Assembly: GCF_011764425.1 (NCBI RefSeq)
Contig: NZ_BLPF01000002.1
Span: 992,997 to 1,056,996, forward strand
Source of the DNA: Phytohabitans houttuyneae
Lineage (GTDB): Bacteria; Actinomycetota; Actinomycetes; Mycobacteriales; Micromonosporaceae
Reading direction: 5' to 3'
Length of the DNA: 64,000 nt
Below are positions 1-64,000 of this stretch, piece by piece (position 1 is the first letter of the stretch; each line of letters opens with the position of its first letter). The notes beneath the pieces are model-generated. The model made no database searches. It worked only from the letters and a program-made list of their open reading frames with translations, and was not told the origin of the DNA. The translations under genes and the position numbers were made by a program.

Positions 1-659
1 TCGCGGTACCGGTGCTCACCGTCCTGGTCAGCTTCCCGCTGGCGGTGTTGCTGAACTCGGTGCGGCGGCTGAAGACCGTGCTGCGCTCGGTCTACTTCCT
101 GCCACACGTGACCAGCGGCATCGCCGTCTACTTCGCCTGGGTGTACGTGCTGCAGCCGGACGGCGCGATCAACCTGCTGCTGCGCTCGCTGGGCCTGGGC
201 AGTCTCCAGCAGCCGCAAGGCTTTCTGGGCAACCCGACGACCGCGCTGCCGACCCTCATCGTGATCACCGTGTGGACGTCGGTACCGGTCGCCATGCTGC
301 TGTACCTGGCCAGCCTCCAGGCGGTCGACCCGTCGCTCATCGAGGCCGCCCGCGTCGACGGCGCCAGCACCTGGCAGGTCACCCGGCGCATCGTGTGGCC
401 GCTGCTGCGACCGATCACCGCGATCGTCGTGCTGCTGGCCCTGCGTGACTCGCTGCAGGGGTTTCAGACGTTCCTCATCATGACCAACGGCGGACCCGGC
501 AACCACACAAACGTCCTGGGCCTGCAGACGTACCGGCTGGCCTTCCTGTCCCAGCTCAGTCCGACGCTCGGGCTGTCCAGCGCGCTGGGCTGGATGCTGT
601 TCGTCGGCGCGCTGGTCCTCGCGGCGATCAACGTGCGAGTACTGCGGAGGGTCACGTGA
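1..659 (+). CDS. Carbohydrate ABC transporter permease, MalF/UgpA type (5' end outside window)
   Basis: The frame is open to the left edge, so the N-terminus is missing and the in-frame GTG at 12 is probably internal. The product is an inner-membrane permease with several hydrophobic segments and the cytoplasmic EAA loop (EAARVDGAS) that docks the ATPase. This places it in the binding-protein-dependent sugar permease family. Its stop overlaps the start of the next permease by 4 bp (GTGA), showing translational coupling. The substrate-binding protein must lie upstream of the window. The substrate cannot be read from the sequence; the polysaccharide-acting gene downstream suggests an oligosaccharide. 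Confidence 0.9.
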   Translation, partial: AVPVLTVLVSFPLAVLLNSVRRLKTVLRSVYFLPHVTSGIAVYFAWVYVLQPDGAINLLLRSLGLGSLQQPQGFLGNPTTALPTLIVITVWTSVPVAMLLYLASLQAVDPSLIEAARVDGASTWQVTRRIVWPLLRPITAIVVLLALRDSLQGFQTFLIMTNGGPGNHTNVLGLQTYRLAFLSQLSPTLGLSSALGWMLFVGALVLAAINVRVLRRVT

Positions 660-1561
660 GCACCGACACCCTGCGCCCGGCCGCGACCGGCGCACCCGAC
701 ACCGGCCGTCCCGCCCGCGGGTCGAGAGTCCACTTGTCACTGTCCACTGTGCTGGCTCGTGGCACGGTCGGCGTGCTGCTGTTGCTGTACGCGGCGATCA
801 GCCTCTACCCGTTCCTGTGGATGGTGTCGGCCGCGTTCAAGGACGAGATCGAGGTGGTCTCCGGCGGGCACCTGATCCCGCACCGGCCGACCCTGCGCAC
901 GCTCACCGAGACGTGGAACGAGCTGCACTTCTTCGACTACTTCCTGAACAGCCTGAAGGTCACCGGGCTGACCGTGCTGCTGGTGCTGGTGATCTACTCG
1001 GCGGCCGGGTACGCGTTCTCGGTGCTGCACTTCCCCGGACGCAAGGCGCTGTACCGGCTGTTTCTGGCGCTGCTGTTCGTGCCCGGCGTGACCGTGCTGC
1101 TGCCCGTCGTGCTGCTGGAGAACAAGCTCGGCCTGCTCGGCGGCCACTGGGGACTCATCCTGCCGTTCGTCAACGGAACGGCACCGCTGTCGATCCTGCT
1201 GATGACAAACGCGTTCTCCTCGATCCCGGGTGAGCTGCGCGAGGCGGCCCGGGTCGACGGCGCCAGCGAACTGCGCATCTTCACCACCATCTACCTGCCG
1301 CTGTCCCGGCCGGTCCTGATCACGATCGCGGTGCTGACCGCGATCCCGACCTGGAACGAGTACCTGCTCACGCGGGTCTCGCTCAACGACCCCGAGGCGT
1401 ACACCCTGCCCATCGCGCTGCAGAACCTGCAGTCCAGCGCGGTGCTGCACTACAACGTCCTGATGGCCGGCGCCCTGATCGTGGTGGTGCCCGTGATCAT
1501 CCTGTTCATCGCCGCGCAACGGTACTTCGTCAACGGCCTGATCGGCGCGGTCAAGTCCTGA
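656..1561 (+). CDS. Carbohydrate ABC transporter permease, MalG type
   Basis: 301 aa, the usual length for MalG-like permeases. About six membrane segments are visible, with an EAA loop (EAARVDGASELRIF) about 80 residues from the C-terminus. It forms the heterodimeric channel with the upstream permease and starts at GTG 656 inside that gene's stop. No ATPase gene follows, which is common in actinobacteria, where a shared MsiK-type ATPase elsewhere energises many sugar importers. The secreted lyase-like gene begins 36 nt downstream and probably belongs to the same operon. Confidence 0.93.
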   Translation: MSTDTLRPAATGAPDTGRPARGSRVHLSLSTVLARGTVGVLLLLYAAISLYPFLWMVSAAFKDEIEVVSGGHLIPHRPTLRTLTETWNELHFFDYFLNSLKVTGLTVLLVLVIYSAAGYAFSVLHFPGRKALYRLFLALLFVPGVTVLLPVVLLENKLGLLGGHWGLILPFVNGTAPLSILLMTNAFSSIPGELREAARVDGASELRIFTTIYLPLSRPVLITIAVLTAIPTWNEYLLTRVSLNDPEAYTLPIALQNLQSSAVLHYNVLMAGALIVVVPVIILFIAAQRYFVNGLIGAVKS

Positions 1562-1597
1562 CCGATCCGCCGCAGCCAACGAGCCCGGAGGCAACCC

Positions 1598-4500
1598 GTG
1601 AGAATTAGGTCCCTGGTTGGGCCGCTGCTGTTACTGGTGACCGCACTCGTCGCGCCCGCCGGTGCCGCGCACGCGGCGGGCCCGGTCATGTACCCGCGCG
1701 GCATCGGCGCGGACTTCGGCCCGGACGTCACCGCCCTCGGCGTGACGGTGCGCGGCGGCGACGACCCGGCCGGGCTGCGCACCGGCACGCTGGACGGCCG
1801 GACGTACTGGCAGACCCAGGTCGCCGCGGGCACCTCGTACGTCGGCGTCACCCCCGACGCCGGCTACGCCTCGAGCGTGGCCGGCGCGTCGGTCGTCGTG
1901 GTGGTCACCTACCACGACGCCGGCAGCGGGCAGCTGACGCTGCGCACCGCGGCGGGCCAGACGACGGCCGTCGCCGCGCTCGCCGGCACGAACGCCTGGC
2001 GGCTGGCCGCGGTCGGCCTCGACGGCGCCGCGCTCGGCGGGGGAGAGCTGCGCCTCGCCGGGGTCGGCGGCGACGCCCCACGGACATCACCGTCGCCCAG
2101 GTCCGCATCACCCGGACCGGGCCGCAGACCACCCTCGGGCCCACCGCGACCGACACCGGCATCAGCGCGCGGGCCGGCGACAACGAGGCGGGGCTCGTGA
2201 CCGGCACGATCGCCGGCCGCGGCTTCTGGCGGACCAACGCCGCCGCGCCCCGCCGGCGACCAACTACCTGTACATGAACGTCGCCGACAGCTACGCCTAC
2301 AACACCAGCGACATCGTGATGGTCAGTGTGGACTACTTCGACGCCGGCAACGGAAGCCTCTTCCTGCACTACGACTCGCCGGGCGCGACGATCCCCGAGA
2401 TGTTCAAGGCGTCGCCGGCACTGTCCTATGGCGACAGCCAGACGTGGAAGACGCACGACTTCGTCCTCGACGACGCCATCCTGACCAACCGCAGCAACGG
2501 CTCGGACTTCCGGCTCACCCACGACGGCTCCCCGGTCGAGCTGACCATTGCCGCCGTACGGGTGACCGTCGTGCCGCGCCAGCTCGACCTCAAGGCCGGC
2601 CTGCGCGACCTCGTCGCCACGGCCGAGCTCGCGCACTACGCGGCCCGGGAAGGCACCCGCGACGGCCAGTACCCGCCCGGCTCGAAGGCGGCACTCGCGG
2701 CGGCGATCGCCCAGGCGCGGGGCGTGCTCGACAACGATTCCGCCACCGAAGCGCAGGTGGCTGCCGCGCTGCAGGCGCTGTACGACGCACATCGGACGTT
2801 CCTCGCCTCGGCCGTCGACACCGACCTGGCCCGGCCCGGCACGGTCACCGCGAGCAGCAGTGCCGCCGGTTCGAGCCCGGCCGCGGCCAACGACGGTGAC
2901 GCCACCACCACCTGGACCAGCGCGGGCGGTGGCGCGGGGGAGTGGCTGCGGGCCGACCTCGGCCGGGCGCGGCCGGTCAATGACGTGCTGGTGCAGTGGG
3001 GCAACGCCTACTCACCCGACTACACCGTCGAGGTCTCCCGGGACGGCACCAGCTACACCACCGTCGGCCACTCCGGCGCGCCGGGTACCAAGTCGTCCCG
3101 CACCCGGTTTCCCACCACGACCGCGCGGTACGTCCGGCTGAACCTCACCGGGTACGCCGCCGGCCTCACCAGCTTCGACGTGGCCGGCTTCCAGGTCCGC
3201 CACCAGCGCACCGTCACGCCGGCGCCGAGGATCGTCAAGACGAAGTACCCGACGACCGGCGTCGTGGTCGCCGACTTCGACGCCACCGCCTACGGCGCCG
3301 ACCCCACGGGCAGGAAGGACGCCACCTCGGCGATCCGCGCCGCGCTGTACGACTGCTACGACGCCGGCGGCGGGACGGTCTGGCTGCCGCCGGGCACCTA
3401 CCGCGTCACCAGCACGGTCGAGGTGCCGGCCTTCTGCACGCTGCACGGCGACCGCCGCGACCCGGACCGCGGCCGAGGCTCCTACGGCACCGTGGTCAGC
3501 GCCGACCTGCCCGCCGGCGACGACGGGCCGGTGCTGTTCCGGATCGGCGGCAGCGCGGGTGTCGTCGGCCTCACCACCTACTACCCGCGGCAGAGCGCGA
3601 CCGCGCCGGTGCCGTACAACTTCACGTTCGAGATCCCGGGCAGCTCCTGGGCCAGCGACGAAAACTACATGATGAGCACGGTCTCCGACGTCACGATGCT
3701 CAACTCGTACCGGGGCATCGGCCTGAGCACCATGCGGGACGAGCGGGGTCGCCCGCCCGGCAACGGCCAGGTCCACGAGTCGGCGACCGTCCGCAACGTC
3801 AAGGGCACGGCCCTGTTCGAGGGCGTCGAGGCGTACAACGGCGCCGACGTCGGCACGTGGGAGCACGTCACCTTCAGCAACGCCTACTGGGCGCAGGCCC
3901 CGGCGGCGTACCACCCGCCGCGGCGGGCGGCGCTGGACGCGTGGACCCGCGCGCACGGCACCGGCTTCGTCCTCGGCGACCTGGAGTGGGACCAGTTCGC
4001 CGACCTGTCCGTGGCCGACTACCGCGTCGGCATCCACGTGGTGAAGGGGCTGCGGGCCGAGTTCACCGGCATCTTCCAGCGGGTGCGGATCGCGCGGACC
4101 GACACCGCCCTGCGGGTCGACCAGTTCGACGCGCGGTGGGGGCTGGCGATGGCGGCGAGCGTCCTCGAAGGCAGCCAGGCCGCGGTGGTCAACAACGGCG
4201 GCGGCTACGTCAAGCTCACCGACACAAGGCTCACCGGGGCCGTCCAGGGAACCGTGTACCAGCTCGCCGGCACCGTACCCACCGAGGAGGACCCGCCCGC
4301 CACGGTCAAGCCAAGACGCGACGTCCTCTACAACGTCGGCGCCTTGGGCGGCAACGGTTACGTCCCCGCGCGGGACGCGACCGCCGGCATCCAGCGAGTG
4401 CTGGACCGCGCCGGACGCGACGGCGGCGGCGTGGTCTACCTCCCGGCCGGCTGGTACCGGCTGCAAGGGCGTCTCGTCGTGCCGGCCGGCGTCGAGCTGC

Positions 4501-5498
4501 GCGGCGCGTCCTCGGTGCCCAACCGCGACCAGGACGGGCGCAGCGGCGGCACCGTGCTGATGTCATACGCCGGGCGCGACACCGCCGACCCGGACACCGA
4601 CCCGGCCGCCATCACGCTGCGCGGCACGGGCGCCGGGGTCAACGGCCTGCGCGTGTTCTACCCGGAGAACAACCCGGCGGCACCGGAGGGACTGGTGCCC
4701 TACCCGTTCACCATCCGCGGCCAGGGCAGTCACACGTACGCCGTCAACATCGGCCTGCCGAACGCGTGGAACGCCATCGACATGGCCACGCACCGCAACG
4801 ACCACTTCCTGGTCCGCAAGATCAAGGGAACGTTCGTGCGGCACGGCGTGACCGTCGGCAGGAGCGACCGGGGCCGGGTCGAGGGCGTGCTCAGCAACGG
4901 CAACACGTTCGTGCGCACCGGTTTCTACGTACCCAACTGGGTGCTTGGTCGGGATCTGTTCCCGAAGGTCATCGACGGCTGGACGCGCGAGCACGCCGAC
5001 CTCGTCACCGTGGACGGCGCGACCCGGCTGACCGTCGTGGACGTGTTCGGCTACGGCCTGCACAACGGGCTCGTCGTCAACTCCGGCGACGTCGAGGTCT
5101 TCAACCTCGGCACCGACAACCTCGGGACCGACGGCTACTCGGTGAAGGTGGCCGGCGGCGACGTCACCGTCGTCAACCTGATGCGCTACAACGGCACCAC
5201 CAGCACCGGGCCAGCGACGCTGCACAACGTGATGGTGATCAACATCGTCGAGCACGGCGTCACCGCCGCGGCGGCTCCGGCCGGCGCGGGCACGGTACGA
5301 CTGGCGGGCAACGAGACCCGGCCCGGCTTCTACGAGCCGGGCAGTCAGGTCACCGCCTCGGCCGAGGCCGCGCCCGGCTTCCGCTTTGTCAACTGGACCG
5401 CCGGCGGCACCGAGGTGTCCACGGCGCCGCAGTACACGTTCACGGTCGCCGGTGCGCAGGAGCTGACCGCCAACTTCGCACCGGTGGACGCGGCATGA
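1598..5498 (+). CDS. Secreted F5/8C and pectate-lyase-fold carbohydrate-active protein (two apparent frameshifts)
   Basis: Start GTG 1598 after GGAGG. Residues 1-27 are a Sec signal peptide ending AHAA. Two homologous beta-sandwich-like segments follow (about 1680-2040 and 2080-2560), then an F5/8-type C carbohydrate-binding module (about 2830-3200). Two pectate-lyase-3 type beta-helix modules follow (about 3270-4290 and 4320-5240; both contain a GGG-x-V-x-LP-x-G-x-YR pattern), then an InlB-type repeat with NWT and ANFAP. The frame moves twice: after the CCCC at 2076-2079 and after the CCCC at 2248-2251. Adding one C to each run gives a continuous product of about 1,300 aa. Probable role: extracellular binding and cleavage of a plant or microbial polysaccharide feeding the adjacent ABC importer. 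The exact activity is not determinable. Confidence 0.8.
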
Positions 5499-5508
5499 GG
5501 AGGGTTGC

Positions 5509-6345
5509 GTGAAAGTTCTGGTCACCGGCGCCGCCGGAATGGTGGGCCAGGCGGTGGTCGCGCGGCTGCGCGCGGACGGGCACACCGTCCGCGCGCACGA
5601 CCGGACCCCACCGCCCGGCCCGGCGGACGACATCGTCGCCGGCGACCTGCGAGACGCCTCCGGCCTCGACCGCCTGCTCGCCGGCATCGACGCGGTGGTG
5701 CACGCCGCCGCCATCCCCGCACCGGTGGACGACGAGGTGTTCGACAACAACGTCGGCGCCGCGTACCACCTGCTCGAAGCCGCGGGGACGCTCGGTGTGC
5801 GCCGGATCGTCTACGTCTCCAGCCTTTCCGCCCTCGGGTTCGCGTGGTCGCGGCGGGGCGCCGCACCGCTGCGGGTCCCGGTCGCCGAGGACCACCCGTA
5901 CGTCGGCGACGACCCGTACGGACTGTCCAAACAGGTCGGTGAGCTCGTCACGGCGACGGTCAGCAACAGGTTCGGCATCCCGGCCGTCAGCCTGCGGTTT
6001 CCGTTCATCGGCACCGGCGAGCGGCTGCGTCACCATCTCGCGCACGTCCAGGCCGACCTCGGCGGCCAGCGGGGCAGCCTGTGGGGTTGGCTCGAAACGC
6101 ACGACGCGGCGGACGCGGTCGCCGCCGCGCTGACCCGGCCGGTGGAGGGGCACGCCATCGTGCACGTCGCCGCGCCCGACACGGTCGCGCTGGTGCCGAC
6201 TGCCGAGCTGCTGCGCCGGTACTACCCCGAGGCCGTCCTCACCGAACCGCTGGACGGGTTCGCGGTGCCGATCTCCACCCGGCTGAGCCGGGAGCTGCTC
6301 GACTTCGTACCGGCACACACCTGGCGGCCCACCGCGGCGCGGTGA
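5509..6345 (+). CDS. NAD-dependent epimerase/dehydratase (extended SDR)
   Basis: 278 aa. An N-terminal Rossmann nucleotide-binding motif GAAGMVG lies at residues 7-13. The catalytic Tyr137 and Lys141 are in YGLSK, and the serine-bearing YVSS stretch precedes them, so all SDR catalytic elements are present. GTG 5509 is preceded by GAGGAGG at 5497-5503, which overlaps the stop of the lyase-like gene, so the two are co-translated. Likely an epimerase or dehydrogenase acting on the monosaccharide released and imported by the preceding genes, for example a uronate dehydrogenase-like enzyme. The specific substrate is inference. Confidence 0.88.
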   Translation: MKVLVTGAAGMVGQAVVARLRADGHTVRAHDRTPPPGPADDIVAGDLRDASGLDRLLAGIDAVVHAAAIPAPVDDEVFDNNVGAAYHLLEAAGTLGVRRIVYVSSLSALGFAWSRRGAAPLRVPVAEDHPYVGDDPYGLSKQVGELVTATVSNRFGIPAVSLRFPFIGTGERLRHHLAHVQADLGGQRGSLWGWLETHDAADAVAAALTRPVEGHAIVHVAAPDTVALVPTAELLRRYYPEAVLTEPLDGFAVPISTRLSRELLDFVPAHTWRPTAAR

Positions 6346-6359
6346 GCCGCCAGGTGATC

Positions 6360-7187
6360 TCAGTACGCGGCGAGCACCGAACCGGCGTACTTGTCCTCGA
6401 TGAACTTCTTGACCTCGGGGGAGTGCAGCAGCTTCTCCAGCTTGACCACCCGCGGGTCGTCCTGCTCGCCGGTTCGCACGACGAGCAGGTTGGCGTACGG
6501 GTTGTTCTCGCCCTTCTCCAGCGCCAGCGCGTCCTTGGCCGGGGTGAGGCCGGTCTCGATCGCGTAGTTGCCGTTGATGACCGACAGGGCGGTGTCGTCG
6601 AGGCTGCGGGGCAGCTGCGCGCTTTCCAGCGCCTCGAACTTCAGGTTCTTGGGGTTGCCGGTGATGTCCGCCTCGGTGGCCTTGACGCCGGCGCCGTCCT
6701 TGAGCGTGATGAGGCCGTTGGTGGCGAGGAGGTTGAGCGCGCGTCCGGAGTTCGACGGGTCGCTGGGGATCGCCACCACTCCACCGTCCGGCACCTCGGC
6801 GAGGCTCTTGACCTTCTTGGAGTACGCGCCGAGCGGCTCGATGTGCACTGGCAGGAGGGGCGTGAACTTGTAGCCCTTGCTGGCCACCTCCTCCTCCAGG
6901 TACGGCACGTGCTGGAAGTAGTTGGCGTCCAGCTGCTTGTCCTGCAGGGCGACGTTCGGCTGGATGTAGTCGTTGAACTCGACGATCTCCAGCTTGAGGC
7001 CCTCGGCGGCGGCGAGGTTGTCGGCCACGTACTTGAGGATCTCGCCGTGCGGCACCGGGCTGACGCCGACCTTGAGCGGTTGGTCAGCGGAGGCGGAGCC
7101 GCCGGAGCCGGAGTCGTCCGAGCCGCACGCGGCCAGGCCGAGGACGAGACCGGTGGCAGCGAGCAGGGTGGCGATGGTGCGACGCAC
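6360..7187 (-). CDS. metQ: Methionine ABC transporter substrate-binding lipoprotein
   Basis: 275 aa. The signal peptide ends in the lipobox LAAC with Cys21 as the lipidation site. The mature protein has the NlpA/MetQ family features: PHGEIL near the N-terminus, a central FNDY-x-QPN segment and the ANYFQH stretch. It captures methionine outside the membrane for MetNI. It is the last gene of a metN-metI-metQ run, 12 nt after metI, and converges with the SDR gene across 14 nt. Confidence 0.95.
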   Translation of the reverse strand: MRRTIATLLAATGLVLGLAACGSDDSGSGGSASADQPLKVGVSPVPHGEILKYVADNLAAAEGLKLEIVEFNDYIQPNVALQDKQLDANYFQHVPYLEEEVASKGYKFTPLLPVHIEPLGAYSKKVKSLAEVPDGGVVAIPSDPSNSGRALNLLATNGLITLKDGAGVKATEADITGNPKNLKFEALESAQLPRSLDDTALSVINGNYAIETGLTPAKDALALEKGENNPYANLLVVRTGEQDDPRVVKLEKLLHSPEVKKFIEDKYAGSVLAAY

Positions 7188-7199
7188 GGGATTGCCTTT

Positions 7200-7856
7200 C
7201 TACTGATGGGACAGCCGCCGGGCGACAAGGTCGCCGAGCATCTGGGTGAGCTGGACGAAGACGACGAGCAGCAGGACGGTGGCGACCATCACCTCGTTCT
7301 CGAAGCGCTGGTAGCCGTAGCGGATGGCCAGGTCGCCGAGGCCGCCGCCACCCACCACGCCGGCCATCGCCGAGTAGCCCACGAGGGCGATCACGGTGAT
7401 GGTGAGCCCGGCGACGAGGCCCGGCCGGGCTTCCCGCAGCAGCACCTTGCGGACGATCTCCGGCCGGGACGCGCCCATCGCCCGCGCGGCCGCGATGACG
7501 CCGCGGTCGACCTCGCGGATCGATGTCTCGACGATCCGGGCGTAGAAGGGGATCGCGCCGACGGTGAGCGGCACGATCGCCGCCGTGGTCCCGATCGTCG
7601 TGCCGACCACCGCCCGGGTGAACGGGATGATGGCGACCAGCAGGATGATGAAGGGCAGCGACCGTCCAATGTTGACGATCAGGCCGAGCACCGCGTTGAC
7701 CGGGCGCGCGGCGAGCAGGCCGCCGCGGTCGGTGAGCACGAGCAGTACCCCGATGAGCAGCCCGCCCACCGCGGTCAGTGCGGTGGCGACGCCCACCATG
7801 TAGGCGCTTTCTTTGGTGGCCTCCCACAGCAACGGCCAGATGTCGGACCAGCTCAC
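7200..7856 (-). CDS. metI: Methionine ABC transporter permease
   Basis: 218 aa, typical for MetI, with five hydrophobic segments and the EAA-type loop AARAMGASRPEIVRKVLL. The start codon is GTG in a GTGA overlap with the metN stop. It forms the homodimeric membrane channel for D/L-methionine uptake with MetN and MetQ encoded on either side. Confidence 0.95.
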   Translation of the reverse strand: MSWSDIWPLLWEATKESAYMVGVATALTAVGGLLIGVLLVLTDRGGLLAARPVNAVLGLIVNIGRSLPFIILLVAIIPFTRAVVGTTIGTTAAIVPLTVGAIPFYARIVETSIREVDRGVIAAARAMGASRPEIVRKVLLREARPGLVAGLTITVIALVGYSAMAGVVGGGGLGDLAIRYGYQRFENEVMVATVLLLVVFVQLTQMLGDLVARRLSHQ

Positions 7857-8826
7857 GCCGGCACCCGCACGGTGTGGCCGGTCTCGCGCAGGTGGCGCAG
7901 CGGCGCCTCGTTCGCCTCCGGCGAGCCGGGCAGCGCGATGCGGACCCGGCCCACGCGCTCGCCGGCGACCGTCTCCACCGCGCCGGCGAGGATGTGCACG
8001 TCGAGGTCGTAGGCGCGGGCCAGGTCGGAGATGAACGCGTCATCGCCGGTCACGGTCACGTCCACCACGGTGGCTCCGGGCAGGTCGGGCGGGGGACCGA
8101 GCCGGAAGACGCCGCGGGCCAGCTCGGAGTCGGGACGGGCGAGCAGCTCGGGCACGGTACCCACCTCGGTGATCCGCCCGTCGTGCATGACCGCCACCGA
8201 GTCGCAGATCCGCTTGACCACCTCCATCTCGTGGGTGATCAGCAGGATGGTCAGGCCGAGCCGCTGGTTGAGGTCGCGCAGCAGCTCCAGGATCGAGCCG
8301 GTGGTCTCCGGGTCCAGCGCGGACGTCGCCTCGTCGGACAGCAGCACGGAAGGCTCGCCGGCCAGCGCCCGCGCGATGCCGACCCGCTGCTTCTGGCCGC
8401 CGGAAAGCTGCGCCGGGTACGCGCCGGCCCGCGCGGCGAGGCCGACCAGCTCCAGCAGGTCGCGCACGCGGGCGGTCCGCTCGCGCCGCGGCACCCCATG
8501 ACCTCCAGCGGGAACGCGACGTTGCCGGCCGCGGTGCGCGAGGAGAGCAGGGCGAAGTGCTGGTGGATCATGCCGATCCGCTGCCTGGCCTTGCGGAGCC
8601 GGTCTTCGCTGAGCGCGCCCAGGTCCACCCCGTCGACGGTGACCGTGCCGCTGTCCGGGCGCTCCAGCATGTTGACGCAGCGCAGCAGCGTGCTCTTGCC
8701 GGCGCCGCTGCGGCCGAGGACTCCGAAGATCTCCCCCTTGCGCACGGTCAGGTCGACGCCGTCCACCGCGACGACGTCACTGCCGCGGCCGCGGTACGTC
8801 TTGTGGAGGCCGTTGATGCGGATCAC
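7853..8826 (-). CDS. metN: Methionine ABC transporter ATP-binding protein (apparent frameshift)
   Basis: The first part (from GTG 8826) carries Walker A GRSGAGKST and the Q-loop QHFALL. The second part, in another frame, carries the signature LSGGQKQRVGIARAL, the Walker B region LLSDEATSALD, the H-loop ITHE and a C-terminal NIL domain (ACT-like methionine sensor). The halves join at a GGGG run (plus-strand cccc 8494-8497). One extra G restores FPLEVMG-VPRRERTARV and a 324-aa protein, normal for MetN. As written the gene would be inactive; an assembly indel is more likely than real decay because metI and metQ are intact. Confidence 0.9.
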
Positions 8827-8848
8827 CGGGCTGACGTCCGTCCTGAGA

Positions 8849-8941
8849 AGTGGGATTCGATAGGGATGTTGACCCGGAACAACCCTGCTCGCGGCGCTGG
8901 CCTTTCATCAAGCCCGCGTGACCCAACCCACATATCCCACT
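8849..8941 (-). promoter_or_regulatory. Candidate structured 5' leader of metN (possible riboswitch)
   Basis: In the metN transcript orientation an 8-bp perfect stem (AGTGGGAT at 8941-8934 with ATCCCACT at 8856-8849) closes a 93-nt element that ends 22 nt before the metN start. Inside is a second hairpin with AGGG/CCCT and TTG/CAA arms. An AT-rich TAATAATAC stretch just upstream could hold a -10 element. Methionine importers are classic SAM-riboswitch targets. The element has a TGATGAAA stretch reminiscent of SAM-I but not the GGCAACC core, and it does not fit the SAM-IV core, so the class is unresolved. Confidence 0.4.
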
Positions 8942-8993
8942 CGTTAAGTATTATTAGCAGCGCGTTGCGCCGCCAGCCGTGCGGACCGCCCGT

Positions 8994-9710
8994 TTAGCTC
9001 GGCGCGGGCACGCCCAGGCGTTCGAGCAGCTGCCGGCGCAGGGCGCCGAAGCCCGGGGCGTCGGGCGCGCGTGGGTGGGGCAGCGGCACCGGTGCGTTGT
9101 GGACGACGCGCCCGCCGTCGAGGACGAGGGTGCGGTCGGCCAGCAGCAGCGCCTCGTCGACGTCGTGGGTGACCAGCAGGGCGGCGAAGCCGTGCTGGGC
9201 GCGGAGCCGGCCGAACAGGCCCTGCATCCGCAGGCGGGTGAGGGCGTCCAGCGCGCCGAACGGTTCGTCGAGCAGCAGCAGGTCCGGCTCGCGGACCAGC
9301 GCGCGGGCGACCGCGACGCGCTGGGACTGGCCGCCGGACAGCTCGGCCGGCCAGGCCCGCTCGCGGCCGGCGAGTCCGACCTCGGTGAGCGCCGCGGCGG
9401 TCCGCCCGCGCACGTCGGGGCCGGTGACGCCGAGGGCGACGTTGTCGGCGACCCGCTTCCAGGGCAGCAGGCGGTGCTCCTGGAAGACCACCGCGAGGCT
9501 GCCGTCGACCCGCCAGTGGCCGGTGGCGTCGGCGTCCAGGCCGGCCAGGATCCGCAGCAGCGTGGTCTTGCCGGAGCCGCTGCCGCCGAGCAGGGCAACC
9601 ACTTCGCCGGCGGCAATGGTCAGGTCGACGCCGTCGAGCACGACCGTGTCGGCGAAGGCGCGCCGTACGCCGGTCGCGGTGACTACGTCGCCCGCAGGCC
9701 GCGTCGCCAT
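8994..9710 (-). CDS. ssuB: Aliphatic sulfonate ABC transporter ATP-binding protein
   Basis: 238 aa from ATG 9710. Walker A GGSGSGKTT, Q-loop FQEHRLLPW, signature LSGGQSQRVAVARAL, Walker B LLLLDEPFGALD and H-loop VTHDVDEALLLADR are all intact. The QEHRLLPW stretch is characteristic of SsuB/TauB sulfonate and taurine ATPases. The gene overlaps the end of ssuC by 28 nt and is the last of the ssuACB run. The gap to the metN leader is short, so both sulfur importers may share regulation. Confidence 0.93.
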   Translation of the reverse strand: MATRPAGDVVTATGVRRAFADTVVLDGVDLTIAAGEVVALLGGSGSGKTTLLRILAGLDADATGHWRVDGSLAVVFQEHRLLPWKRVADNVALGVTGPDVRGRTAAALTEVGLAGRERAWPAELSGGQSQRVAVARALVREPDLLLLDEPFGALDALTRLRMQGLFGRLRAQHGFAALLVTHDVDEALLLADRTLVLDGGRVVHNAPVPLPHPRAPDAPGFGALRRQLLERLGVPAPS

Positions 9711-10507
9711 GTCAGTGCCTTCCTCTCGGCGATCCGCAGGATCAGGTCGGACAGCAGTCCCAGCAGGGCGTAGATGAACAGGCCGACCACGACCACGTCG
9801 GTCTGGCTGAACTCGCGGGCCTCCATCATCAGAAAGCCGATGCCGCTCTGCGTGGCGACCGTCTCGCCGACCACCAGGCTCAGCCAGGCGGCGCCGATGG
9901 CGAGGCGCAGGCCGAGGAAGAGGGCCGGGAGCGCGCCGGGCAGGATCACGTGGCGGATCCGGGCCAGCGCCCCGAGCCCGCAGGTGCGTGCCGCTTCGAC
10001 AAGCCGCTCGTCGATGTCGCGGATGCCGGCGTAGAGGTTGAAGTACATCGGGAAGAACACGCCCAGGCTCACCAGCGTGATCTTCAGTGACTCGCCGATG
10101 CCGACCCAGATGATCAGCAGCGGTACCAGCGCCAGGTGCGGGAGCATGCGCGCCATCTGCACCGGCGGGTCGACAAGGTCGTCGCCGACCCGCAGCAGGC
10201 CGGCCACCGAGCCGAGGACGAGGGCAAGGCCGGCGCCGATGGCAAGGCCTGCGCCGGCGCGGGTCAGCGAGTCGAGCAGGTGGATGGCGAGCGTGCCGTC
10301 CTCGGCCAGCCGCCAGCCCGTCCGCAGCACCTGGCTGGGTGGGGAGAGCTTCTCCTCGGGCAGCAGGCCGGTGCGCGAGGCGGTCTCCCAGAAGACGACC
10401 AGCACGACCGGCATGGTGAGCCGCCGCCACCGGCGCCGGGCGGGCCGGGGCGCCTTCGTACGCGCCTTCGGCACCGTGGCGACCGGCGGCGTGGCCAGCG
10501 CTGTCAC
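9683..10507 (-). CDS. ssuC: Aliphatic sulfonate ABC transporter permease
   Basis: 274 aa from GTG 10507, chosen because it overlaps the ssuA stop by 4 bp (GTGA). About six membrane helices are visible with the EAA-type motif EAARTCGLGALARIRHVILPG, typical of SsuC/TauC/NitT permeases. It works with SsuA and SsuB to import alkanesulfonates as a sulfur source. No monooxygenase (SsuD) is encoded in the window. Confidence 0.93.
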   Translation of the reverse strand: MTALATPPVATVPKARTKAPRPARRRWRRLTMPVVLVVFWETASRTGLLPEEKLSPPSQVLRTGWRLAEDGTLAIHLLDSLTRAGAGLAIGAGLALVLGSVAGLLRVGDDLVDPPVQMARMLPHLALVPLLIIWVGIGESLKITLVSLGVFFPMYFNLYAGIRDIDERLVEAARTCGLGALARIRHVILPGALPALFLGLRLAIGAAWLSLVVGETVATQSGIGFLMMEAREFSQTDVVVVGLFIYALLGLLSDLILRIAERKALTWRRGLRAT

Positions 10508-11478
10508 GTGAACACCTCGGTGAACCGGGTGTCCACCCGTGCCTTGATGTCGATCGGCTCGGGAATCAGCTTCAGCGCGGCGAACCCGTCGGCGATGGCC
10601 TGAAGTTCGTCGCCGATCGCCGGCGTGACCGGGGCCAGCGGCTTGGCGCTGCGGGCCAGGGACCGCTTGGCCACGCCCTCGTCGATCTTCAGCTCGGGCG
10701 CGAGCACCCGGGCCCGCTCGTCCGGGTTGGCGATGCCCCACTCGGTGGTGGTGTCGAGCTTGGTGAGCAGGTCGCGCACCTGGTCCGCCTTCTTCTCCAC
10801 GGCATCGGGCGCGGCCAGGATGTACTCGCGGTTGCTGGCCAGCCCGGTCGCGTCGGCGAGCACCTTCACGCCGGGCTGTTCGGCCAGCGCGAAGTACGGG
10901 TCCCAGATGATCCAGGCGTCGACCTGCCCGGAGTCGAAGGCGGGCCGTCCTTCGGCGGGCTTGAGGTACCTGACGGTGAGGTCCTGGAGCGTCATGTTGT
11001 TGGCCTCCAGCAGCTTGACCAGCAGCCAGTGCACGTTGGAGCCCTTGTTCAGCGCGACCGTCTTGCCCCTGAGGTCGGCGAAGGTCTTGAAGCCGCTGCT
11101 CTCCTTGACGAGCACGGCCTCACCCTCCGGCACCTCGTCCGAGGTCGCCACGATCTTGAACTGGATCTTGCCGGCGGCGGCGAAGATCGGTGGCGCCTCG
11201 CCGGTCTCGCCGATGTCGATCGACCCGGCCTTGAGCGCCTCGGTGAGGGCTGGTCCGCTCTCGAAGAGCGACCACGTCACGCCGGGCGCCTCGTTGCGGG
11301 CCTTGAGCAGGCTCAGGCTCCCGTAGCGCTGGTAGCCCACCCGCAGTGGGGAGGCTTCGCCTCCCGAGTCGCCTCCACCACATCCGGTGAGCATGGCGGC
11401 GGCGCCGATCACGACGGCGCCGAGCACGGCGAGTCGCCGGCGGGCACGGTTGTAGCCACGGTTCGCTGACCTGTTCAT
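10504..11478 (-). CDS. ssuA: Aliphatic sulfonate ABC transporter substrate-binding lipoprotein
   Basis: 324 aa from ATG 11478. Lipobox LTGC with Cys33. The mature sequence opens with LRVGYQRYGSLSLLKAR and contains DIGETGEAPPIFAAA and VALNKGSNVHWLL, the pattern of SsuA-type sulfonate-binding proteins. An upstream in-frame ATG at 11523 lies inside an inverted repeat and would add 15 non-signal-like residues, so it was not chosen. First gene of ssuACB. Confidence 0.93.
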   Translation of the reverse strand: MNRSANRGYNRARRRLAVLGAVVIGAAAMLTGCGGGDSGGEASPLRVGYQRYGSLSLLKARNEAPGVTWSLFESGPALTEALKAGSIDIGETGEAPPIFAAAGKIQFKIVATSDEVPEGEAVLVKESSGFKTFADLRGKTVALNKGSNVHWLLVKLLEANNMTLQDLTVRYLKPAEGRPAFDSGQVDAWIIWDPYFALAEQPGVKVLADATGLASNREYILAAPDAVEKKADQVRDLLTKLDTTTEWGIANPDERARVLAPELKIDEGVAKRSLARSAKPLAPVTPAIGDELQAIADGFAALKLIPEPIDIKARVDTRFTEVFT

Positions 11479-11498
11479 GGCCGCGTAGTCTACTGAAC

Positions 11499-11525
11499 CG
11501 ATGGGATTAGTGGGAAGTCCCATCG
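11499..11525 (-). promoter_or_regulatory. Inverted repeat upstream of ssuA
   Basis: Perfect 8-bp arms CGATGGGA (11499-11506) and TCCCATCG (11518-11525) around an 11-nt spacer, 20 nt before the ssuA start. The spacer itself contains GTGGGA. The metN leader stem carries a related TGGGAT/ATCCCA. This could be an operator for a sulfur regulator or a 5' hairpin; neither can be distinguished here. Confidence 0.35.
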
Positions 11526-11744
11526 CCGGGCATCATTTTGATCGACCACTCAGGCGGCCGCGCGCACCGGCCGCCGCACCCCCGATCGCCGCGGTCGACC
11601 GCGAAGCCGCGAGCCGCGGGCCGGACCGCTAGGCGTCCCTTGTGGACCGACAGCGGACCGGTGTCCTCGGCCCGCCGGAGCGTATGAGCCACCGACGGCC
11701 GTCAGCGGTGCCGGTGCGACCGGATCGCCGCCAGCGTCAAGTGA

Positions 11745-11939
11745 TTGCCCGTACGCGGCCGCCGCGCGGGCGAGCGACCTGGCCGGACTCCCGCCCGCCT
11801 ACGTGCTCACCTGTGACCTGGACCCGCTACGCGACGAAGGCATCGCGTGCGCGGCTTCGACGTGCTCGACACCGCGCTGTCCCGGCAGGATCGCGAGTCG
11901 CAGACAGCTGCGCTGCGGCGGGCACTGGGCGGAGGATAG
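11745..11939 (+). pseudogene. Remnant of an alpha/beta hydrolase (HSL/esterase family)
   Basis: One frame reads CPYAAAARASDLAGLPPAYV followed by LTCDLDPLRDEGIA, the conserved segment of hormone-sensitive-lipase-like esterases carrying the catalytic Asp (DPLRDEG). From about 11850 the neighbouring frame reads GFDVLDTALSRQ and ends in an LRRAL tail with TAG at 11937. The catalytic His segment between them (about 20 residues, usually HGF) is mostly missing. The nucleophile half of the gene is absent upstream. It is therefore a decayed gene with internal and 5' deletions, just before the aromatic-ring genes. The 11526-11744 stretch before it shows nothing recognisable. Confidence 0.65.
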
Positions 11940-11943
11940 GCCC

Positions 11944-12804
11944 ATGGGTACCGAATCGACCGACCTGACCGCCCGCGTGGCGGCGAGCTTCGACGGCGCC
12001 GGCGACGAACGGCTGCGCACGATCCTGGCCAGCCTGGTGCGCCACCTGCACGCGTTCGTCGGCGACGTGCGGCCGACCCTGGCCGAGTGGGAGGCCGCGA
12101 TCGGCTTCCTGACCGCGACCGGGCAAGCGTGCACCGACACGCGCCAGGAGTACATCCTGCTCTCCGACGTGCTCGGCGTCTCCACGCTGGTCGAGTCGCT
12201 CAACGCCCGCGCGGGCGCCGCCGCGACGGAGTCGACGGTGCTCGGCCCGTTCCACGTCGTGGCGTCGCCGCCGCGCGCCAACGGCGACTCGATCGACCTT
12301 GTCGGCCGCGGCGAGCCCTGCCTTGTGGCCGGCACCGTCCGGGCAGAGGACGGCCAGCCATTGCCCGGCGCCACCGTGGACGTGTGGCAGTGCGACCAGG
12401 ACGGCTTCTACGACGTGCAACGTCCCGACGCGCAGCCGCCCGGCAACGGCCGCGGCCTGTTCACCGCCGACGCGGCCGGCCGCTTCCACTTCCGCACCGT
12501 CGTGCCCAGCCACTACCCGATCCCCACCGACGGTCCGGTCGGCGAGCTGCTCCGGCTGACCGGCCGCCACCCCTACCGGCCGGCGCACATCCACTTCATC
12601 GCGGCGGCTGACGGGCACCATCCGGTCACCACGCACGTGTTCGTGGCCGGCGGGCCGTACCTGGACTCCGACGCGGTCTTCGCGGTCAAGCCGAGCCTGG
12701 TGCGCGAGTTCACTTTGGTCGACGACGAGGCGCGGGCGGCGGCCGCCGGCCTTGCCAACCCGTTCCGGCAGGTGGAGTTCGACATCGTCCTCGGTGGAGG
12801 GTGA
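11944..12804 (+). CDS. Intradiol ring-cleavage dioxygenase, probably hydroxyquinol 1,2-dioxygenase
   Basis: 286 aa from ATG 11944, with GGAGG at 11931-11935. An N-terminal helical dimerisation domain is followed by the catalytic beta domain. Candidate Fe(III) ligands are Tyr in DGFYDVQ, Tyr in PSHYPIPTDG and the two His of RPAHIHF. The YPIPTDGPVGELL segment is typical of hydroxyquinol enzymes rather than catechol ones. The reaction would open hydroxyquinol (benzene-1,2,4-triol) to maleylacetate. The next gene encodes maleylacetate reductase and overlaps by 4 bp, which supports this substrate. Confidence 0.88.
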   Translation: MGTESTDLTARVAASFDGAGDERLRTILASLVRHLHAFVGDVRPTLAEWEAAIGFLTATGQACTDTRQEYILLSDVLGVSTLVESLNARAGAAATESTVLGPFHVVASPPRANGDSIDLVGRGEPCLVAGTVRAEDGQPLPGATVDVWQCDQDGFYDVQRPDAQPPGNGRGLFTADAAGRFHFRTVVPSHYPIPTDGPVGELLRLTGRHPYRPAHIHFIAAADGHHPVTTHVFVAGGPYLDSDAVFAVKPSLVREFTLVDDEARAAAAGLANPFRQVEFDIVLGGG

Positions 12805-13889
12805 CAGTGCGCGGCTTCACGTACCAGCCGTCGCCGGTGCGCGTCGTCTTCGGCGAGGGCGCGGCCGGTGCCCTGCCCGACGAGCTGGGCCGGCTGCGAC
12901 TGCACCGGCCGGTGATCATCTCCACGCCCGGGCAGGCGGCCACCGTTCGGGAGCTGACCGCGGCGCACACCCACCGCATCGCCGGCTACCTGCCGCAGGC
13001 CGTCGCGCACGTGCCCGCCGCCGTGGTCGAAGGCGCCCGCACCGCCGTGCGGGACCTGCGCGCCGACGGCCTCGTCGCCATCGGCGGCGGCTCCGCGATC
13101 GGGCTCGCCAAGGCGATCGCCCGGGCCGACGGGCTGCCGATCGTGGCGGTCCCGACCACCTACGCCGGCTCGGAGATGACCCCGATCTGGGGCCTGACCG
13201 AAGACGGGGTAAAAAAGACCGGCCGGGATCCGCGGGTACTGCCCCGCACCGCGATCTACGATCCCGACCTGACCCGCGCGCTACCGCCCGGTGTCGCCGG
13301 GCCGAGCGGGCTGAACGCGCTCGCCCACGCGGTCGAGGCGCTGTACGCCCCGGATCGCTCCCCGCCGGTCGACCTGCTCGCCGAGGAAGGCATCCGCGCC
13401 CTCGGCGAGGCGCTGCCGGCACTGGTCACGGCGCCGGACGCCGACCTGCGCGCGCGGGCGCTGTACGGGGCGTGGCTGTGCGGCACCTGCCTCGGCAGCA
13501 CCGCGATGTCGCTGCACCACAAGCTCTGCCACGTGCTCGGCGGCGCCTTCGACCTGCCGCACGCCGGCCTGCACGCGGTGCTCCTGCCGTACGTGATGGC
13601 GTACAACGCCGGTCACGCCCCGGACGCCGACGCCACCGTCGCGCGGGCACTCCGGGCGGACTCCGGCGCAGCCGGCCTGCACCGGCTCGCGGTGGCCGTG
13701 GGCGCACCGCCCTCGCTGCGTGCGCTGGGCATGCGCGCCGCGGACCTTGAACACGCGGCCGGCCTCGCCACCCGCGACGCCTACGCCAACCCGCGCCCGG
13801 TCACCCGCGCCGGCGTACGCGACCTGCTGCAAGCCGCGTTCGATGGCGCATCACCGCGTCCCGGCGTACCGCCGTCGCTGGCGGTGTAG
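12801..13889 (+). CDS. Maleylacetate reductase (iron-containing alcohol dehydrogenase family)
   Basis: 362 aa from GTG 12801 (GTGA overlap; a GTG at 12807 is an alternative). NAD(P)-binding GGGSAIGLAKAIA and PTTYAGSEMTPIWG are diagnostic of maleylacetate reductases, and HHKLCHVLGG aligns with the metal-binding region of the family. It reduces maleylacetate to 3-oxoadipate, completing the lower hydroxyquinol/resorcinol pathway with the upstream dioxygenase. No upper-pathway hydroxylase is visible in the window. Confidence 0.92.
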   Translation: MTVRGFTYQPSPVRVVFGEGAAGALPDELGRLRLHRPVIISTPGQAATVRELTAAHTHRIAGYLPQAVAHVPAAVVEGARTAVRDLRADGLVAIGGGSAIGLAKAIARADGLPIVAVPTTYAGSEMTPIWGLTEDGVKKTGRDPRVLPRTAIYDPDLTRALPPGVAGPSGLNALAHAVEALYAPDRSPPVDLLAEEGIRALGEALPALVTAPDADLRARALYGAWLCGTCLGSTAMSLHHKLCHVLGGAFDLPHAGLHAVLLPYVMAYNAGHAPDADATVARALRADSGAAGLHRLAVAVGAPPSLRALGMRAADLEHAAGLATRDAYANPRPVTRAGVRDLLQAAFDGASPRPGVPPSLAV

Positions 13890-13913
13890 CGGCGCCGGTG
13901 GTTCGATCGGTGC

Positions 13914-15013
13914 GTGACCGTGGTGGCCGTGTGGCGGGTGCCGGGCTTGGCGCTGCCGGCCGTGGCGGCCGCGGCCACCGCGGCGTTGCTGGCGGTGTCG
14001 GTGGCCGGGCCGGGCGACGGTCCGATGGCCTGGCCGCTGGGCGTGCCGCTGCTGGCCGCCGCGCTCGTCGCCCTGTACTGGCGGCACACCCGGCCCACCG
14101 CGGTGCTCGCGCTCACGGTCGCCGCCGCGCTGGCGTACTACCTGGCGGGTTTCCCGCCCGGGCCGGAGGTCGTGCCGTTCGTCGTGGCGCTGTTCGCCGT
14201 CGCCGCGGCCGGCCGGCGGCTGCTCGCGGTCGCCGCGGTGGCTGCCGCGTGCCTCGTCGCGGGCTCCGCCGACGCGCTTCGCGGGGCCGCCGAAAGCTGG
14301 GGCGACCTGTTCGGCGTGGCCGGCACGCTCGCCGCGGTCGTCGCCGCCGGCGAGGCGCATCGGGTGCGGCGCGCGTTCCTGGAGCAGAGCCGGCAGCGGG
14401 CGGTCGAGGGGAGCGGTTGCGGATCGCGCGCGAGCTGCACGACGCGGTGAGCCATCATCTGGCCGTGATCAACCTGCAGGCCGAGGCGGCGATCGCCCGC
14501 CACCGGACGCGGCCGGAGGCCGCCCTGGCCGCGCTGTCCACGATCAGCGCCGCCAGCCGGGAGGCCCTCGGCGACATCCGCACCACGCTCGGCGCGCTTC
14601 GCGCCACTGAGCCGGCGGGGGTGGAGCCGCCGGTCTCGCTGGACAACCTGCCCCGGCTCGCCGAGCGGGTCCGCGCCACCGGAGTCGAGGTGGACCTTAC
14701 GGCGCCGGGCCCGCCGGACCCGCTGCCCGCGGCCGTGGAACGCGCCGTCGTCCGCATCGCCCAGGAGGCGTTGACCAACGCCGCCCGGCACGCCAGGCCG
14801 CGGCGGCTGCGGCTGAGCATCGGGTACGAGCCGGAGCACGTGGTCCTCGAAGTGACGAACGACGGCGCCGGTGCGACGGCGGGGCGGCAGGGCAGCGGGA
14901 TACCCGGCATGCGGCAGCGCGCCGAGGCGCTCGGCGGTGAGCTGCACGCCGAGCCGCTGGGTGACGGCCGCTTCCTGGTACGGGCACGGCTCCCACGGGG
15001 CGGCGCCCGGTGA
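13914..15013 (+). CDS. Two-component sensor histidine kinase, NarL/DesK class (apparent frameshift)
   Basis: From GTG 13914 the first 160 residues form four to five hydrophobic segments. After the GGGG run at 14408-14411 the frame shifts. The second part carries the phosphoacceptor helix RIARELHDAVSHHLAVI and an HATPase domain with AQEALTNAARHA (N-box) and GSGIPGMRQRAE (G-box). One extra G in the run gives RAVEGERLRIARELHD and a 366-aa kinase of normal layout. The stop overlaps the response-regulator start (GTGA). The signal is unknown. Confidence 0.88.
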
Positions 15014-15672
15014 TCCGCGTGCTCGTCGCCGACGACCAGATGCTGGTCCGGGCCGGGCTGCGGATGATCCTCGACGAGCCGGACATCGCGCTGGTCGAGG
15101 AGGCCGGCACCGGTGAGGAGGCGGTGGCGCTGGCCCGCGCCCACCTGCCCGACGTGGTGCTGATGGACGTGCGCATGCCCGGCCTGGACGGGCTCGCCGC
15201 CACCCGCCGGATCGTCGCCGACCCCGCCCTGGACGCGGTGCGGGTCGTCGTGCTGACCACCTACGACCTCGACGCGTACGTGTACGAGGCGCTCCGTTCC
15301 GGTGCCAGCGGGTTCCTGCTCAAGGACGCCGGCCACGCCGAGATCCTGGCCGGCGTGCGGGCCGCGGCCGGTGGCGGCGCCCTGCTGTCGCCGGCCGTGA
15401 CGAGGCGGCTCATCGACGAGTTCGCGGCCCGGCCGCCGCGGCAGGTCGACGGCACCGGGCTGGACCGGCTCACCGACCGGGAGCACCAGGTACTGCTGCT
15501 TGTCGCGGCCGGGCTCAACAACGACGAGGTGGGCCAGCGGCTCGGGATGAGCCCGGCCACGGCCAAGACGCACGTCACCCGCATCCAGGCCAAGCTCGGC
15601 GCGCGCGACCGGGTGCAGCTGGTGGTGCTCGCCTACGAGACGCGGCTCGTGCGGCCGGGATGGCTGGTCTGA
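15010..15672 (+). CDS. Two-component response regulator, NarL/FixJ family
   Basis: 220 aa. The receiver domain has the phosphoacceptor Asp in VVLMDVRMPG, acidic residues in VADDQ and the Lys in LLKDAGH. The C-terminal LuxR-type HTH contains LTDREHQVLLLVAAGLNNDE and KTHVTRIQAKL. It is translationally coupled to the preceding kinase. An inverted repeat right after the stop is a likely terminator, so the pair is a two-gene operon. Confidence 0.95.
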   Translation: MIRVLVADDQMLVRAGLRMILDEPDIALVEEAGTGEEAVALARAHLPDVVLMDVRMPGLDGLAATRRIVADPALDAVRVVVLTTYDLDAYVYEALRSGASGFLLKDAGHAEILAGVRAAAGGGALLSPAVTRRLIDEFAARPPRQVDGTGLDRLTDREHQVLLLVAAGLNNDEVGQRLGMSPATAKTHVTRIQAKLGARDRVQLVVLAYETRLVRPGWLV

Positions 15673-15691
15673 CCGCCTGAGGGGTCAGGGT

Positions 15692-15716
15692 CGGCGTACG
15701 CGGTTCGCGTACGCCG
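15692..15716 (+). terminator. Hairpin terminator after the two-component operon
   Basis: Perfect 11-bp arms CGGCGTACGCG and CGCGTACGCCG with a GTT loop, 19 nt after the response-regulator stop. No T-tract follows, as is common in high-GC actinobacteria. A smaller CCTGA/TCAGG repeat lies just before it. Confidence 0.6.
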
Positions 15717-15769
15717 CGACCATCCGCGGGCACGAGGCCACGGCCCGGCGCGCCGGACACGATCGGCTC

Positions 15770-16366
15770 ATGACCGACTATCCATCCCCGCTGGCCCGGG
15801 CCTGCCTCGCCGGCGGGCCGGCGCTGCTGGCCGCGTCGACGTTCTTCTGGAGCGACGGCCGTTACGGCCCGGCCGGTGGCACACTGCTCGTCCTCGCCAT
15901 GCCACTGTGGACTTACGGGATCGTCGCCCTGCTCGACCGGATGCGCGCCGACCTGCCCCGGTACGCCGCCGTCGTGCTTCTGCTGACCCTCGTCGGCGCG
16001 ATGGGCGGGGCCGCCTTCGGCTTCCAGGGCTTCTTCGAGTCCGTGTACGGCCTGGACGAGCAGACCTCGCTGGCCGCCCTCGACGCGCATCCGGTCACCG
16101 CGGGGATCCTGCTGTGGGGACTTGGCCCGATGTTTCCGGCAGCGCTTTTCGCACTCGGCGCCGGCCTGGTCCGTACCCGCCGGCTGCCGCGCCCGGTGGC
16201 CCTGCTGCTGTGCGCCGGCGCGCTGCTGTTTCCGGTCAGCCGCATTCCGCGCGTGGAATGGGTCGCCCACCTGGTCGACCTGGTGCTGCTGGTGCCGTTT
16301 CTCGTCGCCGCCGGTGAGGGGTGGACCCGGCCGAGGCTGTCGCGGCAACCCAGTCCGACTTCCTAG
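15770..16366 (+). CDS. Integral membrane protein of unknown function
   Basis: 198 aa with about five to six hydrophobic helices (roughly residues 10-27, 37-53, 65-85, 105-130, 140-155 and 163-182). No motif I recognise. It ends convergent with the HSP18-type regulator gene: the two stop codons share the tetranucleotide CTAG at 16363-16366. The short start region MTDYPSPLARACLAGGPALL has no cleavable signal peptide. Confidence 0.75.
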   Translation: MTDYPSPLARACLAGGPALLAASTFFWSDGRYGPAGGTLLVLAMPLWTYGIVALLDRMRADLPRYAAVVLLLTLVGAMGGAAFGFQGFFESVYGLDEQTSLAALDAHPVTAGILLWGLGPMFPAALFALGAGLVRTRRLPRPVALLLCAGALLFPVSRIPRVEWVAHLVDLVLLVPFLVAAGEGWTRPRLSRQPSPTS

Positions 16367-16922
16367 GTGATCGGAGCTGCTCGCTGCCGGCTGTGCTGGC
16401 CGTCGTGGCGCGCCTGGTCGCTGTCGCGGGTGACCTGCGCGACCCGCTCGGCGAGGGCGTTGTGGGTGTCGGGCAGGTGCTCGTGGGTCGCCGCGAGGAG
16501 CGGCACCAGCATGCCGGGATCGGCCGAGGCGAGAGCGTCGTGCAGGCGGTCGAGGCTCGGCTGGGCGTGGGGCCGAGGTCGGTCAGCGCGCTCACCTGCC
16601 CGGCCAGCTGGCGCAGGTCGGCGCCGTGGTCGCGGGCCCAGGCCGAAGCCGCGCGGTCACCGGCGCGGCGGTCCCGGACCGCCTGCACCCGCTGGTCCTG
16701 GGTGACGCCGGCATCGTCGGGATCGGTGCGTCGCAGCCGGAGGTACCGCTTTTCCGCCGCCTGGCGGCTGGCCACGCCGAGCGCCGGTGCGAGCTCGGCC
16801 CAGCTAAAGCCGCTGGCGCGGGCGACCTCGATCAGCTGAGGCTCCCACTCGTCCAGCAGGTCGCGCAGCTCACGGAGCACGGCCAGGGCCTGCAGGACCC
16901 CGTCATCCTTCGGGTCCGCCAT
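16363..16922 (-). CDS. HSP18-type transcriptional regulator, RheA-like role (apparent frameshift)
   Basis: From ATG 16922 the N-terminal half has a helix-turn-helix-like segment SWAELAPALGVASRQAAEKR and continues to GQVSALTDLG. At the run gggg 16569-16572 (CCCC in the gene) the frame changes. One extra C gives DLGPHAQPSLDRLHDAL and a 186-aa protein ending at TAG 16365-16363. The sequence resembles actinobacterial proteins named HSP18 transcriptional regulator. It lies divergent from a small heat-shock gene, and two RheA-type operators separate them, implying heat-relieved repression of hsp20 and of itself. Confidence 0.8.
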
Positions 16923-16933
16923 CGCTACTCCTC

Positions 16934-16952
16934 CGTCATCGCCACGATGACA
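16934..16952. promoter_or_regulatory. RheA-type operator 1
   Basis: CGTCATCGCCACGATGACA fits the inverted repeat TGTCATC-N5-GATGACA described for the Streptomyces albus RheA repressor, with one mismatch (first base). It sits 12 nt upstream of the regulator start, where binding would block its transcription. Confidence 0.7.
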
Positions 16953-16958
16953 GGGGCT

Positions 16959-16977
16959 TGTCATCGTTACGACGACA
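16959..16977. promoter_or_regulatory. RheA-type operator 2
   Basis: TGTCATCGTTACGACGACA matches TGTCATC-N5-GATGACA with one mismatch in the right arm. It lies 25 bp centre to centre from operator 1 and 61 nt before the hsp20 start, so the pair covers both divergent promoters. Confidence 0.7.
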
Positions 16978-17037
16978 TGATAGAAGATGTGTGAGCGCAT
17001 TGACCATCCGATAGTCAACGGATTGGGAGGTGGAGTG

Positions 17038-17478
17038 ATGTTGATGCGCACTGACCCGTTCCACACGCTGGACCGGCTCACCCAACAGCTTCTCGGCAGC
17101 GGCCCGACAGGCACCTGGTCGCGGCCCACCGCAATGCCGATCGACGCATACCGCACCGGCGACGAGTTCCTCGTGGCATTCGACCTGCCCGGCGTCGCAC
17201 CGGACGCGATCGAGATCGATATCGAGCGCAACGTGCTCACCGTCCGCGCCGAGCGGCGCCCGCCCGAGCTCGGCGAGGACGCGAAGCTGCAGCTGTCCGA
17301 GCGCCCGCTGGGCGTCTATGCCCGGCAGCTGTTGCTCAGCGACGGCCTAGACACCGACCACGTGCAGGCCAGCTACGACAACGGTGTCCTGCTACTGCGG
17401 ATCCCCGTCGCGGAAAAGGCCAAGCCACGCAAGATCGCCGTGGCCGCGGCCGGCGATCGAAAGGCCATCCACGCCTGA
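17038..17478 (+). CDS. Hsp20/alpha-crystallin small heat-shock protein (HSP18 type)
   Basis: 146 aa from ATG 17038, preceded by GGGAGGTGGAG. An alpha-crystallin domain covers about residues 35-130, with [26 protein letters not shown] and a C-terminal [16 protein letters not shown] strand. It is a holdase chaperone forming oligomers on unfolded proteins. The divergent regulator and the two operators predict heat-inducible control. Confidence 0.95.
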
Positions 17479-17545
17479 CGTTCCCGTTTCGGCCAGGCGA
17501 CAGCGGTTCGCTGTCCCGGGCCATGCATGGTGCGAGGTGGTGGCG

Positions 17546-17809
17546 ATGCCCACGACAGCGGAGAAGGCGCTCAACGACGCGTTCCTGGACCTCGTGTACG
17601 CGGACCAGGAAACGGTCGACGCGGAGTTCGACGAGCTGATCGCGACGTCCTGGGAACCGCCACCACCGGCACCACACCCCACACCGGCGGACCGGCCGCC
17701 ACCCCGGCGTGCGGCACAGCCTGAAGACCAGCCGCCGCGGCTGCGCCACCGGCCGCGGCGCCGCAAACAGCCGGCTCGGCAACGCTCACCGCCCACCCCG
17801 CGCCGGTAG
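17546..17809 (+). CDS. Small hypothetical protein with acidic helix and proline-rich tail
   Basis: 87 aa from ATG 17546. The first 36 residues are acidic and helical (EKALNDAFLDLVYADQE, then EFDELIATSW). The rest is rich in Pro, Arg and Gln and probably disordered. Such short proteins occur beside Hsp20 genes in actinobacteria. It begins 67 nt after hsp20 and may be co-transcribed with it. No function can be assigned. Confidence 0.65.
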   Translation: MPTTAEKALNDAFLDLVYADQETVDAEFDELIATSWEPPPPAPHPTPADRPPPRRAAQPEDQPPRLRHRPRRRKQPARQRSPPTPRR

Positions 17810-17965
17810 TCGCCGTTACGTGCTGCCCATGCCCCGACTCGCGATGGGGCGTGGGCAGCAGCATGTGCGCCACAGTGGCCCACTCCCGCGGTGGGAAAGT
17901 GGACCTTACCGCTGGGGCCGCGGGTACCTACCGTTTCCGCAGGACGCGAGCGACGGGGGCGCCAC

Positions 17966-18538
17966 ATGGGCCGCACGGTGTTGAGCATGAGCGTGTCGCT
18001 GGACGGCTTCGCGGCCGGACCTGACGTCACCGCCGAACAGCCGATGGGCAAAGGCGGCGAGCGGCTGCACGAGTGGCTGTTTCACGGCGGCGAGGTCGAC
18101 GCGGCGCAGGCACGAGAACGCTACGCGACGACCGGCGCCGTGGTGATCGGAAAACGGACGTTCGACGTCGGCGTCGGCCTGTGGCAGGACGTGCCGTTTC
18201 CGGTGCCCTGCTTCGTGGTCACGCGCGAGCCGCGCGAGCCGTTGACGATGAACAGCGGCACCTTCACGTTCGTCAGCGATGGGCTCCACAGCACGGTGAG
18301 CCGGGCGCGCCAAGCCGCCGGCGACCGGAGCGTCCTCATCATGGGTGGGCCCACGACAGGTCAGCGGTTCGTCAAGGCCGGCTTGGTGGACGAGATCGTG
18401 GTGCAGCTCGTGCCGGTGCTCCTCGGGGCTGGCGTGCGCCTGTTCGACAACCTGGGCACCGACCACATCGAACTCGAACGGACCGCGGCGGTCGAGTCAC
18501 CGAACGTCACGCATCTGACCTTTAGCGTCCTCACGTGA
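17966..18538 (+). CDS. Dihydrofolate reductase-like/RibD C-terminal domain protein
   Basis: 190 aa from ATG 17966. N-terminal SMSVSLDGFAAGPD, central GAVVIGKRTFDVG and C-terminal VLIMGGPTTGQRF form the RibD C-terminal/DHFR-like NADPH-binding fold. Family members include deaminase-reductase-like proteins of largely unknown substrate. It stands alone between the hsp20 pair and a minus-strand gene. Not a housekeeping DHFR, since the folate-site pattern is absent. Confidence 0.85.
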   Translation: MGRTVLSMSVSLDGFAAGPDVTAEQPMGKGGERLHEWLFHGGEVDAAQARERYATTGAVVIGKRTFDVGVGLWQDVPFPVPCFVVTREPREPLTMNSGTFTFVSDGLHSTVSRARQAAGDRSVLIMGGPTTGQRFVKAGLVDEIVVQLVPVLLGAGVRLFDNLGTDHIELERTAAVESPNVTHLTFSVLT

Positions 18539-18545
18539 CCGTCGG

Positions 18546-19280
18546 CTAGCGGGCGGCGGTGAGTGCGAGCTTGGCTATCTGCTCCTCGAACTCGCCCTGC
18601 TCGTGCGCGGCGATGAGCAGGCCGGCGAGGTCACGCAGCTTGGTGTTGCTGTTTTGCGAGGAGCGTCTCATGGCCTCGAACGCGTGCTCGCTGTCGATGT
18701 TGAACTGGCGCATCAGCATGCCTTGCGCCTGGCCGACCATCGAGCGGGTACGCAGCGCGGCCCGAAGCTGCTCGATGAGTCTGGTGCTGTCGTGGTAGAC
18801 GGCGGCGTTGTCGAACATGACGCCGGCGTGCAGGGTCAGCAGGAGAACCACGTCGTAGGTGATGCCGGTGAACTGGCCGCCGGTGTGGGACAGCAGGGTG
18901 AGTACCGCGGTGTCCTCGCCCTCGGTGCTCAGCGGCAGCGCGATGCAGCTGTGGAAGCCGGCACCGGCCAGCTGCGCGCTGAAGCTGGGCCACCGCTGGT
19001 CGGTGGCGACGTCGTCGAGGCGGCGTGGCTCGTCGAAGGTGGCCGCCTCCACGATCGGCCCCGGCAGGATCGGATCGAAGCCCAGCGCGTCGATGCTCGT
19101 GGCCGACTGCAGGACGCCGTTGGAGCGGACGGTCAGGAGCGCGGCGTCGCAGCCGGGCACCGTGCGGACGATCCGGGCCACGAAACGGTCCAGGGTGGCG
19201 CCGAAGTCATCCCCCTCGACCAGGCGGGTAATCTCGGCCAGCTCCGCGGCCAGCGGCATCAACTCGTCGGTCATCGTCAC
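18546..19280 (-). CDS. GAF and ANTAR domain regulator
   Basis: 244 aa. A GAF sensor domain covers about residues 25-165. A C-terminal ANTAR domain (about 178-235) has AALRTRSMVGQAQGMLM and AFEAMRRSSQ. ANTAR proteins bind paired RNA hairpins and prevent transcription termination. This architecture is abundant in actinobacteria and is often tied to stress signalling. It is divergent from the STAS-domain gene at 19441, with a 160-bp shared intergenic region. Confidence 0.92.
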   Translation of the reverse strand: MTMTDELMPLAAELAEITRLVEGDDFGATLDRFVARIVRTVPGCDAALLTVRSNGVLQSATSIDALGFDPILPGPIVEAATFDEPRRLDDVATDQRWPSFSAQLAGAGFHSCIALPLSTEGEDTAVLTLLSHTGGQFTGITYDVVLLLTLHAGVMFDNAAVYHDSTRLIEQLRAALRTRSMVGQAQGMLMRQFNIDSEHAFEAMRRSSQNSNTKLRDLAGLLIAAHEQGEFEEQIAKLALTAAR

Positions 19281-19440
19281 AGTGTGATGTAGATGGCCTG
19301 CACAGGCCCGCCCGGGGCGGGGAGGCCGGCACTCGGGCGGATAGACTTCTGCTCGCTCACGGTTACACAGTCAGCCGTGCGCTTCTGACGAGTTCGCCCT
19401 GCAAGCACCGCTGGTGGGCGCAACCCATGGAGGCCACAGC

Positions 19441-19842
19441 ATGACGGTGTCACGGCCCGCGCGCCAGGGCGACCGCCACAGGTCGGAACGTGCGTCGCTG
19501 GTGACTGGCAGTAGCCGACCACGCCCGGGTGTCCTGGTGATCACCGTTCGCGGCGAGCTCGACCTCTCCACCGAGCCGCTGCTTGAGGCCGCTGTCAGAG
19601 CCGCCACCACAGATCCGGCCACCACCGTGCTGGTGTGTGACCTGTCAGGGGTGACCTTCATGTCCTGTGGCACCCTGTCGATCCTCGTGCGAGCCCGCGG
19701 TGACCTGCGTGAACGGTCGGCCGGCCTGCGGGTGGTCGCGAAGCATCCCGGCGTGGTGCGCGTCTTCACGATCACCGGCATGGCCGAGGCGCTCGACCTG
19801 CGCCCAGACCTCGCCACGGCTTGCCAGCCGCCGTCGAGCTAG
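19441..19842 (+). CDS. STAS-domain anti-anti-sigma factor
   Basis: 133 aa from ATG 19441 with GGAGG about 8 nt upstream. STAS fold: VITVRGELDLSTEPLLEAAV, LVCDLSGVTFMSCGTLSILV (phosphorylatable-serine region) and a C-terminal FTITGMAEAL helix. It would release a stress or developmental sigma factor by binding an anti-sigma kinase encoded elsewhere. The neighbouring GAF-ANTAR gene suggests a shared stress role. Confidence 0.88.
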   Translation: MTVSRPARQGDRHRSERASLVTGSSRPRPGVLVITVRGELDLSTEPLLEAAVRAATTDPATTVLVCDLSGVTFMSCGTLSILVRARGDLRERSAGLRVVAKHPGVVRVFTITGMAEALDLRPDLATACQPPSS

Positions 19843-19928
19843 GCGCTTTGTGAGTTGGGTAACTGCCGGTTATAGGGCGTCGAGTCGGTTCGTCTCGTGT
19901 TAGCGAGCACGAACGAACAGGAGACGTC

Positions 19929-20873
19929 ATGAAGATCTTTATCGCCGGCGCGTCCGGTGCGATCGGTAGGCCCCTTGTCGCCCAACTCGTGGCGCGCGGT
20001 CACGAGGTGGTGGGCACGACGCGTTCGGCGGCAAAGACCGGCGCGCTGCGAGCGCTCGGCGCGGAAGCAGTCGTGGTGGACGCGCTCGATGCCGGCGCGG
20101 TGGCCGAGGCGGTGGCCAAGGCCCAGCCGGAGGTGATCGTCAATCAGCTCACCGCGATCGGCGGGCGGCCGACGCTTCGAGAGGTCAAGCGGATGGCGGC
20201 TGCCACCAACCGGCTGCGTACCGAAGGCACCGACAACCTGTTGGCCGCCGGGCGCGCCGTCGGTGTGCGCACATTCGTGGCGCAGAGCAACGCGATCTGG
20301 GTGGAACGTACCCGTGGGCCGGTCGTCGACGAGAACGGCGGACTCGACCCGGACCCGCCCTCGGACGCCGCCCCCGCGGTGGCCGCGCTACGTCACCTGG
20401 AGGAGGCGGTGACCGGGATCGGCTGGGCCGACGGCATCGCGATTCGCTACGGTGCCTTCTACGGCCCGGGGACCGGCGTCGAAGAAGCACCGGGCGCCGT
20501 CATGGCCGAGCTGGTCCGCAAGCGACGGGTGCCGATCATCGGTGGCGGCGGCGCGACGATGTCGTGGGTGCACATCGACGATGCCGCGTCGGCCACGGTC
20601 GCGGCCATCGAGCGCGGCAGGCCGGGTCTCTACCATGTCGCCGACGACGAGCCGGCGCTGGCGCGCGACGTCCTGCCGGTCCTGGCCCGGGCGCTCGGCG
20701 CCAAGCCGCCACGCCGGGTGCCGGGCTGGCCGATCCGTTTGGTGGCCGGTCAGGCCCCGGTGCACATGATGACGAAGGGCTGCGGGATCTCCAGCGAGAA
20801 GATCAAACGCGAGCTGGGCTGGACGCCGCGGTACCCGAGCTGGCGCACCGGCTTCGCCGAGGGACTGCGTTAG
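19929..20873 (+). CDS. NAD-dependent epimerase/dehydratase family protein
   Basis: 314 aa. The Rossmann motif GASGAIG lies at residues 7-13. There is a downstream RYGAFYGPG segment and a DDEPA region typical of atypical/extended SDRs. The usual YxxxK dyad is not obvious: the expected region reads AVAALRHLEEAV. Catalysis may therefore differ, or the protein may act as an NAD(P)-binding regulator. AGGAGA precedes the ATG. Monocistronic, followed by an inverted repeat. Confidence 0.85.
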   Translation: MKIFIAGASGAIGRPLVAQLVARGHEVVGTTRSAAKTGALRALGAEAVVVDALDAGAVAEAVAKAQPEVIVNQLTAIGGRPTLREVKRMAAATNRLRTEGTDNLLAAGRAVGVRTFVAQSNAIWVERTRGPVVDENGGLDPDPPSDAAPAVAALRHLEEAVTGIGWADGIAIRYGAFYGPGTGVEEAPGAVMAELVRKRRVPIIGGGGATMSWVHIDDAASATVAAIERGRPGLYHVADDEPALARDVLPVLARALGAKPPRRVPGWPIRLVAGQAPVHMMTKGCGISSEKIKRELGWTPRYPSWRTGFAEGLR

Positions 20874-20875
20874 CG

Positions 20876-20899
20876 CCGCCGGTCACCGATCGCCGGCGG
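20876..20899. terminator. Candidate bidirectional terminator
   Basis: CCGCCGG and CCGGCGG arms separated by 10 nt, just after the SDR stop and before the convergent hydrolase gene. No T-tract. Confidence 0.4.
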
Positions 20900-21004
20900 A
20901 CTCGCGCTCCGCGCAGCCACCGGCCTGCCAGCCCGTGCGTTCGGCCTGACCGGCCGCGGCGCCGTCAGGCCGGGACTGCGCGCCGACCTCGTGCTCCCCG
21001 AGGG

Positions 21005-22435
21005 TCACGCCTCGGCGCGGCTACCGAGCACGGACTGAAGCTGCTCGAGGCTGTCGAACTCGACGAGCTTCGCCGCACCGGCGTCGAGCACCTTCTTGCA
21101 CGCCGTCCAGCTCTCCATCGGGACGTACGTGTTGTTGTCGAGTGCCTTCACGATGGCCTTCTTGCCCTTGATTTTGCCGAAGATCATCTGCTCGTAGCCT
21201 TCCAGACTTGCGCTCACCGGAGCGCCGATCATGCGGGCGAAGTCGTCCTCGCTTCCCTTGAACGCGTTGCCGTCACAGGTGTGCTGGCCGCCGATGACGC
21301 AGCGGCTGCCGAACTGGAGGATGCGCGGAGTGCGGCCCGAGTAGGCATGCCAGCCGGCGTGCCGCACTCCACCTCCCTTTGTGAACGCGGACTTGAAGCC
21401 CACCGCGGGATCGTCGCGGTAGTTCGACGCCCACAGTGGATCGTCGCCGGTCAACGTGTCGCCGTACGACCAGCGCGGCGCGTACAGCACGACGCCCTTG
21501 CCGGTGCGCTGGCGCAGCAGCCGTCCCATCTCCACGCCGTGGGCGGGCGCCACCTGGTCGTACTCCCAGTGCTCCAGGTCCACCTGCCAGAACCAGCCCG
21601 GGAAGGTCTTCCACGCCGGAAACTGGCGGGTCGTCTCGCGGATCGCGAAGGTCACCTGGGCCGAGATCGAGCCGTGGCCGTTGTTGCCGGGCGTACGGGG
21701 CACGATGTAGGCACCGAGAAACGGGATGCCCGCCGCCTTGGCCGCGTTGAGCATCTGCCCGGCGTGGTTGTGCACGGTCCCTGTGCCGTCGGTCACCTTG
21801 TGCGTGAAGAAGCGGATGCCTTCACGCGCCGCCGCCGCGACGTGGGACGGTCGTGCGCCCCGATCCCAGTCGAAGTCGCTCGCGTCCCAGCCGTAGAGCA
21901 GCGTGCCCGGCTTCGCGGCCGCCGCCTTTTCGGCGGGTGGCTGTACGCGCTTGGCCGCGGGCGCGCTGCCGAGCTTCCTCTCCGCCGCCTCGATCTGCCT
22001 GCGGGACATCGCCGCGTGCACGTGGTTGACATGCGAGTCGCGGGTGCCTGCGTCATAGGCGAAACGGCGACCCTCCTTGATGTAGAAGCCGGTGTCGTCG
22101 GAGAACGGCGTGGAGTGGATCAGCTCCAGGGTGATCGACCCGATGTCCTTCTGCCACTGGCGGGCGAAGGCCTGCATGTCGCGCTGGTCCTTGGTGTTGT
22201 CTTCCGAGTCGTCGTAGCCGCCGAAGTCGATGGCGGCGGACGGACTCCCGTCAGCCCCGCTCAGCCCGTAGTGGTGGCTGCCATCCGGCCGGGGACCGTG
22301 GTCACCGTCCATTGCGGACGTGACGTAGATGTCTTTCTCAGACAGGCCGGCACGCGTCCGGATCGTGTCGGCGATCCTGATGATCCGCTCACCAAGCGGA
22401 CCCGTCTGTACGTTACGAAGTCGGCGCATAGTCAT
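21005..22435 (-). CDS. Bimodular cell-wall hydrolase: M15-like plus GH25 muramidase domain
   Basis: 476 aa. The N-terminal 150 residues resemble D-Ala-D-Ala peptidase folds (SHHYGLSGADGSPSAAIDFG, later DSHVNHVHAAM, with metal-ligand-like His and Asp). After an Ala/Pro linker, residues about 180-400 are GH25-like: GWDASDFDWDRG, FFTHKVTDGTGT, WFWQVDLEHWEY (catalytic acid region) and VVLYAPRWSYGD. It would cut both peptide and glycan parts of peptidoglycan. No signal peptide is seen, so export or phage/contractile-system origin is open. Confidence 0.75.
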   Translation of the reverse strand: MTMRRLRNVQTGPLGERIIRIADTIRTRAGLSEKDIYVTSAMDGDHGPRPDGSHHYGLSGADGSPSAAIDFGGYDDSEDNTKDQRDMQAFARQWQKDIGSITLELIHSTPFSDDTGFYIKEGRRFAYDAGTRDSHVNHVHAAMSRRQIEAAERKLGSAPAAKRVQPPAEKAAAAKPGTLLYGWDASDFDWDRGARPSHVAAAAREGIRFFTHKVTDGTGTVHNHAGQMLNAAKAAGIPFLGAYIVPRTPGNNGHGSISAQVTFAIRETTRQFPAWKTFPGWFWQVDLEHWEYDQVAPAHGVEMGRLLRQRTGKGVVLYAPRWSYGDTLTGDDPLWASNYRDDPAVGFKSAFTKGGGVRHAGWHAYSGRTPRILQFGSRCVIGGQHTCDGNAFKGSEDDFARMIGAPVSASLEGYEQMIFGKIKGKKAIVKALDNNTYVPMESWTACKKVLDAGAAKLVEFDSLEQLQSVLGSRAEA

Positions 22436-22567
22436 GCCTGGCCTCCAGTCATAACCGGAACATCAGGCTACAGCGCGGCCCGATCCGGCGGACGGCGTTC
22501 CGCTACGGCGCCCGAATGCGAACGAAACAGCCTCCGTCGTAAGCGGTGGGGTGCAACGCTGGTACAT

Positions 22568-23062
22568 ATGCGTTGGCTCGCTCTGGCCGCATTGGCGACG
22601 CTGGTTCCGCTGGCCGGTTGGGGCGCCCAGCCGGCAACGCCCGAGTGCTGCCCCCCGGCGTCGACGCCACCACCACCGGGGACGCAGCCTTCGACAGACC
22701 CACCCGTGACAACCGAACCGCCGGTCACGGATCCGGCGACGGCGCCGGCAGATCCGGTGACGCCGGACCTCCGGTCGGTGCCGCCGCCGCGCGTCCCGGA
22801 GGCTCCCGGCGGCGGAGTGGACGGGCCGCCCTGGAGCACCGTCGCCTACGTCGGCGGCGGCGGTGCCCTCCTGGCGGTGATGGGGCTGCTGCTCGTGCCG
22901 CTGGCGTACCGGCGGTCGCGGCGGCCGGCCGCCGGCGGCGAGGCGCGGTTCCTGGCCGGGTACCCGCCGCCGCGTGTCACCGCCCGCGACCTGCCGGGCC
23001 GCCCGGGTGTCACCGTCACCCTGCGCCTGGCCGCCGACCCCGACCACCGGAGGCCGCCGTGA
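22568..23062 (+). CDS. Small membrane-anchored Pro/Thr-rich protein
   Basis: 164 aa from ATG 22568. A signal peptide-like N-terminus (WLALAALATLVPLAG) leads to a Pro/Thr-rich stretch with a CC pair. A membrane helix follows (about residues 94-117, AYVGGGGALLAVMGLLLVPL), then a basic cytoplasmic tail. It resembles actinobacterial surface-stalk proteins of unknown function. The stop overlaps the next gene by 4 bp (GTGA), so the two products probably act together. Confidence 0.7.
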   Translation: MRWLALAALATLVPLAGWGAQPATPECCPPASTPPPPGTQPSTDPPVTTEPPVTDPATAPADPVTPDLRSVPPPRVPEAPGGGVDGPPWSTVAYVGGGGALLAVMGLLLVPLAYRRSRRPAAGGEARFLAGYPPPRVTARDLPGRPGVTVTLRLAADPDHRRPP

Positions 23063-23640
23063 CAAGCCTCGCTCCCCGGTTCTGCGCGTTCGGCGCGGAG
23101 CGCGACGTAGCCGCCGCCGTCGCCGAAGAGTTGGGACGGCGAGGCGGGCTGGGCACGTTGAGCCCGGCGCTGCGGACACTCTCGGAAGGCACCCGAGCTG
23201 CCGCCGCCAACGAGATCGGCGCCGTCGCGGCGGTCGCATCCACTGTGGACCTCAGCGCCGTTCTGGCGGTGGGCTGGTCCCGCTACGCCGCGCTGCAGAA
23301 CGCGGGACGGGCGACGAGCGCCGACCCGACCGCCAGCGTCGTCGTCGAGCTGGCCCGGCACGAGATCACGTCCGAGCAGCATCCGTACGTCGACGTGCTG
23401 GTCAACGAGGTGCCGGTGGGCCGGGTGAACCTCGAAGTCCGGCTGGAGCTCGTCGTCGTCGGGCTGGCCGCCACGGTACGCGCGGGGCGGGTCGTCAACC
23501 TGACCGGCGGCGACTGCGAGGCGACAGCCACGCTCGCGGTGGAGAGGGCGAGGGTGCTGTCGCGATCGTGGCGGCTGGACCTGCCGGCCCAGGTGCCGCT
23601 CGGCGCCGGCATCCCCCTGACCCGCACAGCGGCGCACTGA
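23059..23640 (+). CDS. Hypothetical cytoplasmic protein coupled to the upstream membrane protein
   Basis: 193 aa from GTG 23059. The N-terminal half is Ala-rich and helical. The C-terminal half is a beta-rich segment with ITSEQHPYVDVLVN and NLEVRLELVVVGLAATVRAGRV. The latter looks like a small beta-sandwich seen in several actinobacterial hypothetical proteins. No catalytic motif. Translational coupling to the membrane protein is the best clue to its role. Confidence 0.65.
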   Translation: MTSLAPRFCAFGAERDVAAAVAEELGRRGGLGTLSPALRTLSEGTRAAAANEIGAVAAVASTVDLSAVLAVGWSRYAALQNAGRATSADPTASVVVELARHEITSEQHPYVDVLVNEVPVGRVNLEVRLELVVVGLAATVRAGRVVNLTGGDCEATATLAVERARVLSRSWRLDLPAQVPLGAGIPLTRTAAH

Positions 23641-23647
23641 AGCCGGC

Positions 23648-24544
23648 TCAGCGGCCGATGCCCTGGCTCAACCCCTGGATGAACTGCCGGGAGAAGACCG
23701 TGAAGAGCACGATGAGCGGCACCGCGCCGAGCGTCAGCGCGGCGAGCAGCGCCGGGTAGTCGTTGAGGAACTGCCCCACGAACTGCTGCACGCCGAGCGT
23801 GACGGTCTGGTGCTCCGGGCTCGGCGCCAGGATGAGCGGAAACCACAGGTCGTTCCAGACCGGCAGCATCGTCACCGAGGCGACGGCGGCCAGGCCGGGC
23901 CGGACGAGCGGCAGCGTCAGCCGCAGCGTGCGCAGCTCGCCCGCGCCGTCGATGCGCCCGGCGTCCTTGAGATCCGTGGGCACCGCCCGGAAGTACGTCA
24001 TCATCAGCGCGACCGCGAGTGGCACGCTCATCGCCGTGTAGACGAGGACCAGCGCGGTGAGCGTGTCCATCAGCCGCCAGGACACGACGAGCTTGAGGAT
24101 CGGCACGGTGCCCAGGCGGATCGGCAGCATGATGCCGATCGTGAAGAACGCGGCGAGGACCGGGGCCAGCCGCACCTTGTACTCCACGAGCGCGAACGCC
24201 GCGAGCGTGCTGAGCACGAGTGTCAGCGCGGTGGTACCGACGGTCACGACCAGGCTGTTGCGGTAGTTGGCGGCGAAGTTGCCCCGCTCGAAGACCCGCT
24301 CGTAGCCGGCCACGCTGAAAGTCTCCCGATCCGGCAGCCCGAACGGGTCGGCGAAGATCGCCGGTGTCGTCTTGAACGAGTTCAACACGATGAGGAGTAC
24401 CGGCGCGATGGCCAGCAGCGCGAAGAGCAGCAGCAGGCCGTGCACCGCGAGCGTGCCGCCCATTGTGGACGGCCGTCGCCCGCGGCGCCGCGCCTCCGGT
24501 ACCGGTGCGGGCGCGCCGGCACGGGCCGGTGCGAGAACACTCAT
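23648..24544 (-). CDS. Carbohydrate ABC transporter permease, MalG type
   Basis: 298 aa with six hydrophobic helices and a modified EAA loop (KDAGRIDGAGELRTLRLTLP). The cytoplasmic N-terminus is Arg/Pro-rich. Third gene of the minus-strand binding protein-permease-permease operon that faces the amine-oxidase cluster. It forms the importer channel with the 24555-25439 product. The ATPase is not encoded locally. Confidence 0.92.
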   Translation of the reverse strand: MSVLAPARAGAPAPVPEARRRGRRPSTMGGTLAVHGLLLLFALLAIAPVLLIVLNSFKTTPAIFADPFGLPDRETFSVAGYERVFERGNFAANYRNSLVVTVGTTALTLVLSTLAAFALVEYKVRLAPVLAAFFTIGIMLPIRLGTVPILKLVVSWRLMDTLTALVLVYTAMSVPLAVALMMTYFRAVPTDLKDAGRIDGAGELRTLRLTLPLVRPGLAAVASVTMLPVWNDLWFPLILAPSPEHQTVTLGVQQFVGQFLNDYPALLAALTLGAVPLIVLFTVFSRQFIQGLSQGIGR

Positions 24545-24554
24545 GCGGTGCCCC

Positions 24555-25439
24555 TCACAGCTCGTAGGACTTCAGACGGCGGTGCAGCAGCACGAAGTAC
24601 CCGGCCGTGGTGACCAGGATGAGGAAGAAGATGACGCTCGCCACCGTGGCGCCGAGGTCCAGGTCGGAGACCTGGCCGCTGGAGCCGAAGAACGTGCGGT
24701 AGAAGAGCGTGCCGAGGATGTCGGTGCTGTAGTTCGGGCCCGGTGCCGAGCCGTTGAGCGCGAAGACGATGTCGAAGCCGTTGAACGTCCAGATGTAGGT
24801 GAGGATCGCGATCAGCCCGAACTGCGGGGCGATGAGCGGAAACTTGACCCGCCAGAACGTGGTCCAGCCGTTCGCGCCGTCGATGCGCGCCGCCTCCAGC
24901 ACCGGGCCGGGGATCGCCAGCAGCGCGGTGTAGAGGAAAATCATCGGGATGCCGACGTACTGCCACACCGACATCAGGGAGATGGTCGGCAGCGCGGTCC
25001 GCTCGTCGCCGAGCAGCGGGTGTTCCACCAGCCCCCACAGTGGGTTGATGATGAGCCGCCAGATGAAGCCGACCACCACGACCGACAAGGTGGTGGGGAT
25101 GAAGAGCAGCGTGCGGTAGACGGCCGCCGAGCGGCGCAGCCGACCGGAGGTCAGCAGCGCCGCCAGCAACAGTCCCACGGGTACCTCCACCAGCAGGTGG
25201 ATGGCGAAGAACTCGACGTTGTTGACCAGCGCGTTCCAGAAGCGCTCGCTGGTCGTCGGGTTCGTGAACAGGTAGACGTAGTTGTCGAAGCCGACCCACC
25301 GGCTCACGCCCGTGTCGCTGTCGAAGAAGCTCAGGTAGATCGAGCTTGCCAGCGGGTACGCCGCGAACACCGTGTAGACCGCCAGGGCGGGTAGGGTGAA
25401 CGCCAGCAGGTGCCGGTAGCGGGAGCGCATCGCGGTCAC
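24555..25439 (-). CDS. Carbohydrate ABC transporter permease, MalF type
   Basis: 294 aa with six helices and the EAA loop EAARIDGANGWTTFWRVKFP. GTG 25439 starts one nucleotide after the stop of the substrate-binding gene, so translation is coupled. The gap to the MalG-type gene is 10 nt. Family knowledge places it in the CUT1 sugar importer class. Confidence 0.92.
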   Translation of the reverse strand: MTAMRSRYRHLLAFTLPALAVYTVFAAYPLASSIYLSFFDSDTGVSRWVGFDNYVYLFTNPTTSERFWNALVNNVEFFAIHLLVEVPVGLLLAALLTSGRLRRSAAVYRTLLFIPTTLSVVVVGFIWRLIINPLWGLVEHPLLGDERTALPTISLMSVWQYVGIPMIFLYTALLAIPGPVLEAARIDGANGWTTFWRVKFPLIAPQFGLIAILTYIWTFNGFDIVFALNGSAPGPNYSTDILGTLFYRTFFGSSGQVSDLDLGATVASVIFFLILVTTAGYFVLLHRRLKSYEL

Positions 25440-25440
25440 G

Positions 25441-26727
25441 TCACCTCTGCTGCGGCTTGTACCAGGACTGGAGCCCGGTCTGCAGTTCGCTCGTGGCCGC
25501 CTGCGGGGTGAGCCCCTTGGTGTACATGAGCTGCAGCACCCGCCACACCTCGTCGTCGAACGGCGGCGTGCCCGAGCTGAGCCGGTCGAGGCCGAGGCGC
25601 GGGGTGAGCTGCGCGCCGGTCTTGAGGTCGGCGAACTGCTGGGCGAGCGGGTTGGTGTACTTCACCGGCTCCTTGCCCATCGAGAAGAACCCGGGCACCT
25701 TGTTGGCGTACAGCTGCTGGAACTCGGTGCTCGCCGTCCAGTCGAGGAACTTCTCCGCCTCGGCCTTGTGCTTGCTTGCCGCGTTGATGCCGATCGCCAT
25801 GTCCGGCATCTCCTGCAGGTACCTCGTGCCGCCCGCGGTGGCCGCCGGTGGGCCGAAGACGCCGATCTCGATGCCGTTTGCGGTGACCTGGTTGATGTCC
25901 CACGAGCCGTCCGGCAGCACGGCCGCTTTGCCGAGTGAGAAGAGCTGGGTCATGTCCGCGTACTTGAGGCTCTCGTGGCCCTTGGGCAGGTACGGCCGCC
26001 ACGCGTCGAAGGCGGCGAACGCGGCCACGAAGTCGGGGTCGGTGACCTTCTTCGTGCCGTCGATGAGGCCCTTGCGCCCCTCCTCGCCCTTCCAGTAGGC
26101 GGGGCCGATGCTGTAGAGCCCGTTGTACGCCAGCTGCCACGACTCCGCCGAGCCGAGCGCGAGCGGTTCGTACTTGCCGTTGTCCTTGACCGCCTTGAGC
26201 ACCGCCAGGAACTCGTCCTGCGTGGTCGGCACCTGGAGGTTGAGCTCGGCGAAGATGTCCTTGTTGTAGAAGAAGCCGGCGAGCACCGACGCGGTGGGCA
26301 CGCAGTAGCGGCCGCCGTCGTCGCCGGACCACGCTTCGAGTGACTGGGCGTCGAACTTGTCCAGCACCGGCTTGCCGTCGAGCTTCTCGAAGTATCCCTT
26401 GCCGATCCACGCGCGGTTGACGTCGTAGGGCCGGCAGGTGATGAGGTCCGGCCCGGTGCCACCGTCCACCTGGGACTGGATCGCCGCGTTGTACTCGTTG
26501 GTGTTGATGGGGTTGAACCGCACGTCGATGGTGGGGTTGGCCTTTTCGAACACCGGCAGGATCTCGTCCTGCCACATCGTCAGGTCCTCGGTACGCCAGC
26601 TGCCGAGGGTCAGTACGGTCTTGCCGCCGTCGCCGCCTATCGGGCTGGCGGCGTCCGAGCAGGCCGTGAGCCCGAGGCCCACGGCGCTGGCGGCGACCAG
26701 CGCAACGGTTCCACGTAGTGCACGCAT
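25441..26727 (-). CDS. Sugar ABC transporter substrate-binding lipoprotein
   Basis: 428 aa from ATG 26727. Lipobox LTAC with Cys at position 23. The mature part has extracellular solute-binding family 1 features: GSWRTEDLTMWQDEILPVFEKANP and GTGPDLITCRPYD, then LGKAAVLPDGSWDINQV. It is divergent from an oxidoreductase gene. The adjacent amine oxidase, SIS isomerase and sugar kinase suggest that the ligand is a sugar carrying an amine group, but this is inference. Confidence 0.92.
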   Translation of the reverse strand: MRALRGTVALVAASAVGLGLTACSDAASPIGGDGGKTVLTLGSWRTEDLTMWQDEILPVFEKANPTIDVRFNPINTNEYNAAIQSQVDGGTGPDLITCRPYDVNRAWIGKGYFEKLDGKPVLDKFDAQSLEAWSGDDGGRYCVPTASVLAGFFYNKDIFAELNLQVPTTQDEFLAVLKAVKDNGKYEPLALGSAESWQLAYNGLYSIGPAYWKGEEGRKGLIDGTKKVTDPDFVAAFAAFDAWRPYLPKGHESLKYADMTQLFSLGKAAVLPDGSWDINQVTANGIEIGVFGPPAATAGGTRYLQEMPDMAIGINAASKHKAEAEKFLDWTASTEFQQLYANKVPGFFSMGKEPVKYTNPLAQQFADLKTGAQLTPRLGLDRLSSGTPPFDDEVWRVLQLMYTKGLTPQAATSELQTGLQSWYKPQQR

Positions 26728-26829
26728 GAGGCTGCCTCTCTCGCCATCGTCTTGATCTCGCCTGGCTCCCCGTCGACCGGCGCCTGAAGCGGGAGCATAC
26801 AAGTGCGATCCATCTGGTAACAAGAGGTA

Positions 26830-26857
26830 TTGCTTTTGGTCTGCTGCGTGCTACCTT
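26830..26857 (+). promoter_or_regulatory. Candidate promoter of the Gfo/Idh/MocA gene
   Basis: TTGCTT and TACCTT separated by 16 nt resemble a -35/-10 pair and lie 33 nt before the GTG start. The same 163-bp region must hold the divergent promoter for the transporter operon. Confidence 0.3.
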
Positions 26858-26890
26858 AGCGGTCCACCGATGACCCATTGGGAGGATGAC

Positions 26891-27934
26891 GTGATCGGAG
26901 TCGGCCTGCTCGGCTCGGGCTTCATCGCGGAGACGTACGCCGACGCGCTGCGCGACGTCCGCGATGCCGAACTGGTGGCCTCGTACTCGCGCGGTGAGCA
27001 GCGGGCCGCCGCCTTCGCCGCCCGCTGGCCCTCGGTCCGCACCTGGTACACCTCGGTGGAGGAGCTGTGCGCGGACCCGGCGGTGGACCTCGTGGTGATC
27101 GCCCTGCCCAACGAGGTGCACCTCGACGCGGTGCGGCACGTCGCCGCGGCCGGCAAGGGTGTCGTGTGCACCAAGCCGCTGGCCCGGACCGGCGCCGAGG
27201 CGGCAGAGATCCTGCGGGTCGTCACGGAGGCGGGCGTCTGGCACGGGTACGCCGAAAGCTCGGTGTTCTCGCCGAACGTGGCCAAGGCGCACGAGATGGT
27301 CGCGGCCGGCGGCATCGGCGACGTGGTCTGGATGCGCGCCCGCGAGGGGCACTCCGGGCCGCACGCCCCGCATTTCTGGGACGCCGAGGCGGCCGGCGGG
27401 GGCGCCCTGCTCGACATGGGCTGCCACACCGTGGAGTCGGCCCGCTGGTTCTTCGGCAAGGACAACCCGGTCACCGAGGTCTTCGCCTGGGGTGCCACGC
27501 TCGTGCACGGCGACAAGACCAAGGGCGAGGACTCGGCGATCGCGCTGCTGAAGTTCGCCGGCGGCCAGCTCGCGACCATCGAGTCGTCCTGGGTGGAGAA
27601 GGGTGGCATGCAGCTGCGCCACGAGATCGTCGGTAGCGCCGGCCGGCTGGTCACGGACACCGCGTCCACGCCGGTCTGGGGCTTCGTCGGCAACCCGGTC
27701 AGCGGCCTCGTGGAGAAGGCGGACGCGGACACCGGCTGGGTGTACCCGGTCCCCGAGGAGACCCGGGCGTACGGCTTCTCGCAGGAGATGCGGCACTTCG
27801 TGGAGGCGTTCTCGCGGGGCGAGCCGCCGGTCGAGACGTTCCACGACGGCTGGGTGGTCAACTGCGTCATCGACGCCTGCTACCGGTCCATGGCATCGGG
27901 CGTATGGGAACCTGTCAACACGACGGGGCGATAG
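26891..27934 (+). CDS. Gfo/Idh/MocA family oxidoreductase
   Basis: 347 aa from GTG 26891 (GGGAGG 6 nt upstream; an ATG at 26870 is an alternative). N-terminal Rossmann GLLGSGFI. The EKP-type motif reads CTKPLARTGAEA and a DMGCHTVESARWF segment holds the family catalytic Asp and His. Such enzymes oxidise or reduce sugars and cyclitols with NAD(P). Placed between the sugar transporter and the amine-oxidase genes, it probably converts the imported sugar or opens its ring chemistry by 3-keto formation. Confidence 0.9.
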   Translation: MIGVGLLGSGFIAETYADALRDVRDAELVASYSRGEQRAAAFAARWPSVRTWYTSVEELCADPAVDLVVIALPNEVHLDAVRHVAAAGKGVVCTKPLARTGAEAAEILRVVTEAGVWHGYAESSVFSPNVAKAHEMVAAGGIGDVVWMRAREGHSGPHAPHFWDAEAAGGGALLDMGCHTVESARWFFGKDNPVTEVFAWGATLVHGDKTKGEDSAIALLKFAGGQLATIESSWVEKGGMQLRHEIVGSAGRLVTDTASTPVWGFVGNPVSGLVEKADADTGWVYPVPEETRAYGFSQEMRHFVEAFSRGEPPVETFHDGWVVNCVIDACYRSMASGVWEPVNTTGR

Positions 27935-27980
27935 GCCGGTCTACATTGGTCATCGCAGGTCAGGGGAGGAGCGTGCGCAG

Positions 27981-28748
27981 GTGAGCGACGAGATGTCGTC
28001 CTCGGCCTCGATCAGGCCCGACAACCCGGAGCCCATGTGGCTCCAGGCGGTCAACCTGATCAAGGCGGAGATCGCCAGCGGTGCACTGGAGCCCGGGATG
28101 CGGCTGCCCCCGGAGCGCGAGCTCTGCCAGCAGCTCGCGATCAGCCGGGTCACCCTCCGCAAGGCCCTGTCCCAGCTGGTCGAGCAGGGCGTGCTCCGCT
28201 CCAGCCACGGCCGAGGGTGGTACGTGGCGGGCACCGCCGCGCCGCCGGCCAAGGACTGGCCGAACAGCCTGGAGTCGTTCACCGAGACCGCCCGGCGGAT
28301 GGGGCTGAGCGCGACCTCGCGGATCCTGCGCGCCGAGGTGCTGCCGGCCAACCTCGACGAGGCCGAGCGGCTGGTGGTCGCGCCCGGCAGCCCGCTCTTC
28401 CACCTCGAGCGGGTGCGGCTGCTGGACGGCGTGCCGATCGCGGTCGACGTCAGCAAGGTGCCCGCGCAGCTCGCGCCCCACCTGACCGAGAAGGACTTCA
28501 CCACCGGCTCGCTCTACGAGGAGCTCGTCGAGGCCGGCCTCGACCTGCGCCGCGCCGACACGACGATCCAGGCCACCGGTGCCGACCCGCACATCGCCAA
28601 AAACCTCGACATCGACGTCGACAAGCCGATCCTCGTGATGGACCAGGTCGTCGTCGACAGCAACGAGCGACCCCTGTTCACCTCGACGATCCGGTACAGC
28701 GGCGAGCGCTACCGCCTGCGCACGTTCTTCGCCCGCGGCGGCGCCTGA
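27981..28748 (+). CDS. GntR/HutC-family transcriptional regulator with UTRA domain
   Basis: 255 aa from GTG 27981 (GGGGAGGAG about 9 nt upstream; ATG 27993 is possible). The winged-helix domain has LPPERELCQQLAISRVTLRKAL and GVLRSSHGRGWYV. The UTRA effector domain (about 85-250) has LVVAPGSPLFHLERVRLLDG. HutC-type regulators usually bind a phosphorylated sugar or metabolite. It is a good candidate to control the flanking sugar transporter and the amine-oxidase operon. Confidence 0.92.
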   Translation: MSDEMSSSASIRPDNPEPMWLQAVNLIKAEIASGALEPGMRLPPERELCQQLAISRVTLRKALSQLVEQGVLRSSHGRGWYVAGTAAPPAKDWPNSLESFTETARRMGLSATSRILRAEVLPANLDEAERLVVAPGSPLFHLERVRLLDGVPIAVDVSKVPAQLAPHLTEKDFTTGSLYEELVEAGLDLRRADTTIQATGADPHIAKNLDIDVDKPILVMDQVVVDSNERPLFTSTIRYSGERYRLRTFFARGGA

Positions 28749-28803
28749 GCCCTGCCCATTTCCGCATCCGGTGTACCCCCGTGCGCCCACCAGTGGTATG
28801 CGG

Positions 28804-28815
28804 TGGTATTCACCA
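28804..28815. promoter_or_regulatory. Candidate GntR/HutC operator before the amine oxidase
   Basis: TGGTATTCACCA has the form TGGT-N4-ACCA, the core of HutC/DasR-type operators (TGGTCTAGACCA). A second TGGTAT lies 10 nt upstream, giving a direct repeat. It is 23 nt before the amine-oxidase start. Confidence 0.45.
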
Positions 28816-28837
28816 ATGTAGTCAACTGGAGTGATCC

Positions 28838-30730
28838 GTGACAGCTGCCCTAGCCACGGTCCGCGCCGACGAGTTCGAGCGGTGCCGGAAGGTCCTGTTC
28901 GCGGCCGGACTGGCCACTTCGGACACCCACTTCTCGTACGTCGGCCTGCTGGAGCCGGACAAGCGACTGCTCGCCACCGGGCAGGCGCCCCGGCAGCTGC
29001 GCGCCCTGCTCATCGACATGCGCACCGGCGAGTCGCACGACGTGGTGGTCGACCCGGCAGCTGACCGTGTGGTCAGTCAGCGGCGGATCGACCCGGACCG
29101 CGACGGCGCGGTACCGGTCGTCGTGCGCGAGTTCGGGTACGTCGAAGAGGTCGTGCACCGCGACGAGCGCTGGCTGGCGGCGATGCGCCGGCGCGGCCTC
29201 ACCGACCTGTCCCAGCTGCGGGTCAACCCGCTCTCGGCCGGCGTGCTCGCGGAAGGCGAGCGCGGGCGCCGGATCCAGCGCTGCTTCACCTTCGTCCAGC
29301 GCACGCCCGAGGACCTCGGCTGGGCCCACCCGGTCGACGGTGTCGTCGCGATGGTCGACGTGGTCACCGGCGAGGTGCTCGACGTCGTCGACCACGTCGA
29401 CCTGCCGGTACCGGCCGAGGACGGCAACTTCCACCTGTACGACGGCCCGCGCCGGGCCGGGCTGCGGCCGATCGAGATCACCCAACCCGAGGGCCCGAGC
29501 TTTGACATCGACGCCGACCAGGTGCTCACCTGGGCCGGCTGGAGCCTGCAGATCGGTTTCGACCAGCGCGAGGGCCTCGTGCTGCACGACATCGGCATCA
29601 CCGACGGCGACCGGGTACGCCCGATCGTCCACCGCGCGTCGATCGCCGAGATGGTCGTGCCGTACGGCGACCCGAGCCCGCAACGGTGGTTCCAGAACTT
29701 CTTCGACTGCGGCGAGTACCTGCTCGGCGGGTACGCCAACTCCCTCGAGCTCGGCTGCGACTGCGTCGGGGAGATCACCTACCTGGACGCGGTGGTCGCC
29801 GGCAATGACGGCCACGCGCGCACCATCCCGCAGGCGATCTGCGTGCACGAGGAGGACTACGGCATCCTCTGGAAGCACACCGACAACTGGAACGGCTCGT
29901 CCGACTCGCGCCGCCAGCGCCGCCTCGTGGTGTCGTTCTTCGTCACCGTCGGCAACTACGACTACGGCTTCTACTGGTACTTCTACCTCGACGGCACGAT
30001 CGAGTTCGAGGTGAAGGCGACCGGAGTGGTCTTCACCTCCGCCTATCCAGGCCCCGGCTACGCGTACGCCACCGAGATCGCGCCCGGGCTCGGCGCGCCA
30101 CACCACCAGCACCTGTTCAGCGCGCGGCTGGACATGGCGGTCGACGGGCCGGTCAACGCGGTCGACGAGATCGACGCGGTGCTGGTGCCGCGCGGCCCGG
30201 CCAACCCGACCGGCACCGGCTTCACCCCGGTGGTGACCCGGCTGCGCACCGAGTCGCAGGCGCAGCGGCTGGCCGACAACGGCAAGGGCAGGATCTGGTT
30301 CATCTCCAACCCCACCGTCCACAACAGACTCGGCCAGCCGGTTGGCTACACCCTCCACCCGCAAGGGCAACCGGTGCTGCTCGCCGACGCCGAGTCGGAC
30401 ATCCACCGGCGGGCCACCTTCGCCACGAAGCACCTGTGGGTCACCGCGTACGACCCGGCCGAGCTCTATCCCGCCGGTGACCTTGTCAACATGCACCCCG
30501 GCGGGGCTGGGCTGCCCGCCTGGACGGCCGCCGACCGCGACATCGACGGCGCGGACATCGTCGTGTGGCACACGTTCGGCCTCACCCACTTTCCACGGCC
30601 GGAGGACTGGCCGGTGATGCCGGTCGACACCACCGGGTTCACGCTCAAGCCGTACGGCTTCTTCGGCCGCAACCCCACCCTCGACGTGCCGCCTTCGGCG
30701 GCCGCCCACTGCCACAGCCACCACCACTAG
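28838..30730 (+). CDS. Copper-containing primary amine oxidase (phenethylamine-oxidase type)
   Basis: 630 aa, the usual length. The TPQ precursor Tyr374 lies in TVGNYDYGFYWYFY, the catalytic base is Asp290 in FFDCGEYLLGG, and the copper ligands are His423, His425 (HQH) and His584 (GLTHFPRPEDWP). The sequence strongly recalls the Arthrobacter globiformis phenethylamine oxidase. It oxidises a primary amine to an aldehyde, releasing ammonia and H2O2. The tail ends in HCHSHHH, an unusual metal-binding-like extension. First of a four-gene operon with an SIS isomerase, a sugar kinase and an aldehyde dehydrogenase. Confidence 0.97.
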   Translation: MTAALATVRADEFERCRKVLFAAGLATSDTHFSYVGLLEPDKRLLATGQAPRQLRALLIDMRTGESHDVVVDPAADRVVSQRRIDPDRDGAVPVVVREFGYVEEVVHRDERWLAAMRRRGLTDLSQLRVNPLSAGVLAEGERGRRIQRCFTFVQRTPEDLGWAHPVDGVVAMVDVVTGEVLDVVDHVDLPVPAEDGNFHLYDGPRRAGLRPIEITQPEGPSFDIDADQVLTWAGWSLQIGFDQREGLVLHDIGITDGDRVRPIVHRASIAEMVVPYGDPSPQRWFQNFFDCGEYLLGGYANSLELGCDCVGEITYLDAVVAGNDGHARTIPQAICVHEEDYGILWKHTDNWNGSSDSRRQRRLVVSFFVTVGNYDYGFYWYFYLDGTIEFEVKATGVVFTSAYPGPGYAYATEIAPGLGAPHHQHLFSARLDMAVDGPVNAVDEIDAVLVPRGPANPTGTGFTPVVTRLRTESQAQRLADNGKGRIWFISNPTVHNRLGQPVGYTLHPQGQPVLLADAESDIHRRATFATKHLWVTAYDPAELYPAGDLVNMHPGGAGLPAWTAADRDIDGADIVVWHTFGLTHFPRPEDWPVMPVDTTGFTLKPYGFFGRNPTLDVPPSAAAHCHSHHH

Positions 30731-30742
30731 ACAAGGGCGCAG

Positions 30743-31747
30743 ATGCACGACTACATCACGTTCGCGGAGGCGAGGGCGGGCCAGGCACGGGCGCTCGAGG
30801 ACGCGATCGGCACGCTGACCACGGCCGTACGCGCCCAGCGGGACGCCGGCGGACTGCGCGGGCCGGGCCCGGTCTTCGTCGGCATCGGCGCGAGCCTGGC
30901 GGCGGCCTGCGCTCCGGTGTGGACACTGCGCCTGCGGGGCGTGCACGCGTGGCGGCTCGGGGCCGGTGACCACCCGCTGCCCTACCCGGCTTCGCCGCAT
31001 CCAGTGGTCGGCGTGTCGCAGAGCGGCCGCAGCGCCGAGACGCTCGCGGTGCTCGGCTCGGTCGAGCCGCGGCGCCGGTACGCGGTCGTCAACGCCCACC
31101 CCTCGCCGATCTCCGCCGCCGTCGCGCACCGCCTGGAGCTGGGCAACATTCCGGACAGCTACGCCTCCACCATCGGGTACACGGCCACGGTCGCCGCCCT
31201 CGGCATGCTCGCCGAGGTGTGGGACGGTGGTGAGGTCGACCCCGGCTGGGCCCGGCTGCCGGAGCTGTTCCGGTGGACCGAGAAGGTGGTGGGGGAGCGG
31301 GCCGCCTCGCTCGCCGAGAGCTTCCGCGACGCCCGCTCGGCCGACTTCGTGGGCGCCGGCCCCTCGGTCGGCTCCGCGGAGGCGGGCGCGCTGCTGCTGC
31401 GCGAGGTCGCGCGGGTGCCGTCCGCCGCGATGAGCACCCGGCAGTACCTGCACGGCGCGATGGAGTCGGCCGGAGACGGCGTTCACGTGCTCTTCGGCGA
31501 CGACCGCGAGGTCGCGCTGGCGCACACGCTCGCCGGCGCCGGCCACCGCGTGGTACTCGTCTCCGCGGCCGACGTGCCGGAGCAGCGCGGCATTCGCGCG
31601 GTCAAGCTGCCGGCCGTGCCGCCCAACCAGCGGGCGGTGCTGGAGGCGCTGGTCATGCAGGTGCTCGCCGCCGCCGTCGCCGGGGTGCGCGGCGTCGACG
31701 TCGAGGAGTTCGTGTTTCACAACAACGACATCAAGGTCGAGGCGTGA
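30743..31747 (+). CDS. SIS-domain sugar isomerase/deglycase-like protein
   Basis: 334 aa with two SIS domains: VFVGIGASLAAAC and VVGVSQSGRSAETLAVL in the first, DFVGAGPSVGSAEAGALLLRE and QYLHGAMES in the second. This is the layout of AgaS, the GlmS isomerase part and FrlB-type fructosamine-6-phosphate deglycases. It begins 12 nt after the amine oxidase and overlaps the kinase by 4 bp. Probable step: isomerisation or deglycation of a phosphorylated amino or glycated sugar. Which one cannot be read directly. Confidence 0.88.
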   Translation: MHDYITFAEARAGQARALEDAIGTLTTAVRAQRDAGGLRGPGPVFVGIGASLAAACAPVWTLRLRGVHAWRLGAGDHPLPYPASPHPVVGVSQSGRSAETLAVLGSVEPRRRYAVVNAHPSPISAAVAHRLELGNIPDSYASTIGYTATVAALGMLAEVWDGGEVDPGWARLPELFRWTEKVVGERAASLAESFRDARSADFVGAGPSVGSAEAGALLLREVARVPSAAMSTRQYLHGAMESAGDGVHVLFGDDREVALAHTLAGAGHRVVLVSAADVPEQRGIRAVKLPAVPPNQRAVLEALVMQVLAAAVAGVRGVDVEEFVFHNNDIKVEA

Positions 31748-32637
31748 GCGCCGCTATCGCCGGGATCGACGCGGGCGGCACCAAGACCACGATCCTTGTC
31801 GAGGCGCTCGACGGCCGCCGGGTGGCCACAGTGGACATACCGTCGACGGGCTGGAACGCCGAGCCGGTCGAGGCCGGCGCCGGCTGGATCGACGCCGCCC
31901 TGCGCCGCGCCACACCGCCCGGGTGCGAGGTGGTGGCGCTCGGGGTCGGTGCGCAGGGGCTCGACTCGACAGCCCTGGCGCACGCCTTCACCGCGGCGCT
32001 CGCTGCCCGCGGCCACCGCGCGGTCGCGGTCAATGACGCCGCCCTTCTGGTACCGGCGGCCGGGCTCGACGACGGCATCGGCGTGATCTCCGGTACCGGC
32101 GCGATCGGCGTGGGCCGCGACGCGTCCGGCCAGTGGCTCTTTACCGGCGGGTGGGGCGCGGTCATCGGCGACGAGGGTGGCGCGGCCGGCCTGGTCCGCG
32201 AGGCCACCCGCCTGGCGCTGGGCGCCCACGACGACGGCGAGCCGGACGACGGGCTGCTCTCCGCGCTGTGCGACGCGTTCGGGGCCGGCACCGCCGAGCG
32301 GCTCGCCCGCGCCGTCAACGACGAACCCACGACCGACAACTGGGGGCCGCGCGCCCCGGCGGTCTTCGCCGCCGCCGACCGCGGCTCGGCGCTGGCCGCC
32401 CGCGCGGTCCAGGATGCCGCCGACCATCTGTCCACACTGGTCGACCAGCTCGTGCGCCGGGGCGCGGCCGGCGGTGACGTGGTCGCCGCCGGCGGCGTGG
32501 TCACCCACCAGCCCCGGCTGTACGAGGCGTTCGCCAGCCGGGTCGCCGCGCGCCACCCCGACCTCACCGTCCACCTTCTCACCGGACCACCCGCGGCCGG
32601 CGCGCTGGCACTGGCCCGCCGGCTGGTCACACCCTGA
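31744..32637 (+). CDS. BadF/BadG-family sugar kinase (N-acetylglucosamine kinase-like)
   Basis: 297 aa from GTG 31744 (GTGA overlap). ASKHA ATPase fold: phosphate-1 GIDAGGTKTTILVE, phosphate-2 GVISGTGAIGVG and adenosine-region GGVVTHQPRLYEAF. Mammalian NAGK-like enzymes of this family phosphorylate amino sugars at O6. In this operon it would provide the 6-phosphate substrate for the SIS protein. Confidence 0.88.
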   Translation: MSAAIAGIDAGGTKTTILVEALDGRRVATVDIPSTGWNAEPVEAGAGWIDAALRRATPPGCEVVALGVGAQGLDSTALAHAFTAALAARGHRAVAVNDAALLVPAAGLDDGIGVISGTGAIGVGRDASGQWLFTGGWGAVIGDEGGAAGLVREATRLALGAHDDGEPDDGLLSALCDAFGAGTAERLARAVNDEPTTDNWGPRAPAVFAAADRGSALAARAVQDAADHLSTLVDQLVRRGAAGGDVVAAGGVVTHQPRLYEAFASRVAARHPDLTVHLLTGPPAAGALALARRLVTP

Positions 32638-32648
32638 AGGGAGCCCCG

Positions 32649-34025
32649 ATGCCCATCGCGACCGTCAACCCGGCGACCGGACAGACCCTCAAGACGTTCG
32701 AGGCGCACACCGCGGAGCAGGTCGAGCGGATCCTCGCCCGCGCGCACGCCACGAACGGCGCGCTCGCGGCCACCACGTTCGCCCAGCGCGGCGCGTGGAT
32801 GCGGCGCGCCGCGGACCTCCTCGACGCCGAGGCGGCCGAGCTCGCCGCGCTCATCGCCACCGAGATGGGCAAGACGCTGCCGACCGCCGCGTACGAGGTG
32901 GCGAAGTCGGCCCGGGGCATGCGCCACTACGCCGAGCACGCCGAGGCGTACCTCGCCGACGAGCGGCCGGTGCCGCCCGCCGAGGTCGGCGCCTCGGACG
33001 CCCGCGTGGTGTACCAGCCGCTTGGCACGATCCTCGCCGTCATGCCGTGGAACTACCCGTTCTGGCAGGTCATCCGCTTCGCCGCGCCGGCCCTGATGGC
33101 CGGCAACACGGCGCTGCTCAAGCACGCGTCGAGCGTGCCGCAGTGCGCGCTCTATCTTGGCGAGCTGTTCACCCGCGCCGGCTTCCCCGCCGGCGCCTTC
33201 CAGACGCTTCTGCTGGAGGCCGCCCGTACGACGAGGCTCCTCGACGACCCGCGGGTGCGGGCGGTCACGCTCACCGGCTCGGTCGGCGCGGGCGCGGCGG
33301 TCGCGGAGGCGGCCGGCCGCAACATCAAGAAGAGCGTGCTGGAGCTCGGCGGCACCGACGTGTTCATCGTCCTGCCGTCCGCCGACGTCGCCAAGGCGGC
33401 CGAGGCGGGCGTCGCCTCCCGCACCCAGAACAGTGGGCAGAGCTGCATCGCCGCCAAGCGCTTCTACGTGCACGAGGCGGTGTACGCGGAGTTCGAGGAG
33501 CGGTTCGTCGCCGGTATGGCCGCGCAGAAGGCCGGCGACCCGTTCGCCGCGGACACGTCGTTCGGGCCGCTCGCCACCGAGCAGGGCCGCGCCGACGCGC
33601 ACGCGCTCGTCGAGGACGCCCGGTCCAAGGGGGCGACCGTGCGTACCGGTGGTGCCGTCCCGGACGGGCCGGGCTGGTTCTACCCGGCGACCGTCCTGAC
33701 CGGAGTGACGCCGCGGATGCGCATCTACCGCGAGGAGTGCTTCGGCCCCGTGGCCTGCCTCTATCCGGTGCGCGACCTCGCCGAGGCGGTCGAGCGGGCC
33801 AACGACTCGCCGTTCGGGCTCAGCTCCAGCGTCTGGACCAGCGACCCCGACGAGATCACCGCGCTCGCCGCGAGGATCGAGGCGGGCGCGGTGTTCGTCA
33901 ACGGCAACACCGCGTCGTTCCCCCAGCTGCCGTTCGGCGGGATCAAGGACTCCGGGTACGGGCGGGAGCTGTCCGGATTCGGCATCCGCGAGTTCGTCAA
34001 CGTCAAGACGGTGTGGGTCAGCTGA
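32649..34025 (+). CDS. NAD(P)-dependent aldehyde dehydrogenase (succinate-semialdehyde type)
   Basis: 458 aa. The catalytic Cys is in NSGQSCIAAKR and the general-base Glu in LELGGTDVF. NAD contacts are GSVGAGAAV and the Rossmann start MPWNYPFWQ. It resembles Sad/GabD-type short aldehyde dehydrogenases. In context it would oxidise the aldehyde produced by the copper amine oxidase. It closes the operon, 11 nt after the kinase. Confidence 0.93.
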   Translation: MPIATVNPATGQTLKTFEAHTAEQVERILARAHATNGALAATTFAQRGAWMRRAADLLDAEAAELAALIATEMGKTLPTAAYEVAKSARGMRHYAEHAEAYLADERPVPPAEVGASDARVVYQPLGTILAVMPWNYPFWQVIRFAAPALMAGNTALLKHASSVPQCALYLGELFTRAGFPAGAFQTLLLEAARTTRLLDDPRVRAVTLTGSVGAGAAVAEAAGRNIKKSVLELGGTDVFIVLPSADVAKAAEAGVASRTQNSGQSCIAAKRFYVHEAVYAEFEERFVAGMAAQKAGDPFAADTSFGPLATEQGRADAHALVEDARSKGATVRTGGAVPDGPGWFYPATVLTGVTPRMRIYREECFGPVACLYPVRDLAEAVERANDSPFGLSSSVWTSDPDEITALAARIEAGAVFVNGNTASFPQLPFGGIKDSGYGRELSGFGIREFVNVKTVWVS

Positions 34026-34049
34026 CGACGCGGTGCCCGGCGCGGGGCG

Positions 34050-35111
34050 TCACGCCGACCGCCAGGCGGCGATCTTGGCCAGGTCGGTGAGCGCGGCGCG
34101 GGCGTCCGGGTGGATCGGCGTCTGGTCGAGCGCCGCCAGGGCTGCGGCGACCCGCTCGGCGATCATCTCCTCGACCCGGTCGACCGCGCCACTTCGCCGT
34201 ACCGCCGCCGCCGTCTGGCTGGGGGTCGGGTCGCCGTCGGGTCCTTCGGCGAGGGACCTGGCCAGCTGCGAGACGACGGTCGCTTTGTGGCCGGCGCTGT
34301 CGTCACCGACGGGCTTGCCGGTTTCGGCCGGGTCGCCGGTCAGGCCGAGCAGGTCGTCGCGGAGTTGGAACGCCTCGCCGACGGCCAGCCCGTAGCCGGT
34401 GTAGGCGCGGTGGAGGCTGTCGCCCGGTGGCGCGCCGGCCAGAGCCGCGCCGTAATGCAGCGGACGCACGGTGGTGTAGCTGGCGGTCTTGAGCCGGATC
34501 GTGAGCAGGGAACGCTCCACGGTCCATGCCGGCTGGGCGCCGCCGAGCAGGTCCAGAAACTGGCCGGCGATCGCCTCCAGGCGCATCCGGTCGTAGCAGG
34601 CCCGGGCCGCGGCGAGCCGGTGGCCGGGCAGGGCGCTGGCGGCGATCAGCTGGTCGGCCCAGACCAGGCACAGGTCGCCGACCAGGATCGCCGCGCCGTC
34701 CCCGAACCGGTCCGCCTCGCCGCGCCATCCCTGGCCGGTGTGCAGGTTGGCGAACGCCCGGTGGGTGGTGGGCCGGCCGCGCCGGGTCGCCGACGCGTCC
34801 ATCACGTCGTCGTGCACGAGCGCGAACGCGTGCAGAAACTCCAGCGCCGCCAGGGCGGGCAGCACGGTGTCGACCGGCGCCGCCGGCCCGGCCACGCCGC
34901 GCCAGCCCCAGTAGGCGAACGTGGGACGAAGACGCTTGCCTCCGCCCAGCACCGCGTCGCGGGCGGCGTCCGCCAGCCAGCACAGCGCTGAATCCCACGC
35001 GGCCAAGGTGGCCGTCGAGGTGGCCAGGAAGTCGGCCAGGACCTCGTCGACCAGGCCTGGGATGTTGATCGTCCCCGCCGCTGGGGGAGTGGCCACGAGA
35101 TTCTCCGTCAT
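34050..35111 (-). CDS. Polyprenyl diphosphate synthase (geranylgeranyl/farnesyl type)
   Basis: 353 aa from ATG 35111. The first Asp-rich motif is DDVMD after LHAFALVHDD. The second is QLRDDLLGLTGDPAETGKP, the actinobacterial form. GGGKRLRP binds diphosphate. It condenses IPP with allylic diphosphates. The residues five and four before the first motif (His and Ala in HAFALVHDD) are small to medium, so a C15-C20 product is likely, but chain length is not certain. Monocistronic with no terpene cyclase nearby. Confidence 0.93.
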   Translation of the reverse strand: MTENLVATPPAAGTINIPGLVDEVLADFLATSTATLAAWDSALCWLADAARDAVLGGGKRLRPTFAYWGWRGVAGPAAPVDTVLPALAALEFLHAFALVHDDVMDASATRRGRPTTHRAFANLHTGQGWRGEADRFGDGAAILVGDLCLVWADQLIAASALPGHRLAAARACYDRMRLEAIAGQFLDLLGGAQPAWTVERSLLTIRLKTASYTTVRPLHYGAALAGAPPGDSLHRAYTGYGLAVGEAFQLRDDLLGLTGDPAETGKPVGDDSAGHKATVVSQLARSLAEGPDGDPTPSQTAAAVRRSGAVDRVEEMIAERVAAALAALDQTPIHPDARAALTDLAKIAAWRSA

Positions 35112-35267
35112 CACCAAACCGTAACGCGTATAGCGCACTCGCGTCGGTTTCCGCGTCGAAATCGGCTATCGTGGGTCCGCTCATCGCCCGCGACCTCTGG
35201 ACGTTCGCCCGTGTTCGAGCCTGAACGTTCCCGAACGTCTCGGATCGAAGTCTGGCGTCACGTTGTT

Positions 35268-35293
35268 GTTTCCGTTACCGATGTAACCGAAAC
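35268..35293. promoter_or_regulatory. Palindromic operator-like site upstream of the GH5 gene
   Basis: GTTTCCGTTAC (35268-35278) and GTAACCGAAAC (35283-35293) are inverted repeats with one mismatch around CGAT. The site ends 11 nt before the first possible start of the secreted hydrolase. It looks like a dimeric repressor site, for example for a carbon-source regulator of an unidentified family. Confidence 0.5.
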
Positions 35294-35304
35294 GACATCA
35301 GCCG

Positions 35305-36813
35305 ATGTCCGGACCAGAGGGGCGAGATTTGGTGACTGGACATTTCAGGACAAAGAAGGTGCGCTGGTTCACGGTTGCTGTGGTGGCCGCGCTGGCAGCA
35401 CTCGGTAGCGTCGTGGTCATCTCGTCGCCGGCCACCGCTGCCACCCGCCAGTTTCGAGGGATGAACTGGGCCGTACTGGGCGACAACTTCAGCACCGGCC
35501 CGCTCGTCCTACACGGCCTGAGCCAGTCCGACAGCAACGCGACGGTGCAGGCCAAGGCGAACGCCCTCTACGACGACATGGCCACCACGATGGGGGTCAA
35601 CACCGTCCGGCTGCCGGTCAACACCCACACGGTGGGTACGACATGGTGGAACGCCTACCGGGGCGCCATCGACGCGGCGATCGCCCGTGGGTTCAAGGTC
35701 ATCCTCGCCTACTGGGAGGACGGTGCCGCCTCCGGCGGCCGGATCACCAACCTCGCGGCGTGGAACACGATGTGGTCCACGGTGACCAACGCCTACGGCT
35801 CGAACACCAACGTGTACTTCGAGCCGATGAACGAGCCGCACGGGTACAGCTCGGCGGAGTGGCGCGACGTCGCCGCCAACTGGCTCAGCTACCACTACTC
35901 CGCGGTGCCGGGCCGGGTGCTCATCGGCGGTACCGGCTTCAGTCAGGACCTGCGGGACGTCTGCAACGACAGCCGCTTCAGTGGAACGCTGTTCTCCTTC
36001 CACCACTACGCGTTCTTCTACGGCGCGATGACGTACGACGCGTTCCGCAGCCACATCCAGACCCGCCTGGGCAACTGCGCCTCCCGCGCGGTTGCCACCG
36101 AGTTCGGCGCGCCGATGGACAACGGCCTCAACTACGGCGACGCGAACAGCACCGACAACTTCGTGCGCCACATCCGGGCCATGGCCCAGGTCATGCGCGA
36201 CAACCAGATGGGCGGCACCTACTGGCCGGCCCTCGGCGGCAAGCCCGGCAACATCGGCTACGACTGGTACTCGATGTTCGCCCTCAGCGGCAGCGGCACC
36301 AACCTCAACCTGACCATCCGCAACACCTCCGGCGCCGACCGCATCCGCTACGCCTGGGGCGACACCGTCGGCGGCGGCACCACGCCACCGCCCGCCACGT
36401 TCTACCGGGTCAACGCGCGTCACAGCGGCAAGGCCATGGACGTCCAGTCACCCAACACGGACAACGGCTCGCGCGTCGGCCAGTACACGTACAACGGCAA
36501 CGCGTGGCAGCAGTGGCAGTTCCAGGACGCCGGTAGCGGCTACTGGCGCCTCATCAGCCGGCACAGCGGAAAGTGCCTCGACGTGGTGAGCGCCTCCACC
36601 GCCGACGGTGCCGACCTCATCCAGTACACCTGTGGAAGCGGCACCAACCAGCAGTTCCAGATGGTCGCCAACGGCAGCTACTTCCAGCTGCGGGCGCGGC
36701 ACAGCGGCAAGTGCGTGGACGTGCCGTCGGCGTCGACCGCGGACGGCGTGGTCCTCAAGCAGTATCCGTGCAACACGGGCACGAACCAGCAGTGGTCGCG
36801 CACGGCCGTCTGA
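35305..36813 (+). CDS. Secreted glycoside hydrolase family 5-like enzyme with ricin B (CBM13) domain
   Basis: 502 aa from ATG 35305 (GTG 35332 is an equally plausible start). A signal peptide ends near ATAAT. The catalytic barrel (about 45-345) has the acid/base in YFEPMNEPHG and the nucleophile in AVATEFGAPMD. The C-terminal 130 residues are a ricin-type beta-trefoil with repeated RHSGK-x-x-DV and QQW/QQF motifs. Probably an extracellular endo-beta-glycanase (cellulase/mannanase type) that binds galactosides or xylan. Confidence 0.92.
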   Translation: MSGPEGRDLVTGHFRTKKVRWFTVAVVAALAALGSVVVISSPATAATRQFRGMNWAVLGDNFSTGPLVLHGLSQSDSNATVQAKANALYDDMATTMGVNTVRLPVNTHTVGTTWWNAYRGAIDAAIARGFKVILAYWEDGAASGGRITNLAAWNTMWSTVTNAYGSNTNVYFEPMNEPHGYSSAEWRDVAANWLSYHYSAVPGRVLIGGTGFSQDLRDVCNDSRFSGTLFSFHHYAFFYGAMTYDAFRSHIQTRLGNCASRAVATEFGAPMDNGLNYGDANSTDNFVRHIRAMAQVMRDNQMGGTYWPALGGKPGNIGYDWYSMFALSGSGTNLNLTIRNTSGADRIRYAWGDTVGGGTTPPPATFYRVNARHSGKAMDVQSPNTDNGSRVGQYTYNGNAWQQWQFQDAGSGYWRLISRHSGKCLDVVSASTADGADLIQYTCGSGTNQQFQMVANGSYFQLRARHSGKCVDVPSASTADGVVLKQYPCNTGTNQQWSRTAV

Positions 36814-36844
36814 CGGTCGTCCCGACACCCTTCCGTTGTACCCA

Positions 36845-36878
36845 CACTCCCGGTGCCGAGCGCTCGGCACCGGGAGTG
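36845..36878 (+). terminator. Perfect 34-bp palindromic terminator
   Basis: CACTCCCGGTGCCGAGC is followed directly by its exact reverse complement: 17-bp arms without a loop, 31 nt after the GH5 stop. It can form a very stable hairpin and is the likely transcription end. No T-tract. Confidence 0.7.
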
Positions 36879-36974
36879 CCGTCTGTGGTCCACGTCATGC
36901 GGCGTGGCTGTCACAGGGATCAGGTTGCCAACGCCTGATGATCGACAGCCAATGCCGACAGGACGGAAGACATC

Positions 36975-38474
36975 ATGGGCAAGACCGGGTTGCGCGGCTT
37001 GCTGAACAGGGTCCTTCCCGACCACTGGTCCCTGCTGCTGGGCCAGATCGCGCTGTACTCGTTCATCGTGTTGCTGGTCACCGGCGCGTTCCTCGCGTTC
37101 TTCTTCGAGCCGTCGATGGAGGAGGTGGTGTACGACGGGTCGTACACGCCGCTGCGAGGAGTGCGCATGTCCGCGGCCTATTCCTCCACTTTGGACATCT
37201 CGTTCGACGTCCGCGGTGGTCTGCTCATGCGCCAGATGCACCACTGGGCGGCGCTGCTGTTCATGGCATCGCTCCTGCTGTACCTGCTGCGCGTCTTCTT
37301 CACCGGTGCGTTCCGCAAGCCGCGGACGTCGAGCTGGGTCGTCGGCCTCCTGCTCTTCTGGACCGGCCTCTTCACCAGCTACACCGGCTACATGGCCATG
37401 GACGACGGCCAGTCCGCCGCCGGCATGCGGATCCTGTCGGCCATCCTCCTGTCGATACCCGTGGTCGGCACCTGGCTGACAACCTCCATCTTCGGCGGCG
37501 AGTTTCCCGGCGACGTGATAATCGGCCGCCTCTCCTTCCTGCACACGCTGCTGCTCCCCGGTCTGCTCATCGGGCTGGCGGCCGTCCAAGCCGTACTGGC
37601 GTGGCGGCGCAGGCCGAGCCAGTGGCCGGGACCGGGCCGCACCGAAGAGAACGTCGTGGGCCAGCGCCTGTTTCCCGGCCACGTGGTGAAACAGGCCGGC
37701 CTGTTCACGCTGGTGTGCGCGGTCCTCGCGCTGCTCGGCGGCTTGCTCCAGATCAACCCGGTCTGGCTCGCCGGACCCGCACACGCCGCGACGGTGTCGG
37801 CGGCGTCGCAGCCGGCCTGGTACGTCATGTTTCTCGACGGAGCGGTCCGGCTGATGCCGCCCTGGGAGGTCACGATCCCGATCGGTGACGGGTATGCCAT
37901 CGCACCCATCTTCTGGGCGGCGGTGGTGCTGCCGGGCATCCTGTTCATGCTCCCGATGACGTACCCGTTCGTCGAGGCGCGCGTGCGCCGGGACCGCCGC
38001 GAGCACCATCTGCTCGAGCGGCCCCGGGACGCTCCGACCCGCACCGCGCTCGGCGCCATGGCCGTCACCTTCTATCTCGTGCTGACCGCCGCGGGCGCCG
38101 CCGACCTCATCGCCCTCTCGTTCCACATCAGCACGAACGCGATGACCTGGGCCGGTCGCATCGGGCTGCTGCTCCTGCCGCCGGCCGCGTACTGGCTCAC
38201 CCGCCGGATCTGCCTCGGCCTGCAGCAGCACGACCGCCAGGTACTGGCGCACGGCGTGGAGACCGGCATCATCCGGCGACAGGCGGACGGCGGGTTCACC
38301 GAAGTACATCAGCCGCTGTCCACCCCCGACCACCGCGGCCGCGCCGGCCTGCCGTACGCCGGGTGGGTGGTGCCGAAGAAGATGAACCGCCTCGGCGCGC
38401 TCAGGCCCGCCATCAAGGGCTTCTTCACACCGGTCGAACAACCAGCCCGTGGCCCGGACTGCCCCCGCCCGTAA
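36975..38474 (+). CDS. Divergent cytochrome b (QcrB-like) lacking heme bH ligands
   Basis: 499 aa with eight to nine membrane helices and overall similarity to actinobacterial QcrB (GQIALYSFIVLLVTGAFLAF near the N-terminus and FLDGAVRLMPPWE). His89 in MHHWAALLF and His190 in FLHTLLLPG keep the bL-heme pair. The expected second ligands are Tyr103 (helix B) and Gln205 (helix D). The quinol-oxidation motif PEWY/PDWY reads PAWY (280-283). There is no qcrA or qcrC beside it. It is therefore a paralogue with altered or lost electron transfer, not the respiratory subunit. Confidence 0.85.
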   Translation: MGKTGLRGLLNRVLPDHWSLLLGQIALYSFIVLLVTGAFLAFFFEPSMEEVVYDGSYTPLRGVRMSAAYSSTLDISFDVRGGLLMRQMHHWAALLFMASLLLYLLRVFFTGAFRKPRTSSWVVGLLLFWTGLFTSYTGYMAMDDGQSAAGMRILSAILLSIPVVGTWLTTSIFGGEFPGDVIIGRLSFLHTLLLPGLLIGLAAVQAVLAWRRRPSQWPGPGRTEENVVGQRLFPGHVVKQAGLFTLVCAVLALLGGLLQINPVWLAGPAHAATVSAASQPAWYVMFLDGAVRLMPPWEVTIPIGDGYAIAPIFWAAVVLPGILFMLPMTYPFVEARVRRDRREHHLLERPRDAPTRTALGAMAVTFYLVLTAAGAADLIALSFHISTNAMTWAGRIGLLLLPPAAYWLTRRICLGLQQHDRQVLAHGVETGIIRRQADGGFTEVHQPLSTPDHRGRAGLPYAGWVVPKKMNRLGALRPAIKGFFTPVEQPARGPDCPRP

Positions 38475-38552
38475 CCGCGTGTCGGGTGGGGGAGGGATGT
38501 GCAAAACGCCATAATGCGTACAAAGTGGGCACATCCCATGTAGGGGCGATCT

Positions 38553-39758
38553 TTGCGCATTGTCTATATCGACCAGCACTACCTTCCGGCGGGCGCGAAC
38601 CTCGGGGGTAGCCGCTCGCTCGGGTTTGCCCAACGGCTCGCCGGCGCCGGCCACGAGGTGCACATGATTGCCGGTGCGTGTGCTGAGCCCGGCGCGCCGG
38701 AGCGCGGAATTGTCGAACATTTCGTGCCGACGCGTTACTCCAACCACCTGGGCTACGGGGCGCGCATCAAGGCGTTCGGGCAGTTCGCGGTCGGCGCGGC
38801 GCGCGTGGCCGCGCGGATTCCCCACGACGTCGTCTTCGCCTCCAGCACACCGCTGACGGTGGCGATCCCCGGCATCTACGCCTCCCGGCGGCGGCGGTCG
38901 CCGATGGTCTTCGAGGTGCGTGACGTCTGGCCGGAGGTACCGATCGCCATGGGCGCGCTGCGTTCCCCGGCGGCGCGGTGGGCGGCGAGGTGGCTGGAGG
39001 CGCAGGCGTACCGGCACTCGTCCGAGATCGTCGCGCTCTCGCCGACGATGGCCGAGAGCATCCGGCGGCGCTTTCCCGACGCCAGGGTCACCGTCATCCC
39101 CAACAACTGCGACCTCGCCGAGTTTGCGGACGCGGAGCAGGCCGGGCAGCGACTGCGCGCGCAGACGCCCTGGCTCGGGCACCGCCCGATGGTCCTGTAC
39201 GCCGGCACGATCGGGCTGGCCAACGGCGTCGACTACGTCGTGCGGATGGCCGAGCGGCTGGCGGCGATCGATCCCGAGATCCGCGTGGTCGTCATCGGTG
39301 ACGGCGCCAAGCGCGACGAGGTGCGCGCGCTGGCGGACAGGCTCGGCGTGCTGGACCGGACGTTCTTCCTGCTGCCGGCGGTCATGCGCAAGGACGCGGT
39401 CGCCTGGTTCGGGGCGTGTGACCTGGCGCTGAGCACGTTCCTCAACCTGCCCGCGCTCAGCGCCAACTCGCCGAACAAGGTCTTCGACGCGCTCGCCGCC
39501 GGCCGCCCGATCGCCGTCAACAACGGCGGCTGGGTGGCCGAGCTGATCGCGCGGCACGACGTCGGTCTCGTGCTGGAGCCGGATGATCCGGCCGGCGCCG
39601 CCAAAGCCGTGGCGGCGTTCGTGCGGGACCCGCGGGCGTGCGGGACGGCCCGCGACGCCGCCCGGCGGCTGGCCCGCGAGCGCTTCGACCGCGACGCGCA
39701 CTGCCAGGAGCTGGAGCGGATCCTGGCCCGGGCGGCAGGGGTACCCGCGGCATGCTGA
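38553..39758 (+). CDS. Glycosyltransferase family 4 (WcaI/WbuB-like)
   Basis: 401 aa from TTG 38553; the only upstream ATG is followed by a stop. GT-B fold: N-terminal YIDQHYLPAGANLGGSRS, DVVFASSTPL and EVRDVWPEVP. The donor-site region ends ANSPNKVFDALAAGRPIAV, the E-x7-E-like motif of GT4 enzymes (here with D in place of the first E). It adds a sugar to the lipid-linked repeat unit. First gene of the exopolysaccharide locus, overlapping the next gene by 7 nt. Confidence 0.9.
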   Translation: MRIVYIDQHYLPAGANLGGSRSLGFAQRLAGAGHEVHMIAGACAEPGAPERGIVEHFVPTRYSNHLGYGARIKAFGQFAVGAARVAARIPHDVVFASSTPLTVAIPGIYASRRRRSPMVFEVRDVWPEVPIAMGALRSPAARWAARWLEAQAYRHSSEIVALSPTMAESIRRRFPDARVTVIPNNCDLAEFADAEQAGQRLRAQTPWLGHRPMVLYAGTIGLANGVDYVVRMAERLAAIDPEIRVVVIGDGAKRDEVRALADRLGVLDRTFFLLPAVMRKDAVAWFGACDLALSTFLNLPALSANSPNKVFDALAAGRPIAVNNGGWVAELIARHDVGLVLEPDDPAGAAKAVAAFVRDPRACGTARDAARRLARERFDRDAHCQELERILARAAGVPAAC

Positions 39759-40783
39759 GTGGGGAGCTGCCCGACGCCGACTGCCCGGACACGTACTTCA
39801 CGGCGGGCTACGGCAGGGCGTCGGCGACTGCCCGCGGTGGCGACTGGCACTGCCTGCGGTGGCGGGACGAGCTGCTGCTGCCCTACGTGGTCAACGCCGT
39901 CCACGATGGACTGTACGACGCCGCCAGCCCGTACGGGTACTCGGGAATCCACGTCGCGCCCGGTCGGGGCGGCGGCGACCTGGCGCGGTTCTGGAAGCAG
40001 GTCAAGGAGGAGTGGCGGGACCGCCGCATCGTCGCCATGTTCTTCCGCTTCTCGCCCTTGGACCTGGACTCGCTGCACGCGGTGGCGGCGCTGGACGACA
40101 TCGTGCTGACCCGGCGGGGTGACACCATCGCGGTAAAGGTGGACGAGGGCCTCGACGCGCTGTGGGACGGCCTGCGGAGCTCGTGCCGCCGGCAGGTCGG
40201 CAAGGCGCGACGGGCCGGGCTCACCGCGCGGGCGCGGCCGGCCGTGCCGCACGACGTGATGCCGGGGGCTCCATTTAGGACGCTCTACGAACAGACGATG
40301 CGCCGGGTCGGCAGCGCCGCGGCCTACCTGTTCGACGACGACTACTACCAGGCGCTGGTGGCGGGTCTCGGCGCGGGGCTCGTGATCGTGGAGGTCGCCG
40401 ACGCGGACGGGCGGATCGTGGCGGCCTCTCTGGTCTTCGCCCACCGCGACCGGGTCCACTACCACCTCGCCGGCTCGGACGGGACAAGCGCGGCGCTCGG
40501 CTGCAACAACCTGCTGCTGTGGACGATCCTGTCGTGGGCGGCCGAGAGCGATCGCGGCTGGGTCCACTTCGGAGGCGGGCTACGGCCGGACGACAGCCTG
40601 TTCCGGTTCAAGGAGACCTTCGGCGGCTGCCGCAAGCAGTTCTGGACGGGAGCGGCTGTCCTCGATCCGGTCGCCTACGACCGGCTCGTGCGTGAGCGGG
40701 CCGCGGCGGCCGGCAGCACCGCGACCCAGCTGAAAGACAGCGGCTACTTCCCGGCGTATCGGTTCGGCGTGGGCCTCGTCTGA
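39752..40783 (+). CDS. FemAB/GNAT-like acyl- or aminoacyltransferase, copy 1
   Basis: 343 aa from ATG 39752. Central segment SSCRRQVGKARRAGL, then HYHLAGSDG, NNLLLWTILSWAAE and HFGGGLRPDDSLFRFKETFGG, which match the acceptor and CoA/aminoacyl-tRNA-binding region of FemAB-like GNAT proteins. It probably N-acylates an amino sugar or lipid-linked intermediate. A clear paralogue lies at 41954-42985, on the other side of an aminotransferase gene. Confidence 0.82.
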   Translation: MLSGELPDADCPDTYFTAGYGRASATARGGDWHCLRWRDELLLPYVVNAVHDGLYDAASPYGYSGIHVAPGRGGGDLARFWKQVKEEWRDRRIVAMFFRFSPLDLDSLHAVAALDDIVLTRRGDTIAVKVDEGLDALWDGLRSSCRRQVGKARRAGLTARARPAVPHDVMPGAPFRTLYEQTMRRVGSAAAYLFDDDYYQALVAGLGAGLVIVEVADADGRIVAASLVFAHRDRVHYHLAGSDGTSAALGCNNLLLWTILSWAAESDRGWVHFGGGLRPDDSLFRFKETFGGCRKQFWTGAAVLDPVAYDRLVRERAAAAGSTATQLKDSGYFPAYRFGVGLV

Positions 40784-40832
40784 CTGGTACTACTAGGGGC
40801 GAAATGTCCAGATATCTAGGGAGACGCGGTTG

Positions 40833-41957
40833 ATGGCCGAGCGGATACACCTGTCGCCGCCGGACGTGGGAGACCTCGAAGAGGCCCACGTCCTGGCGGC
40901 GATGAGGTCGGGTTGGGTCGCGCCGCTGGGTCCGGACGTCGAAGCCTTCGAGCGCGAGGTCGCGCGCCGGGTCGGCGTCGAGCACGCCGTGGCGGTCAAC
41001 TCGGGCACCGCCGCCCTGCACCTCGCCCTCCTGGCGCTCGGCATCGGACCGCGCGACCGCGTCCTGGTACCGGCGCTGACGTTCGTCGCCACCGCGAACG
41101 CCGTGCGCTACGTCGGCGCCGAGCCCGTGTTCGTGGACTGCGACCCGCACACCGGCAACGTCGACCCGGAGCTTGTCGCCGAGGTCGTCGCCCAGCGCGC
41201 CGGCGAGGTGGCGGCGGTGCTCACCGTCGACCTGTACGGGGTGTGTGCCGAGTACCGCTCGCTGCTGCCCATCTGCGACGCCGCGGGGCTGCCGCTGGTC
41301 GCGGACGCCGCCGAGTCGCTCGGCTCCCGGCACGGCGACCGCGCCGCCGGCTCCTTCGGGCGGGCCGCGGCGCTCTCGTTCAACGGCAACAAGATCATTA
41401 CCACGTCGGGGGGCGGCATGCTGCTCACCGACGACGTCGCCATCGCCAACCGGGCCCGCCACCTGTCCCGCCAGGCTCGCGTGCCCGGCCGCGAGTTCGA
41501 CCACACCGACATCGGCTACCAGTACCAGTTGAGCAACCTGCTGGCGGCGGTGGGACGGGCCCAGCTGCGTCGGGTCGACGCCATGATGGAGCGGCGGCGC
41601 GAGCTGCGGGAGCGGTACGCGAAGCTGTTCGCGAGCGTGCCCGGCGTCCGCCTGCTCGGCGCCGACGACCGGCACAGCAACTGCTGGCTCACCGCGATAG
41701 TGGTCGACCCCGAACTGGCGGGCTGGAGCGCCGGCATGCTCGGGGCGCACCTGGAGAGCCACGACGTCGAGGCGCGTCCCCTCTTCAAGCCGCTGCACCT
41801 GCTCGCCCCGTACGCAGGCTGCGAGGCCCTGATCACCGGCGCGGCGGAGCGGCTCCACCGCACCGGCCTCGCGCTGCCCAGCGGCTCCGCCCTCACCGAC
41901 GCGCAGGTCGAACGCGTACACGGGGCGATCTCGACGTTTCTCGAGGCGCGGGGATGA
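40833..41957 (+). CDS. DegT/DnrJ/EryC1 nucleotide-sugar aminotransferase
   Basis: 374 aa from ATG 40833. The PLP Lys is in LSFNGNKIITTSGGGML, the phosphate-binding region is NSGTAALHLALLALG and the Asp pair is in VADAAESLGS. It transfers an amino group to a keto-sugar nucleotide (PglE/PseC type). The 4-keto substrate would be made by the CapD-like dehydratase at 46680. It overlaps the second FemAB-like gene by 4 bp (ATGA), suggesting that the new amine is acylated there. Confidence 0.93.
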   Translation: MAERIHLSPPDVGDLEEAHVLAAMRSGWVAPLGPDVEAFEREVARRVGVEHAVAVNSGTAALHLALLALGIGPRDRVLVPALTFVATANAVRYVGAEPVFVDCDPHTGNVDPELVAEVVAQRAGEVAAVLTVDLYGVCAEYRSLLPICDAAGLPLVADAAESLGSRHGDRAAGSFGRAAALSFNGNKIITTSGGGMLLTDDVAIANRARHLSRQARVPGREFDHTDIGYQYQLSNLLAAVGRAQLRRVDAMMERRRELRERYAKLFASVPGVRLLGADDRHSNCWLTAIVVDPELAGWSAGMLGAHLESHDVEARPLFKPLHLLAPYAGCEALITGAAERLHRTGLALPSGSALTDAQVERVHGAISTFLEARG

Positions 41958-42985
41958 ACAGCGCCCAGGCCCTCGCCGGCGAGCTGTGCCCCGACGTCTA
42001 CTTCACCGAGGGGTACGGCAGGGCCGCGGCCATCCTCCGCGACGGGACGTGGGACTCGGTGCGCCTGGACGAGCGCGTCCTCGTGCCCTACGTCGTCAAC
42101 CAGCTCGGCGACGGCCGCTGCGACGCGATCAGCCCGTTCGGGTTCTCCGGCATCTACGTCGCGCCGCGCACCACCGCCGGGGAGCTTGCCGCGTTCTGGG
42201 CGGACACCAAGCGGGGATGGCGCGCTCAGGGAATCGTCGCCATGTACTTCCGCTTCTCACCGCTGGACCCCTCGTCGCTGGAGGCGGTGCGCACCCTCGA
42301 CGGGCTGTCCCTGGTGCAGCGCAACGAGACCGTCACCATCCACGTTGGCGACGGGCTGGCGGCGGTCTGGGACGGACTCAAGGCCTCCTGCCGCAGCCGC
42401 ATCCGCAAGGCCGAGAAGGTCGGCCTCAGCTCCGGTCTGCGGGAGGCCACCACCGCGGACCTCGCGCCGGACAGTCCATTCCGGACGCTCTACGCGGAGA
42501 CGATGCGCCGCGTGGGCGCGCCGGACTTCATCTTCGCGGACGCCTTCTACACCGCCCTGCTGGACGGCCTCGGACCCAACCTCCTGCTGGCGCAGGTGTG
42601 GACGCCGGACCGTGAGGTCGTCGCGGCGGCCCTCGTCCTCGCCCACCGCGAGCGCGTGCACTACCACCTCGCCGGCTCCAACCTGTCCGCCGGATCCGGC
42701 TGCGCCAACAACCTTCTCATCTGGGCGATCCTGCGCTGGGCGGCCGAGAGCGGGCGCTCCACCATGCACTTCGGCGGCGGGATACGGCCGGGTGACAGCC
42801 TCTTCCGGTTCAAGAGCACGTTCGGCGGGACGAAGACCCCGGTCTGGCACGGCAGCGCGATCGTCGACCAGCCCTCCTACGACGTACTCGTCGCCCAGCG
42901 CGCCGCCGCACTCGGAATGTCCACACAGGAACTGCGTGACCGCGGATACTTCCCGGCCTACCGGTACGGCGCGGCACTCATCTAG
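41954..42985 (+). CDS. FemAB/GNAT-like acyl- or aminoacyltransferase, copy 2
   Basis: 343 aa, the same length as copy 1 and collinear with it (CPDVYFTEGYGRAAA, RFSPLDPSSLEAV, HYHLAGSNLS, HFGGGIRPGDSLFRFKSTFGG). ATGA overlap with the aminotransferase. The copies differ mainly in the N-terminal third and around residues 150-200, so they probably act on different acceptors or donors. Not a recent duplication, judging by the many substitutions. Confidence 0.82.
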   Translation: MNSAQALAGELCPDVYFTEGYGRAAAILRDGTWDSVRLDERVLVPYVVNQLGDGRCDAISPFGFSGIYVAPRTTAGELAAFWADTKRGWRAQGIVAMYFRFSPLDPSSLEAVRTLDGLSLVQRNETVTIHVGDGLAAVWDGLKASCRSRIRKAEKVGLSSGLREATTADLAPDSPFRTLYAETMRRVGAPDFIFADAFYTALLDGLGPNLLLAQVWTPDREVVAAALVLAHRERVHYHLAGSNLSAGSGCANNLLIWAILRWAAESGRSTMHFGGGIRPGDSLFRFKSTFGGTKTPVWHGSAIVDQPSYDVLVAQRAAALGMSTQELRDRGYFPAYRYGAALI

Positions 42986-43000
42986 ATCGGAGCCGAACAC

Positions 43001-43150
43001 GTGTCAACGACCTTGGCGCAGGCCGTCGAGCAGAAGCTGCGCGCCGCGCGCCGGGCCCAGCGCCGCGCCGGCTTCGACGAGCGCCCGGCGGCGCGGCTCA
43101 TGTGGCGGACCGTGCGGTGGTCGCTTTACGCGGTCGAGGCCCCGGCGTGA
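43001..43150 (+). CDS. 49-aa protein coupled to the polysaccharide polymerase
   Basis: GTG 43001 with GGAG 8 nt upstream encodes 49 residues: a basic helix (EQKLRAARRAQRRAGFDERP) and a short hydrophobic end (WRTVRWSLYAVEAPA). The stop overlaps the polymerase start (GTGA at 43147-43150), which argues for real translation. Perhaps a helper or leader peptide of the polymerase. No family recognised. Confidence 0.6.
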   Translation: MSTTLAQAVEQKLRAARRAQRRAGFDERPAARLMWRTVRWSLYAVEAPA

Positions 43151-44421
43151 AGCTGGGGGGCGCGTCGTTTCTGCTTGCCCTGCTGATCATCTCCATCGGA
43201 CTGGGGCCGCGGTTTCGTCTGGGCGCTCTCGACGACGGGCGGGCTATCGACCTGCGGCCGCAGGACGTCCTGCTGCCGGTGGCCGCGCTCGTGACGTACG
43301 CGTCCGCGGCGGGCACGGCCCTGCTGGACCGCCGGCAGGTGTGGTGGCGCTGGTTCGCGATCGCCTGCTACGCGGCCGTGGTCGTCACCGTCGTCCAGCT
43401 GCTGGTCGACGACCAGGTCAGCCCGCTGCGCAGGGTGGCGTTTCTCGGGCGGCACCTGCTGCTGTTCGCCGTCGCGGTGGTGGCGTGCGCCCTCTACCGC
43501 CGCAGCGGCGGCGACGCCGGGAAGCTCGCGCTGCGCCTGCTGGTCGGCGCGGTGGCCGCGAACGTGCTGTGGTTCGCGTACCAGGTCGTCACCGGACAGG
43601 CCACCGTGCTCATCGGCCGTGCCGCCGGCGACCAGGTCGACTCGTACGGCCCTCGGCTGATCGGCGAGCCGAGCTCGGCCGGCACCGGCACATTCTTCGC
43701 GTTCGCGGTGGCGCTCGCCCTGGCCGCGTACCGCGCCAAGCTCATGTCGGCCGCGACGGCGGTGGCGCTGTTCGTCCCGTCTGCGGTCTGCGCCTACCTG
43801 GCGGAGTCCAGAACCGCGCTGGTCAGCATCATCTGCCTGGTCGGCCTTTTCGTGGTGCAGTCGAGCCACGGCCGGCTGGCGCTGGCGCCGCGGGTCGCGC
43901 TGGTGGGCGCGGCCGGTTCCGTGGCCGCCTGGTACGTCGTCCACAACCACACCGAACGGCTCAGCGGCGGCGGCCTGTACCGCGGGGCCCGGGACCGCTT
44001 CCAGGAGGTGTGGACGCCGATTCTCGACCGGTCCGCCGACGATCCGGTGTTTTGGGTACTTGGCGTTGGACCGGGTGGTCTGCCGAGTCCCGCGCTGCCC
44101 ATCACCGAGGCGCACAACATCCTCCTGCGCGCCTGGCTGGACTTCGGCCTTGTCGGCGGTGCGCTCTTCCTCGGCGCGCTGGCGATCGTCGCCGTGCACG
44201 CCTACCGCGTGTCGCGCGACCCCGGCGTCGAGCCGTACACCAAGCTCTGGGCCGAGCTCGCCACCCTCTACGCCCTGGTCGTGGCGATCACCGGCGTCGC
44301 GCTGGACTCGCTGACCACCGTCACGTCGACCCACCTCCTGATGCTCGCGATCGGCCTGTTCGCCGGCGCCCAGGCGGCATCGGCGACCGCTGCCGTGCCT
44401 GAGCTGGCCCGCTCGGCATGA
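43147..44421 (+). CDS. O-antigen polymerase/ligase-like membrane protein (Wzy type)
   Basis: 424 aa from GTG 43147. About eleven hydrophobic helices and a large periplasmic loop containing RTALVSIICL and the Wzy_C-like ITEAHNILLRAWLDFGLVGG. It would join undecaprenyl-linked repeat units outside the membrane. The stop overlaps the flippase start (ATGA). Confidence 0.85.
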   Translation: MKLGGASFLLALLIISIGLGPRFRLGALDDGRAIDLRPQDVLLPVAALVTYASAAGTALLDRRQVWWRWFAIACYAAVVVTVVQLLVDDQVSPLRRVAFLGRHLLLFAVAVVACALYRRSGGDAGKLALRLLVGAVAANVLWFAYQVVTGQATVLIGRAAGDQVDSYGPRLIGEPSSAGTGTFFAFAVALALAAYRAKLMSAATAVALFVPSAVCAYLAESRTALVSIICLVGLFVVQSSHGRLALAPRVALVGAAGSVAAWYVVHNHTERLSGGGLYRGARDRFQEVWTPILDRSADDPVFWVLGVGPGGLPSPALPITEAHNILLRAWLDFGLVGGALFLGALAIVAVHAYRVSRDPGVEPYTKLWAELATLYALVVAITGVALDSLTTVTSTHLLMLAIGLFAGAQAASATAAVPELARSA

Positions 44422-45716
44422 CCGCCGACACGGCTACCCCCAGCGCGGCCATCCGGGCGGTCTCCTGGAAGGCGCTGGCGGCCTACTCACTGTCGCGGGT
44501 CGTGCCGGTCGCGGTCATTTTCGCCGCCACGCCGGTGCTCATCGGGCTTATCGGGACCACGTCGTACGGGCTTTATACGACCATCACCGCGCTCGTACTC
44601 ATCGCCGAATCGCTTGGGGTCGGCTGGCTGCGGCAGTCGGCGTTGCGGGGAGCCGGCGACCCGCGACAGGCGATGCACCTGCTCCCCAGGTGGTCGATCG
44701 CGTCGGCGGTCAACGGCCCTGCCGCACTGGTGGCCGTCCTTCTTGTGCTGGTGGGCGGCGCGCTGGGCGGGGCCGACGATCCGGTGGTGCTGGTGACGGC
44801 GACCGCGCTGTGCTGCGCCACCGGCTTCTACATGGTCCGCGTGACGCGCGTGCAGCGCGACCTGCAGACCGGCCGGGTCATAGCAATCGAGTGGGTGCGC
44901 GCGATCGTCGGCCTGCTGGCCAGCGTCGCGGTGCACGCCACGCTCCTCGACGGCGCCCCCGCCGCCCTCGCCGGGATGGCCATCGGAAACCTCGCCGGCG
45001 CACTCGCCGCGGGGCGGGGGACAGTGGCCACCTCCCGCGCCCGCACCGGTGCCCGCGCCAACGCGTTGCTGAGAGCCTACTGGAGCTACGGCTGGCCGAT
45101 GTCGCTGTGGCTGGCCGCCTCGTACGGACTGTTGTACGTGGACCGCCTGCTGCTGAGCACGTGGCTGGGACCTGAGGCGGCGGGGCTGTACGGCGCCGTG
45201 GCCGACATCGTCATCCGCGGGTATCTGTTCATCGCCACGCCGATCAGCATGGCCGTGCATCCGCTCGTGATGGCCGCGTGGAACCGGGGGCGGCCGGACC
45301 AGGCGGTGCGGACGCTCGTCGCGTACCAGCGGATCTTGGCTCTTTCGATGCTCGCCGCCACCGTGGCGATGGTCGCGGTCGGGCCGTGGCTGATCCCCAT
45401 CGTGGTCGGCGTGCCGGCGCCCTCGGTGGCGGTGCTCGTGTTTCTGGGCCTGGGGTCGGCGATCTGGCAGTACAGCCTGTTGACCCAGAAGCGGCTGGAG
45501 ATGGCCGGGCGCAGCCGTACGGTGCTGTCGCTGATGGGCGCGGCCGCGCTCGTCACCACGGTGGTGGACATGGTGCTCATCCCCATGGTCGGACCGCTCG
45601 GCGCCGCGGTCGGCCTCGCCGCGGGCGCCGCGGCGTACCAGGCCGGATGCCTGCGCTTGGGCCGGAAGGCGGTCGGTGACTACCGCGGCGGTGCCGTCAA
45701 CAGCTCGGTGTCGTGA
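44418..45716 (+). CDS. Polysaccharide flippase (Wzx/MOP superfamily)
   Basis: 432 aa with about 12 helices. Typical opening SWKALAAYSLSRVVPV and a central SLWLAASYGLLYVDRLLLS segment. It exports lipid-linked repeat units for the Wzy polymerase encoded just upstream. Its last 37 nt overlap the convergent LCP gene. Confidence 0.88.
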   Translation: MTADTATPSAAIRAVSWKALAAYSLSRVVPVAVIFAATPVLIGLIGTTSYGLYTTITALVLIAESLGVGWLRQSALRGAGDPRQAMHLLPRWSIASAVNGPAALVAVLLVLVGGALGGADDPVVLVTATALCCATGFYMVRVTRVQRDLQTGRVIAIEWVRAIVGLLASVAVHATLLDGAPAALAGMAIGNLAGALAAGRGTVATSRARTGARANALLRAYWSYGWPMSLWLAASYGLLYVDRLLLSTWLGPEAAGLYGAVADIVIRGYLFIATPISMAVHPLVMAAWNRGRPDQAVRTLVAYQRILALSMLAATVAMVAVGPWLIPIVVGVPAPSVAVLVFLGLGSAIWQYSLLTQKRLEMAGRSRTVLSLMGAAALVTTVVDMVLIPMVGPLGAAVGLAAGAAAYQAGCLRLGRKAVGDYRGGAVNSSVS

Positions 45717-46639
45717 GTGGACAGATAGTCGTCGAGGCGGTCGGTGCCGACCGCCTTCCAGAACGGCGGACCGAGTTTCGTGTCGAGGAAGACGACGCTG
45801 GCGTCGCCGACCATCCCGGTGCCCGTCACCGGCGCGGTGAGGAAGGTGACCTCGCCGTCGAGCTTGCGGAAGCCGAGTAGCAGCCGCAGCATCTCACCGG
45901 TGCCGAATCCCTTGTCGACGGCGACCGTCCGGGTGACGGCGTCGAGCGCGGCGGCGAGCCGGCGGGGGTCGTCCTCCTGGCCCATCTGCTGCAGCACGGC
46001 CCGGAGGAACTCCTGCTGCCGGCGCACGCGGTCCAGGTCGCCGCGGGGCAGGCCGCGCCGTTCGCGCACGTAGGCGAGCGCGGCCGCGCCGTCGAACCGC
46101 CGCGTGCCGGCGGGGAAGGAGACGAAGTGCGGGTCCGTCACCTGCTCGGGCACCGTGAGGACCACGCCGCCGAGGGCGTCGGTCAGCTCGCGGAAGCCCG
46201 CCATGTCGACGACCGCCACGTGGTCGATGCGTACTTTCGTCAGCCGCTCCACGGTGCGCACGGCAAGCGTCTGGCCGCCGTAGGCGTACGCGGCGTTCAC
46301 CTTGTCCATGCCGTGGCCGGGAATGTTGACCCACGAGTCGCGCGGGAGCGAGACGACGTAGGCGTGGTGACGGTCGGCGGTGAGCCGCACCAGCATCAGG
46401 GCGTCGCTGCGTGCCGGTGAGGTGTCCTGTTCGGAGTCGATGCCGGCGAGCAGGATGGTCAGCGCCCGCTCCGGGGATGGTGGCGGCCGCTCGGTGGCCG
46501 GGATGGCGGCGAAGGGATCAGGCAGCGTTCGCATGGCGCCCAGCCGGTGACGGGCCACGAGGTGAATCGACAAGCCAGCGATGGCTACCACAAGTACCAA
46601 AAAAGACAGACAAAGCAGGATGATCCGCGGCACACGCAT
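45680..46639 (-). CDS. LytR-CpsA-Psr (LCP) family cell-wall polymer transferase
   Basis: 319 aa. One N-terminal membrane anchor (about residues 7-28) and an LCP domain: LLAGIDSEQDT, RSDALMLVRL (Arg/Asp for lipid and metal), SLPRDSWVNIPG, KVNAAYAYGG and RQQEFLRAVL. It attaches the exported polysaccharide to peptidoglycan. The tail overlaps the flippase gene on the opposite strand. Confidence 0.93.
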   Translation of the reverse strand: MRVPRIILLCLSFLVLVVAIAGLSIHLVARHRLGAMRTLPDPFAAIPATERPPPSPERALTILLAGIDSEQDTSPARSDALMLVRLTADRHHAYVVSLPRDSWVNIPGHGMDKVNAAYAYGGQTLAVRTVERLTKVRIDHVAVVDMAGFRELTDALGGVVLTVPEQVTDPHFVSFPAGTRRFDGAAALAYVRERRGLPRGDLDRVRRQQEFLRAVLQQMGQEDDPRRLAAALDAVTRTVAVDKGFGTGEMLRLLLGFRKLDGEVTFLTAPVTGTGMVGDASVVFLDTKLGPPFWKAVGTDRLDDYLSTHDTELLTAPPR

Positions 46640-46679
46640 GTTGACGAATTGTACCGGTTTGCTCGCTTAGACTGCCTAT

Positions 46680-47764
46680 GTGCTGAGAGTGCCGCTGGGC
46701 GACATTTTGGGAAGATGCCAGAGCGACACCGACCTCGGATCGGTCGGTGCCCACGTGGCAGGCAAGCGGGTCCTGGTGGTGGGGCGGGCGGCTCCATCGG
46801 CTCGGAGATCTCCCGTCAGGTGCGCGATCTCGATCCCGCGGAGCTGGTCCTCGTCGACCGGGACGAGTCCGCGCTGCATGCGGTGCAGCTCTCGCTGTAC
46901 GGCCGGGCGTTGCTGAGCACGCCGGACACGGTCCTGGCCGACCTGCGCGACGCGGACGCGATACAGGCGATTTTCGCCACCCGGCAGCCGCAGGTCGTCT
47001 TCCACGCCGCGGCGCTCAAGCACCTCCCGCTCCTGCAGCTGTTTCCCGGCGAGGCGGTCAAGACCAACGTGTGGGGCACCCAGGTCCTGCTCGAAGCGGC
47101 GCGCGACGTCGAGTCCTTCGTCAACATCTCGACGGACAAGGCCGCCAACCCGACGAGCGTTCTTGGCTACTCCAAGCGCATCACCGAGCGGCTCACCGCC
47201 CACGCCGCGACAAGGCACCCGGGCAGGTTCCTGAGTGTGCGCTTCGGCAACGTGCTCGGCAGCCGGGGTTCGGTGCTGACCGCTTTCGAGGCGCAGGCCG
47301 CGGCGGGCGGTCCGATCACGGTGACGCACCCTGAGGTGACCCGGTACCTGATGACCGTGCAGGAGGCCGTGCACCTCGTCATCCAGGCGACCGCCATCGG
47401 GCGGTGCGGCGAGGTGCTGGTGGCGAACATGGGCGCTCCGGTCGCGATCGAGTCGGTCGCCCGGCGCATCCTGGCGGCTCGCGGCGACATGTCGGTCGAC
47501 ATCGTCTACACCGGACTGCGTCCGGGCGAGAAGCTCCACGAGGACCTGTTCAGCTGCGACGAGACGGCCAGGGCGACGGCGCACCCGCTGATCTCGTGCG
47601 TCGACGTGCCCCCGCTGGACCCGGAAGAGCTGCGCTTCCTCGACGCGTACGCCAGCCCCGAGACGGTCACCGCCCACCTGGCTCTCGCCTGCCAGCTGGG
47701 GATCGACGGTTGGCGGCCGGACGAACCCGAATTGCTGGGTGTTTTGTCCAAGGTGGACGCCTGA
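46680..47764 (+). CDS. CapD-like nucleotide-sugar 4,6-dehydratase (apparent frameshift)
   Basis: Start GTG 46680, possibly leaderless (TAGACT ends 6 nt upstream). The first 35 residues end in KRVLVVG. The frame then shifts at the GGGG run 46781-46784. One extra G gives VLVVGAGGSIGSEISRQV and a 361-aa protein. The Rossmann motif is GAGGSIG, and STDKAANPTSVLGYSKR is the catalytic region with Leu where classical SDRs have Tyr, as in PglF-type dehydratases. It lacks the N-terminal membrane domain of CapD/WbpM. It feeds a 4-keto sugar to the DegT enzyme. Confidence 0.85.
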
Positions 47765-47784
47765 AACCGACATATCCTTTCTAA

Positions 47785-49182
47785 GTGGATTTACCTGGCG
47801 TCTTGCGCGCGATCCGGCGAAGCTGGTGGGTCGTGGCCCTCATCACCGGGCTGGCCGCCGGCACGATGGGCCTGCTGACGATTCTGGCCGTTCCCCAGTA
47901 CGCGACCTCGGTCACGTTCTTTGTCACCACCCCGAGCCAAGGGCTCTCCGATGCGTACCAAGGTGGTTTGTTCTCGGCGCAGCGGGTGACCTCGTACGCC
48001 ACCCTGCTCGAAGGCGACCGGCTCGCCCAGGCGATCGCGGCCGACGCGTCGCTCGGCCTGTCGCCGCGCCAGGTGCAGGAGCGGATCACGGCGCGCGTGG
48101 TGCCCGATACGGTGCTGCTGGAAGCGACCGTCACCGACTCCTCCAAGGCGCGCTCGAAGGCGCTCGCCGAGGCCCTCGCCGCGGATTTCCGGACCCTGGT
48201 ACAGGTGCTGGAGACGCCGCCGGGGCAGTCCACCGCGACCGTCAAGGTGGACGTCGTCGCGGGGCCCACGCCCGACGACGCGCCGGTCTCGCCGAAGCCG
48301 GTGCGCAACCTCGGCCTCGCGACGCTGCTCGGGCTGCTGCTCGGCGCCGGCGCCGCGGTCCTGCGGGAAAAGCTCGACTCCACGGTGAAGTCGGCGGAAG
48401 AGCTCCGCGACGCGACCGACGCGCCGACGCTGGCGGTCGTACCCTTCGACGCCAAGGCGGCCGACGCTCCACTGTTGACGGAGGCGGCGTCCTGCTCCCG
48501 CAGCGAGTCGCTGCGGCACCTGCGGACCAACCTCCAGTTCGCCGACGTCGACGGGCCGGTGCGCACGCTCGTCGTCACCAGTGCCGTGCCTGGTGAAGGC
48601 AAGTCGACCACGGCGGTGAACACGGCGATCACGTTCGCGCAGGCCGACAAGCGCGTGCTGCTGATCGACGCCGACCTGCGGCGCCCGAAGGTGGCCGAGT
48701 ACCTCGACCTCGAAGGCGCGGTCGGCCTGTCCAATGTGCTGGCTGGGCAGGTAGGCATCGAAGACGTCGTGCAGCACTGGGGCCGGCACCAGCTGTTCGT
48801 CCTCCCGAGCGGCTCCGTCCCGCCCAACCCGAGCGAGCTGCTCGGCTCCCGGGCGATGGCGCACCTGCTCGCCCGGCAACGCGAGCACTACGACCTCATC
48901 GTCATCGACACGCCGCCCCTGGTGCCGGTCACCGACGCCGCCGTGCTCACCGCGATGGCGGACGGCGCAGTGATGGTCGCCCGGTCGGGCAAGACCTCCA
49001 CCGCGCAGATCAGGACCGGGCTCGCCCGGCTCCGCGCAGTCGACGCGCGGGTGCTCGGCTGCGTGCTGAACATGCAGGCGACGAAGGCGAGTGACGGGTA
49101 CTACGCCTACTACGGCCAGCAGCACGACGGCAAGCACCGCACGCGGCAGCGCGACGCCGCGGATCTGGTCAGGGCAGCTTGA
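47785..49182 (+). CDS. Bacterial tyrosine autokinase (Wzc/CapAB-like)
   Basis: 465 aa from GTG 47785, 20 nt after the CapD stop, without a clear ribosome-binding site. A Wzz domain with two membrane helices (about 15-35 and 172-192) is followed by a kinase with Walker A VPGEGKSTT, Walker A' LLIDADLRRP and Walker B LIVIDTPP. The C-terminal tyrosine cluster DGYYAYYGQ is the autophosphorylation tail. It controls polymer length and assembly. The cognate phosphatase gene overlaps convergently by 14 nt. Confidence 0.92.
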   Translation: MDLPGVLRAIRRSWWVVALITGLAAGTMGLLTILAVPQYATSVTFFVTTPSQGLSDAYQGGLFSAQRVTSYATLLEGDRLAQAIAADASLGLSPRQVQERITARVVPDTVLLEATVTDSSKARSKALAEALAADFRTLVQVLETPPGQSTATVKVDVVAGPTPDDAPVSPKPVRNLGLATLLGLLLGAGAAVLREKLDSTVKSAEELRDATDAPTLAVVPFDAKAADAPLLTEAASCSRSESLRHLRTNLQFADVDGPVRTLVVTSAVPGEGKSTTAVNTAITFAQADKRVLLIDADLRRPKVAEYLDLEGAVGLSNVLAGQVGIEDVVQHWGRHQLFVLPSGSVPPNPSELLGSRAMAHLLARQREHYDLIVIDTPPLVPVTDAAVLTAMADGAVMVARSGKTSTAQIRTGLARLRAVDARVLGCVLNMQATKASDGYYAYYGQQHDGKHRTRQRDAADLVRAA

Positions 49183-49693
49183 GGACGGCCAGCACGGGCG
49201 CGAGATCGCGCTGGATCAGCCGCAGACAGGCGCGCATGTCGTCGAGCGTGCCGGCCACCGGATCGGCGATCTCGTCGCTGGACGGCGGCACCGGCTGGAC
49301 GTTGCTCCGCACCGCGACGACCGCCTCCAGCACACCGTCCACAGTGGTGGGCGCGCGCAGCCCGGCCGCCTCGACGAGCCGGGCGAACTGCCGGAGCGTG
49401 AAGACCTGGCCTAGCTGGCGTGGCGCCAGGCGGGTGCACGCGCCGCGTTGCTCCCGCGTCGCCGTCAAGGTGAGCGAGGCCTCGCCGACAAGGCTCGCTG
49501 TGAGCGCGCGGCTGCGGAAGCCCGACGCGTCGATCCCTTCCTCGGCGAGGGCGGTCAAGGCGTGCGGATGCACCGGGCGGCCGGCGACCGCGTGCGTGCC
49601 GGCGCTGACCGCCGCACCACCCGTAGTGGCGCGGGCAAGAAACTCGGCCATCGGCGACCGGCACAGGTTTCCCTGGCAGACAAAGAGCAGCAC
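49169..49693 (-). CDS. Low-molecular-weight protein tyrosine phosphatase (Wzb-like)
   Basis: 174 aa. P-loop VCQGNLCRSPMAE (C-x5-R with catalytic Cys and Arg) and the general acid Asp in EIADPVAG. It dephosphorylates the adjacent tyrosine kinase, cycling polymer assembly. The C-terminal half (about 80-140) is longer and more divergent than in classic LMW-PTPs. Divergent from the priming transferase gene, with 18 nt between starts. Confidence 0.9.
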   Translation of the reverse strand: MLLFVCQGNLCRSPMAEFLARATTGGAAVSAGTHAVAGRPVHPHALTALAEEGIDASGFRSRALTASLVGEASLTLTATREQRGACTRLAPRQLGQVFTLRQFARLVEAAGLRAPTTVDGVLEAVVAVRSNVQPVPPSSDEIADPVAGTLDDMRACLRLIQRDLAPVLAVLKLP

Positions 49694-49711
49694 GAGTGCA
49701 GATGGTAGAAG

Positions 49712-50398
49712 ATGAACGGTCGCACATCACTGTCCACAAAGGGCACCGGCGCGTCGGCCCGGTACGTCAAGCGCGCGATCGACCTCGTTGTCGGCGGCCT
49801 GCTGCTGGTGCTGCTCGCACCGGTGATGGCGGTGGTCGCGCTCGCACTGCTCGTCCACTCGGGCCGACCGGCGCTCTTCCGGCAGGTACGCCCCGGGCTG
49901 CACCAGGTGCCGTGGACGATGTGCAAGTTCCGCACGATGCGGCCGGCCCGCGACCGCGCCGAGTTCTGGCACGGCGATGACGAACGCACGACGAAGCTCG
50001 GCCTTCTCCTGCGCCGCACCAGCCTCGATGAGCTGCCGCAGCTGGTGCACGTCGTGACCGGGCGGATGAGCCTCGTCGGGCCGCGCCCGCTGCTCATGGA
50101 GTACCTGCCCCGCTACAGCGCGCACCACCTGCGGCGGCACGAGATGCGCCCGGGCATCACAGGTCTGGCCCAGGTCAGCGGGCGCAGCTGGCTCACGATG
50201 CGCCAGCGGCTCGACCTCGACGTGCGTTACGTGGACGAATGGTCGCTGTGGCTCGACCTGCGCATCCTGGCCCGCACGCTGATCGTGCCCTTCCAGCAGG
50301 GGCACGCCACGGGGCAGACCATCGCCGACATCGACGACCTGAACCTCTGCGGCGACCGGGACGACGAGCCGGTCCGGTCCGCTTCCAGTTCCCGCTGA
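49712..50398 (+). CDS. Undecaprenyl-phosphate sugar phosphotransferase (priming transferase)
   Basis: 228 aa. A membrane-inserted segment lies near residues 24-47, followed by the catalytic domain: CKFRTMRPA, RRTSLDELPQL, MSLVGPRPLLMEYLP and MRPGITGLAQVSGRS, all typical of the WbaP/PglC/sugar-transferase superfamily. It starts repeat-unit synthesis by moving sugar-1-phosphate to undecaprenyl phosphate. A short, single-domain form without the WbaP N-terminal membrane domain. Confidence 0.93.
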   Translation: MNGRTSLSTKGTGASARYVKRAIDLVVGGLLLVLLAPVMAVVALALLVHSGRPALFRQVRPGLHQVPWTMCKFRTMRPARDRAEFWHGDDERTTKLGLLLRRTSLDELPQLVHVVTGRMSLVGPRPLLMEYLPRYSAHHLRRHEMRPGITGLAQVSGRSWLTMRQRLDLDVRYVDEWSLWLDLRILARTLIVPFQQGHATGQTIADIDDLNLCGDRDDEPVRSASSSR

Positions 50399-50482
50399 CC
50401 CCGCCCGTTAAGCCCCGATTTGCCGGGCCTCCTGTCCCTGAAGTAACGCGCGCGGTGCCCGAGGCGCTTGTTGGGGAAGAGG

Positions 50483-50561
50483 GCCGGGACGGGACGCTGC
50501 TCGGGTTGCGTAGGCCCTGCCGGTGCCTCCCCGTACACCGGCGGGGCCGTCCCGTCCCGGC
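50483..50561. other. Long nested hairpin before the Ser/Thr kinase
   Basis: The outer arms GCCGGGACGGGAC (50483-50495) and GTCCCGTCCCGGC (50549-50561) pair perfectly. The inner arms GGCCCTGCCGGTG (50513-50525) and CACCGGCGGGGCC (50536-50548) pair with one G-U. The 3' arms are contiguous, so the two stems stack into 26 bp with one 17-nt bulge. It could be a terminator for the priming transferase or a structured RNA. The rest of the 248-nt intergenic region shows nothing else. Confidence 0.6.
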
Positions 50562-50646
50562 TGCCTGACGTCCGCCTTCGGTCCGCCGACCGCGGTGGGG
50601 GTGGTACGCGGCCGCGCTTGCCGGGCAGGGAAGGGGACTGGGGGAC

Positions 50647-52095
50647 GTGATCAACGGGATGGTCGGCGACCGGTACCGGCTGCAGGAGCGGCTCGGCCGG
50701 GGCGGGACCGCCACGGTGTGGCGCGGCGTGGACATTGACACCGGCGAGCCGGTCGCGGTGAAAGTGCTGGACGCCGCGCTGGCGTCCCGGCCGGTGATGG
50801 TGGAGCGGCTACGCCGCGAGGCCGAAGCGGTGGCCCGGCTGGCCCATCCGAACATCGTGGCCGCCCGTGACGCCGGAATCGGTCACGACGCCACCTACCT
50901 GGCCATGGAACTGGTCGACGGGCCCACCGTCGCCGACCTGCTGACCAGCGGTGGGCCGCTGCCGGTCGAGCAAGCCATCACGATCGCCGAACAGGTGTGC
51001 GCCGCACTCTCGGCCGCGCACGCCGCCGGCGTCATCCACCGCGACATCAAGCCCGGCAACCTGATCGTCGACCGGACCGGTGTGGTGAAGGTGTGCGACT
51101 TCGGCATCGCCCAGTTGCGTACCCGGGACGCCCAGGCCGCGCTGACCGGGCCGAGCGAGGCGGTCGGCACCTGCGAGTACATGGCGCCGGAGCAGGCCAA
51201 CGGCGAGCCGATCGACGCCCGCACCGACCTGTACTCGCTGGGCTGCGTGCTGTACGCGATGCTCACCGGGCATCCGCCGTTTCTGGAACAGACCGCCATC
51301 GCGGTGATGCACCAGCACCTGCACCGCCTGCCCGCGCCGGTGCGGACCGTCCGTCCGGACGTGCCCGCCGAGCTCGACGAGCTCATCGGACGGCTGCTGG
51401 CCAAACGTGCGCGGGACCGGCCGAACACCGCGACCGAGGCACGCGCCCGGCTGACGGCCATCCGCACCGCCCCGACCGGCGCCGGGCCGCTGCCCGCCAC
51501 CATGGCCGGCCTGAGCCCGACGACCGCCGTGCTGGCCCGGCCGAGCGGCCGGCGTCGCGCTGCCGCGCGGGGCGTGTCGCCGCGATGGTCCGCCGCGCGG
51601 GACGGGTTGGCCCGGTGGTGGCTCAGCGTGGTGGCCGCCGCGGTGGTCCTGGCCACGGCCGTGACCGTGACCGCCGTGGTCGTCGGCCGCGACCCGTCCG
51701 GCCATCCCGCGCCGGTGGCGGCCGCACCGACGCCCGCCGTGGAGGCGGCACCGCCCGCGGCGTCGACACCCGCCGAGCAGGCGCCCACCACCGCGGCGAC
51801 GCCGGCACCGGCCCGGACGGGCCCGGCCACCGTGATCGACCGGCTCGCGGCTCTGGCCGGCACCGTGCAGGAGCAGGTCGACGCCGGCGCCCTCACCGCC
51901 GAGGCCGGGCGGGACCTGGTGCGCCAGATCGGCGAGGCCGCGGTCGCGGTGCAGGCCGGCAAGGCGGACAAGGGTGTGAAGAAGCTCCGCGAGGTGGACA
52001 AGCGGCTGGCCGAGCTGCGCCGGGACGGCAAGCTGACCGCCGCCGGGTTCGCCGCGCTCGACGTTGTCGCCCCGATCATCGCCGCGCTCCGATGA
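50647..52095 (+). CDS. PknB-like Ser/Thr protein kinase with extracellular tail
   Basis: 482 aa from GTG 50647 (ATG 50659 is possible). Kinase domain about 8-265: glycine loop [10 protein letters not shown], Lys in VAVKVL, catalytic [20 protein letters not shown] and APEQANG. A Pro/Arg linker leads to a membrane helix at about 322-347. The external part is Pro/Ala/Thr-rich and ends in a helical domain ([20 protein letters not shown]). Not a PASTA kinase. The extracellular ligand is unknown. Confidence 0.93.
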
Positions 52096-52110
52096 CCCGT
52101 CTCGTTCGGA

Positions 52111-52734
52111 TCAGCTACCGAACAGGGTGCCGCCGTATTTCAGGACGACCGCCAGGGCGAGGATCAGCAGCCAGATGGTGACGGCGATGAGGTCCAGATC
52201 GGCGTCGACGGCGGACCTCAGCACCGCGCTGGCCCGGGCGGGTAGGAACAGGTTGCCGTCGCGGATGTTCACGTGGGTAAGCGTCGCGAACACCAGCGTT
52301 GTCGAGACGGTGACCAGCAGACACCACGGGCACAGCGCGCCGATGTCGAACATGGCCTGGTAGAACAGCCAGTAGGCGAAGGCGAAGCCCAGCGTGTAGA
52401 CAGCCTGCGCGGCGAGCATGAACCAGCGCGGAAACCGGACGCCACCCAGGCTCGCCACCGCAATGGTGATCACGACGGGCTCCGCGACCAACCCGAGGAA
52501 CGCGTTCGGAAACCCGAACAGCTGGGCCTGCCATGAGCTGGCGACCGTGCCGCAGCTGATGACAGCGTTGATGTTGCAGGACAGGTCGACGTTCGGGTCC
52601 TCCACCAGGCGTAGCGCGTCGATCGACAGGACGAAGGACGCGGCGAGGCTCAGGCAGGCGGACAGCAACATCGTTCCGAAGATCCACCCGTTTGCGTGGC
52701 GGAGCCGCCGCGCGCGGGCGACCAGCTCGGTCAC
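52111..52734 (-). CDS. Vitamin K epoxide reductase (VKOR) family protein
   Basis: 207 aa from GTG 52734 (overlaps the DsbA stop by 4 bp). Four to five helices. The active-site CxxC is in GALCPWCLL and the loop cysteine pair is in DLSCNINAVISCG. It reoxidises a DsbA-like partner using menaquinone, the actinobacterial equivalent of DsbB. The coupling to the upstream DsbA gene fits this exactly. Confidence 0.95.
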   Translation of the reverse strand: MTELVARARRLRHANGWIFGTMLLSACLSLAASFVLSIDALRLVEDPNVDLSCNINAVISCGTVASSWQAQLFGFPNAFLGLVAEPVVITIAVASLGGVRFPRWFMLAAQAVYTLGFAFAYWLFYQAMFDIGALCPWCLLVTVSTTLVFATLTHVNIRDGNLFLPARASAVLRSAVDADLDLIAVTIWLLILALAVVLKYGGTLFGS

Positions 52735-53501
52735 GACCGGGCCTTCGCCGCCGTCACGGCTTCGGTCAAGGGTCCCACCGTGTAGAGGTCGCCGGTGAAC
52801 CGTGTGCCGTTGATCTTCACGGTGGGTGTACTCGTCACGCCGGTCTCGAACACCGCGCTGGTCGAGGCCGCCAGCCACGGCTCGAAGCTGCCTTCCGCAA
52901 ACCGCGCCACCGTCGCGGGCGGGACGCCGCTGTCGCTGGCGAGCCGGGCGATCTCATCGTCGGACAGTCCGCGGCTGCCCTCCGCCGGCTGGCTGGCGAA
53001 CAGCGCGGCGCTGAAAGCCAGGACCTTGTCCGGAGCCTGGTCGCCGACCGTGGCAATCGCATTCGCTGCCCGGGTGGAGTACCGGGTGCCTCGCGACATC
53101 TTGTCCAGGAACGACAGTGGATACAGATGGACGCGGACCTCGCCATCGGCGACCATCCGAGCAAGCTCGCCGCTGTTCGCGCGCTCGAACCGCCCGCAGT
53201 ACGGGCACATGTAGTCCAGGTAGATCTCAAGCTGTACGGGCGCGCCGGCCTTGCCCAGGGCCAGCGCGCCTTGGGCGGTGGCGATTGCCGGGGCAACCAG
53301 ACGCTCACGCGCAGCGGCGCTCTGCTTGTCACCGCTGGCTCCGGCGGCGTTGAGGACAGCCACCACGATCGCGACGACCAAGCCAATAATGACCAGCCCA
53401 CCGGCGAAGGCCAGGACGCGATTGCGTCGCGTCGTACGTCGCTGGGCTGCATCCCGGGCGATGCGTCGCTCACGGGTCGCTTCTCGCGCCTGCTTTCCCA
53501 C
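52731..53501 (-). CDS. DsbA-like membrane-anchored thiol-disulfide oxidoreductase
   Basis: 256 aa. A basic cytoplasmic N-terminus and one membrane helix (about 28-52) precede a thioredoxin fold with DYMCPYCGRFE (CPYC active site) and the cis-Pro in TSTPTVKING. It introduces disulfides into exported proteins and is recharged by the VKOR protein encoded next. Disulfide-rich secreted proteins such as the GH5 enzyme would be clients. Confidence 0.95.
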   Translation of the reverse strand: MGKQAREATRERRIARDAAQRRTTRRNRVLAFAGGLVIIGLVVAIVVAVLNAAGASGDKQSAAARERLVAPAIATAQGALALGKAGAPVQLEIYLDYMCPYCGRFERANSGELARMVADGEVRVHLYPLSFLDKMSRGTRYSTRAANAIATVGDQAPDKVLAFSAALFASQPAEGSRGLSDDEIARLASDSGVPPATVARFAEGSFEPWLAASTSAVFETGVTSTPTVKINGTRFTGDLYTVGPLTEAVTAAKARS

Positions 53502-53686
53502 CGTCGCGTCTCCTCACTGGACGATTCGCCCGTCCAGTGTTTCGCCGTGTCTGTCACAGCGGTGGGGGCGAAGGACCGGTCTGTGCGGGACCTTGAGCCC
53601 GAGATAGAGACCCGTGCTGACGCCCACGGTCGAGTTGATAAGTGTCCGGACCGGCGACGATCCTCCGCGTGTCAGCCGTCGTGGGC

Positions 53687-53977
53687 TCAGTCGCCGAGGG
53701 ACCAGTCGCTCGGATCGTCGGGACTACCGCTACGTCCACCGGTGAGGTCGGCGCCGATCATGCACGCGTTGGATAGTTTGGCCGCGGTGAAACGTGCGCT
53801 TTGTGCGTTGGCGTGCGCCAAGATCACCGATTCGGCGGCGACGTTGGTGAAATCCGCTCCGCTTAGATGGCGCGCGTTGAACGGCAGGGTAACGCATCCA
53901 GGCCCATGCGCGCTTGTTAAGACGTTGGCTGGGGCGGGTCGCCATGGACTCGGGTCTCCATCACCGAGAGGCCTGCC
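53687..53977 (-). pseudogene. Fragment of a pentapeptide-repeat protein
   Basis: Minus-strand frame open from 53977 to TGA 53689-53687. It reads HLSGADFTNVAAESVILAHA, then NAQSARFTAAKLSNACMIGA, then DLTGG and an acidic tail: about eight pentapeptide units of the A(D/N)LxX type. There is no ATG, GTG or TTG start before the repeats, so the 5' part is lost. The 185 nt between this and the DsbA gene, and 53981-54177 on the other side, show no gene I can support. Confidence 0.5.
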
Positions 53978-54177
53978 TCAGCCGACCCGCTGCCGCGACT
54001 GCCTACAGTGGACTTGCGGCAAACGGCGGCGCCGACCTCCCGAAGCAGATGTACTCCACGATGTCGTTCGACGACCGCGCCAGGACCCTCGACCCGTTCG
54101 TCAAGCGCGCCGCCTGAACGCGGCGGCGGCACAAACTCCGGCCGCCACCGCGTCCGAGGGCTCGCCTGTGACGGCGA

Positions 54178-54924
54178 TCAGCGGTCCATCAGAACGAACA
54201 CGCCCCAGCCGAGGTAATCGCGCTGGTAGCGGGCGTAGCGCACCGGGGCGGTGGTGAGCTCCGCGCGCATCTGCTCCGCCAGCTCGTCGTCGGGATTGCG
54301 GTCGAGCCAGCGGCGGATGTTGAGCCACTGGGCCGCGACGTAGCGGTCCCAGCTGTCCTGGTCGGCCAGCACCATCTCCACGACGTCGACCCCGAGCTCG
54401 CCGAACTGCTCGATCAGGGCCGGCAGGGAACGGAACTCGTCCTTGCTGGTGGCCATGGAGCCTTCGACCGCGGCCTGGTCCGGTGGCTCACGGCGCCAGT
54501 ACGGCTCGCCGACCAGCATCGTCCCGCCGGGGCGGAGGCTGCGCCGCAGCAGCTCGACGGTGCCGGCCACACCACCGCCGATCCACGTCGCGCCGATGCA
54601 CGAAGCGACGTCTACCGGATCCGTGGCGGCGTGGCTCGCCGCGTCGTCGTGCAGGAAGGTGACCTGGTCGGCGACGCCGAGCGCCGCTGCTCGCGCGCTG
54701 GCCGCGCCGATGAAGTCGGAACTGATGTCGACACCGGTGCCGGTCACACGATGCGCGGCCGCCCAGGTGCACAGCATCTCGCCCTTGCCGCAGGCGAGGT
54801 CGAGCATTCGCGTCCCGGGCGCGAGGTGCAACGCGCGGCCCAGCGTGGCGAGCTTCTCATCGGTGAAGGGATTGAGAATGCGGTGGCTGCTCTCGCGGAT
54901 GGTGAAACTACGTGGAAGATCCAC
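54178..54924 (-). CDS. Class I SAM-dependent methyltransferase
   Basis: 248 aa from GTG 54924. Motif I is LDLACGKGEML. The acidic end of beta-2 is GTGVDISSDFI and the motif-II region is VASCIGATWIGGG. Ubiquinone-methyltransferase-like fold acting on a small molecule. The C-terminal 90 residues (WDRYVAAQWLNIRRW) form a family-specific cap. Stands alone. The start overlaps a GTGGA/TCCAC inverted repeat. Confidence 0.88.
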   Translation of the reverse strand: MDLPRSFTIRESSHRILNPFTDEKLATLGRALHLAPGTRMLDLACGKGEMLCTWAAAHRVTGTGVDISSDFIGAASARAAALGVADQVTFLHDDAASHAATDPVDVASCIGATWIGGGVAGTVELLRRSLRPGGTMLVGEPYWRREPPDQAAVEGSMATSKDEFRSLPALIEQFGELGVDVVEMVLADQDSWDRYVAAQWLNIRRWLDRNPDDELAEQMRAELTTAPVRYARYQRDYLGWGVFVLMDR

Positions 54925-55116
54925 TTCTGGTATACCTCATGTCTGAAGAAGTCAGGATGGTCGGGGAAAATGCCTTGTGCTGGGAGGTCACAGCGTCCCG
55001 GACCTTCATAAAATGCACCTCTTCGGATGTGGGTGGACAACCGGCGGCCGAGGCTATCGGTGTGCCGTGCCGGTGTCCATCGATTTCGCTGGAGACCCGC
55101 GAGGGGGTGGGCGGAA

Positions 55117-56931
55117 ATGAAGGAGTTCGCGGACTTTTTAGGCGACCAGCCACCTTTCGACACGCTGGACGCCGAGGATCTTGCGCGGCTCGTCGCGCAT
55201 GTCGAGGTCGAGTACTTCGCGGCCGGTGCGACCGTCGTGCCCGAGAACGCCCCGCCGACTCACCTCTGGGTCGTACGCACGGGCGGGCTGGAGGTGGTCG
55301 ACCGGGGCCGGGTTGTGGATCTGCTCGGACCGGGCGATACCTACGGCCACGTCTGGCTGCTGTCCGGCCTACCGTCGCCACTGCGAGTGCGGGCACATGA
55401 GGAGAGCCTGTGCCTGCGGATAGCGGACCCGCGCGCGTTCCTGGCCCATCCCGAGCGACTGCGGTACGCCGCCCTGCGATCGACGCCGGGCGGGCAGCGC
55501 GTGGTCGGCGGGTCAGGCCGCGCCGATCGGCCGCTCGCCCGGCTCGCCCGCCCGATCGTGTGGTGCGACGCGTCCGACAGTGTCCGCGACGTCGCCGCGC
55601 GGATCGGCGCGGCGGGGCTGTCCTGCGCGTTGGTACGCGGCGGCGCGGGCACCGGCATCGTGACCGACCTGGACTTCCGGCAGGACGTGGCCACCGGACG
55701 GGTTGGCGTCGACGGTCCCATCGGCGCGCTGGCCACGACACCGGTGCTGACCATCGCGCAAGAGGCCACCCAGGCCGCCGGGCTGCTGCGGATGGTCGAG
55801 CACGGCGTACACCACCTGGTCGTCGTGGACGCAGGCGGTGAGCCGGCTGGCGTGGTGCGGGCGGTGGACCTGGCCCAGGCCGACGTCCGCGATCCGTTGC
55901 TGATCCGATCGGCGATCGACGACGCCGCCGACATCGACGCTCTGGCCGAGGCGTGCCGGCTGCTGCCGACCACGCTGGTCGAGCTCTGCGACAGCGGTGT
56001 GGACGCGGCGCACGTCAGCGCCTTGCACGCCGCTGTCGTCGACGCGGCGCTGCGGCGCGTCCTGCGGCTGCGGCACAGCCCGGCACTCAGTGCGGTACGC
56101 CACTCGTGGGTCCTGCTCGGCTCGCTGGCCCGCCGCGAACCCCTGCCTCTGTCTGATGTGGACACGGCGCTGGTCTGGGCCGCGGAGGACCACGACGTCG
56201 GGGACGCCATCCGAGCCGAGGCGTGGCAGGTGCTGCGCGACGTCCGGCGCTGCGGCTTCGCGCTCTGCACCAACGGCGCCAACGCGCACAATCCGCTGTT
56301 CAGCCGGTCTCGCGCGGAGTGGGTCGAGGCCGCTTGGAGCTGGCAGCGCGACCCGACTCAGGAAAACGCCCTGTTGCTGTCCGCCATGGTCGCCGACAGT
56401 CGCCCGCTGACCGATCCCGAGCTGGGCCGCGCTCTCACCGAGAACATACGCTCGCACACGCGAACCAGCCAGTTTCTTCGGGCCGTGCTGGACGAGGCGG
56501 TCGGCTGGCGGCCGCCCACCGGATTCGTCCGGGGCTTCGTGGTACAGCACAGCGGAGAGCACCGCGGCCAGCTCGACCTCAAGGCCGGCGGTCTGGCGCC
56601 GATCGTCTCGCTGGCCCGCTGGATCGCCATCGCGGCCGGCGACGCCAGCGGGACGACGGTCGAGCGCCTGCGGCGCGGCACCGCGCTCGGCCTGCTCACC
56701 GTCGACGAGGCGGACACGCTGGCGGGCGGCTTCGACAACATCTACGGCCTGCTGCTGCACCGGCAGGTCACGGCGATCCGCGTGGGCCAGGCGCCGTCCA
56801 CGTACGTCGCGCCGCGAGAGCTGGACACGCTGAGCCGCCGGCACCTGCGCGAGACGTTCCGGGCGGTCGCGCTGGTACAGGCCCGCGTCGACCGCGAATG
56901 GCTGCACCGGCTGCCGGTCGGGGAGCGCTGA
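55117..56931 (+). CDS. cNMP-binding/CBS/DUF294-type putative nucleotidyltransferase
   Basis: 604 aa from ATG 55117. A cNMP-binding-like domain (about 1-120), a CBS pair (about 145-265), then a DUF294 nucleotidyltransferase-like domain with GSLARREPLPLSDVDTALVW (GSxxR-x-E and DxD) and a C-terminal helical substrate-binding domain. Related to GlnD-type signal proteins. The next gene is a DEDDh exonuclease 5 nt downstream; this pairing recurs in bacteria. Probably couples cyclic-nucleotide or adenylate sensing to nucleotidylation of an unknown target. Confidence 0.88.
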   Translation: MKEFADFLGDQPPFDTLDAEDLARLVAHVEVEYFAAGATVVPENAPPTHLWVVRTGGLEVVDRGRVVDLLGPGDTYGHVWLLSGLPSPLRVRAHEESLCLRIADPRAFLAHPERLRYAALRSTPGGQRVVGGSGRADRPLARLARPIVWCDASDSVRDVAARIGAAGLSCALVRGGAGTGIVTDLDFRQDVATGRVGVDGPIGALATTPVLTIAQEATQAAGLLRMVEHGVHHLVVVDAGGEPAGVVRAVDLAQADVRDPLLIRSAIDDAADIDALAEACRLLPTTLVELCDSGVDAAHVSALHAAVVDAALRRVLRLRHSPALSAVRHSWVLLGSLARREPLPLSDVDTALVWAAEDHDVGDAIRAEAWQVLRDVRRCGFALCTNGANAHNPLFSRSRAEWVEAAWSWQRDPTQENALLLSAMVADSRPLTDPELGRALTENIRSHTRTSQFLRAVLDEAVGWRPPTGFVRGFVVQHSGEHRGQLDLKAGGLAPIVSLARWIAIAAGDASGTTVERLRRGTALGLLTVDEADTLAGGFDNIYGLLLHRQVTAIRVGQAPSTYVAPRELDTLSRRHLRETFRAVALVQARVDREWLHRLPVGER

Positions 56932-56936
56932 GCGCG

Positions 56937-57581
56937 ATGCGAATTCGCCGCCGGGCGGCCCTACCGGTGCCTGATCTACGCACACCCTGGCGCGAGGCGG
57001 AGTTCTGCGCCATCGACCTGGAGACGACCGGCCTCGACCTGCGTAGCGACGAGATCATCTCGTATGGGGCGGCGATCGTCCGGCAGGCCCGGATCCCGTG
57101 TGGCGAGGTGGTGTACCGGCAGCTGCGGCCGTCTCGCGAGGTCTCCGTCGACGCCATGAAGGTGCACGGCTTGCGGTCCGCCGACCTCGCCGACGCGCCA
57201 GGCATCGACGAGCTGCTCGACGAGATCGTCGGGTTGCTGGCCGGCCGGGTGCCTGTCGCCCACGCGGCGTGGGTGGAGCGCGCCTTTCTGGACCGGGCGC
57301 TGCGACCCGGCCGCCGGCTCAACCGGATCGTGATCGATACCGCTGCGCTCCTGCGCGCCGCCCGCCTGGCCGGCGGCAGCGGCCGCGAGCCGGACCTGGA
57401 GGTATCCGCCCGGCAGCTCGGGCTGCCGGTGCACACCCCGCACCACGCGCTCGGTGACGCGTTCACCACCGCAGAGCTGCTGTTGGCACTCGCCACCCGG
57501 ATGGAACGCAACCGCCGGCGGCCGCTGACGATCGCCGACCTGTACGCGGTGTCGCGGCACCATCAGCACGTCGAGGGCTGA
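56937..57581 (+). CDS. DEDDh 3'-5' exonuclease (DnaQ/epsilon-like)
   Basis: 214 aa from ATG 56937. ExoI IDLETTGLD, ExoII VAHAAWVERAFLD and ExoIII HHALGDAFTTAEL keep the D-E-D-H-D metal and base residues. It removes nucleotides from 3' ends. It lies immediately after the DUF294 nucleotidyltransferase-like gene and may edit or degrade a product linked to it. Confidence 0.92.
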   Translation: MRIRRRAALPVPDLRTPWREAEFCAIDLETTGLDLRSDEIISYGAAIVRQARIPCGEVVYRQLRPSREVSVDAMKVHGLRSADLADAPGIDELLDEIVGLLAGRVPVAHAAWVERAFLDRALRPGRRLNRIVIDTAALLRAARLAGGSGREPDLEVSARQLGLPVHTPHHALGDAFTTAELLLALATRMERNRRRPLTIADLYAVSRHHQHVEG

Positions 57582-57596
57582 CCGGCTCGTGGGCGC

Positions 57597-59035
57597 TCAG
57601 CGACCTGCGCCGCCGGGCGCCGAGCCGACCAGGACACCGCCACCGCCGTCGCCGCCGGGCAGAGACGCGACCGGCGCCGTGCCGGGGTCGGTGCCACCGC
57701 CGTCGAGGCGGAACGGTGGGTACTCGTCACGCATCAGCGCTGCGTACGCGAACACGCGGTAGCACCACCGGTTCATACCCATGACGAAGTCGAAGATGGG
57801 CTGCGGGTAGCGGCCGGAGAACAGCAGTACGACCGCCGCCACGACCACGAGAACGCCGACCAGCCCGCCAGCCGCCACGCGCCACTGGTCCTGCTGCCAG
57901 CCCCAACCACCGGCCCAGCCGCCGGTAAACAGGGCCACGACGATGTAGTGGGGAATGGCCAGCAGCCACCACTTGACGAGCACGAGACCGGGGAGAGGCG
58001 TTGCGGGTAGGCGACGGTGAGATCGGCCGGGTAGGCCGGGTCGCTGGCGAGGCTGAACGGCGGGTACCGGTCGGTGGCCAGCGCGCTGTAGCCGTAGTAG
58101 CAGACCCGCCAGGTCCAGCGCAGCACGCCGACGTTGAAGTCGAAGATCGCCCGCGGATAGCGTGCGGTGAACAGGATCGCCACGCCGGCGACGATGGTCA
58201 GTGGCACGAACGCCAGCCACAGCAACGCCAGCACGAACAGGTGCGGTAGCACCAGCAACCACTTGACCAGCCAGAGCCAGCGACTCAGCCCGGCGTCGAG
58301 GTGCCCGTCCAGCCGCACCGGGTAGCTGCCCGGAACCACGGCCGGCTCGCGGTCCGCCGCGAGGTCGGGCGGTGCCGTGCCCTTCAGCGCGATCAACATG
58401 ATCACGACGCCGGCGGCCAGCAGCGGCAGACCGGCGACGGCCAGCGCGGCGCCCAGGGGCAACAGCACTCCTGTCTTGGCCCCGACCGAGACGTCCGCTG
58501 CCACACCGGTGCGGCCGTCGGCGTTCATGAGCACCACCGTCCAGTCGCCGCGCTCGCTGGGCCAGGTCAGCTCCTGCGAGCCGGCGCCGGTCGCCGTGGC
58601 GACCCAGAACGCCTGTCCGGCCGGCGCACCCGCAGGTTCGTCCCCAGCCACGAGGTGCGTCTCGGTGCGGAACGGACCGTATCGGACCTGGTCCACCCGC
58701 TCGTAAGCCGTACCGGCCAGCCAGCGGTCGACATCGCGGGTCGGGGCGACGCCGACGAACAGGGCGCTGCCGTCGACGGACTCAGCACGAACGCGCAACG
58801 TCCCGACCGGCCGCTCGGGCACGACCTCGTCGGCGAGATCGGCACCCAGCTCCAAACGGGCCGCCAGCGCGGCCGTCGGAGTGTCCACCCGCTCCGTAGG
58901 GCTCTGGTAGTAACCGGCGCCGTCGCGGGCGACCGCGTGGACCGCCATCAGCGCGCCGCCGCCGGCGACTGCGGCCAAGCCGACGACCGCCAGGACGGCG
59001 CCGACGACGACCGCGACAATTCTTCCGGCACGCAT
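57597..59035 (-). CDS. DUF4389-repeat membrane protein (apparent frameshift)
   Basis: Start ATG 59035 with GGGAGGGAG upstream. N-terminal helix, extracellular beta-rich domain, a helix pair, then DUF4389-like WLVLVKWLLVLPH-type membrane repeats (WLWLVKWLLVLPHL with FTARYPRAIFDF; then VKWWLLAIPHY with FSGRYPQPIFDF). The frame breaks at gggg 57990-57993 (CCCC in the gene). One extra C gives RLSPGLVLVKWW and about 479 aa. Unknown function, common in actinobacteria beside stress genes. Confidence 0.8.
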
Positions 59036-59112
59036 GTCCGTCTCCCTCCCATCGGCGCGCGGCATCGGCGCGCACCACCCTCATCGCAGCCGCGGCGAGG
59101 CGGTGCGAGTCA

Positions 59113-59126
59113 GGGCCGTTCGCCCC
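59113..59126. promoter_or_regulatory. DosR-like box upstream of the DUF4389 gene
   Basis: GGGCCGTTCGCCCC matches 10 of 14 positions of the mycobacterial dormancy box core GGGACTWWAGTCCC. It lies 78 nt before the DUF4389 start. Confidence 0.3.
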
Positions 59127-59165
59127 GACCACGTGGGGCGAAAGGGAACACCGGCACGGCCCGGA

Positions 59166-60032
59166 TCAGGAAGGCAGCTCGCGGACGACCGCGACCGGGC
59201 AGGCCGCGTGATGAAGCACCTGCTGGCTCACCGACCCCAACACCAGGCCGCGGAAACCACCTCGCCCGCGGGACCCGACCGCGACAAGACGCGCACCTCG
59301 GCTGGCCTCCACCAGCGCCTGGCTGGCCGGGGCCGCGACGATGTGGACACTCGCCGGGACGCCGGGGTACTTGTCGCGCATGGTCTCGGCGAGCTCATCG
59401 AGCTCCGCCTGCTCGGTACGCAGTTCCTGCTCAACGGCATAGCCGGGTGGTTGCCACCGCGGCCGTGGCGGCGTCCACGCGTGCACCAGACGCACATGCG
59501 TGCCGTGCCGGGCGGCTTCGGTGAAGGCGAAGTCGACGGCCAGCCGGGCGCAATGCGAACCGTCGAAACCGGCGACCACCGGTGCTCCGGCAGGCGGGCT
59601 CGCCCCGCGCACGACGACGACGGGGCAATGCGCGTGCGCCGACACCGCCGTGCCGGTCGACCCGAGTGGCAACCCGGCGAAGCCGCCATGTCCGTGGCTG
59701 CCGAGGACCACCAAGCGAGCCCGTCGCGACATCTCCACGAGTACCGCCGCGGGGCCGCCGGCCAGGACGACGCCGGAGATCGTCATCCCCGGATGAGACC
59801 CGCGCACCCGGGCGACAGCCTCGGAGATCATTTTTTCGCCGGCTTCGCGTACGCCGTCGTCCGGCCAGACGGTCGGCGCCAAGCCGATCGACCCGGTAAC
59901 TGTCCGGAACGGGTACGTGTATGCCAGCGTGACCGAGGTGCCGGTGCCGGCGCCCTGATCCAATGCCCAGCCGAGGGCAGCCTCAGCTCCTTCGGAGGCG
60001 TCGTAGCCGACGAGGATCGAATGCGTACTCAT
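59166..60032 (-). CDS. Tandem universal stress protein (UspA-type, two domains)
   Basis: 288 aa from ATG 60032. Two Usp domains: VGYDASEGAEAALGWALDQG and VVLGSHGHGGFAGLPLGS in the first, VAGFDGSHCARLAVDFAFTE and AVGSRGRGGFRGLVLGSVS in the second. The ATP-binding G-x2-G-x9-G(S/T) motif is present in both. Such proteins accumulate in hypoxia or stationary phase. Neighbours include CBS, flavodoxin and another Usp gene. Confidence 0.95.
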   Translation of the reverse strand: MSTHSILVGYDASEGAEAALGWALDQGAGTGTSVTLAYTYPFRTVTGSIGLAPTVWPDDGVREAGEKMISEAVARVRGSHPGMTISGVVLAGGPAAVLVEMSRRARLVVLGSHGHGGFAGLPLGSTGTAVSAHAHCPVVVVRGASPPAGAPVVAGFDGSHCARLAVDFAFTEAARHGTHVRLVHAWTPPRPRWQPPGYAVEQELRTEQAELDELAETMRDKYPGVPASVHIVAAPASQALVEASRGARLVAVGSRGRGGFRGLVLGSVSQQVLHHAACPVAVVRELPS

Positions 60033-60118
60033 GATCCCTCCAAAGGGTTGACCATCCGCACCTTCACCATGCGACCGGGCAGCTCTTGACCGGCAGGGCC
60101 GGTCAGGCCCAGGCCACC

Positions 60119-60132
60119 GGGACCTGTGACCC
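60119..60132. promoter_or_regulatory. DosR-like box between the Usp and CBS genes
   Basis: GGGACCTGTGACCC matches 10 of 14 positions of GGGACTWWAGTCCC. It lies 87 nt before the Usp start and 167 nt before the divergent CBS gene. Confidence 0.35.
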
Positions 60133-60298
60133 AATTCCGGCCGGGAGCAGCCGGAAGGGTTACGACGAGCCCGACTGGCCTCCCGCCGCAGGGTTGGGCC
60201 GGACGTCCTGGAAGCGGGGGTCTTGGGGCTCTGCCGGCGGCTGAGCTGCCGGCGCATTCTGAGCGTGGATGCGCCCGACTCCTTCCCGGGGGTGAACC

Positions 60299-60733
60299 AT
60301 GAAAGCGGTATACATCGGTCCCCACCCCGAACGTCATGACCGGAAGCTGACCGAGCAGGCCGCATCCGCCGTGATGAGCGCCCCGCCGGACTCGGTATCC
60401 GAGGAGACGGCGCTCGGCGACGCCCTGCGGATGATGGTGCGGCTGCACCACCGTCACCTGGTCGTCCTCGACCGCGACGGGCGATGCACGGGGGTGTTGT
60501 CGGACCGGACACTCGCGGCGGAATGGGCGCGCAATCCAGCATCGCTGTCGGTGCGTACGGTCGGTGCGACCATGGCGACGCCGCCGACGGTTGTGGGACC
60601 GGGAGCAAAGGTGCTTGAGGTCGCCCGGATCATGCGGGCGACCGGGACGGACGCCGTCGCGGTCGCCGACGCCGACGGCCGTCCACTGGGGATCGTGACA
60701 GTAACCGACCTGGTGGCGCTGCTCGCCGCCTGA
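60299..60733 (+). CDS. CBS-domain protein
   Basis: 144 aa consisting almost only of two CBS motifs (VMSAPPDSVSEETALGDALR with GVLSDRTLAAEW, and TMATPPTVVGPGAKVLEVAR with GIVTVTDLVALL). It binds adenylates and acts as a regulatory module. It precedes the flavodoxin-like gene by 17 nt in the same direction. Confidence 0.92.
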   Translation: MKAVYIGPHPERHDRKLTEQAASAVMSAPPDSVSEETALGDALRMMVRLHHRHLVVLDRDGRCTGVLSDRTLAAEWARNPASLSVRTVGATMATPPTVVGPGAKVLEVARIMRATGTDAVAVADADGRPLGIVTVTDLVALLAA

Positions 60734-60750
60734 GCCGCAGAGGAGGGGCC

Positions 60751-61284
60751 ATGCGTGCCCTCGTGGTGTACGAGTCGATGTACGGCAACACACACCGGGT
60801 GGCCGAGGCGATCGGGGAGGGCCTCGCGCAGGTGTACCGGGTGGATGTGGTGCCTGTCGAGCACGCCGCCGCGGGACTGGTCGAGGCGGCTGATCTGCTC
60901 GTGGTGGGCGCCCCGACGCACGCGCACGGCCTGAGCCGGTCCGGTACCAGGGCGTCGGCCGCGACAGAGGCGGGAAAGTCGGGTGGCACGCTCACCCTAG
61001 ACCCGGCCGCGAAAGGCCCAGGCGTGCGGGACTGGCTGGAGACTCTGCCGGCGACCCGGGCCAAGGCGGCCGCGTTCGACACCCGGCTGGACGCCCCCGC
61101 GGTGCTGACCGGGCGGGCAGCCAAGGGCATTGCCCGCCGGCTGCGCCAGCGTGGGCTGGAGTTGGTGACGGCGGCGCCAGAGAGCTTCCTGGTCACCAGG
61201 CAGAATCACCTTGAGCCACAGGAGACGGCACGGGCCCGCGAGTGGGGCCGGCAGCTGGCCAGTTCGCTGACGCCGGCGGCCTGA
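60751..61284 (+). CDS. Flavodoxin-family protein
   Basis: 177 aa. The FMN phosphate-binding loop is VYESMYGNTHRVAEAI near the N-terminus and the FMN-ring loop is VVGAPTHAHGLSR. It carries electrons or reduces quinones. Typical partner of CBS and Usp genes in hypoxia-type regulons. Followed by a hairpin shared with the convergent gene. Confidence 0.92.
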   Translation: MRALVVYESMYGNTHRVAEAIGEGLAQVYRVDVVPVEHAAAGLVEAADLLVVGAPTHAHGLSRSGTRASAATEAGKSGGTLTLDPAAKGPGVRDWLETLPATRAKAAAFDTRLDAPAVLTGRAAKGIARRLRQRGLELVTAAPESFLVTRQNHLEPQETARAREWGRQLASSLTPAA

Positions 61285-61299
61285 ACGCGCTGCGGACGG

Positions 61300-61333
61300 C
61301 CATGCCGGTCGGCACGATCGCCGGCCGGCATGG
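61300..61333. terminator. Bidirectional terminator
   Basis: CCATGCCGG (61300-61308) and CCGGCATGG (61325-61333) with a 16-nt loop lie between the convergent flavodoxin and 61344-62003 genes. TTTG follows downstream. Confidence 0.55.
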
Positions 61334-61343
61334 TCAGTTTGCC

Positions 61344-62003
61344 CTAGCCGGCCGTCCTGGCGCGCTGCACGGCGGGGCCGGCCAGCCGGCGCACGATATC
61401 CGGGTGCCCGTTGCCGGTCTCCCAGCCGATGTCGGCAAGCGCCACCACCGCCTTCCCGGCGCGGGCCACGACGATGTAGGTGCTTTGCACGATCGACCTT
61501 CCGCCGAAGTCCTCGGTCCGCTGCTGCAGCCGGATGAGCATCGAGTCGCGGCCAGCCACACCGGTGGCCAGGAGGCTCCACCGTCCGGTCGGGTCCGTGC
61601 GGACGCCGCAGCGCGACAGCGCGCGGCGGAGCTCGCGCAGGTAGCGCTGTGCGCCGTCCGCCCGGTAGATCGACACGGTCTCCAGCACGACCGTGGGATG
61701 GTTGCCGGTAACCGAGTAGAGGATCGAGATCGTAGCGTTGGCGCGGCGGAGGGCGGCGCTGCGGTACGGGAAGTACGCCCGCGGTTGCGGCGGCCGCAGG
61801 TAGTGCCGGAAGGCGTCGGTGACCGGGGTCGTGGCAGCCCCGCCCAGGTCGACCGGCTGCAGGAACGCGCCAGCCGGCACCGGCGCGACTTTCTGGCGAT
61901 GCGCGGCCGCCGGGGCGGGCGTCATCCAGAAGCCGACCAGGACCAACAATGCGACCACCAGACATCGCAAAGCGATCCGGGTGGGCGCGTCTCTACCAGA
62001 CAT
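61344..62003 (-). CDS. Secreted hypothetical protein
   Basis: 219 aa from ATG 62003, with AGGAGG upstream. Signal peptide with APAAAH cleavage area. The mature part is a mixed alpha/beta domain (NATISILYSVTGNHPTVVLE, SMLIRLQQRTEDFGG, YIVVARAGKAVVALADIGW) reminiscent of PknH-type extracellular sensor domains, but the usual cysteine pairs are missing (one Cys, SRCGVR). Function unknown. Confidence 0.7.
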   Translation of the reverse strand: MSGRDAPTRIALRCLVVALLVLVGFWMTPAPAAAHRQKVAPVPAGAFLQPVDLGGAATTPVTDAFRHYLRPPQPRAYFPYRSAALRRANATISILYSVTGNHPTVVLETVSIYRADGAQRYLRELRRALSRCGVRTDPTGRWSLLATGVAGRDSMLIRLQQRTEDFGGRSIVQSTYIVVARAGKAVVALADIGWETGNGHPDIVRRLAGPAVQRARTAG

Positions 62004-62068
62004 GAGACTTCCACCTCCTGATGAGATATCGACTCTTCTCACCGTGACGAGGTGGTGACGCTGGAAGC

Positions 62069-62084
62069 AGGGTCGTTCGACCCT
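62069..62084. repeat. Inverted repeat between minus-strand genes
   Basis: AGGGTCG-TT-CGACCCT: 7-bp perfect arms overlapping the stop of the 62083-62457 gene. Could be a terminator or an operator for the 61344-62003 gene, whose start is 66 nt away. Confidence 0.4.
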
Positions 62085-62457
62085 ACAGCGTGTCCGGACG
62101 GCACCCGACCAGGGCGGCCGAGTCGACGATGAGGTCGGCGTCGAGGCAGTCCATGACGTGTGCGGCTGCGGTGCCGTCCTGGTCTACCAGGACTGGTGTC
62201 ACGCCTGCGTTGACGAGGCTGCGCAGAGTATCTCGTTCGGCGCGGCCGAACCGTCCGTCGTGCGCGGTGGAGGCAAGGCACACGAAGTCGTGCCGGGGCA
62301 GGGAGTCGCGCAGGCCGGCGACGACCGCCTTGGCTGTGCTGAGCGTGCGGCACACCAGGACCGTCTCGGCGGTCGTGGCCAGCTCGCAGATCGGGGCCAG
62401 TACCGGTGGTGTGGCAAGGCGGTCAACGTCGACGTCGACCCGGACGACCGCGAGCAT
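62083..62457 (-). CDS. Small hypothetical protein of the stress island
   Basis: 124 aa from ATG 62457 with GGAGG 7 nt upstream (a longer start at 62487 is less likely). Alternating hydrophobic strands and helices (MLAVVRVDVDVDRLA, ETVLVCRTLSTAKAVVAGL, VTPVLVDQDGTAAAHVM) suggest a compact alpha/beta domain. No motif recognised. It lies after a Usp gene in the same orientation, 36 nt apart. Confidence 0.65.
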   Translation of the reverse strand: MLAVVRVDVDVDRLATPPVLAPICELATTAETVLVCRTLSTAKAVVAGLRDSLPRHDFVCLASTAHDGRFGRAERDTLRSLVNAGVTPVLVDQDGTAAAHVMDCLDADLIVDSAALVGCRPDTL

Positions 62458-62493
62458 GTGGCGACCTCCGTTGCGCACGGACCGCACGGTCCG

Positions 62494-63399
62494 TCATCCG
62501 GTTCCAGCCAACCGTCGCGGTCCGTGCGTCCGCCAGTCCCGCTCGGCCCGCTCAGGTCGGGACCTTTGGCCCTTGTCAAAGTCCGCCGGCTCGGGGACGG
62601 AAGCCGGACTAGCCAGCCAGTGCCTTCTCGCGCCGGTCCGCCGCGGGGGCACCGTGCTGCCGGCGTGGGCTACCAGCACTGGGCTGGCGGCATGGCGCAG
62701 GACCGCCTGGGTGACCGGTCCGAGCAGCGTCGGCCGGTCGCCCCGCGCACCGACGACGATCAGTGACGCGGTCCACGACTCGCGGATGAGCGCGTCCTCG
62801 GGTGGTCCGGCCACCATCCGATGCGCGGCGAGCCGCACCGCCTGCATCTCTCCTGGACACGGCGCCCCGCCGGCGTGCAGGACGACCAGGCCCGTGCGCC
62901 GGCGCCGCGCGGCGACGACGGCCAGCCGCAGGGCCGCGTCCGCGTCCGGTGAACCATCCATGCCGACCACGACCGGACCCGCCCGTTCGTCCTCTCGCAC
63001 GAACATGACCGGTGTCGCCGTCCGGGCGGCGAGTTGGATGGAGACCGACGTTTGCGGCTCTGTGCCGAGTGCTGCGAGCCCATGCCCGCCCAGGACGAGC
63101 AGGGATGCGGGGGTCGCCGCACGGCGAAGCACCGAGACCGGTGCCCCGTCCACCACCGCGGCCGAGACCAGCAGGCCGGGCTCGACGGTTCGGGCGTACG
63201 CGGCCGCCGTTTCGACGGCCTCCTCTGCCTCCTCGCGCTCTTCTCCGTGACCGGACGTGAACAGCGGCCAGACAAACGCGTGCACCACGCGAAGCCACCC
63301 GCCGGCGGCGGCCGCTTCCCGGGCGCCGGCCCGCACCGTCGCCGCGTCCAACCCAAAGTCCTTCACACCGACAACCACGGTGGTCCCGCCGAACCTCAT
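62494..63399 (-). CDS. Tandem universal stress protein
   Basis: 301 aa from ATG 63399 (GGAGG 8 nt upstream; ATG 63414 is possible). Two Usp domains: VVGVKDFGLDAATVRAGARE and LLVLGGHGLAALG; VVGMDGSPDADAALRLAVV and LIVVGARGDRPTLLGPVT. The second carries the stronger ATP motif; the first lacks the final G(S/T). About 40 C-terminal residues rich in Arg and Pro extend past the Usp fold. Confidence 0.88.
   Translation of the reverse strand: MRFGGTTVVVGVKDFGLDAATVRAGAREAAAAGGWLRVVHAFVWPLFTSGHGEEREEAEEAVETAAAYARTVEPGLLVSAAVVDGAPVSVLRRAATPASLLVLGGHGLAALGTEPQTSVSIQLAARTATPVMFVREDERAGPVVVGMDGSPDADAALRLAVVAARRRRTGLVVLHAGGAPCPGEMQAVRLAAHRMVAGPPEDALIRESWTASLIVVGARGDRPTLLGPVTQAVLRHAASPVLVAHAGSTVPPRRTGARRHWLASPASVPEPADFDKGQRSRPERAERDWRTHGPRRLAGTG
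62559..62572. promoter_or_regulatory. DosR-like box inside the Usp C-terminus
   Basis: GGGACCTTTGGCCC matches 11 of 14 positions of GGGACTWWAGTCCC, 102 nt before the 62083-62457 start. Confidence 0.35.
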
Positions 63400-63423
63400 G
63401 GCCGCCACCTCCATGTGCACTGG

Positions 63424-63445
63424 TCGACCGGGTAAACCCGGTTGA
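63424..63445. repeat. Inverted repeat upstream of the second Usp gene
   Basis: TCGACCGGGT-AA-ACCCGGTTGA: 10-bp arms with one mismatch around AA, 25 nt before the Usp ATG. Position fits an operator overlapping the 5' UTR or promoter. Confidence 0.45.
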
Positions 63446-63543
63446 CACCTATTTGTCGTAGCTAATCGCGCTGGCAGCCGCTGCAATAGGGCCTTGGTAC
63501 CCGACCTCACTCGGTTCGGCGTGGCCGTATGGCCCGCCCACTC

Positions 63544-63557
63544 GGGACGATCGTCCA
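63544..63557. promoter_or_regulatory. DosR-like box in the 63400-63698 intergenic region
   Basis: GGGACGATCGTCCA matches 11 of 14 positions of GGGACTWWAGTCCC and contains the perfect palindrome GGACGATCGTCC. It lies 145 nt upstream of the Usp gene (minus) and 142 nt before the small plus-strand gene. Confidence 0.4.
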
Positions 63558-63598
63558 CTGGGCCGGATATGCGGCGCGTTCGGCCGCGACCGCTGCTG

Positions 63599-63612
63599 CG
63601 GACCTTCGGCCC
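63599..63612. promoter_or_regulatory. Second DosR-like box in the same intergenic region
   Basis: CGGACCTTCGGCCC matches 10 of 14 positions of GGGACTWWAGTCCC, 55 bp centre to centre from the 63544 box and 87 nt before the small gene at 63699. Confidence 0.35.
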
Positions 63613-63698
63613 GGCCAGAGGTGACGGCCGGCCCTGAAGCATCCGTGTGCTCCGAGTGTCCAATGGAGCGAGGAATCCACAGTGGAGGAGGTAGCGGC

Positions 63699-63851
63699 AT
63701 GTCGACCCGCGAGGCGCTTCAGCTGGCTCGGCACTATCAGGATGTCGCCCGGCGCAATCCTCACGAATCCCGATTCTGGACGGCGCGGTCGCTCTACTAT
63801 GGGCGGACGGCAATGCGGAACGGTCGGCTGCCGGGCCCGCCGCTCAGATGA
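63699..63851 (+). CDS. 50-aa hypothetical protein
   Basis: ATG 63699 follows a strong GGAGGAGG (63684-63691). The product MSTREALQLARHYQDVARRN plus 30 residues with FWTARSLYYGRTAMRNG is basic and helical. Its last 8 nt overlap the convergent DsrE-like gene. No family recognised, but the ribosome-binding site and the stress-island context support it. Confidence 0.6.
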   Translation: MSTREALQLARHYQDVARRNPHESRFWTARSLYYGRTAMRNGRLPGPPLR

Positions 63852-64000
63852 ACAGCAGCTGCGCGCCCTCGGTCTTCTCGATGAAGTCGGCGGCGCTGAT
63901 GATGCCCTCCACGGCGTCGTAAAGGTCGGACTCGTCAAGACGCATCATGTCCGCGGACATGCGGCAAGCCCACAGGTGTCCACCGGAGGCCACGATCTGT
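63844..64000 (-). CDS. DsrE/DsrF-like family protein (5' end outside window)
   Basis: The frame is open to the right edge. The visible C-terminal 51 residues contain WACRMSADMMRLDESDLYD and ISAADFIEKTEGAQLLFI, the conserved end of the DsrE/F-like (DsrE2/peroxiredoxin-like) family, with a conserved Cys in ACRMS. These small sulfur-relay-like proteins often sit beside Usp genes. The start is beyond 64000. Confidence 0.85.
   Translation of the reverse strand, partial: QIVASGGHLWACRMSADMMRLDESDLYDAVEGIISAADFIEKTEGAQLLFI

Follow-up and report, generated by a model that had tools for sequence, protein, structure and literature searches.

A gene block of Phytohabitans houttuyneae that joins a copper amine oxidase to a SIS enzyme and a BadF-type kinase: a candidate catabolic unit for an amine-containing amino sugar

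We identified a block of nine genes in Phytohabitans houttuyneae that may serve to break down an amino sugar bearing a primary amine or joined to one (Table 1). The gene content, packing and conservation of the block, the subfamily of its copper amine oxidase (CAO), the catalytic and phosphate-site residues and a common promoter repeat were observed directly; the substrate and the order of the steps we infer, and we give this reading a probability slightly below one half (about 0.48). The block lies in a stretch of 64,000 nucleotides, referred to here as the window, and all nine genes were found where an earlier note on this DNA had placed them. The genes for the CAO, the SIS enzyme, the kinase and the aldehyde dehydrogenase (ALDH) follow each other head to tail, separated by 12 bp (CAO-SIS), an overlap of 4 bp (SIS-kinase, GTGA) and 11 bp (kinase-ALDH), a packing that agrees with the note's prediction that these four form one tight operon. 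Its description of the SIS protein as two-domain held in part: Pfam recognizes one SIS domain (45-158), whereas the AlphaFold model (pLDDT 91.9) aligns over its full length with the isomerase domains of GlmS.

Table 1. Genes and candidate operators of the block (positions in the window).
Feature	Position	Strand	Evidence
CUT1-type sugar ABC permease 2	23648..24544	-	PF00528; orthologs in many SIS loci
CUT1-type sugar ABC permease 1	24555..25439	-	PF00528; ortholog identity 70-84% in loci with one
Sugar solute-binding protein (SBP)	25441..26727	-	PF01547; start and lipobox by reading
Candidate operator repeat AGGTAT...TGGTCT, divergent SBP/GFO promoter	26822..26842	+	8-mer AGAGGTAT
GFO/IDH/MocA oxidoreductase (GFO)	26870..27934	+	PF01408, PF22725, PF02894
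GntR/UTRA (HutC-type) regulator	about 27981..28748	+	PF00392, PF07702 (scanned from 28002); start codon by reading; orthologs across loci
Candidate operator direct repeat TGGTAT-N4-TGGTAT	28794..28809	+	28 bp upstream of CAO
Copper amine oxidase (CAO), own subfamily by sequence	28838..30730	+	PF01179, E 8.8e-151; NF008559, 842 bits (cut-off 651)
SIS phosphosugar enzyme, GlmS/glucosamine-6-phosphate deaminase-like	30743..31747	+	PF01380; model and Foldseek
BadF/BcrAD sugar kinase	31744..32637	+	PF01869; best PDB match 8zo3
Aldehyde dehydrogenase (ALDH), AldH/GabD1-like	32649..34025	+	PF00171; NF042989, 817 bits (cut-off 800)

The conservation of the block was surveyed in 56 related SIS loci in GTDB, with L001 and L011 (the window itself) dropped. 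Since the greater part of the gene set is found again in these loci, the block goes beyond chance, although the counts are not independent because the loci are related. The kinase gene adjoins the SIS gene in 53 of the 56 loci, and orthologs of the GFO (at least 65% identity) and of the solute-binding protein (at least 55%) are found in 45 and 32 of them, respectively. CAOs of the type of the Arthrobacter globiformis phenylethylamine oxidase (AGAO) occur in 27/56 loci, directly upstream of the SIS gene in 26 of those 27, and CAOs of another type in 8/56. Presence of the GFO and presence of a CAO were concordant in 47 of 52 judgeable loci, as tallied from the locus table and a CAO genome search. 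This search covered 26 of the 56 loci (L012-L035, L039, L041, L046, L050, L060 and L067 lay outside it) and detected no CAO at E ≤ 1e-80 in 7 of the 26 genomes (three of Kutzneria, two of Mycetocola and those of L057 and L062). ALDHs of other subfamilies occupy the equivalent place in other loci; the eight ALDHs that were scanned are closest to AldH, semialdehyde or betaine-aldehyde enzymes.

The window CAO is 57% identical to AGAO (1rjo) and belongs to the AGAO group, as indicated by the NF008559 match and by the aligned equivalents of Tyr382, Asp298, His431, His433 and His592, all of which are retained. It differs from AGAO at Tyr296, which we take to be the 'gate' residue and which is Phe in the window CAO and in all members of the subfamily that were read (27 aligned sequences, L090, L138 and 22 from the CAO-led search, from partly overlapping genomes). 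Further differences are found at Ala135 (Asn or Gln) and Leu358 (mostly Asn, His or Ser). Judged by its sequence, the window CAO forms a subfamily of its own within the AGAO group, the members of which are mostly encoded beside a SIS enzyme and a kinase. In the CAO tree this clade has 29 members, 26 of which came from the SIS-led scan (L090 equals L016) and are SIS-linked by construction; CAO-led searches were therefore run in two families (341 and 398 genomes). The reading took in the best 30 matches of one search (the weaker ones all at 64% or less) and all 29 of the other, and about half of the genomes counted were already in the SIS-led set. Subfamily members, with 69-77% identity by tblastn, numbered 23, all with Phe296, and 21 of them were SIS-linked (16 from the main reading and L090, L217, L220, L221 and L188, the last matching L029). 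The CAOs of G1252 and G1301 have an ALDH gene alongside and no SIS gene within about 8 kb. All 35 other CAOs read from the same searches carry Tyr296 and none is SIS-linked; their flanks (up to 1.5 kb) gave no SIS, kinase, GFO or regulator match. A further set, with loci for 30 of 70 CAO matches, contained 28 other CAOs, again all with Tyr296 and with no match to these four genes in flanks of up to 1.5 kb. The CAOs of L065 and of the L036 cluster are also of another type (Tyr296).

A second CAO subfamily, different from that of the window, was found in Rhizobiales: one ortholog each (67-98%) in all 16 genomes searched that have a SIS locus, against a background of 1/198 genomes. Eight of the 16 orthologs lie outside the 21-kb SIS locus, and the rhizobial CAO module comes with a ROK regulator of its own and, in Rhizobium-type loci, with its own importer. 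PotABCD-type importers are present in Rhizobium-type loci, and PotBCD genes lie downstream of the SIS-kinase pair in L062. The separate importer and regulator of the rhizobial CAO would fit a use of two unconnected nutrients (a free amino sugar and a free amine) that are found side by side in nature and share only their regulation, as would the SIS-kinase pairs without a CAO (7/26 genomes) and the CAO-ALDH pairs without a nearby SIS gene (2/23). Against this stand the tight and overlapping operon, the linkage of 21 of 23 subfamily CAOs to SIS genes and the co-occurrence of a second CAO subfamily in 16/16 genomes, and we consider two co-regulated nutrients quite unlikely. That amine oxidation is linked to the SIS/kinase pathway is well supported, and the earlier idea that sugar import, kinase, SIS enzyme and amine oxidation belong together is upheld by conservation across loci. 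The operon as a unit is largely conserved in the SIS-led, CAO-led and Rhizobiales counts, apart from the genomes without a CAO and the two CAOs without a nearby SIS gene.

The closest folds to the SIS model (Foldseek) are Lmo0035, GlmS/GFPT1 and the glucosamine-6-phosphate deaminase of Pyrococcus furiosus. Residues S51, S92, Q93, S94, S97, E221, H237 and K331 are invariant in 39 sequences and were set against S303, S347-S349, T352, E488, H504 and K603 of GlmS, with K331 and K603 paired by eye across a gap; on the GlmS numbering and roles that we assume here, the SIS enzyme has both the phosphosugar site and the catalytic Glu/His/Lys. The best PDB match of the kinase is a MurNAc/GlcNAc kinase, and its position beside a GlmS-like SIS enzyme is as in the NagK/NagB-II type. 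The kinase reaches 49.5 of the 370 bits required for NagK_SO3507, and the SIS enzyme 36.6 of the 430 bits for NagB_SO3506 (NagB-II). Two sister SIS genes adjoin GH2 exo-glucosaminidase and GH20 genes. Sister pairs of SIS and BadF genes were also seen among amino-acid ABC genes (L070) and near a SIS-PfkB operon (L069).

The earlier note proposed an Amadori route as one of two readings. In the form considered here, the BadF kinase would add a phosphate to an imported fructosyl-amine, the SIS enzyme would split the product into glucose-6-phosphate and an amine, and the CAO and ALDH would finish the amine. This would account for kinase, SIS enzyme, CAO and ALDH in one line; the Glu/His pair of the SIS enzyme is also kept in FrlB, and the Pot-type importers as well as the sister pairs in L070 and L069 would suit it. 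Two PDB matches listed without assigned function, 3knz (E 1.7e-9) and 3fkj (6e-6), could be deglycases. However, the kinase is of the BadF/BcrAD family (PF01869) and not a PfkB-type fructosamine-6-kinase, and the SIS enzyme shares 17% identity with Escherichia coli FrlB and 20% with a SIS protein of Klebsiella whose gene lies next to that of a PfkB kinase. With these two as references no FrlB/FraB orthology was found: in a tree of 33 of the 72 SIS sequences, which has long branches and gives a rough placement, they group together and apart from the window clade. The chain named fructose-aminoacid-6-phosphate deglycase (3eua) is the weakest of 28 PDB matches to the SIS enzyme (E 6.5e-4) and is outscored by GlmS and glucosamine-6-phosphate deaminases in PDB and fold comparisons. 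Because of the BadF kinase, the position off the FrlB branch, the GlmS/deaminase likeness and the sister genes in chitosan-type loci beside exo-glucosaminidase, the Amadori route is not supported; it also leaves the GFO without a role, and we regard it as unlikely. An N-substituted amino sugar, which the note had offered as its alternative, may be the substrate.

Among known systems, the fructosamine operons (E. coli frlABCDR, Salmonella fra and Bacillus subtilis frl) share a transporter, a sugar kinase and a SIS enzyme with the block. FrlR is a GntR/UTRA regulator, given only as DNA-binding in the annotation of the E. coli frl stretch, and FrlD is a PfkB kinase, in contrast to the BadF kinase of the window. 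No CAO, ALDH or GFO gene is listed in that stretch (8.5 kb). The pairing of a BadF kinase with a GlmS-like SIS enzyme is shared with NagK/NagB-II glucosamine catabolism (Sinorhizobium meliloti SM_b21216-21221), from which the window proteins differ by scoring far below the equivalog cut-offs. SM_b21217 is read as a glucosamine kinase from fitness data (PMC11378808), and galactosamine is predicted as the substrate for the same genes (PMC4961836). The pSymB genes were discarded as a reference: the window kinase had no match on pSymB in a search run without a positive control, the BadF family matched there only below the cut-off, and one of the two SIS matches (L089, the other being L077) looks by reading like a KpsF-type isomerase. 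The actinobacterial chitosan-oligosaccharide cluster csnREFGHK, as described in PMC6097792 and PMC5635096, likewise combines an ABC importer with a kinase for glucosamine compounds, and L152 and L153 resemble it with a SIS gene in place. It has a ROK repressor and a GH4 hydrolase, whereas the window has a GntR/UTRA regulator, SIS enzyme, CAO, ALDH and GFO, and none of the nine window proteins matched a GH4 model. GlcNK, an actinobacterial glucosamine kinase, also adjoins a SIS gene, but according to PMC6520443 it is a maltokinase-like paralogue next to an AgaS-type SIS gene in biosynthetic clusters.

The GFO is the most conserved of the three enzymes aligned, with a mean column identity of 81% (19 sequences) compared to 67% for the SIS enzyme (39) and 63% for the kinase (25, L013 and L067 left out), in sequence sets that differ. 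It had no role in the earlier scheme and belongs to the pathway. The two best PDB matches of its profile are 6jw6 and 6nor, which we take to be KanD2 and GenD2 of aminoglycoside biosynthesis. They suggest that the primary amine could sit on the sugar itself, as in an aminoglycoside-like amino or diamino sugar with a CH2-NH2 group; the CAO would then give a sugar aldehyde and the ALDH a sugar acid, the GFO would oxidize a ring hydroxyl, and kinase and SIS enzyme would handle another amino sugar. A CAO channel more polar than that of AGAO (N/Q135, mostly N/H/S358; in Rhizobiales R359, N/D407 and Q602) and the recurrence of sugar, peptide and polyamine type importers among the loci are consistent with this. 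Yet the GFO likeness is a resemblance within a broad family, no gene specific for an aminoglycoside core was seen, and a 6-amino sugar lacks the 6-OH for phosphorylation, which makes this the least probable of the alternatives.

The 8-mer AGAGGTAT is present in 12 of 23 chosen loci, compared to a mean of 0.26 and a maximum of 2 in 100 shuffles; a GC-rich 8-mer (10/23 loci) likewise exceeds its shuffle maximum of 9 because the stretches include coding DNA. Repeats of the TGGTAT-N4-TGGTAT kind also lie upstream of the CAO gene in six Herbidospora loci and in Microbispora L065, and a repeat search found no N4/N5 repeat in loci L139-L146. Within the window alone, the regex count of repeats was not significant (1 site, 1.95 expected). 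A palindromic operator search was dominated by related loci and was replaced by direct repeats. We infer that the GntR/UTRA regulator pairs with candidate operators of the GGTAT/GGTCT type.

In the pathway that we propose, the ABC importer would take up an amino sugar with a primary amine on it or joined to it, and the GFO, NAD(P)-dependent by family, would oxidize a sugar hydroxyl, probably early and perhaps loosening a linkage. Phosphorylation of the amino sugar would fall to the BadF kinase, while the SIS enzyme would isomerize or deaminate the 6-phosphate in the manner of GlmS or NagB-II, giving a hexose phosphate and ammonia or an amine. The CAO would oxidize the primary amine to an aldehyde, ammonia and hydrogen peroxide, the ALDH would turn the aldehyde into an acid, and the regulator, through its repeats, would control the importer, the GFO and the CAO operon. 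With somewhat less than an even chance, a natural conjugate or aminoglycoside-like compound is dismantled in this way with a CAO subfamily evolved for the role, a different amine oxidase subfamily was recruited likewise in Rhizobiales, and the pathway is one that our literature searches did not find. No report of a CAO within a SIS/kinase amino-sugar operon was found in these searches, which reached titles and the beginnings of abstracts and left most subscription literature outside. On this reading the CAO subfamily would have a place in metabolism beyond the use of free aromatic amines. Soil bacteria of two phyla apparently eat an amine-containing sugar, and the conserved importer, the highly conserved GFO and the common promoter repeat are direct handles for finding that compound.

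The nine genes that the earlier note had placed in this block were all found at their positions: two permease genes, genes for a solute-binding protein and a GFO/IDH/MocA oxidoreductase (GFO), a GntR/UTRA regulator gene, and genes for a copper amine oxidase (CAO), a SIS protein, a BadF/BcrAD-type kinase and an aldehyde dehydrogenase (ALDH). The last four are spaced by 12, -4 and 11 bp and are therefore very likely co-transcribed as one unit. The importer genes are divergent from the GFO gene, with 142 bp from start codon to start codon. Coordinates of the block and of other features are listed in the table.

Coordinates of the gene block and of features noted in compared loci
Feature	Locus	Coordinates	Remarks
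Nine-gene block	window	23648-34025	
Genes past the operon	window	34050-38474	By reading: polyprenyl synthase-like, then cellulase-like (secreted, ricin-type lectin domain), then cytochrome b-like
Membrane protein near kinase or CAO	L017	12129-12746	No Pfam match
Membrane protein near kinase or CAO	L022	13528-14073	No Pfam match
Membrane protein near kinase or CAO	L159	12362-13165	DUF5134
SIS and kinase pair, Mycetocola	L063/L064	6161-9759	Without CAO or GFO
Second SIS gene (36-41%) of the window's genome	L151	4692-11028	Downstream of a sugar ABC importer; two GFO-like genes follow (by reading), no kinase seen
Sister SIS (33%) and BadF pair with YfcC transporter, Klebsiella plasmid	L069	8983-10928 / 14835-16708	4 kb from a SIS and PfkB operon with amino-acid ABC genes; two SIS/kinase pairs together

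A single scan across GTDB genomes, with the SIS sequence as query and covering close relatives only, identified 56 loci (54-69% identity), many of which share one genus. The kinase gene adjoins the SIS gene in 53 of the 56, a GFO of at least 65% identity is present in 45 and a solute-binding protein of at least 55% in 32. A CAO of the type of Arthrobacter globiformis phenylethylamine oxidase (AGAO; at least 55% identity) was found in 27 loci, in 26 of these on the same strand within 2.5 kb upstream of the SIS gene and in 15 within 150 bp; eight loci have a CAO of lower identity (40-44%), and an ALDH lies within 3 kb in 23. The complete gene set, in part rearranged, is present in Herbidospora, Asanoa, Acrocarpospora, Herbiconiux and Microbacterium. 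Identity to the window ALDH is 69-75% in Microbacteriaceae and only 35-39% in Herbidospora, Asanoa and Acrocarpospora, where the ALDH is nevertheless encoded downstream of the kinase. No ortholog of the sugar importer was seen in the flanks of the Streptomyces and Actinacidiphila loci, many of which instead carry genes for a peptide-type importer, ThuA, a TIM-barrel protein and a second GFO. The Mycetocola pair, perhaps put to a different use, neighbours genes for an amidohydrolase, a D-serine-dehydratase-type protein and a protein that reads as RidA-like. Microbacterium aoyamense (G578) has two distinct SIS loci (L059 and L158), one of the window type with a CAO and the other with a peptide-type importer, alongside which neither kinase nor CAO was seen.

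With 57% identity to AGAO, the window CAO retains the catalytic residues of that enzyme and has Phe at the gate position (Tyr296 in AGAO). A quick tree with 87 rows places the CAOs from SIS loci in a single clade (SH-aLRT 100), but 26 of its 29 rows had come in via SIS, so the fair test of linkage is a search led by the CAO. Such a search in the window's class (394 genomes, 70 matches, 30 loci read) gave SIS-linked CAOs in the window's genome and in G449 (71%). The other 28 (63% or less) have Tyr296 and no match to SIS, kinase, GFO or regulator in flanks of up to 1.5 kb; three have an ALDH. Further searches, covering 341 genomes of the G449 family and 398 of the G578 family, revealed an identity gap, with 70-78% above and 64% below. 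All 23 CAOs above the gap have Phe296, and 21 are SIS-linked (16 and L090, with SIS within 1.5 kb; L188, which matches L029, where SIS lies 2 kb off; and L217, L220 and L221, from longer stretches), about half of the 23 genomes being already in the SIS scan. In the two exceptions (L218 and L219; genomes G1252 and G1301) the subfamily CAO is followed by a 73% identical ALDH, and neither SIS nor kinase was seen within about 8 kb of the CAO. Below the gap, all 35 CAOs read have Tyr296 and no SIS, with an ALDH near seven. Tyr296 is also found, despite a SIS locus, in the CAO of L065 (59%) and in that of L135 (62%), about 11 kb from the SIS gene of L036 and beside a kinase relative. G059, another genome of the order, holds a 71% CAO inside a SIS-kinase-ALDH cluster (L157). 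For the tabulated membrane proteins, a role in copper supply is a guess.

A second CAO subfamily (40-44% identity to the window CAO) occurs in Rhizobium and Devosia. For the 19 SIS loci assigned to Alphaproteobacteria by record title (L037, L040-L046, L049-L056, L058, L061 and L066), one CAO ortholog, 67-98% identical to that of L068, was present in 16 of 16 searched genomes, or 16 of 17 if the L062 genome, where no CAO was found, is counted. The family of G560 (199 genomes) has the SIS protein (E≤1e-80) in the central genome only, and the CAO (E≤1e-200) there and in G706 (56%). Fisher's exact test of 11 non-Devosia genomes against 198 gave 2e-17, with relatedness ignored and three genomes known only as Rhizobiales counted as Rhizobiaceae. 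The CAO lies beyond the 21-kb SIS locus in eight of the 16 genomes; shared sequence ties four of these to the SIS locus and gave no join for the other four. The CAO of Rhizobium-type loci has a ROK regulator and importer genes of the PotDCBA type as neighbours, and in several of these loci also an ALDH; Pot genes were not matched in Devosia loci, and in L040 and L045 the CAO adjoins a sugar permease. The protein beside the CAO of L068 matches the copper-chaperone family PF09948 and recurs in L044, L056, L058 and L145. The channel of the rhizobial CAO has Ile for Tyr296, with Arg359, Asn/Asp407 and Gln602. In L062, the regulator, SIS, kinase and PotBCD-type genes all run in the same direction. 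Its record is named Mycobacterium sp. KBS0706, but the SIS gene groups with Devosia and the PotBCD-type genes share 68-77% identity with their L068 counterparts; the name may therefore be wrong.

The 8-mer AGAGGTAT lies upstream of the genes of this system in 12 of 23 loci selected from both phyla (100 shuffles: mean 0.26, maximum 2). In the window, repeats of this kind occur in the promoter between the solute-binding protein and GFO genes and 28 bp upstream of the CAO start; none was found near the CAO modules L139-L146.

Several lines of evidence bear on the sugar. The kinase matches a MurNAc/GlcNAc kinase (8zo3, E 4.8e-17), hexokinase 2e2n, NAGK 2ch5 and 1zc6. The predicted SIS model (pLDDT 91.9) matches, among 50 of 136 strong matches, Lmo0035 (2aml), the GFPT1/GlmS isomerase domains and the glucosamine-6-P deaminase of P. 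furiosus (2cb0). Residues aligned with what we take to be the phosphate site of GlmS and its functional Glu488, His504 and Lys603 show no variation among 39 family members. In contrast, the fructosamine deglycase FrlB and a Klebsiella SIS protein beside PfkB are only 17% and 20% identical to the window SIS and fall on a separate branch, with long branches. Two sister SIS genes (L004, 44%; L007, 41%) are located downstream of sugar ABC genes, with a regulator that reads as ROK-like, and are in convergent orientation to a GH20 gene and to a GH2 gene with the Ig domain of exo-beta-D-glucosaminidase (PF18368). Ten GH9-like genes that form one cluster occur in eight of the 56 loci, and the three that were scanned match GH9. 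Together these observations lead us to favour glucosamine or a derivative as the putative substrate. Plain glucosamine would fit less well, because SIS and kinase score far under the NagB-II and NagK cut-offs and CAO, ALDH and GFO would be idle.

The GFO is the most uniform of the three aligned enzymes by mean column identity (81%, 19 sequences; SIS 67%, 39; kinase 63%, 25), and its profile best matches 6jw6 (E 7e-41) and 6nor (9e-40), which we take to be KanD2 and GenD2, C3''-dehydrogenases of aminoglycoside biosynthesis. It goes with the amine part, since its presence agrees with that of the CAO in 47 of the 52 loci that were judged (both in 41, neither in six, CAO only in four, GFO only in one; four more were unjudged). 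The window ALDH is above the AldH model cut-off and near NADP-type succinic semialdehyde dehydrogenase, with bit scores of 284 for phenylacetaldehyde dehydrogenase models versus 817. The closest models of the other ALDHs, among eight scanned, are AldH, semialdehyde and betaine-aldehyde, mostly under cut-off. These nearest models weakly suggest a small polar aldehyde as substrate.

No report of a CAO-linked SIS/kinase amino-sugar system was found in a literature search. The earlier note had proposed that an imported Amadori compound or N-substituted amino sugar is catabolized with CAO and ALDH. Its tie of amine oxidation to the SIS/kinase genes is upheld, and the unit is real and conserved. An Amadori route is possible but disfavoured, and the better-fitting substrate is an amino sugar that either carries a primary amine or is joined to one.
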